Source: a virus
Length of the DNA stretch: 45,216 nucleotides
IMG/VR virus record: IMGVR_UViG_3300008448_000166
Location: 1 to 45,216 of that record
Reading direction: 5' to 3' (one strand)
Of the stretch, positions 1 to 45,216 are shown one piece after another; position 1 is the stretch's first letter; each line of letters starts with the position of its first letter. The notes beneath the pieces were generated by a model. That model was given only the letters and a program-made list of their open reading frames with translations, was not told where the DNA came from and ran no database searches. Both the position numbers and the translations under genes were made by a program.

Positions 1-982
1 ATATTTCATCCGTTAGTTTTACTATATCTCTGAAGAATGGTTGATTTCTATACTCACCCCAAACACCGCCATACATTTGTTTGAATGTTAATTCTTTAGC
101 TTCTTGTGTCGATACACCTAGCAATTCACCTAATAGTTCATATGTGTTTCTATCCCCAAAATTAAAATCAATCATATCACCTATGATACGTGGGTGATAC
201 CCTTGTATATCTAATTCAACAAATTTGTCGTTAGTGGGTCTGTAGCATAAGCGCTCGCCATTATTTTTATCCAGTGCAGCAAAGTTAATGCTATTGTATG
301 TGTTTGATGGTCTACCAGTTAGTGTGTATAGGTTGTATTGGCTATATATTCTACCTTTGCTAAGGTTGAATTGTGGATATTGCAATTTATCACCGTATGA
401 ATCAATGAAGCATTGTTTATCTACTTTGATACCTTGTGATTCTATAGCGTGAAATACACGCGTTAAAGGGCCGTTATTAAACGCATAAACAACGTTATCT
501 GCTCGAAACTTCTGTATTATTGGAAGTACTATATCAAATATATTCTCGCATTCTTCATAATGTTTACTAATTGGAATTAGTTTATTTGTTATTGGATTTG
601 CGGTATGTTGTCTATAATAGAATGTATGACATGATGTAAATACACCTGTTAAATCTGGGTGTTCAATAAAGTTGATGTCATATAGTTTGTCTGTTTCTGC
701 ATATGGAAAATGATACAGCGCTTCTTTTTTATTCAACACAAATAAGCGATCAGTATTGTTTTTTAACCATATAATTGTTTCGCGTGCATCTAATGAGAAT
801 GATTCGTTGTGGTCTAAACACAACATATACCCTTTGTGTTGGGCAATATCCCGAATGTAAATTAAACTAAGCGGGCTGAGTTTAGGATGGTAGTTGTCGT
901 TTTGTTGAATAAACTGAACAAAGCAATCATTGAATGAGGGGAGTTGTTCTAGTTGATCTTGGCGCTCAATAATGTAAAACAT
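1..982 (-). CDS. Family-A DNA polymerase-like protein, N-terminal part (runs off left edge)
   Basis: An open frame of 327 codons starts at ATG 982 and continues past base 1, so the C-terminus is missing. Three features resemble the polymerase domain of PolA. A TGR tripeptide lies at residues 222-224. A motif-A-like segment, VELDIQGYHPRIIG, has the putative metal-binding Asp at 258. An O-helix/motif-B-like segment has Lys296, Phe300, Tyr304 and Gly305 in the KxxxFxxxYG spacing. The first 200 residues may be a decayed exonuclease domain, but I see no clear exonuclease motifs. It would extend DNA in phage replication. It is the only apparent replication gene here and lies directly downstream of the tail genes. 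Motif C (HDE) should lie outside the window. The sequence is divergent from textbook PolA, so activity is inferred. Confidence 0.6.
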   Translation of the reverse strand, partial: MFYIIERQDQLEQLPSFNDCFVQFIQQNDNYHPKLSPLSLIYIRDIAQHKGYMLCLDHNESFSLDARETIIWLKNNTDRLFVLNKKEALYHFPYAETDKLYDINFIEHPDLTGVFTSCHTFYYRQHTANPITNKLIPISKHYEECENIFDIVLPIIQKFRADNVVYAFNNGPLTRVFHAIESQGIKVDKQCFIDSYGDKLQYPQFNLSKGRIYSQYNLYTLTGRPSNTYNSINFAALDKNNGERLCYRPTNDKFVELDIQGYHPRIIGDMIDFNFGDRNTYELLGELLGVSTQEAKELTFKQMYGGVWGEYRNQPFFRDIVKLTDEI

Positions 983-1024
983 ATTTCATAACCTTTAGAT
1001 GAATATAATAAGAGGATTTTGCTT

Positions 1025-1549
1025 CTAAAAACCTAAAAAATCTTTTATACCTGGGAGTTGGCTTTCAGCTTCATTTATGTTTTGAGGTATCCCTTGAGCA
1101 TATCCAGGAGAAGGGATAAATAATACTGTTGTAACTTGGTATAAAGGATTTGTTTTTAATTGGTCATAAGTATCTTTATTAATTTCCTTTATTATTATAG
1201 GTTGTTGGTTTCTTTTTCTACAATAAAATTTAGAAACATTAGAATCTATTCCTTTAATAGAAGAAGGACCGTTAGGGATACTAGTAATATTAGGTGATTG
1301 AATTTGTTGAGAGGTTATTCCTGTTATAGCTGAATAGAGAGCTGTTGATTTTCCTTTGCTAAGTAATGCATTTCTATTACTAATAGGGGTTAGTTTAGGA
1401 GCATTAAGATCAAATGTTTTTCCAGCATATAAAATACTATTTAATTCATAATAATATCCTTTATAAGGAGCATTTGTTGCTTCTATAATAAATTCACCAC
1501 CGGAGGTATATTTTTCTTTTATTTTATTTTTTGGAATGTTTAATGCCAT
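1025..1549 (-). CDS. Hypothetical protein downstream of the baseplate hub gene (174 aa)
   Basis: I do not recognise this protein. The start is placed at ATG 1549 (MALNIPKNK), four bases after the stop of the hub/lysozyme gene; an upstream ATG at 1576 would overlap that gene by 23 bases. The product is soluble, with no membrane segment. It has an N-terminal basic stretch, a central Ser/Asn/Pro-rich region and a C-terminal part ending LPGIKDFLGF. Its position as the last gene of the tail cluster suggests a baseplate accessory or fibre-attachment protein, but no motif supports a specific role. Confidence 0.6.
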   Translation of the reverse strand: MALNIPKNKIKEKYTSGGEFIIEATNAPYKGYYYELNSILYAGKTFDLNAPKLTPISNRNALLSKGKSTALYSAITGITSQQIQSPNITSIPNGPSSIKGIDSNVSKFYCRKRNQQPIIIKEINKDTYDQLKTNPLYQVTTVLFIPSPGYAQGIPQNINEAESQLPGIKDFLGF

Positions 1550-1553
1550 ATTT

Positions 1554-4500
1554 TTAAAATTTTGGAGCAAATACATTTCCTTTTGTTACATTTGGAGTAG
1601 CATTAATATTACCTGCTCCTGTAGGGGGAAGATTTTGAGAAGGAGCTAAAGGAATAGAAACTCCATTTCTATTTATTGCTTCTAAATATATGTTATATAT
1701 ATCTTGAGGACCTTCTTTTCCTCCTTGGGGAGGATATTGATAACGTCCATTTCTATCTGGTATAGAGGCCCATTCTCCGGCAAAATTAGTTTTTCCTATT
1801 CCTAACATTTTAAGAAAAGCTTCATTTTTAGAAACATCTTTTACTCCTGATGATGCTATATTATATGCTTCTTGAGTTGTAGCTTCTGTTGTTCTACCTA
1901 ATACTTTTTTCCACCCTGCTAGATCTTGGTTTTTCTGAGAAAAAGCAATATTTCCTACTGTTCCTATCCAGGTATCATATAAAAATTGATATCTTCCTGC
2001 TGCTGTTGAGCATTTCTTTCCAAAAGGCCAACATATATTAGGGTGTTTTTGTGTTGTATCTGCTGTCCATCCTGCTATAGCCTTATTACTAAACATTATA
2101 TCATATCCATTTTGACCTACTTTTGCTGTTCCTTCAGTATATGATATCATATCTAACAATACTCTTCCATGAATAGGAACAGATTTATCTACTTGTCCAA
2201 ATTTTTCTAAAACATTAGCAGATATAGGAGCATTTCCTCCTAAATTTAAAGGTGTTATTTGTTCAGCAAAAGTTGATTCTATTAAAGCTTTCCATCCTGC
2301 TATATCAATTAATCCCCATTCTGATTTTGTGTCATCTAATACTATATTTAAAGAATCTATTTGAGTTGACCAATCACCATTAGATATAGTGTGACTAATA
2401 GAAGTAACAGCATTACCTAATTTTGATCCTATATTTCCTTCCCCTTTATATCCTTTAGGCATTATGTCTTCAGATAATCTGAACATATGACCTATTACTA
2501 GTCCTCCTATTCCATCCATTTCACATGAAAATTTAGTTGGAATTAGATTTCTATTACTGCCTGGTGATTTGAGTAGAGATTGAAAGTATACTATTATGTC
2601 TCTCAAAGCATTTTTAGCATCTGATGCTAAAATAGAAAAATCTGTTTTTGACTCACTACTGTCTACTTTAGGAACATCAGATAGGGAAGAAAAGGCAAGT
2701 ATTATTTGAGCCATTCCGTTTACTATGGTAGGAACCTTATTATTTAATGTTCCTGGTGGGCTTAATATTCCATCTAATTTTTCTGGGATGATTCTATCTA
2801 TTAGGCTTCTATTAAAATCAATAAAGGTATTTGTTTGCATTCCTAGTTGCCCACCCCTAGCTTGTGAGCCAATAGCAATAGTAGCTCCTTGATCAGGAAA
2901 TATTTGTGATTGCAGTGTGTATGATCTTACAACTGATTGTAGATTATGAACTTGTAGTTCAAATAAATTTTCATATGTTGCTTTTGTAACTTCAGTATAA
3001 TTAACATCAATTATTCGAGCTACATTATTATCCACAGGATCAACATGAATTTCAAAATTACTAACATTACCTATTGCCGATTGAATATCAGAAACTATTT
3101 TTTTAAGATAACTTAATAAACTAATTTCATTTTTTCCTTTACTGTCTCCTGCTTGAAGATTACTACCTAAGGCTTGTTGAAAAAGATAATTTACATTTAC
3201 ATAAATATTTTTTATAACCCCTATTTCACTTGCTGGGTCTCCTCCATAAAAGTAATCATTAGGGAGTTCTTTTAATTTTTGTATATTTGCAAGTGCTTTT
3301 TTAGCTTTTTGTCGAATAGTAAGCTGAGAGAGGACAGTAGTGGAACTTGCGGGAGGTACTGTTATTGTTATAGTATCTTCAATAAAATTTGTAACTCTTT
3401 TAAGTCTATTATCAAAAAAAGGAGTATATTTTAATTCTATCCCAATACGTTTTAAATGGTTTTCAATTCTTACAAGTAATCTATAATCTTCATTTCCTAA
3501 TTCTTCATTTATTATTTGTTGAATACTTCTGTAGTTTTCCTTTCCATAATTTTGTTTTTCATCCTTAATAAGAGCTTCTACAGCATTGTATGTGTCTACA
3601 CTATCAATCGCTAATATGCCTTCTTCAAGAGTTATTTCATCTGTTCCTTCTGCAGTATCCCAGCCATCTTTTATCTTTTGAGCTATGGATTTAACTCTGT
3701 CTACTTCAGTATTAGCTTCTACAGACTGATCAGAAACATCAATAGGTCCTCCCTGTTCATACCATAATGGACTTTTTATCAAACATACACTAGGATCTAC
3801 AGATACTTGTAGTGGATGAGCAGTACAATATAAATCAGTAACTGGTGACCCATCGTATTCATTTGATTTGAGAGATAATCTAACTAGTGGTTTTTTATCC
3901 TTTGATCCTTTTGCTATAATGTAATCATTAAGTAAATTACACATTGTTCCTAGTGTAATATAAGTTTGATAATTGTTTGTAGATAAAGAAGGAATAGTAG
4001 CATCTGGAGAAGGAGATAAGCTAGGAAATAAGTAATTGATAATACCTCCTTTTTCTATTGCTGAACTTAAAGAAATGGCAGATGAGGGGTCTGTTGATTT
4101 ATAGTAAAGTTCAGCCCACATTCCTGCTAGTATGTTTTTTTGATAAAACCCAATCCAGTTTTCTGTACTTCCTGGTTTGGGAAATTCTTTTATTAAGAGA
4201 CCTTTTTGTTGTGGTGCTACAAAATTAGCCGCTTCTGCACTAGCTACTAAGCCAATTTGAGGTGGAGGAGGAGGAGCTAAAGGAACAACTACATTACTTT
4301 GAGAAGGAGCAGCAATAGGTAAAGCTGTGTTATAATTTATTTTTAGCGATTCAATTATCTCTCCTGTTGTTATAATGTTTGTTTGGCAATCATATCCACC
4401 ATCCATTCTAGCAGACCATTGATAATTTTTAACATACCCAAACATTGCATCATAGTTGCCTCCATATTTTACAGATTTTTGAAATAATTCTCTAAATAAT

Positions 4501-5075
4501 GTTGTTCTTTCTACATTTTCTTTATTTAATATATCATAATAATCTGTAAAATTAGGTTGATATTTTCCTTTATTATCTAAATATGGCGTCCATCCCCATT
4601 CTAATAGTAATGTATAGCCGGGACGCATATATAATACTTCTAAATCTTCTAGTTGTTGTATGTCCCAGCATTGGAAGTTTACTGTGGCTTCTCTTAATGA
4701 GCCATATGCGCTTAATGATTTTATTTCTACACTAGTAATACCGGGCATTGGTCTGATACCTAAACGATAGCGAGTACCATTTTGAGAAAAGTTACTATAA
4801 GCATTAGAAAAACCAGCTCCTACTCCTGATTTTAATGAACCAGTGAATGCTGTTCCTATTTTTGATGTATCGTTTAATGTACCTCCTTGTAAAACATATT
4901 TTCGTGCTAGGGCTCCTTTATCATTATTTACATCAACAGATGAAACCATTCTAACCCAAGCATTACGAGAATTAAGATATTGAAGGGCTTGAGGTGTACG
5001 GCTTATCATCGCATCTTGGCGAACGTTAAGTTGTTTTTTTACATCTTCAGTAAAGGTACTTTTGAATATAGACAT
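1554..5075 (-). CDS. Baseplate hub/tail protein with C-terminal lambda-R-like muralytic domain (1173 aa)
   Basis: This is the largest baseplate protein in the window. Residues about 1-200 form a conserved-looking N-terminal domain of baseplate-hub type. Residues about 965-1135 resemble the lambda R endolysin/lytic transglycosylase fold. The match comprises LLDMISYTEGT with candidate catalytic Glu981, then GYDIMF, then STAAGRYQ near 1023-1030, and a late EWASIPDRNGRYQ segment. This is the organisation expected of a cell-puncturing hub lysozyme (the role of T4 gp5 with gp27) that locally opens peptidoglycan during DNA entry. The linker at about 265-295 is Pro/Ala-rich. The gene follows the gp53-like gene by five bases. 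The hub assignment rests on context; the muralytic domain rests on motifs. Confidence 0.7.
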   Translation of the reverse strand: MSIFKSTFTEDVKKQLNVRQDAMISRTPQALQYLNSRNAWVRMVSSVDVNNDKGALARKYVLQGGTLNDTSKIGTAFTGSLKSGVGAGFSNAYSNFSQNGTRYRLGIRPMPGITSVEIKSLSAYGSLREATVNFQCWDIQQLEDLEVLYMRPGYTLLLEWGWTPYLDNKGKYQPNFTDYYDILNKENVERTTLFRELFQKSVKYGGNYDAMFGYVKNYQWSARMDGGYDCQTNIITTGEIIESLKINYNTALPIAAPSQSNVVVPLAPPPPPQIGLVASAEAANFVAPQQKGLLIKEFPKPGSTENWIGFYQKNILAGMWAELYYKSTDPSSAISLSSAIEKGGIINYLFPSLSPSPDATIPSLSTNNYQTYITLGTMCNLLNDYIIAKGSKDKKPLVRLSLKSNEYDGSPVTDLYCTAHPLQVSVDPSVCLIKSPLWYEQGGPIDVSDQSVEANTEVDRVKSIAQKIKDGWDTAEGTDEITLEEGILAIDSVDTYNAVEALIKDEKQNYGKENYRSIQQIINEELGNEDYRLLVRIENHLKRIGIELKYTPFFDNRLKRVTNFIEDTITITVPPASSTTVLSQLTIRQKAKKALANIQKLKELPNDYFYGGDPASEIGVIKNIYVNVNYLFQQALGSNLQAGDSKGKNEISLLSYLKKIVSDIQSAIGNVSNFEIHVDPVDNNVARIIDVNYTEVTKATYENLFELQVHNLQSVVRSYTLQSQIFPDQGATIAIGSQARGGQLGMQTNTFIDFNRSLIDRIIPEKLDGILSPPGTLNNKVPTIVNGMAQIILAFSSLSDVPKVDSSESKTDFSILASDAKNALRDIIVYFQSLLKSPGSNRNLIPTKFSCEMDGIGGLVIGHMFRLSEDIMPKGYKGEGNIGSKLGNAVTSISHTISNGDWSTQIDSLNIVLDDTKSEWGLIDIAGWKALIESTFAEQITPLNLGGNAPISANVLEKFGQVDKSVPIHGRVLLDMISYTEGTAKVGQNGYDIMFSNKAIAGWTADTTQKHPNICWPFGKKCSTAAGRYQFLYDTWIGTVGNIAFSQKNQDLAGWKKVLGRTTEATTQEAYNIASSGVKDVSKNEAFLKMLGIGKTNFAGEWASIPDRNGRYQYPPQGGKEGPQDIYNIYLEAINRNGVSIPLAPSQNLPPTGAGNINATPNVTKGNVFAPKF

Positions 5076-5080
5076 AACAT

Positions 5081-5386
5081 TTATCGGGCTCTATTGAATT
5101 GATTAAATAAATCTAATACTCTATTTAAATCTGTTGGTATTCTTAATTGTGTACCAGGCACAGGAAATAAAAAACCATCAGTAATATTATTGTTTGCTGC
5201 TGCTATTACCCACCACATTTCTGGGTCATTGTAGTATGTATATGCTAGATAATCAAGTCTATCTCCTACAGTTGTGATAATATATATATCACTTTCTGAA
5301 GGAGGAATGTTAGGATACTGCTTATTTTTTATATAAGGTATTCCTTGGTTTGTTTTTAATGTTATTGAGTTATCGTAGCGTGTCAT
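5081..5386 (-). CDS. Baseplate wedge protein, gp53/LysM-like (101 aa)
   Basis: This small protein contains the segment DRLDYLAYTYYNDPEMWW at about residues 42-59, followed by AAANNN and a C-terminal PVPGTQLRIP. That pattern (time-and-place recognition helix, strand, then a proline-led strand) is typical of LysM-like phage baseplate proteins such as T4 gp53 and of tail-protein-X families. It probably joins wedge to hub during baseplate assembly. It sits between two large baseplate genes with gaps of five bases on each side, in one operon. The fold call is good; equivalence to gp53 is an inference. Confidence 0.65.
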   Translation of the reverse strand: MTRYDNSITLKTNQGIPYIKNKQYPNIPPSESDIYIITTVGDRLDYLAYTYYNDPEMWWVIAAANNNITDGFLFPVPGTQLRIPTDLNRVLDLFNQFNRAR

Positions 5387-5391
5387 TTATA

Positions 5392-7500
5392 TTAAAATCT
5401 AAAATTAGATAGATATTGTATTATATCAGCATCTGCTCCTGTACTATTTTGTGCTAAGAATGAAGTATTTTTATCTTTAGCTTCAATTCTATTTTTTCTT
5501 CTTGTATCAGCTCCAATAGGTGTAAAATTCATTTGTACTTCTATAATATGAGGTAATATTAATTGTTTTACTCCACCTTCTGGTTCATCGATTGCAATTT
5601 CCCAAGGTGAATCATTTGGTATAGTATACGAAATAGAATCTATTTTTCCAAACTGAGCGTCCAAATAATTACCTACTGTTAATCTATGTAGTGGGCCCCT
5701 CATTAGATTATTTTTATAATCTGGCATTAGACTAGCCATTAAATAATTTAATTTAGAGTACATGGGTTGCATTTCTTCAGCAGATAATGCTGCTACTTTA
5801 AATCCAACTTGTATTTTACGGGTAAATCCAGTGTATACATAAAAAGGATTACCTCTACCTACATAGTTTATATCAGTCCACTTAGCATCAACGTTATCTG
5901 AGAAGGATGTTAGATATGCCCTAAATACCATAAAATCACTAGTGGCAGGGAAGTCAGTATCTACTGATTGTATAGTAAATTTTACTAGATCTCTTATATT
6001 ATAATCTACACCATCTATAGTAGCTTTATTATCATACCAGTATGATGTATTTGAAAATATAGGTGTTAAATTAATTGAGTCTGCTGCTCTTAATTCTTTG
6101 CTGCTACCGCTAATTTTAGCTTTACCAAATGATCCTACTCTTGTTTCACGAGAAATATCATTCCAACTAGGAAATTTAGCATATATAACATCACCATATG
6201 TATTTTTATAGCCTATTGTTCCAATATCTGTTGTTGAATAATTTTTAGTACTTGTATCATATATACCAAATTGATTAACATTTATTTCTATTGTTCCAGA
6301 ACCAGTAGGAACTGTTGCTTTTTTATCTGGGTTAATTAGTTGTTGTTGGGCATTTATTTGATTTACTAGTTCTGCATATTTTCTAAGACTAGGAATTGTA
6401 GATCCATATTTTACTGCTGTAAAATCTCTTGGAGTGCTTTTTCTATCTGGGTTTTCTGGGTTTATAAAATCAAATAGCCTTTCATCTTGTCTAGACACTC
6501 CCGTGTCTGCTATTGTTATTAAATCTAATGTATTAGAATTAGCTTCTTGTTCTTGTGTTCTAGTTAAATCATTTGTAGTTCTTCTAGCTATATCTCTGAA
6601 TAAACTTTCATTAGGATTATAGCTAGTAACTACTCCTCTTTTTATATCTGTATAACCTATTCCATAAACAGAACTAGGTCCTCCAATGTATGATAAAGAA
6701 GGTATTCTTCCTTTTGAATCTATTTTAGGAGGAAGAAATTGTCTTTCGGGAAATAAAAGAGTAGAAGTGCCTGGTACCATATTAGGATCAGGATCTGGTT
6801 CATTAAGAACAGACATGTATTGATTTTCTCCTGGTACTTCTTGGCGAATAGGGGGTGGTTGGCTTTGTCTTGATTGTGCTTGTCTAAAAAAAGTTTGAGC
6901 AGGTATGTCTAGTTCTGCTTTTAAATCTACTAATCTATTAGTATTATTATCAAAATTTTTTGTTCTAACTACATTATAGTATAATTTACTTTCATCATTG
7001 TTAGGAAGTAAACCATGCCTCATTATATGACCACCAAGTGCATTAACCGGTACTTGTGCTAATGTATTAAGACCCAAGTTATAAATACGAGTAGGACCTA
7101 CGGCATTTTGTATTCCAGTAGCTACATTAGATACAAAATTAATAGCGTTATTTAAGAAGCCTTGTCCACTAATAGGTTTATTTGCAGGTTGTGTTGTTGA
7201 TTCTAAACGTGGATTAGATAGTTGTAATCCAACTTGTTTAACTATAAATAATGGTCCTTGTGGAAAATCAGTTAAAAATTTACTGATGCGAAGTGTGTCA
7301 ACAATAGCGGCATTAGCAGTGCCTACAGCGCCTCCTCTAATTAGTCCATCATCAAATTTGGTAAAGCGTAATCTATTAATTCCACTATCAACAGTATTGA
7401 TGTCTGTTACTATGTAAGGTTGGCGGCTATTTCCACCACCAGGTTGATCCTGGCCATACTTAAGTGATTTTAAGTCGGTTTTTAAATTTAATAGGGCCAT
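5392..7500 (-). CDS. Large baseplate/tail protein of unknown exact role (702 aa)
   Basis: No named family is recognised with certainty. The N-terminal 100 residues include a VTDINTVDSGINRLRF-like stretch and a hydrophobic PLFIVKQVGLQLS segment. Residues about 110-420 are Asn/Gln/Pro-rich and look flexible. The C-terminal 200 residues (GFKVAALSAEEMQPMYSKL, then LTVGNYLDAQFGKIDSISY and LPHIIEVQMNFTPIG) form a beta-rich domain. It resembles tube-initiator or baseplate-cap proteins (T4 gp48/gp54 role), with a GN..D..FG..DS.SYTIP-type strand pattern. It lies between the tape measure module and the gp53-like protein, consistent with a baseplate structural role. The function is inferred from context. 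Confidence 0.55.
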   Translation of the reverse strand: MALLNLKTDLKSLKYGQDQPGGGNSRQPYIVTDINTVDSGINRLRFTKFDDGLIRGGAVGTANAAIVDTLRISKFLTDFPQGPLFIVKQVGLQLSNPRLESTTQPANKPISGQGFLNNAINFVSNVATGIQNAVGPTRIYNLGLNTLAQVPVNALGGHIMRHGLLPNNDESKLYYNVVRTKNFDNNTNRLVDLKAELDIPAQTFFRQAQSRQSQPPPIRQEVPGENQYMSVLNEPDPDPNMVPGTSTLLFPERQFLPPKIDSKGRIPSLSYIGGPSSVYGIGYTDIKRGVVTSYNPNESLFRDIARRTTNDLTRTQEQEANSNTLDLITIADTGVSRQDERLFDFINPENPDRKSTPRDFTAVKYGSTIPSLRKYAELVNQINAQQQLINPDKKATVPTGSGTIEINVNQFGIYDTSTKNYSTTDIGTIGYKNTYGDVIYAKFPSWNDISRETRVGSFGKAKISGSSKELRAADSINLTPIFSNTSYWYDNKATIDGVDYNIRDLVKFTIQSVDTDFPATSDFMVFRAYLTSFSDNVDAKWTDINYVGRGNPFYVYTGFTRKIQVGFKVAALSAEEMQPMYSKLNYLMASLMPDYKNNLMRGPLHRLTVGNYLDAQFGKIDSISYTIPNDSPWEIAIDEPEGGVKQLILPHIIEVQMNFTPIGADTRRKNRIEAKDKNTSFLAQNSTGADADIIQYLSNFRF

Positions 7501-7512
7501 TATGTTATTTTA

Positions 7513-7875
7513 TTAATAGCGTCCTGGTTGAGGTCCTAAGTCTTTATAGCGGCGACCTGATGGTGATTTGTATATTTGAGATACAACACCTCCTGTTCCG
7601 GCTTGGTAATTATTAGGAGCATTAGAGTCTAACTCATCTAATCTAGATGGAGATGTTACTGCTGTTGCTCCACCTAATGCCGTTCTATTAAAATCCACAA
7701 TACGAACATTAGGATTACCATCGACAGAATATGTGTTTTGTAAATTACTTAACGCAGGATCTAGTTGATTGCTAGAGTCTGGGTAGCCCCATGATGGTTG
7801 AGTTGGGTTTGCCGCTAATCGGTTACCTTGTAAGCTTAATGTGCTGTTTGGTAATTGATCGAGTACTGATGCCAT
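7513..7875 (-). CDS. Hypothetical small tail protein (120 aa)
   Basis: I do not recognise this protein. It is Asn/Pro/Ser-rich with no hydrophobic segment. It contains VDFNRTALGGATAV in the middle and ends with a basic, Gly-rich tail (SPSGRRYKDLGPQPGRY). It is encoded directly after the tape measure gene and 12 bases before the 702-residue baseplate gene, so it is probably a minor baseplate or tail component. An ATATTTAT element stands 22 bases before its start codon. Confidence 0.55.
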   Translation of the reverse strand: MASVLDQLPNSTLSLQGNRLAANPTQPSWGYPDSSNQLDPALSNLQNTYSVDGNPNVRIVDFNRTALGGATAVTSPSRLDELDSNAPNNYQAGTGGVVSQIYKSPSGRRYKDLGPQPGRY

Positions 7876-7897
7876 AGTTATATTATTTTATGTGTCA

Positions 7898-7905
7898 ATA
7901 AATAT
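7898..7905 (-). promoter_or_regulatory. ATATTTAT element before the 120-aa tail protein gene
   Basis: Coding-strand ATATTTAT lies 22 bases before the start codon at 7875, between the tape measure stop and the next gene. Context is TTAATATTTATTG. A promoter or processing role is inferred from recurrence (see findings). Confidence 0.4.
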
Positions 7906-7912
7906 TAAAAAT

Positions 7913-10222
7913 TTATGCTAGTCCGTATGTTCGTTGTGCTTGGTTTGTACCAAATCTAGAATTACGTGATATGTTATCAATAAATGGATTTTCACCAGCA
8001 ATAAATGCTTCTGCTGGTCTATTTAAAGATTGTTCTAGTAATTCATTAGTTCGCTGTTGTTGTTTTAGAAGTCCAGTATTCATATTAGGCATAGTAATTG
8101 CTCCTTTGGGGGAAGATATGACGTCATCTCCTTTTTTAAATAAATCTGTTCCTGCTATTACTGTATCTTTATCGTTTAAAGCAATAGCTCCTTCTGGGCC
8201 GAATAGTGTTCGTTTTCCATATCCTCCTTCAGATACAATATCGTCTCCTTTACTGGAGAATAGTTTAGATAATCCTGCTACTGCTGCTATTGCTAAAGGA
8301 ATACCTAATCCAAAAGGTATTTTAGCAAAAGATTGGAATATAGCAGATACACCTGCTTGGAATCCTTTTACAGCAAATACTCTCATTATTGCACTACCTT
8401 TTAATAATATAGGTATCAATCCTAGTAAAATTCCAGATAATCCACCAAGTGATTCTCCTATTTTTACTGAATAGTGCATTACAGTTGTAAAAGCATCCAG
8501 TATTTTTCCTATAGGACCTTCTAATAAAGTTCCAAGTAATTCTTGAAGCTTTACTACAGCATCATTAAAATTTTCTTGAGCCGATCTTTGATTTTCTACC
8601 TTTTCTAAATATTCTTCAGCTGACATGTTTTTTGCTTCCATATCTTTAAGCTGATCTGCATTTAATTTACTTGCTGCATCTCCGTATTTATTTATAGCTT
8701 CTTGTTTCATTAACATATCAGCCATTTCATCTCTACTTACACCAAATGCTTTAGCTAAAGAATTTTGAGCTATAACATTCATATTTTGGAAATCATTTAA
8801 TGATCCAGCTTGTTTAGCCATTTCTCTCATTACTTCTGTTTGATTTCCTGTTAGAGCAGCGTAACGAGCCGCTTCAAAATTAAGTTTTCTATTAGTAAGT
8901 AATTCTGCTTCTAGTTCATTTTGAATTGATGATTGCCAATCTAATAATGAATCACCTATCTTATCTACTTGTTCTAATGATGTACCTAATTTTTTAGCTT
9001 CAACTACAGCAGCGGCTAATGCTTTTGGATTATTTTGAAATTTAACTAATATACCTGCACTTAGTTTACCTATGCTAGATAATAGTTCTTTGTCGCTAAG
9101 GTGAATTTTATTAGCTCTAGCAGCTTCCATTCCTGCTACACGTAAATCAGAAACATATTTTCTAGTTGTTGTTCCTGTAACTGCTGATACTTTTGCTAGT
9201 TTACCTGCTTCATCTGCTGTTAATCCTGTAAGTTCTGTTAATTTAGCAAATGTTTCTCTTTCTTCATTCCCAAAATCAACTGCTATACCTAATTGCTCTG
9301 TTAATCCTGCTTGAGCTTTAACTAATCTTTCTACAGTAACAAATGAATCTTTGGATGCATTAGAATATTGTTGCATTCCATCTCTTAACTTATCTGCTTC
9401 TTCTCTACTAACACCTAAAGATCTTCCTAGTTCAGCTATTTGTTTTTGAGCTTTAAAAGTAGCTTCTAATATTTTTTCAAACGTAAACACAGCTGTAAAA
9501 CCTAAAGCTTGATTAACTTTGTTTAAAGTTTCTTCTGCTTGCTTAACTTTAAGTTTCTTTTTAGCTAATTCAAGTTCTTTTTTTGCTTCTGCTACTGTAT
9601 CAGCATGAGTTTGTTTAATTTTGATTACTGTTTCAAGGGTATGTTGTTCTTCTTTTTGTTTTTGGGTAATTTCACTAACTAATTTTTTTGACACTTCTAC
9701 ATCTTCTTTTGCATTGTCTAAATTCATTTTAGCAATGTCTAGTTGAGCTTTACTAATACGTTGACCACTCATTTTAGCTTGAAGAAGCTGATCATATCTA
9801 TCTTTTGCTTGATCCTGAATAACTGTGGCTTGATTTAAAGCGGTTTTTTCTTGTTGAAGAGTTTGTAGTAAATCAGTATTTGTTTTAAGGGAGTCTCTAT
9901 ACTTTTTATTTAAGTCTCCTTGAATAGCATTGTATTCTTTTTCAGTTTTAACTAAATTTTCTGATAAGTGAGTTATAGTTTTTGATAAATCTTTAGCAGT
10001 AGCTGTTTTATCTAAACGTTGTTGGATAGATGTATTAATTGTGCTAAGAGTGGAAGATAGTTGTTTGGTATAATCTAATATTCCTTTATCTTCATCTTTT
10101 AATTTACCAGCAGATCTAGCGATTTTCTCATAATGAGATACCATCTCTTTAAGAGTAATATTTTGCTCTTCAAGAGATCTTAATCGTTTTTCTTCTTCTT
10201 CTGGTGTTAGTTTATCAGCCAT
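7913..10222 (-). CDS. Tail tape measure protein (769 aa)
   Basis: The protein has the composition of a tape measure. Residues 1-250 are charged and strongly coiled-coil (repeated Lys/Glu/Gln heptads). Residues about 250-570 are helical, Ala/Leu-rich. Hydrophobic segments occur at roughly 590-660 (LLGLIPILLKG, then GLGIPLAIAAVAGL). The C-terminus carries EGGYGKRTLFGPEGAIALND, a motif I associate with Bacteroidota-phage tape measures. It sets tail length and is expelled with DNA at infection. It follows the gp26-family gene and its frameshift extension, the place where lambda-like phages have their tape measure. At about 0.15 nm per residue the tail would be near 115 nm. The start at 10222 follows the terminator and ATATTTAT element. 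Confidence 0.85.
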   Translation of the reverse strand: MADKLTPEEEEKRLRSLEEQNITLKEMVSHYEKIARSAGKLKDEDKGILDYTKQLSSTLSTINTSIQQRLDKTATAKDLSKTITHLSENLVKTEKEYNAIQGDLNKKYRDSLKTNTDLLQTLQQEKTALNQATVIQDQAKDRYDQLLQAKMSGQRISKAQLDIAKMNLDNAKEDVEVSKKLVSEITQKQKEEQHTLETVIKIKQTHADTVAEAKKELELAKKKLKVKQAEETLNKVNQALGFTAVFTFEKILEATFKAQKQIAELGRSLGVSREEADKLRDGMQQYSNASKDSFVTVERLVKAQAGLTEQLGIAVDFGNEERETFAKLTELTGLTADEAGKLAKVSAVTGTTTRKYVSDLRVAGMEAARANKIHLSDKELLSSIGKLSAGILVKFQNNPKALAAAVVEAKKLGTSLEQVDKIGDSLLDWQSSIQNELEAELLTNRKLNFEAARYAALTGNQTEVMREMAKQAGSLNDFQNMNVIAQNSLAKAFGVSRDEMADMLMKQEAINKYGDAASKLNADQLKDMEAKNMSAEEYLEKVENQRSAQENFNDAVVKLQELLGTLLEGPIGKILDAFTTVMHYSVKIGESLGGLSGILLGLIPILLKGSAIMRVFAVKGFQAGVSAIFQSFAKIPFGLGIPLAIAAVAGLSKLFSSKGDDIVSEGGYGKRTLFGPEGAIALNDKDTVIAGTDLFKKGDDVISSPKGAITMPNMNTGLLKQQQRTNELLEQSLNRPAEAFIAGENPFIDNISRNSRFGTNQAQRTYGLA

Positions 10223-10239
10223 AATACAGTATTATACGT

Positions 10240-10247
10240 ATAAATAT
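10240..10247 (-). promoter_or_regulatory. ATATTTAT element before the tape measure gene
   Basis: The element starts one base after the 9-bp terminator stem and ends 17 bases before the tape measure start. A terminator followed directly by a candidate promoter would separate tape measure expression from upstream read-through. Confidence 0.45.
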
Positions 10248-10248
10248 T

Positions 10249-10275
10249 AAAGGCGCCTATTTCTTGGGCGCCTTT
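10249..10275 (-). terminator. Rho-independent-type terminator after the frameshift extension
   Basis: A perfect 9-bp stem (AAAGGCGCC with GGCGCCTTT) closes a 9-base loop. The stop codon of the frameshift extension (10257-10259) begins in the loop and runs into the stem. The downstream tail is TTTAATATTTAT, only moderately T-rich. Confidence 0.7.
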
Positions 10276-10526
10276 GCAGTATAAGTGGGTGTTGGAGTTA
10301 TGTTCGGTCGTGCTATTTCACTTTTACCTTTATTTTTCATCATGTTGTTATGTTTCTCATATTCCTCTGCCTCTTTATCATAGTGTTCTTTAATCATATT
10401 AAACGTGGTTTTACGTAACCATATTGGCATATTATATACAGTATCCCAATCGTACCCACCTTTACCATGAAATACTATTTCGTGGATTTGTTTAAATAGG
10501 TATAACCTATGCTCCGACGTCAGGCC
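10257..10526 (-). CDS. Frameshifted 3' extension of the gp26-family gene (89 codons, no start codon)
   Basis: This open frame has no ATG, GTG or TTG before codon 33, and its frame is closed by TAA TGA shortly upstream. It is therefore not a conventional gene. It overlaps the end of the gp26-family gene in the +1 frame and begins next to a run of seven T residues (coding strand; 10527-10533). The product includes LFKQIHEIVFHGKGGYDWDT and NMPIWLRKTTFN, segments I recall as conserved in T4-related phages. A +1 slip on TTT TTT T would give a 335-residue fusion (246 + 89). It ends at TAG 10259-10257, inside a terminator loop. The location before the tape measure matches lambda gpGT. Alternative: rare non-ATG initiation, or a start at the internal ATG (MPIW). 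Confidence 0.65.
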   Translation of the reverse strand, partial: GLTSEHRLYLFKQIHEIVFHGKGGYDWDTVYNMPIWLRKTTFNMIKEHYDKEAEEYEKHNNMMKNKGKSEIARPNITPTPTYTAKAPKK

Positions 10527-11265
10527 AAAAAAAGTTAAGAGAAACTGGAATCATTATACCCTCCCCTGTATAATTTTCATCATCTGGAATAAATTTTAAT
10601 TCAATATCGGGTTGGATTTTAGCGTAATATTCACGTAATGCTCTAGCTTCTGCTGCTAACAAAAAATTATCTACAAAATTACGAATTTCTTTTTGTTCAC
10701 GATTACCATTAATAGAGGTAATCATGTGTTTCATTCTAGTTGTGATGTCTGGCGATGAATTTGGGTTGATTTTTTTCAATCCTTTAATTTCATCTTCAAT
10801 TTTTTTCTCATCGCCGTGTGTTAACAATTTAAATGTTACTGTGTTCCCTGATTTAGGTAAATCAAATGTAAATTCGTTTGTGCCTGCTTTAAATAATGAT
10901 TCATCTATTTGTTTTTCTTCTAATTTAGATAAATCTACTTTAGCTTCTAACTCATCACCTCGACCATTAGTATATTTAAATTCATACTCAGCTCCATATC
11001 CTAAAACACGAGCTGCAATCAATATTGCATTTTTATCACCAATCAATAAATCATCATAATTAATTGGAGTAACGATTAATGATTGGAGTAATTTATCAAT
11101 TACTGTACCATTTTTAATGTAGTTAACATTAGAAAGAATATCTTCTTCCTTAGCTGTCATGTACTTCATTTCTACTTCACCTTTAGCAAGTGGTGAATCT
11201 TTAGCGTACAATAAACCTTTTGAAGGTAACGAAACGACTTCTGTCGGTAACTTTAATTCTGCCAT
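10507..11265 (-). CDS. T4 gp26-family baseplate/tail-assembly protein (252 aa), probable frameshift donor
   Basis: The N-terminus (LPTEVVSLPSKGLLY) and the following MKYMTAKEEDIL match the family described as T4 baseplate protein (gp26-like). The gene lies between the tail tube and the tape measure. In lambda this place is occupied by the tail assembly chaperone G. The C-terminal codons AAC TTT TTT TGG carry a seven-T slippery run before the stop at 10509-10507, and a conserved-looking open frame continues in +1. I infer that this protein and its longer fusion act as tail-assembly chaperones on the tape measure. A terminator and an ATATTTAT element precede the gene. The family call is fairly sure; the chaperone role is inferred. 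Confidence 0.75.
   Translation of the reverse strand: MAELKLPTEVVSLPSKGLLYAKDSPLAKGEVEMKYMTAKEEDILSNVNYIKNGTVIDKLLQSLIVTPINYDDLLIGDKNAILIAARVLGYGAEYEFKYTNGRGDELEAKVDLSKLEEKQIDESLFKAGTNEFTFDLPKSGNTVTFKLLTHGDEKKIEDEIKGLKKINPNSSPDITTRMKHMITSINGNREQKEIRNFVDNFLLAAEARALREYYAKIQPDIELKFIPDDENYTGEGIMIPVSLNFFWPDVGA
10527..10533 (-). other. Seven-T slippery run at the end of the gp26-family gene
   Basis: On the coding strand the zero frame reads AAC TTT TTT TGG. A shift of +1 lets both the P-site and A-site Phe codons re-pair fully with TTT (positions 2-4 and 5-7 of the run) before entering GGC CTG. A -2 slip gives the same frame but with poorer re-pairing. It is proposed as the recoding site for the extension. 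Confidence 0.6.
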
Positions 11266-11294
11266 AAACGTATTTTATTTTTATTTGTTCGTAT

Positions 11295-11302
11295 ATAAAT
11301 AT
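11295..11302 (-). promoter_or_regulatory. ATATTTAT element before the gp26-family gene
   Basis: It lies 29 bases before the start codon and 11 bases after the tube-gene hairpin. The context GCATATATTTATATACG gives the best match to a TATATTTA box, near the TAnnTTTG -7 consensus of Bacteroidota promoters. Confidence 0.45.
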
Positions 11303-11313
11303 ATGCAAAAGGA

Positions 11314-11340
11314 AAGCGTTTGCCAAAAAGACAAACGCTT
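11314..11340 (-). terminator. Terminator hairpin after the tail tube gene
   Basis: A perfect 9-bp stem (AAGCGTTTG with CAAACGCTT) has a 9-base loop rich in T on the coding strand, followed by TTCCTTTTG. It lies 25 bases after the tube stop codon, as expected for a highly expressed gene. Confidence 0.65.
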
Positions 11341-11364
11341 CGAAGAAAGAAATATGAAGGGTGA

Positions 11365-11853
11365 TTAGAAGTTCAATACGCAATAATCCATAGCAAGTGT
11401 CACATTAAGTGTAATTGCTGAATCGCCAGTTGCCCAATCGTATTCACCAAAAGTGGCTGTTTTGCAATAAGCACCTTTGATAATCCATTCACCAACGATA
11501 TCACCTACAGGGCCTAAGATATTCAATGTGAGGTCTTTCTTATAAAAATCAGAATAACCATCACGTCCTGTTACTGATTCGTGAGCCAAACGAGCCCATT
11601 CCATTACTGATTGAGCACCACTTGGTGTGATTGGGTCATATAATTCTAAAGTCATGTCATTCCAACGAACTTTACCTTTTACTTTGCGGTAAACGTTGAT
11701 ATGCTCTAATATGATTTCACCAGCTTCAAATCCAGGAGCAGAAGCTTTCTTAATTAAATATGCTGGGATACCGTCAATGTACATTATAAAGCGATTAGGA
11801 ACTTTAGGTTCATACGCTGTAAACATTATTTCATTTGGATTCAATACGGCCAT
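11365..11853 (-). CDS. 19: Tail tube protein (gp19-like, 162 aa)
   Basis: The size (162 aa; T4 gp19 has 163), position directly after the sheath gene and sequence are typical of the gp19/contractile tube family. Diagnostic stretches are PNRFIMYIDGIPAYLIKKAS near the N-terminus, VRWNDMTLELYDPI at about 60-75, and WIIKGAYCKTATFGEYDW near the C-terminus. Stacked hexamers form the inner tube through which DNA passes. A hairpin terminator follows the stop codon, and an ATATTTAT element stands 27 bases before the start, suggesting that the gene can be transcribed on its own. High expression is expected. Confidence 0.92.
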   Translation of the reverse strand: MAVLNPNEIMFTAYEPKVPNRFIMYIDGIPAYLIKKASAPGFEAGEIILEHINVYRKVKGKVRWNDMTLELYDPITPSGAQSVMEWARLAHESVTGRDGYSDFYKKDLTLNILGPVGDIVGEWIIKGAYCKTATFGEYDWATGDSAITLNVTLAMDYCVLNF

Positions 11854-11880
11854 TTTATGTTGTATTTTGTTTTGTTATCA

Positions 11881-11888
11881 ATAAATAT
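11881..11888 (-). promoter_or_regulatory. ATATTTAT element before the tail tube gene
   Basis: It occupies the 51-base gap between the sheath stop and the tube start, 27 bases from the ATG. There is no hairpin in this gap, so read-through from the sheath gene is also possible. Confidence 0.4.
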
Positions 11889-11904
11889 TAGGAACTACAT
11901 CCCC

Positions 11905-14052
11905 TTATGCAGGGAATGTAGCGCCAGTTGGAAGAATGTTAAAGTTCAAGATAATAAATTCAGCTGTTTTAGTTGGTTGAATATAAATCTGACCTACTAA
12001 TTGGTTACGATCTACAACATCAGGTGTATTGTTTGTATCATCCATTACAACTTTGTAAGCGTATAAACCTTGACGTTGTACTACTGAACTTAAGTATGGG
12101 TTAACTTGAGACAAGAATCTGTTACGTGTTACTGTTGTATTTTGTTCGAATACTAAGTTACGAGAGATACTACCTATAAATCCTTTTAATGCGATTAACA
12201 AACGACGAACATTTACGCGATCAAGAGCTGTTGGTTTCTTTTGTAATGTCTTTTGACCCCAAACACATACTCCAGTTCCTGGGAATGTAGCTAATGGGTT
12301 AACACCTTTAGTATATAATGTATCTCTATCTGATTGTGATAATCTACGTTCAGCTAATACTACTGATGGGATACCACCTCTGTTTAAACCAGCTGGTGCG
12401 AACCATTCAGCACCTACTTGGTCGTTGAATGCTAATACGCCACCGATTACTGTTGATGGAGGGCACCATACAGATTTACCTAAGTTTGAGCTATATAATT
12501 GAACCCAAGGATAATATGTTGCTGCATAGTTGCTATTTGATCCAGCAGCATTTTGAGTTGCTTGATTAATTGCAGTTCCATATTTTCCAGTATCTACAAT
12601 AGCAATAGCATCCCCTCTACTTTCAACAGTTGCTATCATATTATCAGCAGCTGATGTATCTAAACCAATACCAGGAGCCATTAATACATTGAATTGGTAT
12701 TCGTCTTTGTTTGATAATAAAGCAAATGCTTCAGTATAATCGTTTGCTGTAAAGCCTTGAATATTATCTGCAGAATAATCTGTACCTGTTCCTATAAGTT
12801 CATTAAATAAAGGAGTTGTAGCATTTGTAGCAGCAACACCACCACTAAATGATCCACTACCTATTTGAGGTAATGTTAAAGCATAAGAACCAGTTTTATA
12901 GTTACCATTATTATCTAATGAATCTACGTTTGGAGTAACTACTGAAGATACACGAACATATCTTGATATGTTTGGATAAGTACCTTTAAATACTATTCTA
13001 TCTTCACTAGCATTATATTCTGGTTTTAAATCACCAATAACACGGCCTATATAGTTTGGTAATTGAGGATCCAAACTCATATTTGCCCATGTTTCTAATA
13101 TGTTCTTTTGAGAAGTATTATCGTCACCCCTACGAACTACAAGTGTAAATGTACCACCATCTGATCCACTATTTACATTAGTTACTTCCCAACGTATATT
13201 TTGAGCTGAACCACTAGGTAAAGCTCCATTTACTTCAGTTCCACCTGAGTTGTTCATTTGATCTCCCCAAGATAATGTTTCAAGAACAAATGAATTATTT
13301 ACCGTTCCGTTAGCACCACCACTAAATAAAGTTTTAGTTCCTGTTGTATCACCTATATAACGTAAAGAGCTACTTACGAACCAGTTGCTATTAGGAGTAG
13401 TATTTTGATTTGCTGTTGTAGTAGCAGTAATAGTTAATGTACCTGCGTTATAAGATGCAGAAAAATTATTATTAAAGAAACTAGCGTTATTATTAATAGA
13501 GGCAGTAACATATCCTCCTACAGTATCTAATGTAGTAGAACCGCTTGTTCCTATATAAACATAATCAAATGCAGTATTATAATAAATAGCTCCCGCAGTA
13601 AAACTATTACTAAAAATAACATAATAATTATTTACTCCAGGAATACCTAATTGAATTGCTTTACTTCCTGTATCACTTGATAGTAAAGAAAAGGCAGCTG
13701 TTGCTTTTGTTCCTGCTGTAGCTGATACGCTACTAGGTACACTAGATTGAGCATATGTATTATAATCTGATCCACTAATGATTCTAGTTACTAATAATGT
13801 TTGACCGCCATTGTTAAAATATTCACGAGCAGTCATTGATGTGAAATATTCATAATAGTAACTACCATTTTTGAATATATCACCAAAAAGAGATAGGTAT
13901 TGGTTATATGTAGTAACGTAAGTAGGTATCATTGGACGACCACTTACTGTAGGACCTACAATAGCAGCGCCCACTACCTGTGGAGCTTGCGTATATAAGC
14001 TTTGGTCTGATTCAATCTGGAATACACCAGGAGAGAGAATTACTTCTGACAT
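11905..14052 (-). CDS. 18: Contractile tail sheath protein (gp18-like, 715 aa)
   Basis: The N-terminus SEVILSPGVFQIESDQS and the following VGAAIVGPTVSGRP are classic for phage tail sheath proteins. The conserved C-terminal core is present (residues about 560-715), including FPGTGVCVWGQKTL, RVNVRRLLIALKGFI and VNPYLSSVVQRQGLYAYKV. The middle (residues about 115-430) is a Ser/Thr/Gly-rich insertion domain exposed on the sheath surface, more variable than the core. Length is close to T4 gp18 (659 aa) but larger. It contracts on the tube gp19 encoded next. An ATATTTAT element lies 44 bases upstream of the start. Confidence 0.95.
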   Translation of the reverse strand: MSEVILSPGVFQIESDQSLYTQAPQVVGAAIVGPTVSGRPMIPTYVTTYNQYLSLFGDIFKNGSYYYEYFTSMTAREYFNNGGQTLLVTRIISGSDYNTYAQSSVPSSVSATAGTKATAAFSLLSSDTGSKAIQLGIPGVNNYYVIFSNSFTAGAIYYNTAFDYVYIGTSGSTTLDTVGGYVTASINNNASFFNNNFSASYNAGTLTITATTTANQNTTPNSNWFVSSSLRYIGDTTGTKTLFSGGANGTVNNSFVLETLSWGDQMNNSGGTEVNGALPSGSAQNIRWEVTNVNSGSDGGTFTLVVRRGDDNTSQKNILETWANMSLDPQLPNYIGRVIGDLKPEYNASEDRIVFKGTYPNISRYVRVSSVVTPNVDSLDNNGNYKTGSYALTLPQIGSGSFSGGVAATNATTPLFNELIGTGTDYSADNIQGFTANDYTEAFALLSNKDEYQFNVLMAPGIGLDTSAADNMIATVESRGDAIAIVDTGKYGTAINQATQNAAGSNSNYAATYYPWVQLYSSNLGKSVWCPPSTVIGGVLAFNDQVGAEWFAPAGLNRGGIPSVVLAERRLSQSDRDTLYTKGVNPLATFPGTGVCVWGQKTLQKKPTALDRVNVRRLLIALKGFIGSISRNLVFEQNTTVTRNRFLSQVNPYLSSVVQRQGLYAYKVVMDDTNNTPDVVDRNQLVGQIYIQPTKTAEFIILNFNILPTGATFPA

Positions 14053-14096
14053 TTTTTATGATTTTGTTTTAATTTATTACGGGGTTTTACCTAATA

Positions 14097-14104
14097 ATAA
14101 ATAT
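14097..14104 (-). promoter_or_regulatory. ATATTTAT element before the tail sheath gene
   Basis: It is placed 44 bases before the sheath ATG, leaving room for an untranslated leader that is A/T-rich and free of Shine-Dalgarno sequence. Confidence 0.45.
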
Positions 14105-14138
14105 CTACAAAACCATACAAAACGCAGAAGTAATATAA

Positions 14139-14414
14139 TTAAATTGGGGTTACTTCGCCAGTTTCAATATTAATGTTACCGGTTCCGTATTTTTCTTGTA
14201 ATGTAGAGAGGAGTTCTTTTTCGCGCTCTGTGAGTTTCTTAATGTCATTTAAAACATTAGATTTTTCTGTTTCCATAAACGCTTTATGGTTAGCCATTTC
14301 AGCTAATTGTGCTTCAAGGCTACCTAATTCAAACACATGTTTGTTATACTGTGATTGCATTTCTTTGATCTTTGCAATTTCTTCTTCTGTAAGTTTTTTT
14401 ACTTCTTCTGACAT
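14139..14414 (-). CDS. Small coiled-coil protein upstream of the sheath gene (91 aa)
   Basis: I do not recognise a named family. Residues 1-75 form a predicted coiled coil (charged heptads: KKLTEEEIAKIKEMQ, then FELGSLEAQLAEM and IKKLTEREKELL), giving a prefoldin-like hairpin. The tail is short and beta-like (YGTGNINIETGEVTPI). It is the first of a set of small genes between the fibre block and the sheath. The shape suggests a chaperone-like or fibre-trimerising helper, but that is inference. A weak 7-bp inverted repeat overlaps its 3' end. Confidence 0.6.
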   Translation of the reverse strand: MSEEVKKLTEEEIAKIKEMQSQYNKHVFELGSLEAQLAEMANHKAFMETEKSNVLNDIKKLTEREKELLSTLQEKYGTGNINIETGEVTPI

Positions 14415-14428
14415 ATTTTAAAATTATT

Positions 14429-14662
14429 TTATTGTTTCCAGCGCTGATCTGGACAGGCTTCTGGGCCTGGTAGTGGTGAAAATATTTTTTTACTTAATGG
14501 ACATCCACATAATCCACAGGTATACATATCTATGTGCTTATGATATTCTTTATGTGGGCAAGTATCACAAACAGATGCTCTATATTCTGCTATAGCTTTT
14601 TGCTCAGGAGTAGGGTTAGCTGCAGCAATCCAAGCTTTAGCTATTTCTACTATTTTAAGCAT
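14429..14662 (-). CDS. Small zinc-ribbon-like cysteine-rich protein (77 aa)
   Basis: Six cysteines are arranged as C32xxC35, C49xxC52xC54 and C70, with a context (CDTCPHKEY, TCGLCGCPLSKK, ACPDQRW) that strongly suggests a zinc-binding knuckle. The N-terminal 30 residues form one helix. Short proteins with CPLxxK and CPxxRW ends are common in phages of this kind, but their function is unknown to me. The start overlaps the end of the neighbouring membrane protein gene by eight bases, so the two are probably translationally coupled. Confidence 0.65.
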   Translation of the reverse strand: MLKIVEIAKAWIAAANPTPEQKAIAEYRASVCDTCPHKEYHKHIDMYTCGLCGCPLSKKIFSPLPGPEACPDQRWKQ

Positions 14663-14915
14663 TTACTTTAGCTGGTTTTTTCTTTGGTTGTGGTTTCTTT
14701 TTCTTTTTAGCAGTCATTGTTGGTGCTGAAGGAGGAGTAGTTGGTACTACTTCTACAGTAGGCACTGTTTCTACATAGGATTCTTCAGGAACATTAGATG
14801 CTTCAATTTCCTCTACAGGTGAATGAACGGGGGTAGCTGATGGTTTGTCAATTTTCTTCTTTAAAGTTAAGAATACTGTAGCTACAATTACTAAAGTGAT
14901 AATTACGAATAACAT
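14655..14915 (-). CDS. Single-pass membrane protein with basic C-terminus (86 aa)
   Basis: The first 20 residues (MLFVIITLVIVATVFLTLKK) form one transmembrane segment followed by positive charges, so the C-terminal part is predicted to lie in the cytoplasm. The rest is Pro/Thr/Glu/Val-rich and ends in a strongly basic run (AKKKKKPQPKKK). It has the shape of a small spanin or holin accessory, or of a membrane tether, but it matches no family I can name. An ATATTTAT element is found 21 bases before the start, making this the first gene of a short unit with the cysteine-rich and coiled-coil proteins. Confidence 0.6.
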   Translation of the reverse strand: MLFVIITLVIVATVFLTLKKKIDKPSATPVHSPVEEIEASNVPEESYVETVPTVEVVPTTPPSAPTMTAKKKKKPQPKKKPAKVNA

Positions 14916-14936
14916 ATTTTATTATATTTGTTTGAT

Positions 14937-14944
14937 ATAAATAT
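14937..14944 (-). promoter_or_regulatory. ATATTTAT element before the 86-aa membrane protein gene
   Basis: It is found 21 bases before the start, in a 58-base gap following the 70-residue protein gene. The context GTATATATTTATATC is almost the same as at 11295. Confidence 0.4.
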
Positions 14945-14973
14945 ATACAAAAAGAGGAAGACAACCAAATTTT

Positions 14974-15186
14974 TTAGCTATTTTGTTGTAACCAATCTCT
15001 ATATTCTTGTTCTGTATCAAACACAAGCATTTGATTATTTTTTATTACTCTGTTTTTAGTTATATAATCTGTAATAGGAACATCGTTAATATCAACAGGG
15101 ATCAGGTAGGATGTTGTTGATATTGATCCTATATTATTGGTAGTGACTGTAGTTTCTTCTACTGTGATTAAGTTGTATGTATTCAT
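14974..15186 (-). CDS. Hypothetical small protein (70 aa)
   Basis: I do not recognise this protein. The first 50 residues are Thr/Ile/Val-rich and beta-like (ITVEETTVTTNNIGSISTTS). The C-terminus is a short amphipathic helix (EQEYRDWLQQNS). It closely follows the trio of paralogous about-300-residue proteins, 13 bases after the last, so it may be a chaperone or attachment subunit for them. Evidence is limited to position and an intact reading frame in phase with its neighbours' spacing. Confidence 0.5.
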   Translation of the reverse strand: MNTYNLITVEETTVTTNNIGSISTTSYLIPVDINDVPITDYITKNRVIKNNQMLVFDTEQEYRDWLQQNS

Positions 15187-15198
15187 ATTTTATATTTT

Positions 15199-16125
15199 TT
15201 ATGTTCCTTGCCAATTAAACCAAAACAATTGTTGACTAAAAGCTCCCCAATAGTGAACTGGGTTTAAGCTAGGTCTAACACCGGCATATGTTCCAAAGCT
15301 TCCGAAGGTTGAATCTGATATGTCTGTAGTAATGTAAGTAGATGCTATCCAACCAAAAGTTCTTAGTTGAGCTACAGTTGTAGCACTATTACCGTACACT
15401 AGTAGTATTTGGTCTCCTATCTTAATACCGCTTGTTGATATTGTTGTCCTTTTAACACCTGTTGAGGTCGTAAATCCAGCAGCATTATTAACATCTGTAA
15501 ATCCAACTCTTCTAAAAGGAATAGCATGATCACTGTTGAATCTTTGTCCAACGTATATTGCCATCTCGGCCCACGTTACTGATGATGCTGCTGTAGTTAC
15601 ATTGTATATTACGTCTATTGATGTATATTCTTTATCTGCTTTACCAAGAGTTGTCATATAAACAGCATTACTTAATAACGAAGCTGCTGTACCTGCACCT
15701 CCCGGTCTCCAACCTAATGTGCCTTTCATTGTGTTTGCAAGTACTTGGTAGTTGTATGTTTCTTTATTACCTAAAGAATCTAATACTTCCCATCCTTTTT
15801 CAAGTTGGTACTGTAAAGTATCTCCCACTCCTAGGGTAGCTCTAAATACAACTCTTGTATTTGTTCCATCAAATACCTGTACTATTACAGTTTCAGATGA
15901 TGAGTCAGCGTTGAATATAGAGCAGTATCTTAACTCATTTTGTTGTCCACTACTTGGAGATGGTACTAAATCAACTGCTGTTGTATCATTTGATGTACCG
16001 TTATTTGATACTAGAGTAACACCAGTAGCTGTATAATTGTTATAATCAACAGTAAAAGGTAGCTCTGTAGCTGCTGTACTACCTAATTTGAATTGTATTT
16101 TATCTGATGTTCCTGTTATTATCAT
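15199..16125 (-). CDS. Putative tail appendage protein, copy 3 of a tandem paralogue trio (308 aa)
   Basis: This gene is one of three adjacent paralogues. Shared landmarks are an N-terminal strand TSDKIQFKLG, a block of Ser/Thr/Asp residues leading to VDLVPSPSSGQQNELRYC (residues about 50-70), a central VTWAEMAIYVG, then IGDQILLVYGNSATT and a terminal RPSLNP. The pattern is a beta-sandwich appendage with a conserved base and variable loops. The C-terminus (HYWGAFSQQLFWFNWQGT) is aromatic-rich and distinct from copies 1 and 2, suggesting a specific contact surface. Placement in the fibre block supports a role in adsorption or surface decoration; this is inference. Confidence 0.6.
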   Translation of the reverse strand: MIITGTSDKIQFKLGSTAATELPFTVDYNNYTATGVTLVSNNGTSNDTTAVDLVPSPSSGQQNELRYCSIFNADSSSETVIVQVFDGTNTRVVFRATLGVGDTLQYQLEKGWEVLDSLGNKETYNYQVLANTMKGTLGWRPGGAGTAASLLSNAVYMTTLGKADKEYTSIDVIYNVTTAASSVTWAEMAIYVGQRFNSDHAIPFRRVGFTDVNNAAGFTTSTGVKRTTISTSGIKIGDQILLVYGNSATTVAQLRTFGWIASTYITTDISDSTFGSFGTYAGVRPSLNPVHYWGAFSQQLFWFNWQGT

Positions 16126-16135
16126 TTTTTATCAT

Positions 16136-17035
16136 TTAGTCTCCCATCCATGTTATTCTTGGTGGTGTAACAGTTGTACTTATAGTTGTTGATGATAGTG
16201 ATGAACTTAGACTGGGTCTGCTGCTACCTGCTGTTAAAAAGAATCCAGCACTTATATTATCAGGAACGCTATTTGATCTAAACGATACAGAAGTAACTGC
16301 TGAGTTTCCTAATACTAGCCATAAATCATCTCCTGCGTTTATACCTGTTACTGGAATATAGTTAGCTATAGGAGCAACACTATTTCTAGCCCATGGAGCA
16401 CTTGTATCAACAAACCCACATCTCGTAAGTGTTGTAGCTGATCCTAATGATGGCGTTCCTTTATATATAGCAGCTTCGGCCCAGGTAACTGTTACGGCTA
16501 CGGCTGATATGTAAAAAGCTATGACTATATTTTTATGAGCTCCTGTTGCTTTACCTATATAATAACAATATGTTGTTGTTTGTAGTTGTAAAGAAGTAGC
16601 GGCTTGTGATAATGAGAATTCTGGTATTATTGGATTGCTTACAATTGGGCTGTTTGTATTAAATGTTTTTGTTGATCCATTAACATCAAATGCTTTCCAT
16701 CCGGTTTTATGTGTATACTGTAAGTATTCGTTAACTTGCAGTGTTGTACTGATAACATCTTTAGTTGTTCCATTATAATTTGTCCTTACAGTAACTGTTG
16801 ACTGAGCGCTGTCCGCATTAAATATATTACAGTATTTTAATTGGTGTTGATTTCCACTACTTGGAGCAGGTACTATATTTACAGCACTTGTATTACTTGA
16901 CGTTGTACAATTTTTTACAGGTGTAATGGAAGTAGATGATATCCTGTTATAGGAAGCATTTATATGCAACTGATTAGTTGCTGCATTTGCTCCTAAAACT
17001 AAATCAATACTATCTAGTGAACTTGTTACTATCAT
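16136..17035 (-). CDS. Putative tail appendage protein, copy 2 of the trio (299 aa)
   Basis: This is the middle paralogue. It shares VNIVPAPSSGNQHQLKYC, VTWAEAAIYKG and GINAGDDLWLVLGNSAVTS with its neighbours and ends in RPSLSSSLSSTTIS plus a short WMGD tail. Copies 1 and 2 are closer to each other near DDLWLV/DDLWAV than either is to copy 3. No signal peptide or membrane segment is present. The gene follows copy 1 with a 13-base gap. Confidence 0.6.
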   Translation of the reverse strand: MIVTSSLDSIDLVLGANAATNQLHINASYNRISSTSITPVKNCTTSSNTSAVNIVPAPSSGNQHQLKYCNIFNADSAQSTVTVRTNYNGTTKDVISTTLQVNEYLQYTHKTGWKAFDVNGSTKTFNTNSPIVSNPIIPEFSLSQAATSLQLQTTTYCYYIGKATGAHKNIVIAFYISAVAVTVTWAEAAIYKGTPSLGSATTLTRCGFVDTSAPWARNSVAPIANYIPVTGINAGDDLWLVLGNSAVTSVSFRSNSVPDNISAGFFLTAGSSRPSLSSSLSSTTISTTVTPPRITWMGD

Positions 17036-17048
17036 TTTCCTTTATTGT

Positions 17049-17957
17049 TTATGTTCCTTGATATACACCTTGCCAAGCTATCCATATTGGTGCATTAGTA
17101 CTATCAACACTTCCTGTAAAGCTAGTTACCGTACTCGGTCTAGTTGATCCTGACGTTTGATAGAAGCCGGCTGCTAAGTTATCAACTACGCCTGCTCTAT
17201 AGACAGTAGCTGTCGATCCTGAACTAGCAAATACTGCCCATAGATCATCTCCTATAGCTATACTGCTTGTTATAGGTACTGTTGTTGTTTTTACATCGGC
17301 CGTGCTTGTAAAGCTACTAGAGGCATCGGCATACCCTAATCTAGTAAATATACTTCCCGTTCGTAACGTTGGCACACCACTATATATTGCAATTTCTCCC
17401 CATGCCCCTCCACCAGCCAAAGCTGTTGTTGTTCTATATTGTACCTTAACAGACGAATATGGTCTTTCAGCTCTACCTAAATAGATGCAATAAGCTGTAT
17501 TGTTAACTGATGTAAATGTTGTTGCTGCTCCTGCTGCTCCAAACCACTCAGGCATCCTAATCGAGCTAGGCATCCTATTATATCCAGTTATTTTTTCTTC
17601 GCCATTAGCTGTGTAAATTCTCCAACCCATCTCTTCAGAGTATTGAATTGATTCACTTACTCTTAAATAAACGTATAATAAGTTTCTATATGATCCATTA
17701 TCATTAAATCTAACTTTTGTACCTACATCTTGACTACCAACATTGTTTATAGCGCAATATTTTAGTTGGTGTTGTTGATTAACTGATGGAGGTGGTACTA
17801 GGTTTACTGATGAAGTGTCGTTTGTTGTACCATAGCTGGCTGTTGGTGTTACAGTTGTGCTGGTGTAAGCAGTGTAGTAGGTAGTGTAGTTTAGTTGAGT
17901 TGTTACTACTTTATCTAATACTATTTCTAAGCTATCTGTTGTTGCGTCTAATATCAT
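17049..17957 (-). CDS. Putative tail appendage protein, copy 1 of the trio (302 aa)
   Basis: This is the first-transcribed paralogue. It carries the same ordered blocks as copies 2 and 3: VNLVPPPSVNQQHQLKYC near residue 52, GAWGEIAIYSGVP in the centre, and IAIGDDLWAVFASSGSTAT. It ends IWIAWQGVYQGT; the WQG-T ending recurs in copy 3, while copy 2 ends WMGD. The 5' third is the most conserved part between copies, the C-terminal half the most variable, as expected for a mount-plus-binding-head design. It lies 10 bases downstream of the YadA-head-like fibre gene. Confidence 0.6.
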   Translation of the reverse strand: MILDATTDSLEIVLDKVVTTQLNYTTYYTAYTSTTVTPTASYGTTNDTSSVNLVPPPSVNQQHQLKYCAINNVGSQDVGTKVRFNDNGSYRNLLYVYLRVSESIQYSEEMGWRIYTANGEEKITGYNRMPSSIRMPEWFGAAGAATTFTSVNNTAYCIYLGRAERPYSSVKVQYRTTTALAGGGAWGEIAIYSGVPTLRTGSIFTRLGYADASSSFTSTADVKTTTVPITSSIAIGDDLWAVFASSGSTATVYRAGVVDNLAAGFYQTSGSTRPSTVTSFTGSVDSTNAPIWIAWQGVYQGT

Positions 17958-17967
17958 AACTTTTACT

Positions 17968-19491
17968 TTATATTCCTATTGCTATTAATCTTTGAACTTG
18001 TTGATATGTTAATCCACCTTCCACATAAGACGCTGTTAGAGCATATGAAGCACTTGTTACTGTACCAACTACGTTTGATGCGGTGACATATGATGCTGTT
18101 GGAACTGTTGTTATTGTTATGCTACCACTCGCATCTGCATACTCGTTATTTACTGATGTAACTATTGTTCTAGAGCTGCCATCCGTGTTTGGTATGACCA
18201 CATAGCTATCAACGCCTGATGGTTTTGTTGACATGCCTGGGTCTATGTTGGCACTTTTTATATTTGCGACATCTGTAAATGATATAAGGGATCTATCTAG
18301 AAGCAGCTCATCGTCGCTAGCTCCAGATGTATTTTTTATTATAAATTGTCTTACGTCATTGTTTGGATTTTCTAGTACCAATCCTCGATCCATAACATCT
18401 TCAAAATATAACCTCGCACCTGTTGGACCTTGTACATCGATTGATCCTGTCACTATTACATTTCCTACAAACTGCGATGTTGAAGCAGATACATAGACTC
18501 TATCTACCTCCGGTAGTATTTCAAAAATGTTATCTCTTAGGAAAAAATTAGTTCCTTTGCCTACTATGAAGGAGTTGTCGTATTCTGCGCTGTTTGGATT
18601 AACTATTCGACTATACTTACCAATACTAGTTTGTCTTGGCCGGTAAGCTATTGTACCAACACCTCCAGCGTGAGAAGCTTCGCCTAATGTAATTGAAGCA
18701 GCTCCTTCAGCGTGTGAGTTTGTACCTAAGGCAAATGTTGAAGAGCCTTCTGAGTGAGCTCCATCACCGTAGATAATGTAATCAGCTCCTGGAGGGGCTG
18801 GAAGATCAAGTATACCTATGACAGCTTGTGGTGTAGTTACATTAGTATCAGTTAGATTTATTATAGTATTTGTGCCATCGAATGTTATAGAACTTGTCTC
18901 AAATAATTGAATATTGTAATTATTGTTATATTTTCTATCGTCTAGTATTACATAAGGAAATGTAAAACTACTAGTGACATTTCCGTATACAGCATCTAAG
19001 GTTATAACGCCAGTTGATATACTTGAATTATACCCAAGTTGACCAGTAGCTATCGAGTTTCCTTCCGCGTGTGATCCTATTCCATAAGCTATTGTGCTAA
19101 TTCCTTCAGCGTGCGAGTAGCTACCCGATGTTATTGTATTAGATCCTTGTTGTAGACTTTGTAGTGATGGATTGAAGGTAAATGCTGAGTCACCAGCTAG
19201 TGTATTTGAACTGTTGTATTGTATTTGTGTGTTTGATCCGCCAGGTAAAGTAGGAGCGTATGAGGCACTGATAGCTCTTGAAGAGCTTACTGCTTGAGAA
19301 GCACTTACTGCCCAACTTGAAGTTATATTATATGTTCCTACTGGTAAGAAGGATGCTGTTGTAGCGTTGTTAGCCCAACTAGCAGTTCCAAATAATGACC
19401 CGGTTATACCTTGTGTAACTGTTAGCGAACCGCTAACCGTAGAATTATTTTGTGATATTAAGCCATTCTTGGCTACAAATTCATTTGCCAT
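17968..19491 (-). CDS. Tail fibre with YadA-head-like SHAEG repeats (507 aa)
   Basis: The N-terminus contains the TGSLFGTASWA module used by several fibres in this window, followed by a SASQAVSSSRAISASYA hexapeptide-type stretch. Four or more SHAEG/HSEG repeats (for example SYSHAEG, GSHAEGNS, GAHSEGSS, SHAEGAAS) resemble the left-handed parallel beta-roll of YadA/Hia head domains, which are trimeric adhesins. After the roll comes a beta-rich region with FLRDNIFEILPEV, then a C-terminal stalk (TASYALTASYVEGGLTYQQVQRLIAIGI). It probably forms a trimeric side or tail fibre that binds the host surface. An ATATTTAT element and a 7-bp AT-rich hairpin precede the start. Confidence 0.7.
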   Translation of the reverse strand: MANEFVAKNGLISQNNSTVSGSLTVTQGITGSLFGTASWANNATTASFLPVGTYNITSSWAVSASQAVSSSRAISASYAPTLPGGSNTQIQYNSSNTLAGDSAFTFNPSLQSLQQGSNTITSGSYSHAEGISTIAYGIGSHAEGNSIATGQLGYNSSISTGVITLDAVYGNVTSSFTFPYVILDDRKYNNNYNIQLFETSSITFDGTNTIINLTDTNVTTPQAVIGILDLPAPPGADYIIYGDGAHSEGSSTFALGTNSHAEGAASITLGEASHAGGVGTIAYRPRQTSIGKYSRIVNPNSAEYDNSFIVGKGTNFFLRDNIFEILPEVDRVYVSASTSQFVGNVIVTGSIDVQGPTGARLYFEDVMDRGLVLENPNNDVRQFIIKNTSGASDDELLLDRSLISFTDVANIKSANIDPGMSTKPSGVDSYVVIPNTDGSSRTIVTSVNNEYADASGSITITTVPTASYVTASNVVGTVTSASYALTASYVEGGLTYQQVQRLIAIGI

Positions 19492-19529
19492 TGTTCATTA
19501 GTTTTCACTATCCAACTAATAGTTCAGTA

Positions 19530-19537
19530 ATAAATAT
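19530..19537 (-). promoter_or_regulatory. ATATTTAT element before the YadA-head-like fibre gene
   Basis: It lies 38 bases before the ATG at 19491. A 7-bp hairpin (19497-19503 with 19514-19520) stands between the element and the start codon and could fold in the leader. Confidence 0.4.
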
Positions 19538-19542
19538 ACTAA

Positions 19543-20145
19543 TTACATGAAAGTAGCTAACATTTTCACCTGCCATCCTGATGGAGTTGTATTGCTAGTA
19601 TTAATTTGTATTTGACCTGATACTATTGCTGATTGGAAGGTTATTGCTGATGTGTTTCCTATGTCTACTGTTGCATTATCGTAGTATGATACTGTTGTAC
19701 CATTCCATGATGTTACAAATTCACCTGCTCTTGAATTAGAACCATTATATATTGTATATTTACCAAAAGCGGATGTAAATGATCCTGTATTTTTAGTAAA
19801 TAAATTATTTATACCAGGACCTGTACTAGGTGATATAGCATAAAAATCAGTTAGAGTAGCATTTAGTGTTAATGTATTTGCTATTGTAAAGTTTGTAGCA
19901 TGTGATGCTGTAGCTGCTGTACCAGCAAATGTTGATGCTGATGATCCAGTATAGTTGTTAAATGAAGATGTTGTTACTAATCCACTTGTATCTACTGGTC
20001 CACCTCCACCTCCACCAATAGCAGATGAAGCAGTATAGAATACTTGGCCTGTTGTAGCATCATAAGTTAACACATTAGTTTGAGCAGTGGTTGTTAATCC
20101 TGCTATAAACGCGGATGATGATATGGTAGGTTGGTATATTTTCAT
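19543..20145 (-). CDS. Short tail fibre-like protein with YTASSAIG-Gly linker (200 aa)
   Basis: The N-terminal third contains NVLTYDATTGQVFYTASSAI followed by a run of six glycines, a module shared with three other fibre genes in the window. Residues about 55-110 are Thr/Ala/Ser-rich stalk. The last 90 residues (AFGKYTIYNGSNSRAGEFVTSW to the end) form a beta-rich tip domain, also present in related phage fibres by my recollection. It would be a short fibre or a fibre-tip adapter. Its start lies one base from the stop of the 1277-residue fibre, implying translational coupling. Confidence 0.6.
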   Translation of the reverse strand: MKIYQPTISSSAFIAGLTTTAQTNVLTYDATTGQVFYTASSAIGGGGGGPVDTSGLVTTSSFNNYTGSSASTFAGTAATASHATNFTIANTLTLNATLTDFYAISPSTGPGINNLFTKNTGSFTSAFGKYTIYNGSNSRAGEFVTSWNGTTVSYYDNATVDIGNTSAITFQSAIVSGQIQINTSNTTPSGWQVKMLATFM

Positions 20146-20146
20146 C

Positions 20147-23100
20147 TTATGCTATCTGTGTTACTGTTACTATTATTGATGGTGCTGCTGGAAATCCGCT
20201 TCCTACAGCAGTGTATGGGAATGCTGTGTTTGCTCCATTTGAGTGATACCATAGTTCAATGTATTCGCTTGCGCTTATAGATTGTGCAAATTGAGAAGTT
20301 ACAGCTGTTTGACTATTATTCTGTAATTGTATAATTGTACTCGAATTATCTACATTAGACCCTGTTTTTTTAAACCATATACGCAAGCTGGGTGTAGTAT
20401 TTCCTTGTTGTGCTAAGGCAGAGTATTGTATATTGTATAATCCTGAATTCTCAAAAGTTATTCTACTACTGCTAACTATACTTACACCGTCATTAAAATA
20501 TGTCAACGGAAATTGGATTGATGCTGATACGTTTTGGGTTACTGATATAGAAGCAGTATTAGCAAATTGAGCGTAGTTAAATAATTTATTACCCCATCGT
20601 GTAAATGAAGATCCACTTACAACGTTAATATCACCTACAACGTTTAGTGATCCTGTAATACCAGTGCTACCGCTAATTTGAGTTATACCTTTAATAGATG
20701 TAGATCCAGTTACTATAAACTCACTGTTATGGAAATTAGAAGATCCACTTACATCAAAACTACCACTTAAAATGTGAGTACCTCTAAATGTTTGTGATCC
20801 GCTAACTAATATACTACCACTTAATGTTGTGGTACCTATTAAAGTATTATCACCTGTTTGAGTAGTAGAGCCTGTTATATTTACAGAACCAGTCAAACTA
20901 GTGGTTCCTATATTTGTAAATGTAGATGAACCGGATATTGTTAATGAGCCAGTTATTGTATAAAATCCTGATAGATTTTTTGTATTAATCCAAACATTAT
21001 TTCCATCTCTCATTAATAAATCACCATAGGCTACATTTGTAATAAGTACATTATGTAATTCATCAATTTCATATCCATTATCTACTTTTACAAAGATAGT
21101 ACCATTACCTGAATTTGCTTGGACTACATACCCCATTCTTACTGAATGGCTAGGGGCTAATGGAGGTATATTAGTTAAAGCTCCGAATGTAGTTGGTGAT
21201 AGATATAATGCGTCTCCATCGTTCCATGTTTCACCTTGTAATGTGCCCGCTGTGTTTATTCCTCTAACTAACCCATATGTAGTAACAAAACCTTCTTCGT
21301 TATTAAGTATATTTTCAGTTACTAGACCTATTGTATCTAGTGAATTTGCATCTCCATCTCCTTTTGCTAACGCTACTTTTATTCTACCTCCTTGTGCTCC
21401 GTCTAATCTAACGGCTTGATATCCTGCTTCTGTTAAATTAACTCCTGTCTTATTTACAACACGAACTACTTCTTCTTGTCCTATTTGTAGTGTTACATTT
21501 CCTCCTTTTAATCCTAAATCTAGTGTTCCATCAGTATCATTCCATTTTAACCTACCTACTGCTCCTACATTTGAAGCTGTTGTATCAAAATCAATATAAT
21601 CAACACCAGATATAAACGATGATCCAGACATTAAAATAGATCCTGTTATTGTTTGGTTACCTATTAATGTACTAGACCCAGTTACAAATACACTACCTGT
21701 TATTGTTTGGTTACCAATAAAAGTATTTGATCCAGTTGTTGCAAATATAGTACTATCTTTACCATCTAATAAATCAGCATTATCTGCATATGATGCTGTT
21801 CCAAATAAAGATCCCGTAGCTCCATTTACGAATATTACTGAGCCGCTAAATACAGATGGGCCAATTTTAGTAAATGTATTAGAACCAGATACTGTTAGTG
21901 ATCCCGTTATTGTTTGATTGCCTACTAAAGTAATAGAGCCAGATATATTTAATGAGCCAGTTATTGTTTGATTACCTCTAAACACATTAGAGCCTGTAGT
22001 AGCTAATGTTGGTTTTTGTGCTATATAAACAGGATCTGATTCAGGATAAAAAGATGCTGTATTAGCATATTCAGCTAATGAAGCATATGATGCTGATACA
22101 ACGTATCCAGTTGACCCGCCTAACGAAGCTACAGCAAACCCACTTTCTGCTGTTGGAAAGGTTATAGTTGCGCTACTTGTGCTTGTTAACTCAATATTTT
22201 GAGGTATAATTTGATTGTAATTAGTATCAAATACACTTATTATCGGTACTCTAGTTTGTAAATTATGATTAAACGTCCAAGTAGTAGCATTATTAAACGA
22301 TTGTGTTACATTTGATCCTGATATGATTGTTACACCACCAACTCCGGTTGCTGCTACTGTTACTGCCCCTACTCCAGTTGATGGAACTAAAGTTACGCCG
22401 CTGCCTGCTATAAGTTGAGTTACACCACCATTTCCTGCTGTTGAAGCATACGTAGCATTATCTGCATTTGATGCATTAAGTGCATATGATGCACTTGTAA
22501 CAGTTCCATTTACATTAGCTCCAGCTATATAAGATGCTGTTATTGCATTTCTAGCCCAAGATGCAGTACCAAATAATGAACCTGTTATACCTCCTAGTAC
22601 AGTTAAATCAGTATCAATTTCTAACGAACCAGTCATATTATGTTGGTTGTTAGCATTTAATTCAAACTTTCTGTCAGCATCTGTATCAAATCCTCCTACA
22701 AAAAATTGAATAGGCATATTTGGTGTAGCATTACCAATATGTAAATGACTGCCAGTAGCATAAAGATAAGCATCATTAGGTCCTCCAACAATACCACTAT
22801 AATTACTACCATTAATACCCATATCAACGTAATTACCATTTTCATCACCATTATTAGCTGTTGCTACAACGTCTGATGATACTGATGTTCCTGCATTTCT
22901 ATTTTGAATATTAAGCTGTAGGTAATTATTTAAATTACCTTTACCACTTATTACATTAAATGATGTAGGATGAGTTTGTTCAACAAATAATGCTTCCGGA
23001 TTAGCTGTTGTATTAACATCAGCATTGATAATAACACTTGTTGACCCTGATTGATATATTGAACTAGTAGCTAGTGTATTATTAGTAATAAAGTAAGGTA

Positions 23101-23980
23101 CATGATTTATTGATCCACCTAGTATTGCTGATGCTGTTTGAGAGTTTACTGCGTTTGATGCTGATTGAGCCCAAGAGGATGTTCCAAATAGTGATCCTGT
23201 TATGCCTTGAGATACATTTAAGGAGCCTGTTACTCTTTGGCTACCAGATACTATAACTGTACCTATTAATGTTTGAGTATCGTTTGTGGCATCACCTAAT
23301 TGATTTGATCCAGTTGAGTATATTACTGATGCTGATTCTATAGTTACATTTAAAAATGATATTGAAGCAGTACCATTTATTGTAATGTTACCATTAAGTG
23401 TTAAGTCTTGATTTAGTGTATTGAGGTAGGATGCTGTTTGAGCATTAGAACTACTTAAGGTATATGATGCACTTGTTGCTTGAGAAGCACTTACTGCGAC
23501 TGATGAGCTTAATGCATAGCTGCTAGATAAAGCATATGAGCTACTTAATGCATATGATGCACTAGCAGCATAAGATGAACTAATAGCTTGGGATGCACTA
23601 TACGCCCATGAAGCAGTGCCATTAAATGCTCCAGTAAACGAACCTGTAAACGAACCAGTATTATATGATCCACTAAATGTTATGAAGCTACCTGATAATA
23701 GAGCAATTGAACTACTTAATGATTGTGTAGCTTGGTTTATACTTGCTGTGTAAGCATTAAATGAAGATGTTGATACAAAAGCACTTGTATCTACACTAGC
23801 GCCAGCTGCTCCTTGTGCCCCTTGTGGTCCAGGACTATTAATCTGTAATATGTTAGTTACAGGTTGAGGTATAGTAATGCTATTGCATTTTATTTGGTCT
23901 GTAATAACAAGTTTATTGTCAGATCCTACCTCAACAATGTTGTGGTTAAAATTTAATATTTGTACGTTTTTACAAGACAT
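20147..23980 (-). CDS. Very long tail fibre with C1q/TNF-like tip (1277 aa)
   Basis: Domain order: a unique N-terminal mount (residues 1-50); a short collagen-like GPQGAQGAAGAS; Ser/Ala/Tyr hexapeptide stalk (about 110-165); many copies of a GNQTITGS-type beta-repeat; a conserved module near 860-980 with LDGAQGGRIKVALAKGDGDA, GFVTTYGLVRGI and a short KVDNGYEIDELHNV, known to me from Bacteroidota-phage fibres; a second set of beta-repeats; and a C-terminal jelly roll (about 1145-1277) resembling C1q/TNF-like tips (ITFENSGLYNIQYSALAQ and SIIVTVTQIA). It is probably a trimeric long tail fibre. Its stop is one base from the next start. Confidence 0.75.
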   Translation of the reverse strand: MSCKNVQILNFNHNIVEVGSDNKLVITDQIKCNSITIPQPVTNILQINSPGPQGAQGAAGASVDTSAFVSTSSFNAYTASINQATQSLSSSIALLSGSFITFSGSYNTGSFTGSFTGAFNGTASWAYSASQAISSSYAASASYALSSSYALSSSYALSSSVAVSASQATSASYTLSSSNAQTASYLNTLNQDLTLNGNITINGTASISFLNVTIESASVIYSTGSNQLGDATNDTQTLIGTVIVSGSQRVTGSLNVSQGITGSLFGTSSWAQSASNAVNSQTASAILGGSINHVPYFITNNTLATSSIYQSGSTSVIINADVNTTANPEALFVEQTHPTSFNVISGKGNLNNYLQLNIQNRNAGTSVSSDVVATANNGDENGNYVDMGINGSNYSGIVGGPNDAYLYATGSHLHIGNATPNMPIQFFVGGFDTDADRKFELNANNQHNMTGSLEIDTDLTVLGGITGSLFGTASWARNAITASYIAGANVNGTVTSASYALNASNADNATYASTAGNGGVTQLIAGSGVTLVPSTGVGAVTVAATGVGGVTIISGSNVTQSFNNATTWTFNHNLQTRVPIISVFDTNYNQIIPQNIELTSTSSATITFPTAESGFAVASLGGSTGYVVSASYASLAEYANTASFYPESDPVYIAQKPTLATTGSNVFRGNQTITGSLNISGSITLVGNQTITGSLTVSGSNTFTKIGPSVFSGSVIFVNGATGSLFGTASYADNADLLDGKDSTIFATTGSNTFIGNQTITGSVFVTGSSTLIGNQTITGSILMSGSSFISGVDYIDFDTTASNVGAVGRLKWNDTDGTLDLGLKGGNVTLQIGQEEVVRVVNKTGVNLTEAGYQAVRLDGAQGGRIKVALAKGDGDANSLDTIGLVTENILNNEEGFVTTYGLVRGINTAGTLQGETWNDGDALYLSPTTFGALTNIPPLAPSHSVRMGYVVQANSGNGTIFVKVDNGYEIDELHNVLITNVAYGDLLMRDGNNVWINTKNLSGFYTITGSLTISGSSTFTNIGTTSLTGSVNITGSTTQTGDNTLIGTTTLSGSILVSGSQTFRGTHILSGSFDVSGSSNFHNSEFIVTGSTSIKGITQISGSTGITGSLNVVGDINVVSGSSFTRWGNKLFNYAQFANTASISVTQNVSASIQFPLTYFNDGVSIVSSSRITFENSGLYNIQYSALAQQGNTTPSLRIWFKKTGSNVDNSSTIIQLQNNSQTAVTSQFAQSISASEYIELWYHSNGANTAFPYTAVGSGFPAAPSIIVTVTQIA

Positions 23981-24405
23981 TAGCGTGTTACTTCTTTACT
24001 TAAGTTAACAGTACCTTGTAGTAAACGTGTTACTACACTACCAGATGTTATTTCTAAATCGTAATATGCTGTTTCGAATGTTAATGCTGATGATGAAGCA
24101 GCAGATATTACAATACCAATTGTACCTGATGTTGGTGGTAATGCTCCGGCTGAGCCGCTAAAGTTAATACCTGTGCCATCAGCGTTTAGTGAGCTACTAA
24201 GTGTAAGGTATGTAGTAGAAGCGGCATCAGCATAATTGTCTTTGATTTGTAGTTTACCGCTGTATCCTGTTAAATCTATAGCGGTATTATTTGAATCTTT
24301 GTAGGCTAAATCGAGTTTTAATGTTGCTCCTTGTTCTATGAGCATTGCGTATTTTCCTGCAGGCATATGTCTGTGTATTTGGGTATAAATATTGAATTTT
24401 CCCAA
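23980..24405 (-). CDS. Small phage structural beta-protein (141 aa)
   Basis: The pattern QGATLKLDLAYKDSNNTAID, then LTGYSGKLQIKDN, and the end LEITSGSVVTRLLQGTVNL with KEVTR is a family I recall from many phages as a small structural protein, often next to fibre genes. It is beta-rich and has no signal peptide. It probably forms an Ig-like connector or a base for fibres. The stop codon overlaps the start of the 1277-residue fibre gene by one base, implying stoichiometric coupling. Confidence 0.65.
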   Translation of the reverse strand: MGKFNIYTQIHRHMPAGKYAMLIEQGATLKLDLAYKDSNNTAIDLTGYSGKLQIKDNYADAASTTYLTLSSSLNADGTGINFSGSAGALPPTSGTIGIVISAASSSALTFETAYYDLEITSGSVVTRLLQGTVNLSKEVTR

Positions 24406-24414
24406 ATAGAGGGA

Positions 24415-25008
24415 TTAATCTTTTATGCAGCGGACTGAAAGGCCATATTTTTTACCTATAGTACCTGGTGATAATGATGAATTTGATGAATATAATGTAT
24501 AACCTTTTCCGCTAGATGCATTAATCTCATTTGAAGACCACCACTCTCCTAAACTATTAAGGAAAGCAAATACTCCTGATATATCCGTACGATAGCCACC
24601 AGGTAATGCAGTAAAGTTAGTACTATTTGTAGCACCTGTGTTTGGGCTATTCCAAAGAGAGGTTCCAATTTGTTTTAATGCTCCACCTGCTACAGCGCTT
24701 CCCCCCAAAGTATTAGTTAATACAATCCATTCAGCATCACTTGGAATATGCCATCCTTCAGGCGCCAATCCTCTGGAATCATTTACAGCATACCAGTTGT
24801 ATAATTTACCATATATCTTACCTAATTCAGGATCGTTATTATACCAACACCAGGCTCCTGTGGTTAAGTTTGCCCATGTTGTATTATCCTTTACATAGGG
24901 AATCACATCGCCATTTCTATATGTTGATACATCTAAATTACGGCGTTGCCAGTTTTGGGTGCCGATTGTGACGTATGGTTCAGGTCCTCCTTCTACTGTA
25001 CTATTCAT
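24415..25008 (-). CDS. FISUMP-domain protein, array copy C (197 aa)
   Basis: The whole protein is one FISUMP domain (Fibrobacter succinogenes major paralogous domain). Typical blocks are IGTQNWQRRNLDVSTYRNGD, GAWCWYNNDPELGKIYGKL, YNWYAVNDSRGLAPEGWH, PGGYRTD and a closing SVRCIKD. FISUMP proteins have a C-type-lectin-related fold and, in bacteria, are surface proteins. In the phage they are probable fibre-tip or capsid-surface ligand binders. The first about 85 residues are nearly identical to copies A and B; the centre and C-terminal half differ. Cys49 and the late Cys in VRCIK are conserved among copies. Confidence 0.8.
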   Translation of the reverse strand: MNSTVEGGPEPYVTIGTQNWQRRNLDVSTYRNGDVIPYVKDNTTWANLTTGAWCWYNNDPELGKIYGKLYNWYAVNDSRGLAPEGWHIPSDAEWIVLTNTLGGSAVAGGALKQIGTSLWNSPNTGATNSTNFTALPGGYRTDISGVFAFLNSLGEWWSSNEINASSGKGYTLYSSNSSLSPGTIGKKYGLSVRCIKD

Positions 25009-25012
25009 ATTG

Positions 25013-25591
25013 TTAATCTTTTATGCAGCGAATTGAACATCCGAATTTTTTAGAATTAGAAAGAGTATAAACCCAGGTATCAGACCACTGCACCCATGAA
25101 TATTGAGCTTGTGTTGTATCAGTTTCATCAGTACTCCACCAAAAAGCTTCTTTTGTAACTTGGTAAAAAAGACCATTATTTCTACGGTATCCAGTAGGAA
25201 GACCATTAAAATTACTTGAGTTTGTGTTATATACGTTACTAATCCAACCGCTTGTACTTTTTATAGCCCCACCAGCTGTTGCATTTCCTCCTAAAAATGT
25301 TATCAAGGTATTCCAATTAGATATACTTGGTATACTCCATCCTTCAGGCGCCAGCCCTCTAGAATCATTTACAGCATACCAATTGTATAATTTACCATAT
25401 ATTTTGCCTAGTTCAGGATCATTGTTGTACCAACACCAAGCCCCTGTAGTTAGGTTAGCCCATGCTGTATTATTTGCTACATAAGGAATTATATCACCAT
25501 TCCTATATGTTGATACATCTAGGTTACGGCGTTGCCAGTTCTGGGTGCCGATTGTGACGTATGGTTCTATGGTACCTGTTTTACCTGACAT
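25013..25591 (-). CDS. FISUMP-domain protein, array copy B (192 aa)
   Basis: This is a second tandem FISUMP domain, four bases upstream of copy C. It shares the N-terminal half almost exactly with copy C (DVSTYRNGDIIPYV and WANLTTGAWCWYNNDPELGK), then diverges from residue about 90, with a different aromatic set in the distal loops (EAFWWSTDETDTTQAQYSW and SWVQWSDTWVYT). The ending is SIRCIKD. The abundance of exposed Trp, Tyr and Ser in the divergent half suits carbohydrate or protein binding. Confidence 0.8.
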   Translation of the reverse strand: MSGKTGTIEPYVTIGTQNWQRRNLDVSTYRNGDIIPYVANNTAWANLTTGAWCWYNNDPELGKIYGKLYNWYAVNDSRGLAPEGWSIPSISNWNTLITFLGGNATAGGAIKSTSGWISNVYNTNSSNFNGLPTGYRRNNGLFYQVTKEAFWWSTDETDTTQAQYSWVQWSDTWVYTLSNSKKFGCSIRCIKD

Positions 25592-25594
25592 TGT

Positions 25595-26179
25595 TTAATC
25601 TTTTATGCAGCGGACTGAAAGACCACTAGTTTTACCGTCGGGTGCTCTTATGATAAAGGTTGTATTGTGAAGTATGGCGATTACATATGCTTCAATTGTA
25701 CTTGTTTCGGTTGTAGTCCACCAGTTTCCATTAGTATTAATACTTAAAAGGGAAAAAGGGCCGCTATCTTGTCGAAACCCACCTGGCAAAGCAGTAAATC
25801 TTGTGCTATTTGTAGCACCAGTATTTGGGCTATTCCATAATGTTGTTCCTGTTTGTTTTAATGCTCCTCCGTTATTTCCTACAAAAGTAGTTAAGGTAGT
25901 CCACTCCGCATTAGTTGGCACATGCCATCCTACTGGGGCTAAACCTCTTGGGTCTGTTGCTGCATACCAATTATAAAGTTTTCCGTATATTTTGCCTAGT
26001 TCAGGGTCATTGTTAAACCAACACCACGCTCCTGTTGTTAGGTTTGCCCAAGTAATTTCATCTGCTACATAAGGTATAGGGTCACCATTCCTATATGTTG
26101 ATACATCGAGATTGCGGCGTTGCCATTTTTGGGTGCCGATTTGAATGTATGAATCTTGTGGTCCAAAACGAAATGCCAT
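25595..26179 (-). CDS. FISUMP-domain protein, array copy A (194 aa)
   Basis: This is the first-transcribed FISUMP copy. Its short N-terminus (MAFRFGPQDSYIQIGTQKWQ) is slightly different from copies B and C. The shared block DVSTYRNGDPIPYV and GAWCWFNNDPELGKIYGKL is retained, with RGLAPVGWHVPTNAEW and a PGGFRQD turn. Its variable half (FSLLSINTNGNWWTTTETST) is unlike the other two. The stop is immediately followed, with a gap of three bases, by copy B, and the start is one base from the 454-residue fibre stop. The three genes are translated as a tight unit. Confidence 0.8.
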   Translation of the reverse strand: MAFRFGPQDSYIQIGTQKWQRRNLDVSTYRNGDPIPYVADEITWANLTTGAWCWFNNDPELGKIYGKLYNWYAATDPRGLAPVGWHVPTNAEWTTLTTFVGNNGGALKQTGTTLWNSPNTGATNSTRFTALPGGFRQDSGPFSLLSINTNGNWWTTTETSTIEAYVIAILHNTTFIIRAPDGKTSGLSVRCIKD

Positions 26180-26180
26180 A

Positions 26181-27545
26181 TTATATTGCTCTTATTATTG
26201 TTCTAACTATCCAACTATCTCCTGATGTTGTAGATCCAGTCAATGCCATGTTACTACCTGTTACTATAACACCTAACCTAAACTCAGTTGTTGTACCAAA
26301 GGAGGATGCGGTTGTTTCGGTAAAATTAACACTACTACCACTCCACATTGCTGTTATACTACCAACTCTACCAACCGATCCTGATTTAACACTGTAGTCA
26401 TAAAATGCACCCCAGTATGATGCTGTTGGTAATTGATATATTATTTGACCTGTACCAGTATTAATAGCAGTTTCAACTGTTGTGTATGTTGCTGGTCTAA
26501 TGGGATTACCCATTAATATGGTATCATCAGAAAATACTTCTAATATAGATAAACCATCAACATCATTTACAGCAAATAAGGAACCTGATAAGCTATCTGT
26601 TACAGTAAATAAATCACCTTGTGATCCTGAAACTGCTAATATTGGGGTGGCTGATCCTGATCCTATTATATGGAGTTTACTTGTTGGAGATGTTATTCCT
26701 ATACCAACATTACCACTACTGCTTACAGATAAAAATGTGCTGCTACCACTAACAAGTTGGAATGAGGTACTACCTACATTTACGCTAGCCGTAACAGAGC
26801 CTGTTACTATTCTTGATAATGCTATTGAGCTAGTTTGACTATTAGTTACAAATGACGATGTTTGGCTGTTTGTAACAAACGATGATGTTTGGCTGTTTGT
26901 AACAAACGACGATGTTTGGCTGTTTGTAACAAACGACGATGTTTGACTATTAGTTACAAAGGATGAGGTTTGGTTGTTTGTAACAAACGATGATGTCTGT
27001 GAATTAGTTACAAATGACGATGTTTGGTTGTTTGTAACAAAGGATGATGTTTGACTATTAGTTACAAAGGATGATGTTTGGTTGTTTGTAACAAATGACG
27101 ATGTCTGTGAATTAGTTACAAAGCTACTAGTTTGGCTGTTAGTTACAAAGGAGGATGTTTGATTGTTTGTAACAAATGAACTAGTTTGGTTGTTTCGAAC
27201 AAATTGACTTGTATCAACCCCAATAGCAGATGATGCAGTATAGTATAGTTGACCATTAGAATCTGATAATAATACTCTAGTAGCTGTGTTTGATTCAGTT
27301 ACTCCTTTAAATGTTACTGAACCTGTTGTATTAAGTGATCCTGATATAATAACTGCTTTATCTGTTGTTATATCTAATAATGTTTGACTACCTGTTGATA
27401 CAGAAAATAGTGTGCTATTTGAAGCATCAGATATATTTAATACACTACCTTGACTACCAGATATTGATAATAAAGTAGTGCCAGCGGTAGCACCGCTTAT
27501 AATTAAATTTTCAAATGAACCGGTATTTGTATAAAATGTTGCCAT
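26181..27545 (-). CDS. Tail fibre with 13 tandem 9-residue TSSFVTN repeats (454 aa)
   Basis: Residues 1-120 hold beta-repeats (SISGSQGSVLNISD, then VLLSDSNGQLYYTASSAIG). They are followed by 13 consecutive copies of TSSFVTN(N/S)Q at about residues 118-235, then IVTGSVTASVNVGSTSFQL, a further GSQG-type repeat (VSGSQGDLFTVTD) and a C-terminal tip (WGAFYDYSVKSGSVGRVGSI and a short terminal WIVRTIIRAI). The repeat should make a regular elongated shaft. It precedes the FISUMP trio by one base, so those proteins may be mounted on this fibre. An ATATTTAT element lies only six bases before the start. Confidence 0.7.
   Translation of the reverse strand: MATFYTNTGSFENLIISGATAGTTLLSISGSQGSVLNISDASNSTLFSVSTGSQTLLDITTDKAVIISGSLNTTGSVTFKGVTESNTATRVLLSDSNGQLYYTASSAIGVDTSQFVRNNQTSSFVTNNQTSSFVTNSQTSSFVTNSQTSSFVTNNQTSSFVTNSQTSSFVTNNQTSSFVTNSQTSSFVTNNQTSSFVTNSQTSSFVTNSQTSSFVTNSQTSSFVTNSQTSSFVTNSQTSSIALSRIVTGSVTASVNVGSTSFQLVSGSSTFLSVSSSGNVGIGITSPTSKLHIIGSGSATPILAVSGSQGDLFTVTDSLSGSLFAVNDVDGLSILEVFSDDTILMGNPIRPATYTTVETAINTGTGQIIYQLPTASYWGAFYDYSVKSGSVGRVGSITAMWSGSSVNFTETTASSFGTTTEFRLGVIVTGSNMALTGSTTSGDSWIVRTIIRAI
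26836..27195 (-). repeat. 27-bp tandem repeats encoding TSSFVTN(N/S)Q, 13 copies
   Basis: Within the 454-residue fibre gene, units of 27 bp repeat in frame with synonymous differences (for example gat/gac, gtt/gta, ctg/ttg). Some neighbouring units are nearly identical at DNA level, others diverge, pointing to repeated duplication and contraction. Confidence 0.85.
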
Positions 27546-27551
27546 ACATTA

Positions 27552-27559
27552 ATAAATAT
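27552..27559 (-). promoter_or_regulatory. ATATTTAT element before the 454-aa fibre gene
   Basis: Only six bases separate it from the start codon, too close for a standard promoter with leader; if it is one, the transcript would be nearly leaderless. Confidence 0.35.
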
Positions 27560-27576
27560 TGTATTAAATAAATCTA

Positions 27577-27595
27577 AAATAGGTATAATCTATTT
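27577..27595 (-). terminator. Weak AT-rich hairpin after the divergent FISUMP gene
   Basis: A 6-bp stem (AAATAG with CTATTT) has a 7-base loop and lies eight bases after the stop codon. It is AT-rich and followed by TAGATTTATTT, so termination is only possible. Confidence 0.3.
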
Positions 27596-27602
27596 AAAAA
27601 TC

Positions 27603-28259
27603 CTATGCGTCTGTTACTAATCTGATTGATGTTCCAAAGGTTTGGTCCATAGTTGAGTATAGTATATTTCCGTCTTCATATCTTAATCTAAATGCATTAC
27701 TATCACCTAATCTATAATAAACATAATCATCTTGGCTATAAAAAGAACCAAGATTGTCAATAAACCCATTAGCGTTTGCTGAGAAATTACTAAGATTAGT
27801 ATTACTATTAGGTGTTGACCAATTACCTGGGGTGAGTTTCAGAGCATCTCCTGCTGTTGTACTTATTGTACCGTTGAGAGATGGTGTTACTGAGTTTGGG
27901 TCGTAATAGGTAGCTAATGTAACTACATCACTCAATGTTGGTAGCCTCCATCCTGGTGGTAGTACACCTCTTGCATCAGTGAAGACATACCAATTGTAAT
28001 AGAGGTATGGATTTGTTGAAACGAATTGGTAGTAGCAGTATGCTCCATCTCCGCCGTTCGTGTAAGTATCCCAAATTCCATCATCTTCGCCATATGATAT
28101 TGGATCTCCATTGTTATAATGTGTCGGTTGAAAATCTTCTGCCATCCATACTTGATTGCCTATACGAGTTGTAAGAAAAGGATATAAGACACTTGTGTTT
28201 TGTACTCTAGCTCCTCTACTCATAAACACTCTAGCTCCTCTATTTATATTAATTGCCAT
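27603..28259 (-). CDS. Divergent FISUMP-domain protein (218 aa)
   Basis: This is a fourth, more distant FISUMP protein. It retains TRIGNQVWMAEDFQPTHYNNGD, then AYCYYQFVSTNPYLYYNWYV, RGVLPPGWRLPTLSDV and the ending FGTSIRLVTDA, but it lacks the Cys in the final SVRC motif. The N-terminal 25 residues (MAININRGARVFMSRGARVQNT) contain a duplicated RGARV and form a short basic extension. The gene stands apart from the trio, between two fibre genes. A weak AT-rich hairpin follows the stop codon. It probably acts as another tip or adhesin. Confidence 0.75.
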   Translation of the reverse strand: MAININRGARVFMSRGARVQNTSVLYPFLTTRIGNQVWMAEDFQPTHYNNGDPISYGEDDGIWDTYTNGGDGAYCYYQFVSTNPYLYYNWYVFTDARGVLPPGWRLPTLSDVVTLATYYDPNSVTPSLNGTISTTAGDALKLTPGNWSTPNSNTNLSNFSANANGFIDNLGSFYSQDDYVYYRLGDSNAFRLRYEDGNILYSTMDQTFGTSIRLVTDA

Positions 28260-28262
28260 AAT

Positions 28263-30011
28263 TTAACTATTATTAAATGGTGTAGCAATCCAATAAACTG
28301 GTCCTGTTAATGTAGTATCTGAATTTGAATTGATTTGGAAACCAGCAGATGTTTTTGATTGTATTGTCCATGCTCTTGCATCTTCACCTGTTACTGTTAC
28401 TGCATAGTTATTGTTTGCAAATGCAGATCCAAATGTAACTGAGGATGTTAGTGGTGATGTACCAAATGAAGCTATTGATGCTGAACCTGCTTTTGTCGTT
28501 GATGGGCCTGAGCCACCTCCACCTATTGCTGATGATGCTGTTGTGAATATTTGTCCGCTGCTGCTTATTAATAATACTTTATTAGCAGTAGATGAATCAG
28601 TTAGGTCTGAAAAGTATACTGTACCTGATACGTGGAGTGAACCTGTTGGGGTTGTTGTGCCTATACCAACTCTACCACCACTAACTGGGAGATGAGGGAG
28701 TAATATAACATTTCCGTTATCTCCATTATATATTTGTAGCTTAGATAAATTATTGTTGCCACCATCTGTTTTATAGACAGTAAAATTTATAGCAGGTGTT
28801 GTTGTACTTACACCATACAGTGTACTTTTTAAGGTAAGAGCAGCATAAGTTGAATTTAACCCACTTGATAATACATCTGCTGTTATATTATTTGCTCCTG
28901 CTATGAAGCTTTTATTTCCGGAGTTGTTTATATATGTAAAATCTCCATTACTAAAATTTATATATGTATTATAACTACCTTCAAGAAAATAGTTTATTCT
29001 ACTACCAGATGGATCTAAAGTGATACTTTTATATCCTGATCCTGATCCTGATGTAACAGCAAATTTTCCAGCATTACTAAGTGTTGCTAATGTATTGCTT
29101 CCACTATTAATTTGAAATGATGTATTTCCTATATCTACACTAGCAGTAACGCTACCTGTTACTATTTGGTTTAATGATAAACCAGCAACACTACTAGCAG
29201 GTACATATGATGCTGTTAAAGCAATACTTGATGATTCAGCCCAACTTGATGTTCCAAATAATGAACCTGTATATGATGAAGCAGATACATTGCCTGCTAT
29301 TTGTAGTGTGTTAACTGGGTTGGTTGTGCCTATACCAATTTTAGTATCTCCAATTAATTGGTATATTACGCTATCAGCTAAAGAAGTACCAGTACCAAAC
29401 ACTGGTATGTAACCTTGAGTACCGCCTGCAACTCCTAATGCTGTTGTTGCGAATGATGCTGATTGAGCCCAACTAGAAGTGCCATAAAGATAATTTCCAT
29501 CGCTTATTGTTATACTACCAGATACGGTACCACCAGTTGCTTTAACTAAATATCTAGCATCACCTGCTGTTTGATCTAGTTTAGGAATAAAATACCATTG
29601 TTTGTTAGGTGTACTCCAAATCCATGTTTCACCGTTTGATGATGTGAATTGAGTTCTAGCTTCACCTGCTACAATCCATACTAAGCCATCTGCTAAAGAT
29701 GCTGTAACATCTCCTGATGATGATGCTTCTAGGCTAGGTGTATTTGCTAAAGAGGCAGAAATGCCTACTATTGTTTGTGATAGAGATAATGTTAAATTAT
29801 CTGGTATTTCTACCCAACTAGCATCTAGATTTGGTGCAGTAGCATTGGTTAATTTATATAATTTGTTAGTGTCTTGTTCATAAACCAGTAAACCTTCATA
29901 TACATTAATTACATCTAATGCCTTACGAGCAGTAGCATTTGTTACTGAAAATCTAGCATCAACAGGATCTGTTGATTGTATTATAAGTCCACTAGGTATT
30001 GCTAAAGCCAT
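28263..30011 (-). CDS. Tail fibre protein with conserved phage-fibre N-terminus (582 aa)
   Basis: The N-terminal 75 residues (ARKALDVINVYEGLLVYEQD, then LYKLTNATAPNLDASWVEIP) form the beta-rich attachment domain seen in many phage fibres. Residues about 75-160 are Ser/Ala-rich. Then come TGSLFGTSSWA and SLNQIVTGSVTASVDIGNT modules shared with other fibres, an IGTTTPTGSLHVSGTVYFS segment typical of T4-like and cyanophage fibres, a VLLISSSGQIFTTASSAIG-Gly linker, and a C-terminal tip ending GPVYWIATPFNNS. It follows the 993-residue fibre gene by 11 bases. It is probably a trimeric side or tail fibre. Confidence 0.75.
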   Translation of the reverse strand: MALAIPSGLIIQSTDPVDARFSVTNATARKALDVINVYEGLLVYEQDTNKLYKLTNATAPNLDASWVEIPDNLTLSLSQTIVGISASLANTPSLEASSSGDVTASLADGLVWIVAGEARTQFTSSNGETWIWSTPNKQWYFIPKLDQTAGDARYLVKATGGTVSGSITISDGNYLYGTSSWAQSASFATTALGVAGGTQGYIPVFGTGTSLADSVIYQLIGDTKIGIGTTNPVNTLQIAGNVSASSYTGSLFGTSSWAESSSIALTASYVPASSVAGLSLNQIVTGSVTASVDIGNTSFQINSGSNTLATLSNAGKFAVTSGSGSGYKSITLDPSGSRINYFLEGSYNTYINFSNGDFTYINNSGNKSFIAGANNITADVLSSGLNSTYAALTLKSTLYGVSTTTPAINFTVYKTDGGNNNLSKLQIYNGDNGNVILLPHLPVSGGRVGIGTTTPTGSLHVSGTVYFSDLTDSSTANKVLLISSSGQIFTTASSAIGGGGSGPSTTKAGSASIASFGTSPLTSSVTFGSAFANNNYAVTVTGEDARAWTIQSKTSAGFQINSNSDTTLTGPVYWIATPFNNS

Positions 30012-30022
30012 ATTTTATGCTC

Positions 30023-33004
30023 TTAAAAAATTAATGTATAATATGTTGTTCCACTAATTAAATCTACAGTTGATTGGTATATATAATAATCTGCTGTTGT
30101 TTGAGCATTATTATAAAATTTACCCCCAAATAACAATTCATTTGCACCAAGTGAATTTTTTATTTGAGTGAGAGCTCCTAAACCACGATCATATATAATA
30201 TAATGACGACTACTTGTTGCAGAAGTAATAGATATTGTACTATTATTAATTTGTGTACTAGTATATGTTCCCTTATCTATTTTACCTATCGATCCGGTCC
30301 ATAATCCTATATCTTCTAATTGAGCCTGTGTGAAGTTTACTGATGATGTTGCTCCATATCTTAAACTGCGTATTTTAGTGTATGTTGTAGTATCATAAAC
30401 AGCGGTTGTTATATTGGTACTGTTTAATGTTGTACCTGACTGGTAGCTAGCTGTTGTAGTTATTACTATATTGTTTGAGCCTGTTACTGATCCTGTTATA
30501 ATTAGGGTGCCTGTAGCTAAGGCTCCATTTGTATTACCAAATATTGGTATTCTAGTTGATGTTGATGCTAAGGATGCAGTAGAGGTAAATGAAGTTATTG
30601 TCCAGTTATCAGCCGATCCTGTTGTTGATGATACTAGTATACTACCTGTAGCTCCTTGTTCTATTAAGTTGCTAGTTGCTCCTAATTGAACAGTAGGAGT
30701 TGTAGTTTGAGTTGGAGCGGTAGGTGATAGTTTATTTAATGTGCCTGTTGCAGAAGCAGATACTACAGTTATAGCTCCATTAGATGGATTACTTGCTGTA
30801 ACATAAAGCCAATATGTTTGACTTCCTGATGTATTAAAGGCGTTAGATATAGTCGTACCAGATCCAACTGATGTTACTAAAGTAGAACCTGTGTATATTG
30901 AAGCACTGATTAATGTGTACCCTCCAGCACTAAACACTCCTGGTGTTGTGTAGGTATCTAGCATTTTATTAAACCTATTAGTTTCAAATCCATTAAGAGT
31001 AAAGCTAGTAATTGATGGAGCTGTTGGTGCTCCAAACACAAATTTAAGAACACCATTAGTGAATGTAACAGTAACATCTACATCATAATCTTCTACTTGT
31101 ATACCTGTTATTGTAGGATTACTACCACTAACATAAACAACACTACTTCCACCACCACCAATTGCTGCTGAGGATGTATAATATAGTTGACCAGATGCTG
31201 TATCAACTAATACAACATTACTTTGTGGTTGGTCTGTAAGGCTAGGAAACGCTACAGTACCTGATACTTCAAAATTATGTGTTGGTGATACTACATTAAT
31301 ACCAACATTTCCACCAACAGCTGTTGATATTGCTGGTGATGTTGTTGTATCTGAATTAGAGCCAGTAGCAAATATGATACCGCCTATATTAATTGAATCT
31401 TGAGCATAGTCGGGTAATGTTATATTAGTGCCAATAATAATATTATTAGAATTAACACCTAATGCTCCACCAGCGGCATTGTATCCTGCTCTGTATCCTA
31501 TAAAAGTTGAATATGAAGCACTAGAAGCTAATGCGCCTGCTTGATGTCCTATAAAGTTTGAATGTGAGGCATAGGAAGCGTAGTTACCTGCTTCATATCC
31601 AATAAAATTTGAATAGTCAGCATCTATAGCTGAGTAACCTGCATTTTGTCCTAAAAAGTTGGAATTTTCAGCATTGCTAGCTGAATACCCTGCTTGGTAT
31701 CCTAAAAAGTTAGAATAGTCAGCACTGTATGCTTGATATCCTGCTTTATAACCTAAAAAATTAGAATATCCTGTATATTTGGTTTGATTTCCAGCTTGAT
31801 ATCCTAAAAAGACTGAGTAATAAGCATCAGAGGATCCTGATCCTACTCCTGATCCTAAAAATATAGAATTATCTGCTGAAAATCCAGGTCCAGCTGCTGG
31901 TGCTGTTGAATATAGTGTACTACCTGTTACCGCTATTGGATAAGAGGATGATATTGCTCTTATAGCATGTGATGCTGTTACAGAATATGAAGCACTTAAA
32001 GCATATGATGAACTTAAAGCGTATGAGGCACTTGTTGCTTGTGAGCTACTTAAAGCATAAGATGCGCTTAGGGCGTATGATGAGCTTAAAGTATAAGATG
32101 CACTAGTAGCTTGTGAGCTGCTTAGAGCGTATGAGGCACTTGTAGCTTGTGAACTACTTAAAGCATTGCTACTGCTTAAAGCATATGAAGCACTAGTAGC
32201 TTGTGAGCTGCTTAGAGCGTATGAGGCACTTGTGGCTTGTGAACTGCTTAAAGCGTATGAAGCACTTGTTGCTTGTGAACTGCTTAAAGCATACGAGGAG
32301 CTTGTAGCTTGTGAACTGCTTAAAGCATAAGATGAACTTAAAGCATATGAACTTGACAAGGCATAAGAAGCACTAGTAGCTTGTGAGCTGCTTAAAGCAT
32401 AACTGCTACTTAAGGCATATGAGGCACTTAAGGCATAAGATGCACTAACAGCATCATTACTATTTATAGAAGATAAAGTACTTAAAGCATATGACGCGCT
32501 AGTAGCATATGAACTTGATAGAACATATGATGCACTTATTGCTTGTGAGCTACTTAAAGCATATGAGGCACTTATAGATAATGACGCTGTATCAGCATTT
32601 AAAGCATATGAGCTTGATATAGCATCTTGAGCATTAATAGCTATAGTAGCAATAGTTGCATTTGTTGCATTAGTAGCATTAGTAGCATTTGTTGCATTTG
32701 TTGCTGTTGTAGCACTAGTAGCTTTAGTAGCAAATGATGAACTTAAAGCGTATGATGAACTAGTAGCAACAGATGAACTTATTGCTATGCTACTACTTAA
32801 AGCATATGATGCACTAGTAGAGTTATTAGAATATGATGATGTTACTGAATAGCTACTACTTAAAGCATATGAAGAGCTTAAAGCATATGATGAACTAATA
32901 ACAAAAGAAGCAGTATTAGCATTATCAGCATAAGATGCTGTTCCTAATAACGATCCTGTTACGTTTAGTGGGTTTTCTAATTGATCTATTCTTATTATGC
33001 TCAT
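30023..33004 (-). CDS. Long repetitive tail fibre (993 aa)
   Basis: The order is: an N-terminal attachment (SIIRIDQLENPLNVTGSLLG); a hexapeptide-repeat stalk of the form S-(Y/Q)-A-(L/T)-S-(S/A) covering roughly residues 28-345, including an interruption of NAT repeats; seven 17-residue units beginning SNFLGYQAG-type (about 395-515); a VLVDTASGQLYYTSSAAIG-Gly linker; an Ig-like region (about 660-790); a Ser/Thr-rich section; and a C-terminal domain with IRSLRYGATSSVNFTQAQLE and DYYIYQSTVDLISGTTYYTL. It is the first gene of the fibre block, immediately after the neck operon. The length suggests a very long filament. Confidence 0.75.
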   Translation of the reverse strand: MSIIRIDQLENPLNVTGSLLGTASYADNANTASFVISSSYALSSSYALSSSYSVTSSYSNNSTSASYALSSSIAISSSVATSSSYALSSSFATKATSATTATNATNATNATNATNATIATIAINAQDAISSSYALNADTASLSISASYALSSSQAISASYVLSSSYATSASYALSTLSSINSNDAVSASYALSASYALSSSYALSSSQATSASYALSSSYALSSSYALSSSQATSSSYALSSSQATSASYALSSSQATSASYALSSSQATSASYALSSSNALSSSQATSASYALSSSQATSASYTLSSSYALSASYALSSSQATSASYALSSSYALSASYSVTASHAIRAISSSYPIAVTGSTLYSTAPAAGPGFSADNSIFLGSGVGSGSSDAYYSVFLGYQAGNQTKYTGYSNFLGYKAGYQAYSADYSNFLGYQAGYSASNAENSNFLGQNAGYSAIDADYSNFIGYEAGNYASYASHSNFIGHQAGALASSASYSTFIGYRAGYNAAGGALGVNSNNIIIGTNITLPDYAQDSINIGGIIFATGSNSDTTTSPAISTAVGGNVGINVVSPTHNFEVSGTVAFPSLTDQPQSNVVLVDTASGQLYYTSSAAIGGGGSSVVYVSGSNPTITGIQVEDYDVDVTVTFTNGVLKFVFGAPTAPSITSFTLNGFETNRFNKMLDTYTTPGVFSAGGYTLISASIYTGSTLVTSVGSGTTISNAFNTSGSQTYWLYVTASNPSNGAITVVSASATGTLNKLSPTAPTQTTTPTVQLGATSNLIEQGATGSILVSSTTGSADNWTITSFTSTASLASTSTRIPIFGNTNGALATGTLIITGSVTGSNNIVITTTASYQSGTTLNSTNITTAVYDTTTYTKIRSLRYGATSSVNFTQAQLEDIGLWTGSIGKIDKGTYTSTQINNSTISITSATSSRHYIIYDRGLGALTQIKNSLGANELLFGGKFYNNAQTTADYYIYQSTVDLISGTTYYTLIF
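31480..31822 (-). repeat. Seven 51-bp repeats encoding 17-residue SNFLGYQAG-type units
   Basis: Consecutive units share S-(N/V/T)-F-(L/I)-G-x-x-A-G followed by eight more variable residues rich in Ala, Tyr and Ser. The repeat suggests a regular beta-structure in the fibre shaft. Confidence 0.8.
31970..32925 (-). repeat. 18-bp-period repeats encoding a Ser/Ala/Tyr hexapeptide stalk
   Basis: The protein repeats S-(Y/Q)-A-(L/T/I)-S-(S/A), as in SYALSSSQATSA, dozens of times. A stretch near 32640-32720 is instead built from NAT tripeptides. The same hexapeptide appears in shorter form in the 507-, 582- and 1277-residue fibres. Confidence 0.85.
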
Positions 33005-33011
33005 ATCTTCA

Positions 33012-33019
33012 ATAAATAT
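33012..33019 (-). promoter_or_regulatory. ATATTTAT element before the 993-aa fibre gene
   Basis: It overlaps the last base of the gp15-like stop codon and ends seven bases before the fibre ATG, marking the start of the whole fibre block. Confidence 0.35.
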
Positions 33020-34272
33020 TAAGATGCAAATTTTCCTACTGCTACTACTTCATCAGTATTTTTAAGTGAAAAACCTAAATTTGTTGTATCTACAGTTAAC
33101 GTTGATGTATTGTTTCCATTATCTACAAAATTAGTTATAGCATTTAGTTCTATTAACTGACCATTTACAAAAAATATAAAATTATATTTATTGTTTGATG
33201 GTAATGGGTTAGGGGCTGTAAGCCATCCTTTAGGGAAAATAGCTGTATTTGATGATATAGATGTTGCTAATACTTCTAGATTTGTAGCTAGATATATTCC
33301 GGCTTGTGTAGATAATCCACTATAGTTAAAGTTATTTGTTCTATTTACATTGTATGAATCGGCTACGCCTACTGCTGCTCCCATAGCTGTTTTTGGTTTT
33401 TGAAGGTTAGTTATTGATTGTACGTCAGATGTTGTTTCCATTGTAAATACTATCTGTGACTTAGTATAGAATTTACTACGAGCTGTTGCTAATGTTTTAT
33501 TAACAGAATCAGGTATTATATATCCTTGTACTTTAATATTAAATTCTGATTTAGCTGCTCTATCTTCATCACTTGCTAATATTGTTGTATTAGTAAATGA
33601 ATCAATTAGTGCTTTAAATTTCCACCTTGCTGGGTTGCCCCAATATGAGTCGGAAGCATATTCTATTGCTTCTACAATTTTATTGTTTTGTTCAATATAA
33701 TTGGTAAATACAATGCATTTGTATGTTACTGTAATATAATCTGGTGGGACTGTTACATAGTATTGTTCAGATGGTATTCTATTATTGATTATATCAAATT
33801 GATCATAGGCATTTCTGATATTGTATTTTGATCCTACTACTTGATATAAATGAGCTGTATTGCCATCTAATTTATTACCTTTAGTTCTGTCTTTATCAAA
33901 GCTTTCACGCTTAAACATTATAAGGGGTAATTGAATAGCTCCTACTCCATCACGATAAAAACCATCTGATTGAACTGTTTTCCAACGTTCAGGTGAGCCG
34001 TATATTACAGGTACTGCTATTTGTTGTCCATTTTGTACTACATTTGGTTTAATAATATTATTAAAGTAATACATTATAGCTTCATCAATATCTTCTAAAC
34101 CAATACTAATATCTTTTACAGTATCATTCCTCATAGAATAATCTGTACCTCGGTTATGATCAAATACAGTTTGGCTAACGGGTTTACCCTCGTTAGCCAA
34201 GTACGGAGGATTGATTGCTTGTTGTGTTACCTCCGATTGATTCCTTGGTATTGGTTTTAATCTATTAGGCAT
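33019..34272 (-). CDS. Tail sheath stabiliser/tail completion protein (gp15-like, 417 aa)
   Basis: A central core with IAVPVIYGSPERW (about 87-99) and VPPDYITVTYKCIVFTNYIE with NKIVEAI following matches the pattern I associate with T4 gp15-type tail terminators (PVxYASxxxx, then LSIFTRY, QIVEQI in T4). A late FNIKVQGYIIPD strand corresponds to the T4 VNGWMYPP segment. The protein closes the tail at its head-proximal end and binds the neck. It is longer than T4 gp15 (272 aa), with an additional C-terminal domain (AIFPKGWLTAPNPLP onwards). It follows the neck genes in T4 order; terminase does not follow. The call is from motif memory plus order. Confidence 0.65.
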   Translation of the reverse strand: MPNRLKPIPRNQSEVTQQAINPPYLANEGKPVSQTVFDHNRGTDYSMRNDTVKDISIGLEDIDEAIMYYFNNIIKPNVVQNGQQIAVPVIYGSPERWKTVQSDGFYRDGVGAIQLPLIMFKRESFDKDRTKGNKLDGNTAHLYQVVGSKYNIRNAYDQFDIINNRIPSEQYYVTVPPDYITVTYKCIVFTNYIEQNNKIVEAIEYASDSYWGNPARWKFKALIDSFTNTTILASDEDRAAKSEFNIKVQGYIIPDSVNKTLATARSKFYTKSQIVFTMETTSDVQSITNLQKPKTAMGAAVGVADSYNVNRTNNFNYSGLSTQAGIYLATNLEVLATSISSNTAIFPKGWLTAPNPLPSNNKYNFIFFVNGQLIELNAITNFVDNGNNTSTLTVDTTNLGFSLKNTDEVVAVGKFAS

Positions 34273-34574
34273 TACATTCCTTTTTCTGCTTTGATAAGTG
34301 CATCTAACACACCTGTTAATTCTTGTGCTTTATTTAGTGCTGATACTAACTTTTTAGCTACATCAGCTATGCTAGGATCTGATTTGAATTTAAAAGGTCT
34401 CATTGCTTTAGCTGTTTCTCCTAAATCTCTTTTTATTTTATCAAATTTAGGAAGATATTCTACAGTTGATGTAGATTTACCTGTTACAGGGTCTATAGTG
34501 GTTCCTACAGTACGAAATCCTTTTTGTATGATATCGTCATCTAGTTCCTTAATTAAATTAGTTAGTTTTATCAT
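34272..34574 (-). CDS. Small protein with capsid-targeting-like N-terminus (100 aa)
   Basis: The start at ATG 34574 (MIKLTNLIKELDD) is preferred over an ATG at 34646, because it lies three bases after the upstream stop and matches the MIKLxDIL start of two other genes here. The remainder is charged and helical, with RTVGTTIDPVTGKSTSTVEY and a late ADVAKKLVSALNKAQEL helix. The LIKE|L site near residue 10 fits cleavage by a gp21-type protease. The stop overlaps the start of the gp15-like gene by one base. Function unknown: an internal head or neck-associated protein is possible. Confidence 0.6.
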   Translation of the reverse strand: MIKLTNLIKELDDDIIQKGFRTVGTTIDPVTGKSTSTVEYLPKFDKIKRDLGETAKAMRPFKFKSDPSIADVAKKLVSALNKAQELTGVLDALIKAEKGM

Positions 34575-34576
34575 TG

Positions 34577-35113
34577 TTATAATCTTTCTTTTTCTAGTCC
34601 TAGTTTTTCTGGTCTTGTATAGTGACAAGTTACTGTAATAGACCAAGATGAACCAAAATTATCTGTGTTTGATGAATATGAATATAATGGGTCTTTACCT
34701 ACTATGAGTTGGTTATCGTTTACGTTATCAACTTCAAAGTATTGGCCTTGGAATAATACTATATCTCCTATTTCAGGGTAAACACCATGAGCAAATCCTC
34801 TACCATCTGGTCCTAATTCTGTAGATAGGTCAATGCCTGCTAAATCGTCACGTAAGAATTTACATGTTATTTTTCTATTAAGATCAGGTCCAAAATCATC
34901 TATTGCTGATTCAATATCTCCTCTATCTATTAAGCAGTTTATTAGTACAGGATCATAATAATATTTTTCAGAAGATTCACCATATAAATTTGATGGTGTT
35001 CTATCTAAAATTATTTTATAGTATCCTACCTTTTGCTCAATAATGTTATTTAGCAATTCTCTATTTAAATGTCTAAATAGGCTTATGTCTCTATTTGCAC
35101 CGTATAATGCCAT
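34577..35113 (-). CDS. Neck protein (gp14-like, 178 aa)
   Basis: The helix FRHLNRELLNNIIEQKVGYY near the N-terminus and the later VYPEIGDIVLFQGQYFEVDN segment resemble the T4 gp14 neck protein region [20 protein letters not shown] and its relatives. After DNA packaging gp14 joins gp13 to seal the portal and form the collar. It is shorter than T4 gp14 (256 aa). It lies between a 112-residue protein and the gp15-like gene, with one-base overlap to the former. Identification rests on modest motif similarity and gene order. Confidence 0.55.
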   Translation of the reverse strand: MALYGANRDISLFRHLNRELLNNIIEQKVGYYKIILDRTPSNLYGESSEKYYYDPVLINCLIDRGDIESAIDDFGPDLNRKITCKFLRDDLAGIDLSTELGPDGRGFAHGVYPEIGDIVLFQGQYFEVDNVNDNQLIVGKDPLYSYSSNTDNFGSSWSITVTCHYTRPEKLGLEKERL

Positions 35114-35451
35114 TAGTATTTACCTACGTTTTGAGCTGTTTTATATCTTGGAATAAATTGTAATAATCCTGGAATGCGAGTTGTTACCATGGCCTCCTTT
35201 TTAATTTTATCAATATCTGTTTTAGGATCTGATGTTACAATGTATTTCATGTGTAGTAGGGAATATTCAAATTTGTCTGTTGCTTTACTATCTAGAAATT
35301 CATTTTGTTCTACTGTAATAACAACAACACCCTCTATTGCTCTTAATCTATTGTATACTTCTACTTTGTTTACATCAGTAGATGTTTTAATTAATACATC
35401 AATTCTATCTAAAGCAACTGCCTCTAATAATATGTCTTGTAATTTAATCAT
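35113..35451 (-). CDS. Small protein with capsid-targeting-like N-terminus (112 aa)
   Basis: The N-terminus MIKLQDILLEAVALDR has an LLE|A site like those cut by T4 gp21. The rest alternates helices and strands (RIDVLIKTSTDVNKVEVYNR, VVVITVEQNEF) and ends in RYKTAQNVGKY. I do not recognise a family; the alpha-beta pattern recalls ferredoxin-like head-tail proteins. One-base overlaps link it to the gp13-like and gp14-like genes (stop and start share a base), so it is part of the neck operon. Confidence 0.55.
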   Translation of the reverse strand: MIKLQDILLEAVALDRIDVLIKTSTDVNKVEVYNRLRAIEGVVVITVEQNEFLDSKATDKFEYSLLHMKYIVTSDPKTDIDKIKKEAMVTTRIPGLLQFIPRYKTAQNVGKY

Positions 35452-36623
35452 TAGAATATATAAATTGGTAATGCTACGTTTGTTAATGTTTTTTGCATAA
35501 AATCAGCTTCAGCAGCTTGATTTTCAAGTTGTGTTTTGCGAGATGTTATATCTAGCATTGCACGAAGCTGTTCTAATAATGCTGTTTTTTCAGCACGAGC
35601 ATCAGTTAATAAATCATCTCCATTTAATGTTACCTCAGCACCTGGGATAGGAATGGTAGCATATTTTTTTCTAACATATCCTAATATTTCTTTTACTAAT
35701 GCTAACGCATATTGTCTAATCCATTGTCTACCTACTGAATTAATTTCACAATAAACTGGATTGGCGTAAGGTACATTACTTACATTAGTAATAAGTGTAT
35801 TTGAACCTGAGTTGTAATTTGTTGGTGAAGCAGAGGTAACGCTATTTCTTTCATCTTTTTTAATGTAATGAAAGAATAGGTTAGTGTTCATTGTTGGTAT
35901 AGGAAATATTCTTAAATTATTATTTACTATATCAAATGAATATGCTGACTTTCTAATTTGATCATTTAATTCAATTGCTTGAATTTTTTGAACATCAAAA
36001 TATATTGGCATTAATAAGAAATTAATACCAGGAGAAAATTGACCAAAGCCAAATGTTTCTAATAATGATTGAATACCAGTACCTGTACCAGCATATGGAT
36101 CAAAATAACGAACAATAGCTGGTGGTTCTTGATAAAATACACGTTTAATTTCTATACCACTACCTGATATGCCTTGTGAAGTTGCCCAAGCATTCAAATC
36201 ATAATCTTGAACACTTGCTGTCATTGCTAATGAGCCAGTATAGTATGTTGTAAAACCACCTACCCCTGCTTCTGATGCATAGTTTTCAGCTACACGAATT
36301 ATACTACCTAGATTAGGTGTAACTATTTTATTATTGAATGTAATATCTTCATTTACTATATTTCCTTCCATAGAAAGATAGTTTTCACGTATCTTCCATT
36401 GATAAACTTCGTTGCCGTATATAGTGATAGCTTCTTCTAATGCAGTATAAAAATTGATGTCTTGTAATTCAACTTCAACCACAGGATAACCCAATCTTCT
36501 AGCACACCAAGTAGCAAACGATGGTGCTTCTTGTTGAAATTCTAAATCGTTATCGTAAAAGCCATTTGGAGTGTTGCCCCAGACTGGTATTGGGGTATTG
36601 TCCCATATAGGTATATTAGCCAT
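35451..36623 (-). CDS. Neck/head completion protein (gp13-like, 390 aa)
   Basis: The segment VVEVELQDINFYTALEEAIT, followed by YGNEVYQWKIRENYLS, is what I recall as the conserved N-terminal signature of gp13-like neck proteins in T4-related phages of marine and freshwater origin. The middle is Gly/Ser/Tyr-rich beta (YYTGSLAMTASVQDYDLNAW). The C-terminus contains RQWIRQYALALVKEILGYVR, RKKYATIPIPGAEVTLNGDD and a helical GLN-rich end. The protein seals the DNA-filled head with gp14. An ATATTTAT element lies 20 bases upstream, directly after the PhoH gene, so the neck genes may have their own transcript. Confidence 0.65.
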   Translation of the reverse strand: MANIPIWDNTPIPVWGNTPNGFYDNDLEFQQEAPSFATWCARRLGYPVVEVELQDINFYTALEEAITIYGNEVYQWKIRENYLSMEGNIVNEDITFNNKIVTPNLGSIIRVAENYASEAGVGGFTTYYTGSLAMTASVQDYDLNAWATSQGISGSGIEIKRVFYQEPPAIVRYFDPYAGTGTGIQSLLETFGFGQFSPGINFLLMPIYFDVQKIQAIELNDQIRKSAYSFDIVNNNLRIFPIPTMNTNLFFHYIKKDERNSVTSASPTNYNSGSNTLITNVSNVPYANPVYCEINSVGRQWIRQYALALVKEILGYVRKKYATIPIPGAEVTLNGDDLLTDARAEKTALLEQLRAMLDITSRKTQLENQAAEADFMQKTLTNVALPIYIF

Positions 36624-36643
36624 CTAAATAGTATTTAACACGT

Positions 36644-36651
36644 ATAAATAT
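36644..36651 (-). promoter_or_regulatory. ATATTTAT element before the gp13-like neck gene
   Basis: It lies 20 bases before the ATG and immediately follows the PhoH stop codon, in a 29-base gap. Confidence 0.4.
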
Positions 36652-36652
36652 G

Positions 36653-37315
36653 TTAATCTCTATGATCGCTATATATTTTTAGGATATCTTCCACGATTGG
36701 ATCACGGTGATTTGTTTTAAGAGATATTACACTAAATCCAGGAACATTTGTTAAATTGTGGCATATAAATCCAAAACCAGATTGCTTTTTATCTTTAAGA
36801 TCAATTTGAGCTGTGTCACCACATATAATCATTCTAGAACCTGTACAGATACGACCTAGTAATAGTTCCATTTGTCTGTGGGTAATGTTTTGGCCTTCAT
36901 CAACCACTACACAGCAGTTGGTTAAGTTACGTCCACGCATAAATGCTAAAGGAATAACTTCAATATTACCTTCCATTAGGTGTTTATCAATTATTTCCTT
37001 GCGATATAAACGATACATGTTATCGTATATAGCTGCTGTGTAAGGAGCAAGTTTCGCGTCTTTATCGCCCGGTAAAAAACCAATATCCTCCCCAGATGTT
37101 ACTGCTGGGCGAGTTAATATAATTTTTTCTACTTGGTGTGTAAATAATAAATCTAATGCTACTTGAGCTGCTAGCATTGATTTACCACTACCTGCTGTAC
37201 CTTTTAATACGGAAATTTTTGATTGGAGAATAAGGGCTTTTGCCTCTTTTTGTTCATCATTAAGGGACACCTGAAATTTGATGTCACCTTTTGGTTTACG
37301 TTTAGATTCGCTCAT
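36653..37315 (-). CDS. phoH: PhoH-like ATPase (220 aa)
   Basis: Walker A is GTAGSGKS at residues 39-46, Walker B is VVVDEGQN with Asp139 and Glu140, and the family context LTRPAVTSGEDIGFLPGD follows Walker A. ICGDTAQIDL is a sensor-type motif. This is the PhoH family of RNA/DNA-associated ATPases, common as an auxiliary gene in marine and freshwater phages; its phage role is unclear (RNA handling is suspected). It sits between the major capsid gene and the neck genes, an unusual place within a head operon. The MCP terminator and an ATATTTAT element precede it, 14 bases before the start. Confidence 0.92.
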   Translation of the reverse strand: MSESKRKPKGDIKFQVSLNDEQKEAKALILQSKISVLKGTAGSGKSMLAAQVALDLLFTHQVEKIILTRPAVTSGEDIGFLPGDKDAKLAPYTAAIYDNMYRLYRKEIIDKHLMEGNIEVIPLAFMRGRNLTNCCVVVDEGQNITHRQMELLLGRICTGSRMIICGDTAQIDLKDKKQSGFGFICHNLTNVPGFSVISLKTNHRDPIVEDILKIYSDHRD

Positions 37316-37329
37316 GAACTATGTTTTCG

Positions 37330-37337
37330 ATAAATAT
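37330..37337 (-). promoter_or_regulatory. ATATTTAT element before phoH
   Basis: It is located 8 bases after the MCP terminator stem (within its T-rich tail) and 14 bases before the phoH ATG. Confidence 0.45.
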
Positions 37338-37345
37338 AAAAAAGA

Positions 37346-37369
37346 AACCCGACCTTACGGGGTCGGGTT
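37346..37369 (-). terminator. Strong terminator after the major capsid gene
   Basis: A 9-bp GC-rich stem (AACCCGACC with GGTCGGGTT) closes a 6-base loop and is followed on the coding strand by TTCTTTTTTAT. The other strand also has a T-rich flank, so it could work in both directions. Confidence 0.85.
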
Positions 37370-37377
37370 CTTTATTT

Positions 37378-37395
37378 TTAACCTTACGGGGTTAA
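37378..37395 (-). terminator. Second, weaker hairpin between the MCP stop and the main terminator
   Basis: A 6-bp stem (TTAACC with GGTTAA on the plus strand) has the same 6-base loop TTACGG as the main terminator 9 bases away. It may support termination or protect the capsid mRNA 3' end. Confidence 0.45.
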
Positions 37396-37411
37396 GTTAT
37401 GTTAGACTATA

Positions 37412-39088
37412 TTAGAGAGTATTTAAACCACTAACATAGATCTTACCATAGTAGTCAGGACGGATCATCTTCTTAGCGTAACGAGTCATCAAACCTTTAC
37501 GTGGAGTGAAGGTGGATGGATCGTAAAGAAGTGGAGTCATGATTAATGGAACATATGGAGCAAATACAGCACCACACTCTAAGAACTGAGCACCTTTGTA
37601 ACCCATTAAGATTACGTTCTCAGTCATGTATGGATTCTTGTAAACCTTATAACGGCTGTTCAAGCTACCAATTTTCTGAATACCGAAGTTGTATTCCATT
37701 TTTTCACCATCACCATCAGCAGCAAACCCAGGAATAGATTCCAAAATAGTAGCTACAGTTGGAGACATTACTAAGAAGTTTGCACCGCCACGCAATGTTA
37801 ACTGATGGATTTTGTTAGAAACTTTCTGTAATTTAGTACCTAAAGTTTGGAACCAACCACCTTGTGTGTTGTAGAATTGAGTTTGGCTAGTTGTTGTTGG
37901 AACATTAAATGCACCAGCACTATAAACAGTATTGTTAATTGCAGACCAATATTCAGTTGTAAATGCGTTTTGGATTAACATATCTAACAATTCCAAATCA
38001 ATTTCCATTGAAATATATTGAGACAAGATACCAGTTAATTCAGCTTCAGCATCTACGCTATGGTAAGCGTTAAGATCTTGAGCAAATTCTGGAGTCCATT
38101 GTGCTTTCAACTTACGAGTTTTAGCAACGATAGCTTCAGATTTTAACTGAACGTTAATTTCTGGGATAGAAATACCAGGAGTACCTACGTTAAATGCCGT
38201 ATCTTCAAAATCACCACGGTTTGTACCAATGTTACCACCAGTTTGAGCTTGTGGAGTAAGGCTGAAAGAAGCTGTTAATAGGGTTTGTGAGCCAAGAACA
38301 ACAGCAAATTTAGCAGCGGTAGCAGCAAGTGAAGATGTTTGGAAAATCATTGTTACTGTATTACCAGTAAGAGTGGTAAAGTTAGAAAGAGCTTCATTAC
38401 CAACTAATGTAGCAGTTACGTCAGCAGCATTAGAACCAGATTTAATTTGACCTTGAAGAGCAAATGATCTAACAGCATTAGCATCATATGCTCCAGGTAC
38501 AGTCCAAGTTACTTTTACTAAAGATCCTGTAGCTACATAATCAGAATCAAAGTTAACATCTGCCCAACTTACTGATCCTGTAGTACCAGTAACAATTGAA
38601 GATGTTTGGTTGATTGAATAACCAAAGCGACCACCACCATACAATGAAGCTGAAGCGATGTCAGTTACGTTTGTAGAAGCATTAGCACCATATAAAGAAC
38701 CACCACTAGTGAATGGATCAACGTTAGTACCATATTTGAAATCCAAATAGAATACAAGACCTGAAGGTAAGTTCATTGGTTGTACACTAACGAATTCTTT
38801 AGCAGCGATTTCACCGAATACACGACGAACTAATGGAAGAGCAACGCCATTCCAAGATTCACCACTGTAAGATCCAGCACCAGGACCTTGGTTACCAGTA
38901 GTATTAGCTTCAGTTACTAATTGTTTTGCCTGATTTTCTAACAATACAGCCATTGTATTGCGCTCAGTTTCGTTTTTGATGCCCTCTAAAAGGCCCGACT
39001 TAACCCACTTTTGGCTAAGACGTTTTGCGTCATCAGATACCACTTTATATTGGTTAGATGACTCTAATAATTGTTGAATTGAGTTCAT
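37412..39088 (-). CDS. 23: Major capsid protein (gp23-like, 558 aa)
   Basis: The N-terminus MNSIQQLLESSNQYKVV, the segment ALPLVRRVFGEIAAKEFVSV and the following LPSGLVFYLDFKYGT are typical of T4 gp23. The end MTPLLYDPSTFTPRKGLMTR and MIRPDYYGKIYVSGLN is also standard. The predicted maturation site by the gp21-type protease is LVTE|A at Glu60-Ala61, giving a mature chain of about 498 residues (T4 cleaves after Glu65). A Ser/Thr/Gly-rich insertion at about 150-290 probably forms a surface domain. Scaffold lies immediately upstream and a strong terminator downstream, as expected for the most highly expressed gene. Confidence 0.95.
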   Translation of the reverse strand: MNSIQQLLESSNQYKVVSDDAKRLSQKWVKSGLLEGIKNETERNTMAVLLENQAKQLVTEANTTGNQGPGAGSYSGESWNGVALPLVRRVFGEIAAKEFVSVQPMNLPSGLVFYLDFKYGTNVDPFTSGGSLYGANASTNVTDIASASLYGGGRFGYSINQTSSIVTGTTGSVSWADVNFDSDYVATGSLVKVTWTVPGAYDANAVRSFALQGQIKSGSNAADVTATLVGNEALSNFTTLTGNTVTMIFQTSSLAATAAKFAVVLGSQTLLTASFSLTPQAQTGGNIGTNRGDFEDTAFNVGTPGISIPEINVQLKSEAIVAKTRKLKAQWTPEFAQDLNAYHSVDAEAELTGILSQYISMEIDLELLDMLIQNAFTTEYWSAINNTVYSAGAFNVPTTTSQTQFYNTQGGWFQTLGTKLQKVSNKIHQLTLRGGANFLVMSPTVATILESIPGFAADGDGEKMEYNFGIQKIGSLNSRYKVYKNPYMTENVILMGYKGAQFLECGAVFAPYVPLIMTPLLYDPSTFTPRKGLMTRYAKKMIRPDYYGKIYVSGLNTL

Positions 39089-39111
39089 TTTGTTTAAAAT
39101 TTGGGTTTTTG

Positions 39112-40089
39112 TTATTTAATAATGTTTGCAAGTTTTTGCATACGAGAAATTACATCGTTTGACTCAACGATTGCTTTCTTAGGAGCAACACCAGCAGCTT
39201 TAGAAGCGAATCCTAAAGATTCTTTAATTTGCTTCTTAGGAGCAGTAGCTGTAAGAGTAGCATTCAATGATTCGTAAACAACTTTAGCTTCTTTAGCTGT
39301 AGTTGCTTTATCAAATGAAGCAATTACTTGTAATTTTTGTGATTCAGATAAATTCTTAGCTTTGAAGATTTTATTAACATAAAGCAACTTAGCGTTTAAT
39401 AAGTTAACTTCATTTAATTCAGCGCGAAGAGTATTAATAACGTCAAGAGCTTCTTTCATCTCTTTTTCGTCTTCTTTTTTCTTCTTTTCGTCTTCTTTCT
39501 TAGTTGCTTTCTTTTTAGCTTCCATGATATCATCATCACTTTCGCCTAAAGCATCTAATTCAGCTAATAATTCGTCTAAATTGATTTCTTCTTCATCACC
39601 AGCAGGAGCTTCTTCACCTCCCATATCCATTGGCATTTCTTCTTCACTTTCTTCGCCACCTTTTTCGCCCATTTCTTGAGCAACGATGTCAGCGATTAAA
39701 GCTTTCAAATCATCAATAGACATGTCAGCTACTTCTTCCTCTTCTTCTTCTTTCTCTTCTTTCTCTTCTTCATCTTCAGCTTCGTTAAGAGTATCATCAT
39801 CTCCTAATTCAGCTAAGATTTCAGATAAATCGAAGTCTTCTTCTAACTCTTCGTTTTCGTTTACTTGATCTTCTTCATCAAATCCGAATTCATTTGTGTC
39901 GAATCCTTCTTCTACTTCATTTTCTTCAAGCTCTTCATACTCTTCGTACTCTTTCATTTTTTCAGCTAACATAGACTGAAGTTTGGGAGTCAAAGCTTCT
40001 TCAAGAGCGGCTTTTGCGTTTGCTAACGCAGCTTCGCGAACGGCTTTAGCGTCGGCGATAGCCTCTTTAAATAGGTTTTTGTTTTCCAT
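39112..40089 (-). CDS. 22: Acidic prohead scaffold/core protein (gp22-like, 325 aa)
   Basis: The protein is highly acidic and low complexity (runs of Glu and Asp between residues 45 and 190), with lysine-rich helical patches (AKKKATKKEDEKKKKEDEK) and a helical C-terminus (TLRAELNEVNLLNAKLLYVN, LSESQKLQVIASFDKA). Position directly before the major capsid gene and composition identify the gp22-like core. It assembles inside the prohead and is digested by gp21-type protease at hydrophobic-x-Glu sites, many of which are present. The Shine-Dalgarno-like AAGGATG at the start is too close to act normally. A 139-base gap with a hairpin precedes it. Confidence 0.85.
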   Translation of the reverse strand: MENKNLFKEAIADAKAVREAALANAKAALEEALTPKLQSMLAEKMKEYEEYEELEENEVEEGFDTNEFGFDEEDQVNENEELEEDFDLSEILAELGDDDTLNEAEDEEEKEEKEEEEEEVADMSIDDLKALIADIVAQEMGEKGGEESEEEMPMDMGGEEAPAGDEEEINLDELLAELDALGESDDDIMEAKKKATKKEDEKKKKEDEKEMKEALDVINTLRAELNEVNLLNAKLLYVNKIFKAKNLSESQKLQVIASFDKATTAKEAKVVYESLNATLTATAPKKQIKESLGFASKAAGVAPKKAIVESNDVISRMQKLANIIK

Positions 40090-40173
40090 CCTTAAATTTG
40101 TTTTTAGGAAATAAGATTATTGAGAATCTTAATAGTGGGTTGTGTAATTACCAAGCTGTCATGAGGATAAGAA

Positions 40174-40199
40174 ATGGACAGCTATTATAGGCTGTCCAT
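40174..40199 (-). terminator. Hairpin between the metalloprotein gene and the scaffold gene
   Basis: A perfect 9-bp stem (ATGGACAGC with GCTGTCCAT) has an 8-base loop; the coding-strand tail is TTCTTATCC, so the T-tract is weak. It could be a partial terminator or an mRNA stabiliser ahead of scaffold and capsid genes. Confidence 0.5.
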
Positions 40200-40205
40200 A
40201 AATAT
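40198..40205 (-). promoter_or_regulatory. ATATTTAT element in the gap before the scaffold gene
   Basis: It abuts the outer end of the hairpin at 40174-40199 on its 5' side (coding strand) and lies 108 bases before the scaffold ATG, the longest spacing seen. Confidence 0.4.
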
Positions 40206-40228
40206 ATGTAGATATTGGAAACCGCGAA

Positions 40229-41077
40229 CTATTGTGAGGATATTTTAGGTGGTATTTTAATAACATTAGCACTAACTAACATTTGTAACATTCTTCTACT
40301 TAATTTAGAATCTTTCATATATATTTGTAAAAAATCTATAGCTGCTTTATATCTTTCATCATCAGGAGTAGCTAATATATACATCATTTGTTTTTTATAT
40401 AATGAATTATTAGTTACATCCTCTAAAGATTTATTTTTTATTTCTGTAAAAAAAGTATAAATAAATTCTTTATATTTTTCTTTATCGATATCTTGTACAT
40501 TTTCTAATTTATCTTTAATATCTTTTATTATTGAACCAGCAAAAGCATCAAATTCAAAAGGAGCTTTAGCATATATTTCATATTTATCTCTGGAGTTTTT
40601 AGGTAATTTAGATAATAGATATTTTTTCCCTGTATAGAATTTTTTAAATATATCAGAACGAGTTGTTTTTGGATCTACAGCATGTATTAATTCATGGGTA
40701 ATTGCTGTTTTAAATTGATTGTAATCTTCTATTGGTTGTCCTAGATTGATTAATATACTTTTTCTTTCAGTATCAGTTTTACTAACATCTTTTGTTACAT
40801 TTGCTCTAGCTCTTGCATCATCATTAGGATCATTGTAAAATAATACTTTAATTTGTGTTGGAATTCCTTTTATAGGTGTAATTTTAAAGCTATTAAATTT
40901 AGATTGATCAACAGTAATAGCGTTAGAATATTTTTTATTTTTAGTACTGTTTTGTAATTTTTCAAAATTATCAACTATGTAGTTATATAGTTGATCAATT
41001 TTATTTAGTTCAGAGGAAGGAACTTCAATAGCTTTACCTTCAACAATTTCCTTTAATATATCAATCAATTTAATCAT
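40229..41077 (-). CDS. Predicted zincin-type metalloprotein with capsid-targeting-like N-terminus (282 aa)
   Basis: The sequence TAITHELIHAVD contains the zinc-binding HExxH motif (His128, Glu129, His132). A Glu in the later FEFDAFAG segment (Glu175) is a candidate third ligand, as in gluzincin-type folds. The N-terminus MIKLIDILKEIVEGK resembles T4 capsid-targeting sequences, with LKE|I as a possible gp21 site. The rest is Lys/Asp/Tyr-rich and helical. It lies between the prohead protease and the scaffold, an interruption of the T4 order 21-22-23. The likely role is a packaged enzyme or a head-processing protease; the substrate is unknown. A hairpin follows the stop codon. Confidence 0.65.
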   Translation of the reverse strand: MIKLIDILKEIVEGKAIEVPSSELNKIDQLYNYIVDNFEKLQNSTKNKKYSNAITVDQSKFNSFKITPIKGIPTQIKVLFYNDPNDDARARANVTKDVSKTDTERKSILINLGQPIEDYNQFKTAITHELIHAVDPKTTRSDIFKKFYTGKKYLLSKLPKNSRDKYEIYAKAPFEFDAFAGSIIKDIKDKLENVQDIDKEKYKEFIYTFFTEIKNKSLEDVTNNSLYKKQMMYILATPDDERYKAAIDFLQIYMKDSKLSRRMLQMLVSANVIKIPPKISSQ

Positions 41078-41121
41078 TAGTTATTTAGCAGGAAATGCTT
41101 TTAATTATCAGCTAAATAGTT

Positions 41122-41439
41122 TTAGTAAGGTCTGTTAATTCGTCTCTCCATACTTTTCCATGATTCTCTACCTTTACAACCATATCCACTAGTTCTACAA
41201 CTAGCTAAAGATGTTATTAATGTAGCCACGAACGCAGCTGTAAGCATTGCTTTAGGTAATTTATCAAGTGTTGTCTTTAATTTTTCGAATTTAGCATCAT
41301 CATCACCTTCAATATTTTCTGATAATTTTGCTAAACTTTTAATAACAGCAAGTTGTTCTGGTGTTAATTCGTTCTCTTCATTTTCAAATAAGCGGTAAGA
41401 TTGTAGAGCTTCGTTTACTACTTGTTCAATTGTTTTCAT
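41122..41439 (-). CDS. Small protein with hydrophobic segment and capsid-targeting-like N-terminus (105 aa)
   Basis: The N-terminus MKTIEQVVNEALQSYRLF strongly resembles T4 capsid-targeting sequences (T4 form MKTYQEFIAEA) with VNE|A as cleavage site. It is followed by an acidic middle, then a hydrophobic stretch (PKAMLTAAFVATLITSLASC) and a basic, Arg-rich tail ending SMERRINRPY with Cys residues. The LASC tetrad looks like a lipobox but is not in a signal peptide position. It may be a small core protein (gp67/gp68 role) or a packaged membrane-active peptide. It follows the prohead protease gene by 12 bases. Confidence 0.55.
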   Translation of the reverse strand: MKTIEQVVNEALQSYRLFENEENELTPEQLAVIKSLAKLSENIEGDDDAKFEKLKTTLDKLPKAMLTAAFVATLITSLASCRTSGYGCKGRESWKSMERRINRPY

Positions 41440-41451
41440 AAAAGTAAGTAT

Positions 41452-42075
41452 TTAACAGAGTGGGCATACTCCAGTTTGTGAACAAATTATTTCAGTTATC
41501 AATGAATTTACTTTACTATAATCTTTAGTTATAGTTTTATATTGTTTACTTTCATTTACTGTAGCTAATTTGCCAACGGGGTGCATATATGCTTCAGGTG
41601 TACTTGGTACTGATACTAGATCCCAACATAATAATTCAAAATCATCTTGTACCTCAACTGTTTCACCAATTTGTTTAACAGAACCCATACCTCGTGATGA
41701 TATACCCAATGGAATACCAGCAGTAACAAGTTCCATTGCTATTTTACCTGATGGTGTATTTAATAATTCGAGACGACCCATTACTGCTTTACCATCCCAC
41801 CATACTTTTTTAATGTTATGGGAAACATTTGATAAATTGATTACAGACGATTCAGGATGATCTAATTCACCCATAGCATTATTACTAGCTACAGGACCTT
41901 TAATATATTTTTCAACTTCACGCTGTAAAGTTTCAAATTTATATTTACGGCCATTGCCGTTTTCTCTGTCAGCTTCTTGTAGTTTACCTTCTAGTATCAT
42001 TCTCCCACCTTTACTTTCAGTAAGTGTGAGTTTAGCTATACTAAAGGGAATATGTTCTATGAGTAGTTGTTTCAT
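41452..42075 (-). CDS. 21: Prohead core protease (gp21-like, 207 aa)
   Basis: The pattern REVEKYIKGPVASNNAMGEL-DHPE includes candidate catalytic His73, and GISSRGMGS holds the nucleophile Ser (126 or 127). VSHNIKKVWW with His86 and CWDLVSVPSTP with Asp152 complete the set expected in the herpesvirus-assemblin-like S78/T4 gp21 fold. It is activated in the prohead and cleaves scaffold and capsid precursors at hydrophobic-x-Glu sites. Its own N-terminus (MKQLLIEHI) contains such a site. T4 order (21, then 22, then 23) is kept apart from two inserted small genes. The C-terminus ends with a Cys pair (CPLC) after TGV. Confidence 0.9.
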   Translation of the reverse strand: MKQLLIEHIPFSIAKLTLTESKGGRMILEGKLQEADRENGNGRKYKFETLQREVEKYIKGPVASNNAMGELDHPESSVINLSNVSHNIKKVWWDGKAVMGRLELLNTPSGKIAMELVTAGIPLGISSRGMGSVKQIGETVEVQDDFELLCWDLVSVPSTPEAYMHPVGKLATVNESKQYKTITKDYSKVNSLITEIICSQTGVCPLC

Positions 42076-42078
42076 ATA

Positions 42079-42963
42079 TTATATGTTGTCTAGTCCTTTA
42101 CGACCCATTGGTTCCATTCCGTCAAACATTTCCTTTAATTCTTCACGAATCATTTCCATTAAATCATCTTTGGTAAGTTTACTTTTTTCCTTATTTGGAT
42201 TTTCACCCTTACCTATAGCATTAGTACCCTTAACAGTAGAGCGATGTTTATCAAAAATACTTTTATAAGCTGGTTTTTTGTTTTTATCGTCTGTTGTTTC
42301 TTTATTTTCTTTTACAGTTACTTTCTTCATTTTTTCACCAGTAGCATCCATTTTCTTTACACCACGTACTGTTTTAGCTACTAACGACATTATATCAATG
42401 CCGGATGTTTTATATTTTTGTGCTGTAGCTTTATCAGAGTCTTTTTTAGCTTTTTCAACATTTTTTACTGGTTGCATTCCCATTTTCTTGTCAATTACAT
42501 TACCCATGTTTTTGTCAAGATATTGCATTTGACGTGCTTCTGGTTGGGCTGATTTTCCACCAATATATTCTGATTTATATCCTTCTTTACCAGCCATAAG
42601 GGCGGTTGTATAGTAGTATGGATCTTTTTTAAGATTTTTGATTACTATTTTAGTGGCTTCTTCCTTAGTTAATTCATGATCCTTTTCAATCTCATAATCA
42701 ATACCAATCAATACCTCTTGACCATTTAGATTATTAATTTCACTAAATTGATCATACATTGACTTACCAGATGTATTAGTCCATTTACCTTTTTCATCAG
42801 CTTCGGTCAATATACCCTTATTTTTAAGGATACGAACGGAATCTTCAAATGAAGTTACATTGGTAACGTATTGAGGTAATGTCATACGTAAATTACGCAT
42901 GAAATTAGCTTGTGACATGTTACCCTCTTGTAGATCGATGTATTGTTGTTTAATACTTTTCAT
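42079..42963 (-). CDS. Hypothetical head-region protein (294 aa)
   Basis: No named family is recognised. The N-terminus MKSIKQQYIDLQEGN is amphipathic with LQE|G as a possible processing site. Residues 30-120 have a mixed alpha/beta pattern (PQYVTNVTSFEDSVRILKNK), and residues 150-294 are Lys-rich, flexible and helical (DKNMGNVIDKKMGMQPVK, DDLMEMIREELKEMF). Strong basic-acidic alternation suggests DNA or scaffold interaction. It ends three bases before the protease gene. It is probably an internal or core protein of the prohead; this is inference. Confidence 0.6.
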   Translation of the reverse strand: MKSIKQQYIDLQEGNMSQANFMRNLRMTLPQYVTNVTSFEDSVRILKNKGILTEADEKGKWTNTSGKSMYDQFSEINNLNGQEVLIGIDYEIEKDHELTKEEATKIVIKNLKKDPYYYTTALMAGKEGYKSEYIGGKSAQPEARQMQYLDKNMGNVIDKKMGMQPVKNVEKAKKDSDKATAQKYKTSGIDIMSLVAKTVRGVKKMDATGEKMKKVTVKENKETTDDKNKKPAYKSIFDKHRSTVKGTNAIGKGENPNKEKSKLTKDDLMEMIREELKEMFDGMEPMGRKGLDNI

Positions 42964-42981
42964 TGTATATTATTGATTAAA

Positions 42982-43302
42982 TTAGAATCTTCTTTTTCCG
43001 TAACGAGATTGTCTTTTAGCGTCGTATTCTTCTTGAAATATATTATCCCAAGCAAATGCTAGTTTTAAAGCATCATCATCAGGTATTCCTCTTTTTTTAA
43101 GAGCAGCAACGTATGTTCCAATAGTTGTACTTGTAGGCATACCAGAATCGTACCATATTTTTCTAGCTTCAGCTCTACCTATAAAATCTTCACCTGTTCT
43201 TTCAGCATCTCCTCTTATATCACCCTCTTCGTCATTAGGAAAGGCATAAAGCGTTTCATTTATTACTTCTCTAATTAATTCGCGTAATTGACTTTTTTTC
43301 AT
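42982..43302 (-). CDS. Hypothetical protein with capsid-targeting-like N-terminus (106 aa)
   Basis: The start is placed at ATG 43302 (MKKSQLRELIREVINETLYA). An ATG at 43401 would read through an overlapping 41-residue gene and is rejected. The first 16 residues form an amphipathic helix ending in VINE|T, consistent with gp21-type cleavage. Residues 40-95 contain an EARKIWYDSGMPTSTTIGTY helix-loop and KKRGIPDDDALKLAFAWDN; the C-terminus is basic (QSRYGKRRF). Function unknown. Confidence 0.6.
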   Translation of the reverse strand: MKKSQLRELIREVINETLYAFPNDEEGDIRGDAERTGEDFIGRAEARKIWYDSGMPTSTTIGTYVAALKKRGIPDDDALKLAFAWDNIFQEEYDAKRQSRYGKRRF

Positions 43303-43315
43303 AGTTTTGTAATTT

Positions 43316-43441
43316 TTATCGACCTTGACCACGATATTTTTTAGGGCGTGGTGTATGTTTGTTATATGATTTTTTTGGACTTCCTGTTTTACGTCTACCA
43401 AACGTAACTTTTTTAACTTCGCTTGAACCTTTTTTAGCCAT
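43316..43441 (-). CDS. Very small basic protein (41 aa)
   Basis: This 41-codon gene reads MAKKGSSEVKKVTFGRRKTG at the N-terminus and ends PRPKKYRGQGR. It is strongly basic (Lys and Arg-rich). Its ATG overlaps the upstream stop codon as TAATG, and the next start codon is 13 bases past its stop, so spacing fits the operon. I recall similar KKYRGQGR-ending small proteins in T4-related phages. A role in binding DNA or nucleoid proteins in the head is possible. The overlap of start and stop is good evidence that it is translated. Confidence 0.7.
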   Translation of the reverse strand: MAKKGSSEVKKVTFGRRKTGSPKKSYNKHTPRPKKYRGQGR

Positions 43442-43965
43442 TATTGATTTAAATTTTTAATTTTATTATTTAAATGGTTTACCATTTCAGAAATAGCTGC
43501 TATATTACTTTCTGTTTTTTTCCAATATTTTAATCCTTCTTCACCTTCACTTAGCTCTTGTTTCATACGAGAAGTGTATTCAACAATACGATCAATTTCA
43601 GCTAATTTACGTTTTACTTCACGAATTGCTTTATGTAGTTGTTCATTTTTAGTACGGAATTTAACTTCGTTTTTGAATTTATGGTATGTTACTTCGTTAA
43701 GTAATTCTTCTTTAACTATATTTGTTAATGATTCTTGCATAGCAGCCTTTTTACCCGGCCATAATTGTTTTACTTGTACTACTTTTTTAGGTTTAATACC
43801 TTTAGCGGGTTCCCAACCTTCTTCTTCAGCTTGTTTAGTAGCGGCATTTTTACCTTTACCTTTAGAAAATGCCATTTTTGATGGTTGAACACCTACATCG
43901 GCCGAAACAGACATTTCATCTACTTGTTGACGTACTAATGATTTAATGTATTCTTTTAAATCCAT
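43441..43965 (-). CDS. Hypothetical head-region protein (174 aa)
   Basis: The N-terminus MDLKEYIKSLVRQQVDEMSV is an amphipathic helix with VDE|M. Residues 40-75 are Lys/Gly/Ala-rich (KGKGKNAATKQAEEEGWEPA). The C-terminal 100 residues are a long coiled coil (KEELLNEVTYHKFKNEV, AIREVKRKLAEIDRIVEY, ISEMVNHLNNKIKNL). A function such as core or scaffold component is inferred. It begins one base after the stop of the preceding gene and its stop overlaps the start of the small basic protein, forming a translational chain. Confidence 0.6.
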   Translation of the reverse strand: MDLKEYIKSLVRQQVDEMSVSADVGVQPSKMAFSKGKGKNAATKQAEEEGWEPAKGIKPKKVVQVKQLWPGKKAAMQESLTNIVKEELLNEVTYHKFKNEVKFRTKNEQLHKAIREVKRKLAEIDRIVEYTSRMKQELSEGEEGLKYWKKTESNIAAISEMVNHLNNKIKNLNQ

Positions 43966-44819
43966 TATTTGGTTGCTTTTAATTCGGCTATTAATTGGTG
44001 GAACTGTAGTAAAGCGATAATATTATCGTCTTTTACATTTTGATTTTTATCAAGTGGCTTTAATATATTTACTACTTCACTTAATTTAATCTGCACAGTT
44101 TTATCTGTTACAGATTTATTTAATTGATTTAATTCAGCTTTAATAGCTGCAAAATGATTATTAACAAATTCACGTAGTCTAACTGTATTAGATATATTAT
44201 TAATATATTCCTTTAACACAGATTTCTGTGTGTTAGACATATTGCTATATTTGCTATTAAATCTTTCAAGAAGTGTTTTGTATACTAAAATACGTGTACC
44301 CTTATCCATAGAAAGATATTCTTCCATTACACGATCCTTTACCTCTTCTTTATTAACCTCTTTGCGTGTAATATGTTCAAGTAAAGTTACTTTGTTTTCA
44401 ATAACTTGAGATGGCTCAACAAACTCTAGTGAGTTATGTGCTTCAATTAAATTAAAAGCAGCAGCATATTGTGAATAATTGTTAATCTTTGATTTGAAAA
44501 ATTCTTCCAAATCATAAGTTTCACGAATATCTTTAATGATATTGTATTTTTCTTTACGTAATGCTGAGCGATTTAATCTTGAAGATATTTCAAGAGTTGC
44601 ATTGATTAGTGATTCAGCTTTGCCTTCTGTTAATGATTTAGAATCAACTAATGCTTGATAAAGCTTATGTTCTTTAGCTAATTCTGATTTAGAAAAATAT
44701 TTTCTAATTATGTTGATAGCAGCTGAATCCTTACCAGATACTGTATCTGAGGCAACCTGGCGAACCAGTAACTCAAATAATATTCCAGTATTCTTGAATT
44801 TGCTATGTTTAATTTTCAT
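43965..44819 (-). CDS. Hypothetical all-helical protein of the head cluster (284 aa)
   Basis: No function is recognised, though I recall a helical family like this upstream of the protease in T4-related phages. The N-terminus MKIKHSKFKNTGILFELLVR is followed by helices such as SAINIIRKYFSKSELAKEHK, RVMEEYLSMDKGTRILVYKT and VRLREFVNNHFAAIKAELN. The overall pattern recalls NusB-like or helical-bundle proteins, but no motif confirms that. An ATATTTAT element lies 21 bases before the start, so this gene may begin a transcript covering the head cluster. Confidence 0.6.
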   Translation of the reverse strand: MKIKHSKFKNTGILFELLVRQVASDTVSGKDSAAINIIRKYFSKSELAKEHKLYQALVDSKSLTEGKAESLINATLEISSRLNRSALRKEKYNIIKDIRETYDLEEFFKSKINNYSQYAAAFNLIEAHNSLEFVEPSQVIENKVTLLEHITRKEVNKEEVKDRVMEEYLSMDKGTRILVYKTLLERFNSKYSNMSNTQKSVLKEYINNISNTVRLREFVNNHFAAIKAELNQLNKSVTDKTVQIKLSEVVNILKPLDKNQNVKDDNIIALLQFHQLIAELKATK

Positions 44820-44840
44820 ATATAATAGTATGCACTACCT

Positions 44841-44848
44841 ATAAATAT
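44841..44848 (-). promoter_or_regulatory. ATATTTAT element before the 284-aa head-cluster gene
   Basis: It lies 21 bases before the ATG at 44819, in the 36-base gap after the partial right-edge gene. Confidence 0.4.
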
Positions 44849-44855
44849 GTAGCTG

Positions 44856-45216
44856 TTATATGTCCTTGATATTTTTTTCGTCTAATAATGAGGATTCCTG
44901 CTCAAATAGATTTTGCTTTTTTATCATATCTGTTGGGATTCCTTTTAAGGCATCTCTGTGGCGATATGATTCAGCTAATGCTAATGGTGAACCACCTTTT
45001 GGTGTGCCACTACCTTCATCAGGAATATTTGCTGTGTATATTGGTGAATTTTCTTTATTGCCTAATCTATCTTTACCCATTGAATGTTTTTGTGTACCAA
45101 TAATAGATGCTTTCTCTTCAGGACGACCAACAGGGCGTTTTTCATCATATCCAGGAGGCACAGCACCAGTATCACCAACACCATTTCTACCTTTACCATA
45201 TAGGGTAGCAAGATCA
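44856..45216 (-). CDS. C-terminal part of an unidentified protein (runs off right edge, 119 codons visible)
   Basis: The frame is open from the right edge to TAA/stop at 44856, so the N-terminus is outside. The visible sequence, DLATLYGKGRNGVGDTGAVP then PGYDEKRPVGRPEEK, is Gly/Pro/Lys-rich and probably disordered, and ends in a helix (QESSLLDEKNIKDI). In T4 the portal (gp20) lies upstream of the protease cluster; this could be its C-terminus, but that is not shown. A GTG at about 45161 could be read as a start, yet the frame continues beyond it without a stop. Confidence 0.55.
   Translation of the reverse strand, partial: DLATLYGKGRNGVGDTGAVPPGYDEKRPVGRPEEKASIIGTQKHSMGKDRLGNKENSPIYTANIPDEGSGTPKGGSPLALAESYRHRDALKGIPTDMIKKQNLFEQESSLLDEKNIKDI

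Follow-up and report, generated by a model that had tools for sequence, protein, structure and literature searches.

Why would a phage encode four FISUMP-domain proteins within its tail-fibre genes, and are the copies exchangeable receptor binders, as an original prediction from the sequence proposed? The window – the whole stretch of DNA analysed, a 45,216-base virus record (IMG/VR IMGVR_UViG_3300008448_000166) – carries all of its genes on the minus strand, including those for a major head protein, a head maturation protease, a head-tail adaptor, PhoH, a tail sheath, a baseplate hub, and an endolysin-like protein. It belongs to a large lake phage, a myophage of the T4 superfamily that probably infects a Flavobacterium-like member of the Bacteroidota, since the nearest isolates are Flavobacterium phages (immuto; 59% identity in the major capsid protein and 50% in the sheath). 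A contig under another metagenome accession (IMGVR_UViG_3300008459_000663) is identical to window positions 1908–19057 over 17,150 bases and represents the same phage. This sole same-phage contig stops short of the FISUMP array, and exact DNA scans of IMG/VR found no strain variants of the array. Two relatives encode two tandem copies of the major capsid protein (L094 4255–7617, 88% identical; L147 4559–8045, 76% identical).

The four FISUMP genes comprise a tandem triplet, C-B-A, with gaps of 3–4 nt, and a divergent gene, D, that sits 1423 nt upstream of C (Table 1). All four proteins exceed the PF09603 (FISUMP/Fib_succ_major) cut-off of 33.9 bits and cover profile positions 1–187 or 2–186, and the ORFs contain no internal stops; the location and description of the four genes in the original prediction were correct. 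The 9-residue repeats noted in the fibre upstream of C are likewise real, forming a repeat family in 27-nt register. The stop codon of this fibre gene lies 1 nt from the C start, an arrangement from which translational coupling of the two genes appears plausible. Neither this fibre nor the fibre-like protein preceding D matched a Pfam or PHROG family.

Table 1. Features of the FISUMP array, its surroundings, and comparable tandem triplets in related phages.
Feature	Location	Coordinates	Strand	Notes
Conserved structural gene, upstream bound of variable fibre block	Window	33019–34272	−	45–76% identical in relatives; 41% in Flavobacterium phage immuto
Fibre-like protein, 582 aa	Window	28263–30011	−	Directly upstream of D, gap 3 nt; called from ORF and composition
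FISUMP gene D, 218 aa	Window	27603–28259	−	Divergent; PF09603 82.7 bits, E=5.2e-23
Fibre-shaft-like protein, 454 aa	Window	26181–27545	−	9-residue repeats, QTSSFVTN[N/S]; immediately precedes C-B-A
FISUMP gene C, 194 aa	Window	25595–26179	−	First of triplet; PF09603 151.1 bits, E=5.4e-44
FISUMP gene B, 192 aa	Window	25013–25591	−	Second of triplet; PF09603 132.6 bits, E=2.6e-38
FISUMP gene A, 197 aa	Window	24415–25008	−	Third of triplet; PF09603 151.7 bits, E=3.5e-44
Codon 84 of A, inferred recombination breakpoint	Window	24757–24759	−	A B-like before, C-like after; MaxChi p=0.0004
Hypervariable tip of A, residues 141–188	Window	24445–24588	−	Family entropy; modelled strands 153–161, 166–173, 179–185
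Conserved small gene, phrog_1084, downstream bound of array	Window	23980–24405	−	Directly after the 33019–34272 orthologue in three relatives
Second tandem triplet, X1	Window	17049–17957	−	Triplet spans 15199–17957, behind fibre 17968–19491
Second tandem triplet, X2	Window	16136–17035	−	
Second tandem triplet, X3	Window	15199–16125	−	
Gly_rich_2 (PF21722) triplet	L084	18051–20744		
Gly_rich_2 (PF21722) triplet	L165	8152–10792		
Gly_rich_2 (PF21722) triplet	L257	1082–3729		
Gly_rich_2 (PF21722) triplet	L258	6371–9081		
Gly_rich_2 (PF21722) triplet	L273	1190–3928		
Gly_rich_2 (PF21722) triplet	L277	6013–8643		
Gly_rich_2 (PF21722) triplet	L304	2999–5743		
Three tandem laminin-G paralogues	immuto (L327, MW353175.1)	13719–16462		After fibre; first two annotated 'structural protein'

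We consider it likely that A–D are tail-fibre tip adhesins, with A–C descending from one capture from the host group and D having a separate origin; we infer that the proteins reside in the virion, dock non-covalently on fibre shafts, and bind receptors. Each would be a stand-alone lectin-like FISUMP domain without a secretion signal, made right after a fibre-shaft protein, and would probably dock at the shaft end, as gp38 of T2-type phages docks on gp37. The conserved half of the domain would serve as scaffold, with the variable strands and loops of residues 141–188 as the likely binding face.

Several observations bear on this reading. The fibre-block neighbourhood supports the adhesin role that had been predicted, at the level of adhesin-like proteins, and a gp38-type layout is present twice, with C and D starting 1 nt and 3 nt, respectively, after separate fibre-like genes. 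Of 90 viral FISUMP ORFs, 77 carry the domain at their C-terminus, in many cases after a long preceding region; among ORFs with the domain at their start, 12 of 17 viral ones lie directly against an upstream gene, versus 3 of 30 bacterial ones (Fisher p=3e-5). A similar tandem set follows a fibre in immuto, where two members are called structural proteins (an annotation label only). Profile searches recovered FISUMP alone in A–D, and not a glycine-rich (poly-glycine II) receptor-binding domain.

AlphaFold2 modelled A as a confident single domain (mean pLDDT 94.9). No PDB match to this model reached significance: the top entry was the Bdellovibrio Bd2740 tip (8oks, E=0.087 over 56 columns), then came a Bacteroides fimbrial protein and snake C-type lectins (next E-value 0.2; 4eps 0.69; several C-type lectins 0.8–3). 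The main basis for relating FISUMP to C-type lectins is published HHsearch and DGR work (PMC4159848).

Members of another phage group (L012 5932–8979, L051 5344–7179, L040, L074, and L020) combine an upstream protein that ends in YYLLGN[TV]K[VA] with a FISUMP protein whose leader has the form M..[FL]KK.[IV][YF].T. The pairing suggests a candidate docking element. The leaders of A–D resemble neither each other nor this KK-I-Y leader.

Bacterial relatives of these domains are surface lipoproteins, which raises the alternative that A–D act outside the virion as moron or host-modifying proteins – for example, as shed decoys or surface proteins of the infected cell. We regard this as highly improbable: A–D lack a signal peptide or lipobox, they are embedded among the fibre genes of the structural block, and FISUMP is elsewhere fused to long fibre-like proteins. 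Most free-standing bacterial FISUMPs, in contrast to A–D, begin with a signal peptide, in many cases one of the lipoprotein type. Scored by a simple pattern rather than a trained predictor, signal-peptide-like starts precede 79 of 101 bacterial FISUMP domains and 2 of 105 viral ones.

In a phylogeny of 186 domains, viral FISUMPs are almost cleanly split from bacterial ones (7 changes versus about 62 in shuffles). A, B, and C form one clade (SH-aLRT 92) on the bacterial side, beside Bacteroidota and Ignavibacteriota copies, which supports the original proposal that this adhesin came from the host group. The closest lineage to A–C comprises Bacteroidota and Ignavibacteriota surface lipoproteins with the same PF09603 domain (55–59% identity to A). 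Membership of D in the same duplication is not supported: D stands apart on a long branch, with viral sequences as its nearest neighbours, and our search of IMG/VR recovered no relatives of it.

No FISUMP was found in 46 records of related phages, many of them fragmentary. Three close relatives (L086, L088, and L164) have the counterparts of the two genes that bound the fibre block and the array side by side, with no tip genes between them; other relatives encode different fibres at this position. Because the array is absent from relatives and the bounding genes are adjacent in three of them, it is most simply read as a lineage-specific gain, an insert in a variable fibre block.

The array had been described as having nearly identical first halves and strongly different second halves. 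For protein, the first statement holds: identity over residues 13–85 is 95% for A-B, 84% for A-C, and 82% for B-C. It does not hold for DNA, as first-half silent sites differ at 0.47–0.71 among the three genes. Over residues 86–190 identity falls to 40% (A-B), 50% (A-C), and 38% (B-C), so the second halves do differ strongly overall, though not uniformly. Residues 111–140 agree with the family consensus in A and C, and the last 9 residues are conserved; variation is highest at about 141–188, and identity across tip residues 150–188 is about 18–23%. The second half of B is the odd one out.

We compared this pattern with a family background of 194 distinct FISUMP domains (four from the window, the others from IMG/VR and GTDB contigs). 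Column entropy across the family, in 10-residue blocks, is 0.6–1.8 bits for residues 21–90 and 2.1–3.1 bits for residues 141–190, and the 141 background pairs with 80–86% first-half identity share a mean of 46% in the second half. FISUMP domains in general are thus a constrained scaffold with a free tip. Gene conversion had been read from the contrast between the halves; because the contrast is common to the whole family, it is by itself no proof of gene conversion, and we rejected it as evidence.

Silent sites at the A–C gene ends are conserved (0.92 at codons 11–22 and 0.87 at codons 189–197, versus about 0.5 inside), with shared rare codons. This conservation is a hint (post hoc Fisher p=0.0015); longest-run and runs tests were not significant.

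Recombination is nevertheless detectable among A, B, and C. A breakpoint near residue 85 had been suggested as something to look for, and the best single breakpoint falls after residue 84 (MaxChi permutation p=0.0004). The first half of A is shared with B (residues 13–85: 32 informative sites unite A+B versus 8 for A+C) and its middle with C (residues 86–140: 38 for A+C versus 16 for A+B). Silent sites alone, which are few (n=33), place the break at 83 without reaching significance (p=0.15). First-half silent divergence between A and B (0.47) is lower than in every comparison with outside domains, and second-half divergence between A and C (0.54) is lower than in 97% of them, with A-B and B-C at background there. 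The breakpoint lies within residues 71–90, the best conserved stretch of the FISUMP family, where homology may favour crossover. Uniformly recent homogenisation of the first halves was rejected: silent divergence there is low only for A-B and B-C (0.58), and A-C, at 0.71, is at background (mean 0.76).

A common origin of A–C is shown for the first halves, which form an A-B-C clade (100/93). Second halves form no such clade, although a single clade there was not rejected by an AU test (p=0.46); the background-level distances of B's second half suggest, but given that test do not prove, that it was imported from outside. We propose that a single captured host-group FISUMP was probably duplicated in tandem and that the copies recombined at least once near residue 84 and diverged at their tips, with D acquired separately.

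FISUMP is a known target of diversity-generating retroelements (DGRs), including in phages (PMC4159848, PMC8143477), and A–D share the domain family and C-terminal variable site of those targets. The possibility that they are DGR-diversified lectins whose retroelement lies outside the contig or has been lost nonetheless strikes us as extremely remote. Neither the 45-kb record, which probably represents an incomplete phage genome, nor 49 other FISUMP-bearing phage records contained a reverse transcriptase, and the window contains no template repeat. Differences between the copies fall on every base and codon position and include indels, rather than following an A-only pattern; 62–72% involve A, which makes up 33–35% of bases. 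On these grounds – mixed substitutions with indels, no reverse transcriptase, and no template – we rejected DGR diversification.

How the copies relate to one another functionally is a more finely balanced matter. The original prediction saw A–D as parallel alternative binders, each with its own tip and a different receptor, that would widen or switch host range. We hold this to be a serious possibility while leaning somewhat against it. The strong tip divergence (18–23% identity), recombination within the array, and the existence of relatives without it speak in its favour; against it, the close spacing of the genes in a single block on one strand suggests that they are co-expressed, no DGR signature or sign of a switch was seen, and analogous triplets in related phages are conserved by position. 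These triplets emerged from a scan for tandem paralogues across about 160 related loci. Exactly three tandem paralogues occur in fibre blocks in five families – FISUMP, X, Gly_rich_2, laminin-G, and an unnamed family (L267) – and a fibre-like gene precedes them wherever the upstream side is visible. The X proteins of the window (299–308 aa, 32–37% identical) have no Pfam, PHROG, or isolate-phage match. Laminin-G triplets occur in immuto and L286, with a pair in L158 and a truncated set in L294; the immuto fibre preceding its set has a C-terminal region that by eye appears peptidase-S74-type and chaperone-like. The Gly_rich_2 triplets follow a fibre with the C-terminus GYSN[LI]F and a 141–144-aa protein. 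Across seven phages, the genes at each of their three positions group in a clade of their own (99/97, 100/100, and 100/99). Each position has thus kept its own identity, which speaks against interchangeable copies there. That A–C are exchangeable versions, as had been proposed, is therefore doubtful by analogy with these position-specific lineages of the same layout, the FISUMP triplet itself having no orthologues.

A, B, and C might instead be dedicated subunits of a fixed three-part tip, assembling together, for instance as a stack or, on a trimeric shaft, as a hetero-trimer. This idea is tentative and on balance unlikely. It draws on the recurrence of exactly three paralogues after fibre genes in five families, on the separate clades of Gly-rich positions 1–3, and on the nearest, though non-significant, PDB entry, Bd2740, which is the trimeric C-type-lectin tip of a Bdellovibrio fibre (PMC10769870). 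Yet L158 has only a laminin-G pair, D brings the FISUMP count here to four, other phages carry one to six FISUMPs, and the seven Gly-rich cases represent one inherited event. In T2-type phages, moreover, one gp38 tops a gp37 trimer. A natural three-FISUMP fusion in L051, which we modelled as a proxy for a pseudo-trimer, gave three domains with no confident packing (pTM 0.50) and lent no support. A broader version – that fibre tips of this phage group generally consist of three different but related subunits of any lectin fold, captured, triplicated, and fixed, with the FISUMP triplet one example taken from the host group – is speculative and rather improbable.

The preferred reading, in which A–D are fibre-tip adhesins, has counterparts in known systems. 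T2-type gp38, described in complex with the gp37 trimer (PMC12892980), is likewise a separate adhesin whose gene directly follows a fibre gene, with a constant scaffold and hypervariable receptor loops; A–D differ in having a FISUMP fold rather than a poly-glycine sandwich and three or four copies rather than one, and the Gly-rich triplets of relatives are more gp38-like. The FISUMP/DUF1566 proteins that DGRs target in Bacteroides phages (PMC8143477) and the tentaclins (PMC10743442) are related or C-lectin-type variable phage receptor binders that vary in strands and loops, as here, but the present array shows duplication, recombination, and ordinary divergence instead of a retroelement, template, and adenine-only pattern. 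Bordetella phage Mtd and the Bdellovibrio MAT fibre protein Bd2740 (PMC10769870) use the C-type lectin fold as a trimeric tip; the Bd2740 tip, unlike the stand-alone A–D, is a covalent part of its own fibre. Phage proteins with the same domain are already annotated as FISUMP in Microcystis phage Mel-JY01 and in uncultured Caudovirales phages in BFVD, though Mel-JY01 has a single FISUMP gene with no fibre annotated beside it. The array is unremarkable in its domain family and in its probable role at the fibre tip, and somewhat unusual in consisting of several stand-alone genes.

These results point to a probable path from a surface protein of the host phylum to a phage binding tip: the signal peptide is lost, and the gene is placed after a fibre gene, duplicated, and half-swapped, with no retroelement involved. 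The recurrence of triplets in unrelated tip families raises the question of fibre-tip stoichiometry, and this regularity is the unexpected part of the finding and the one most worth following.
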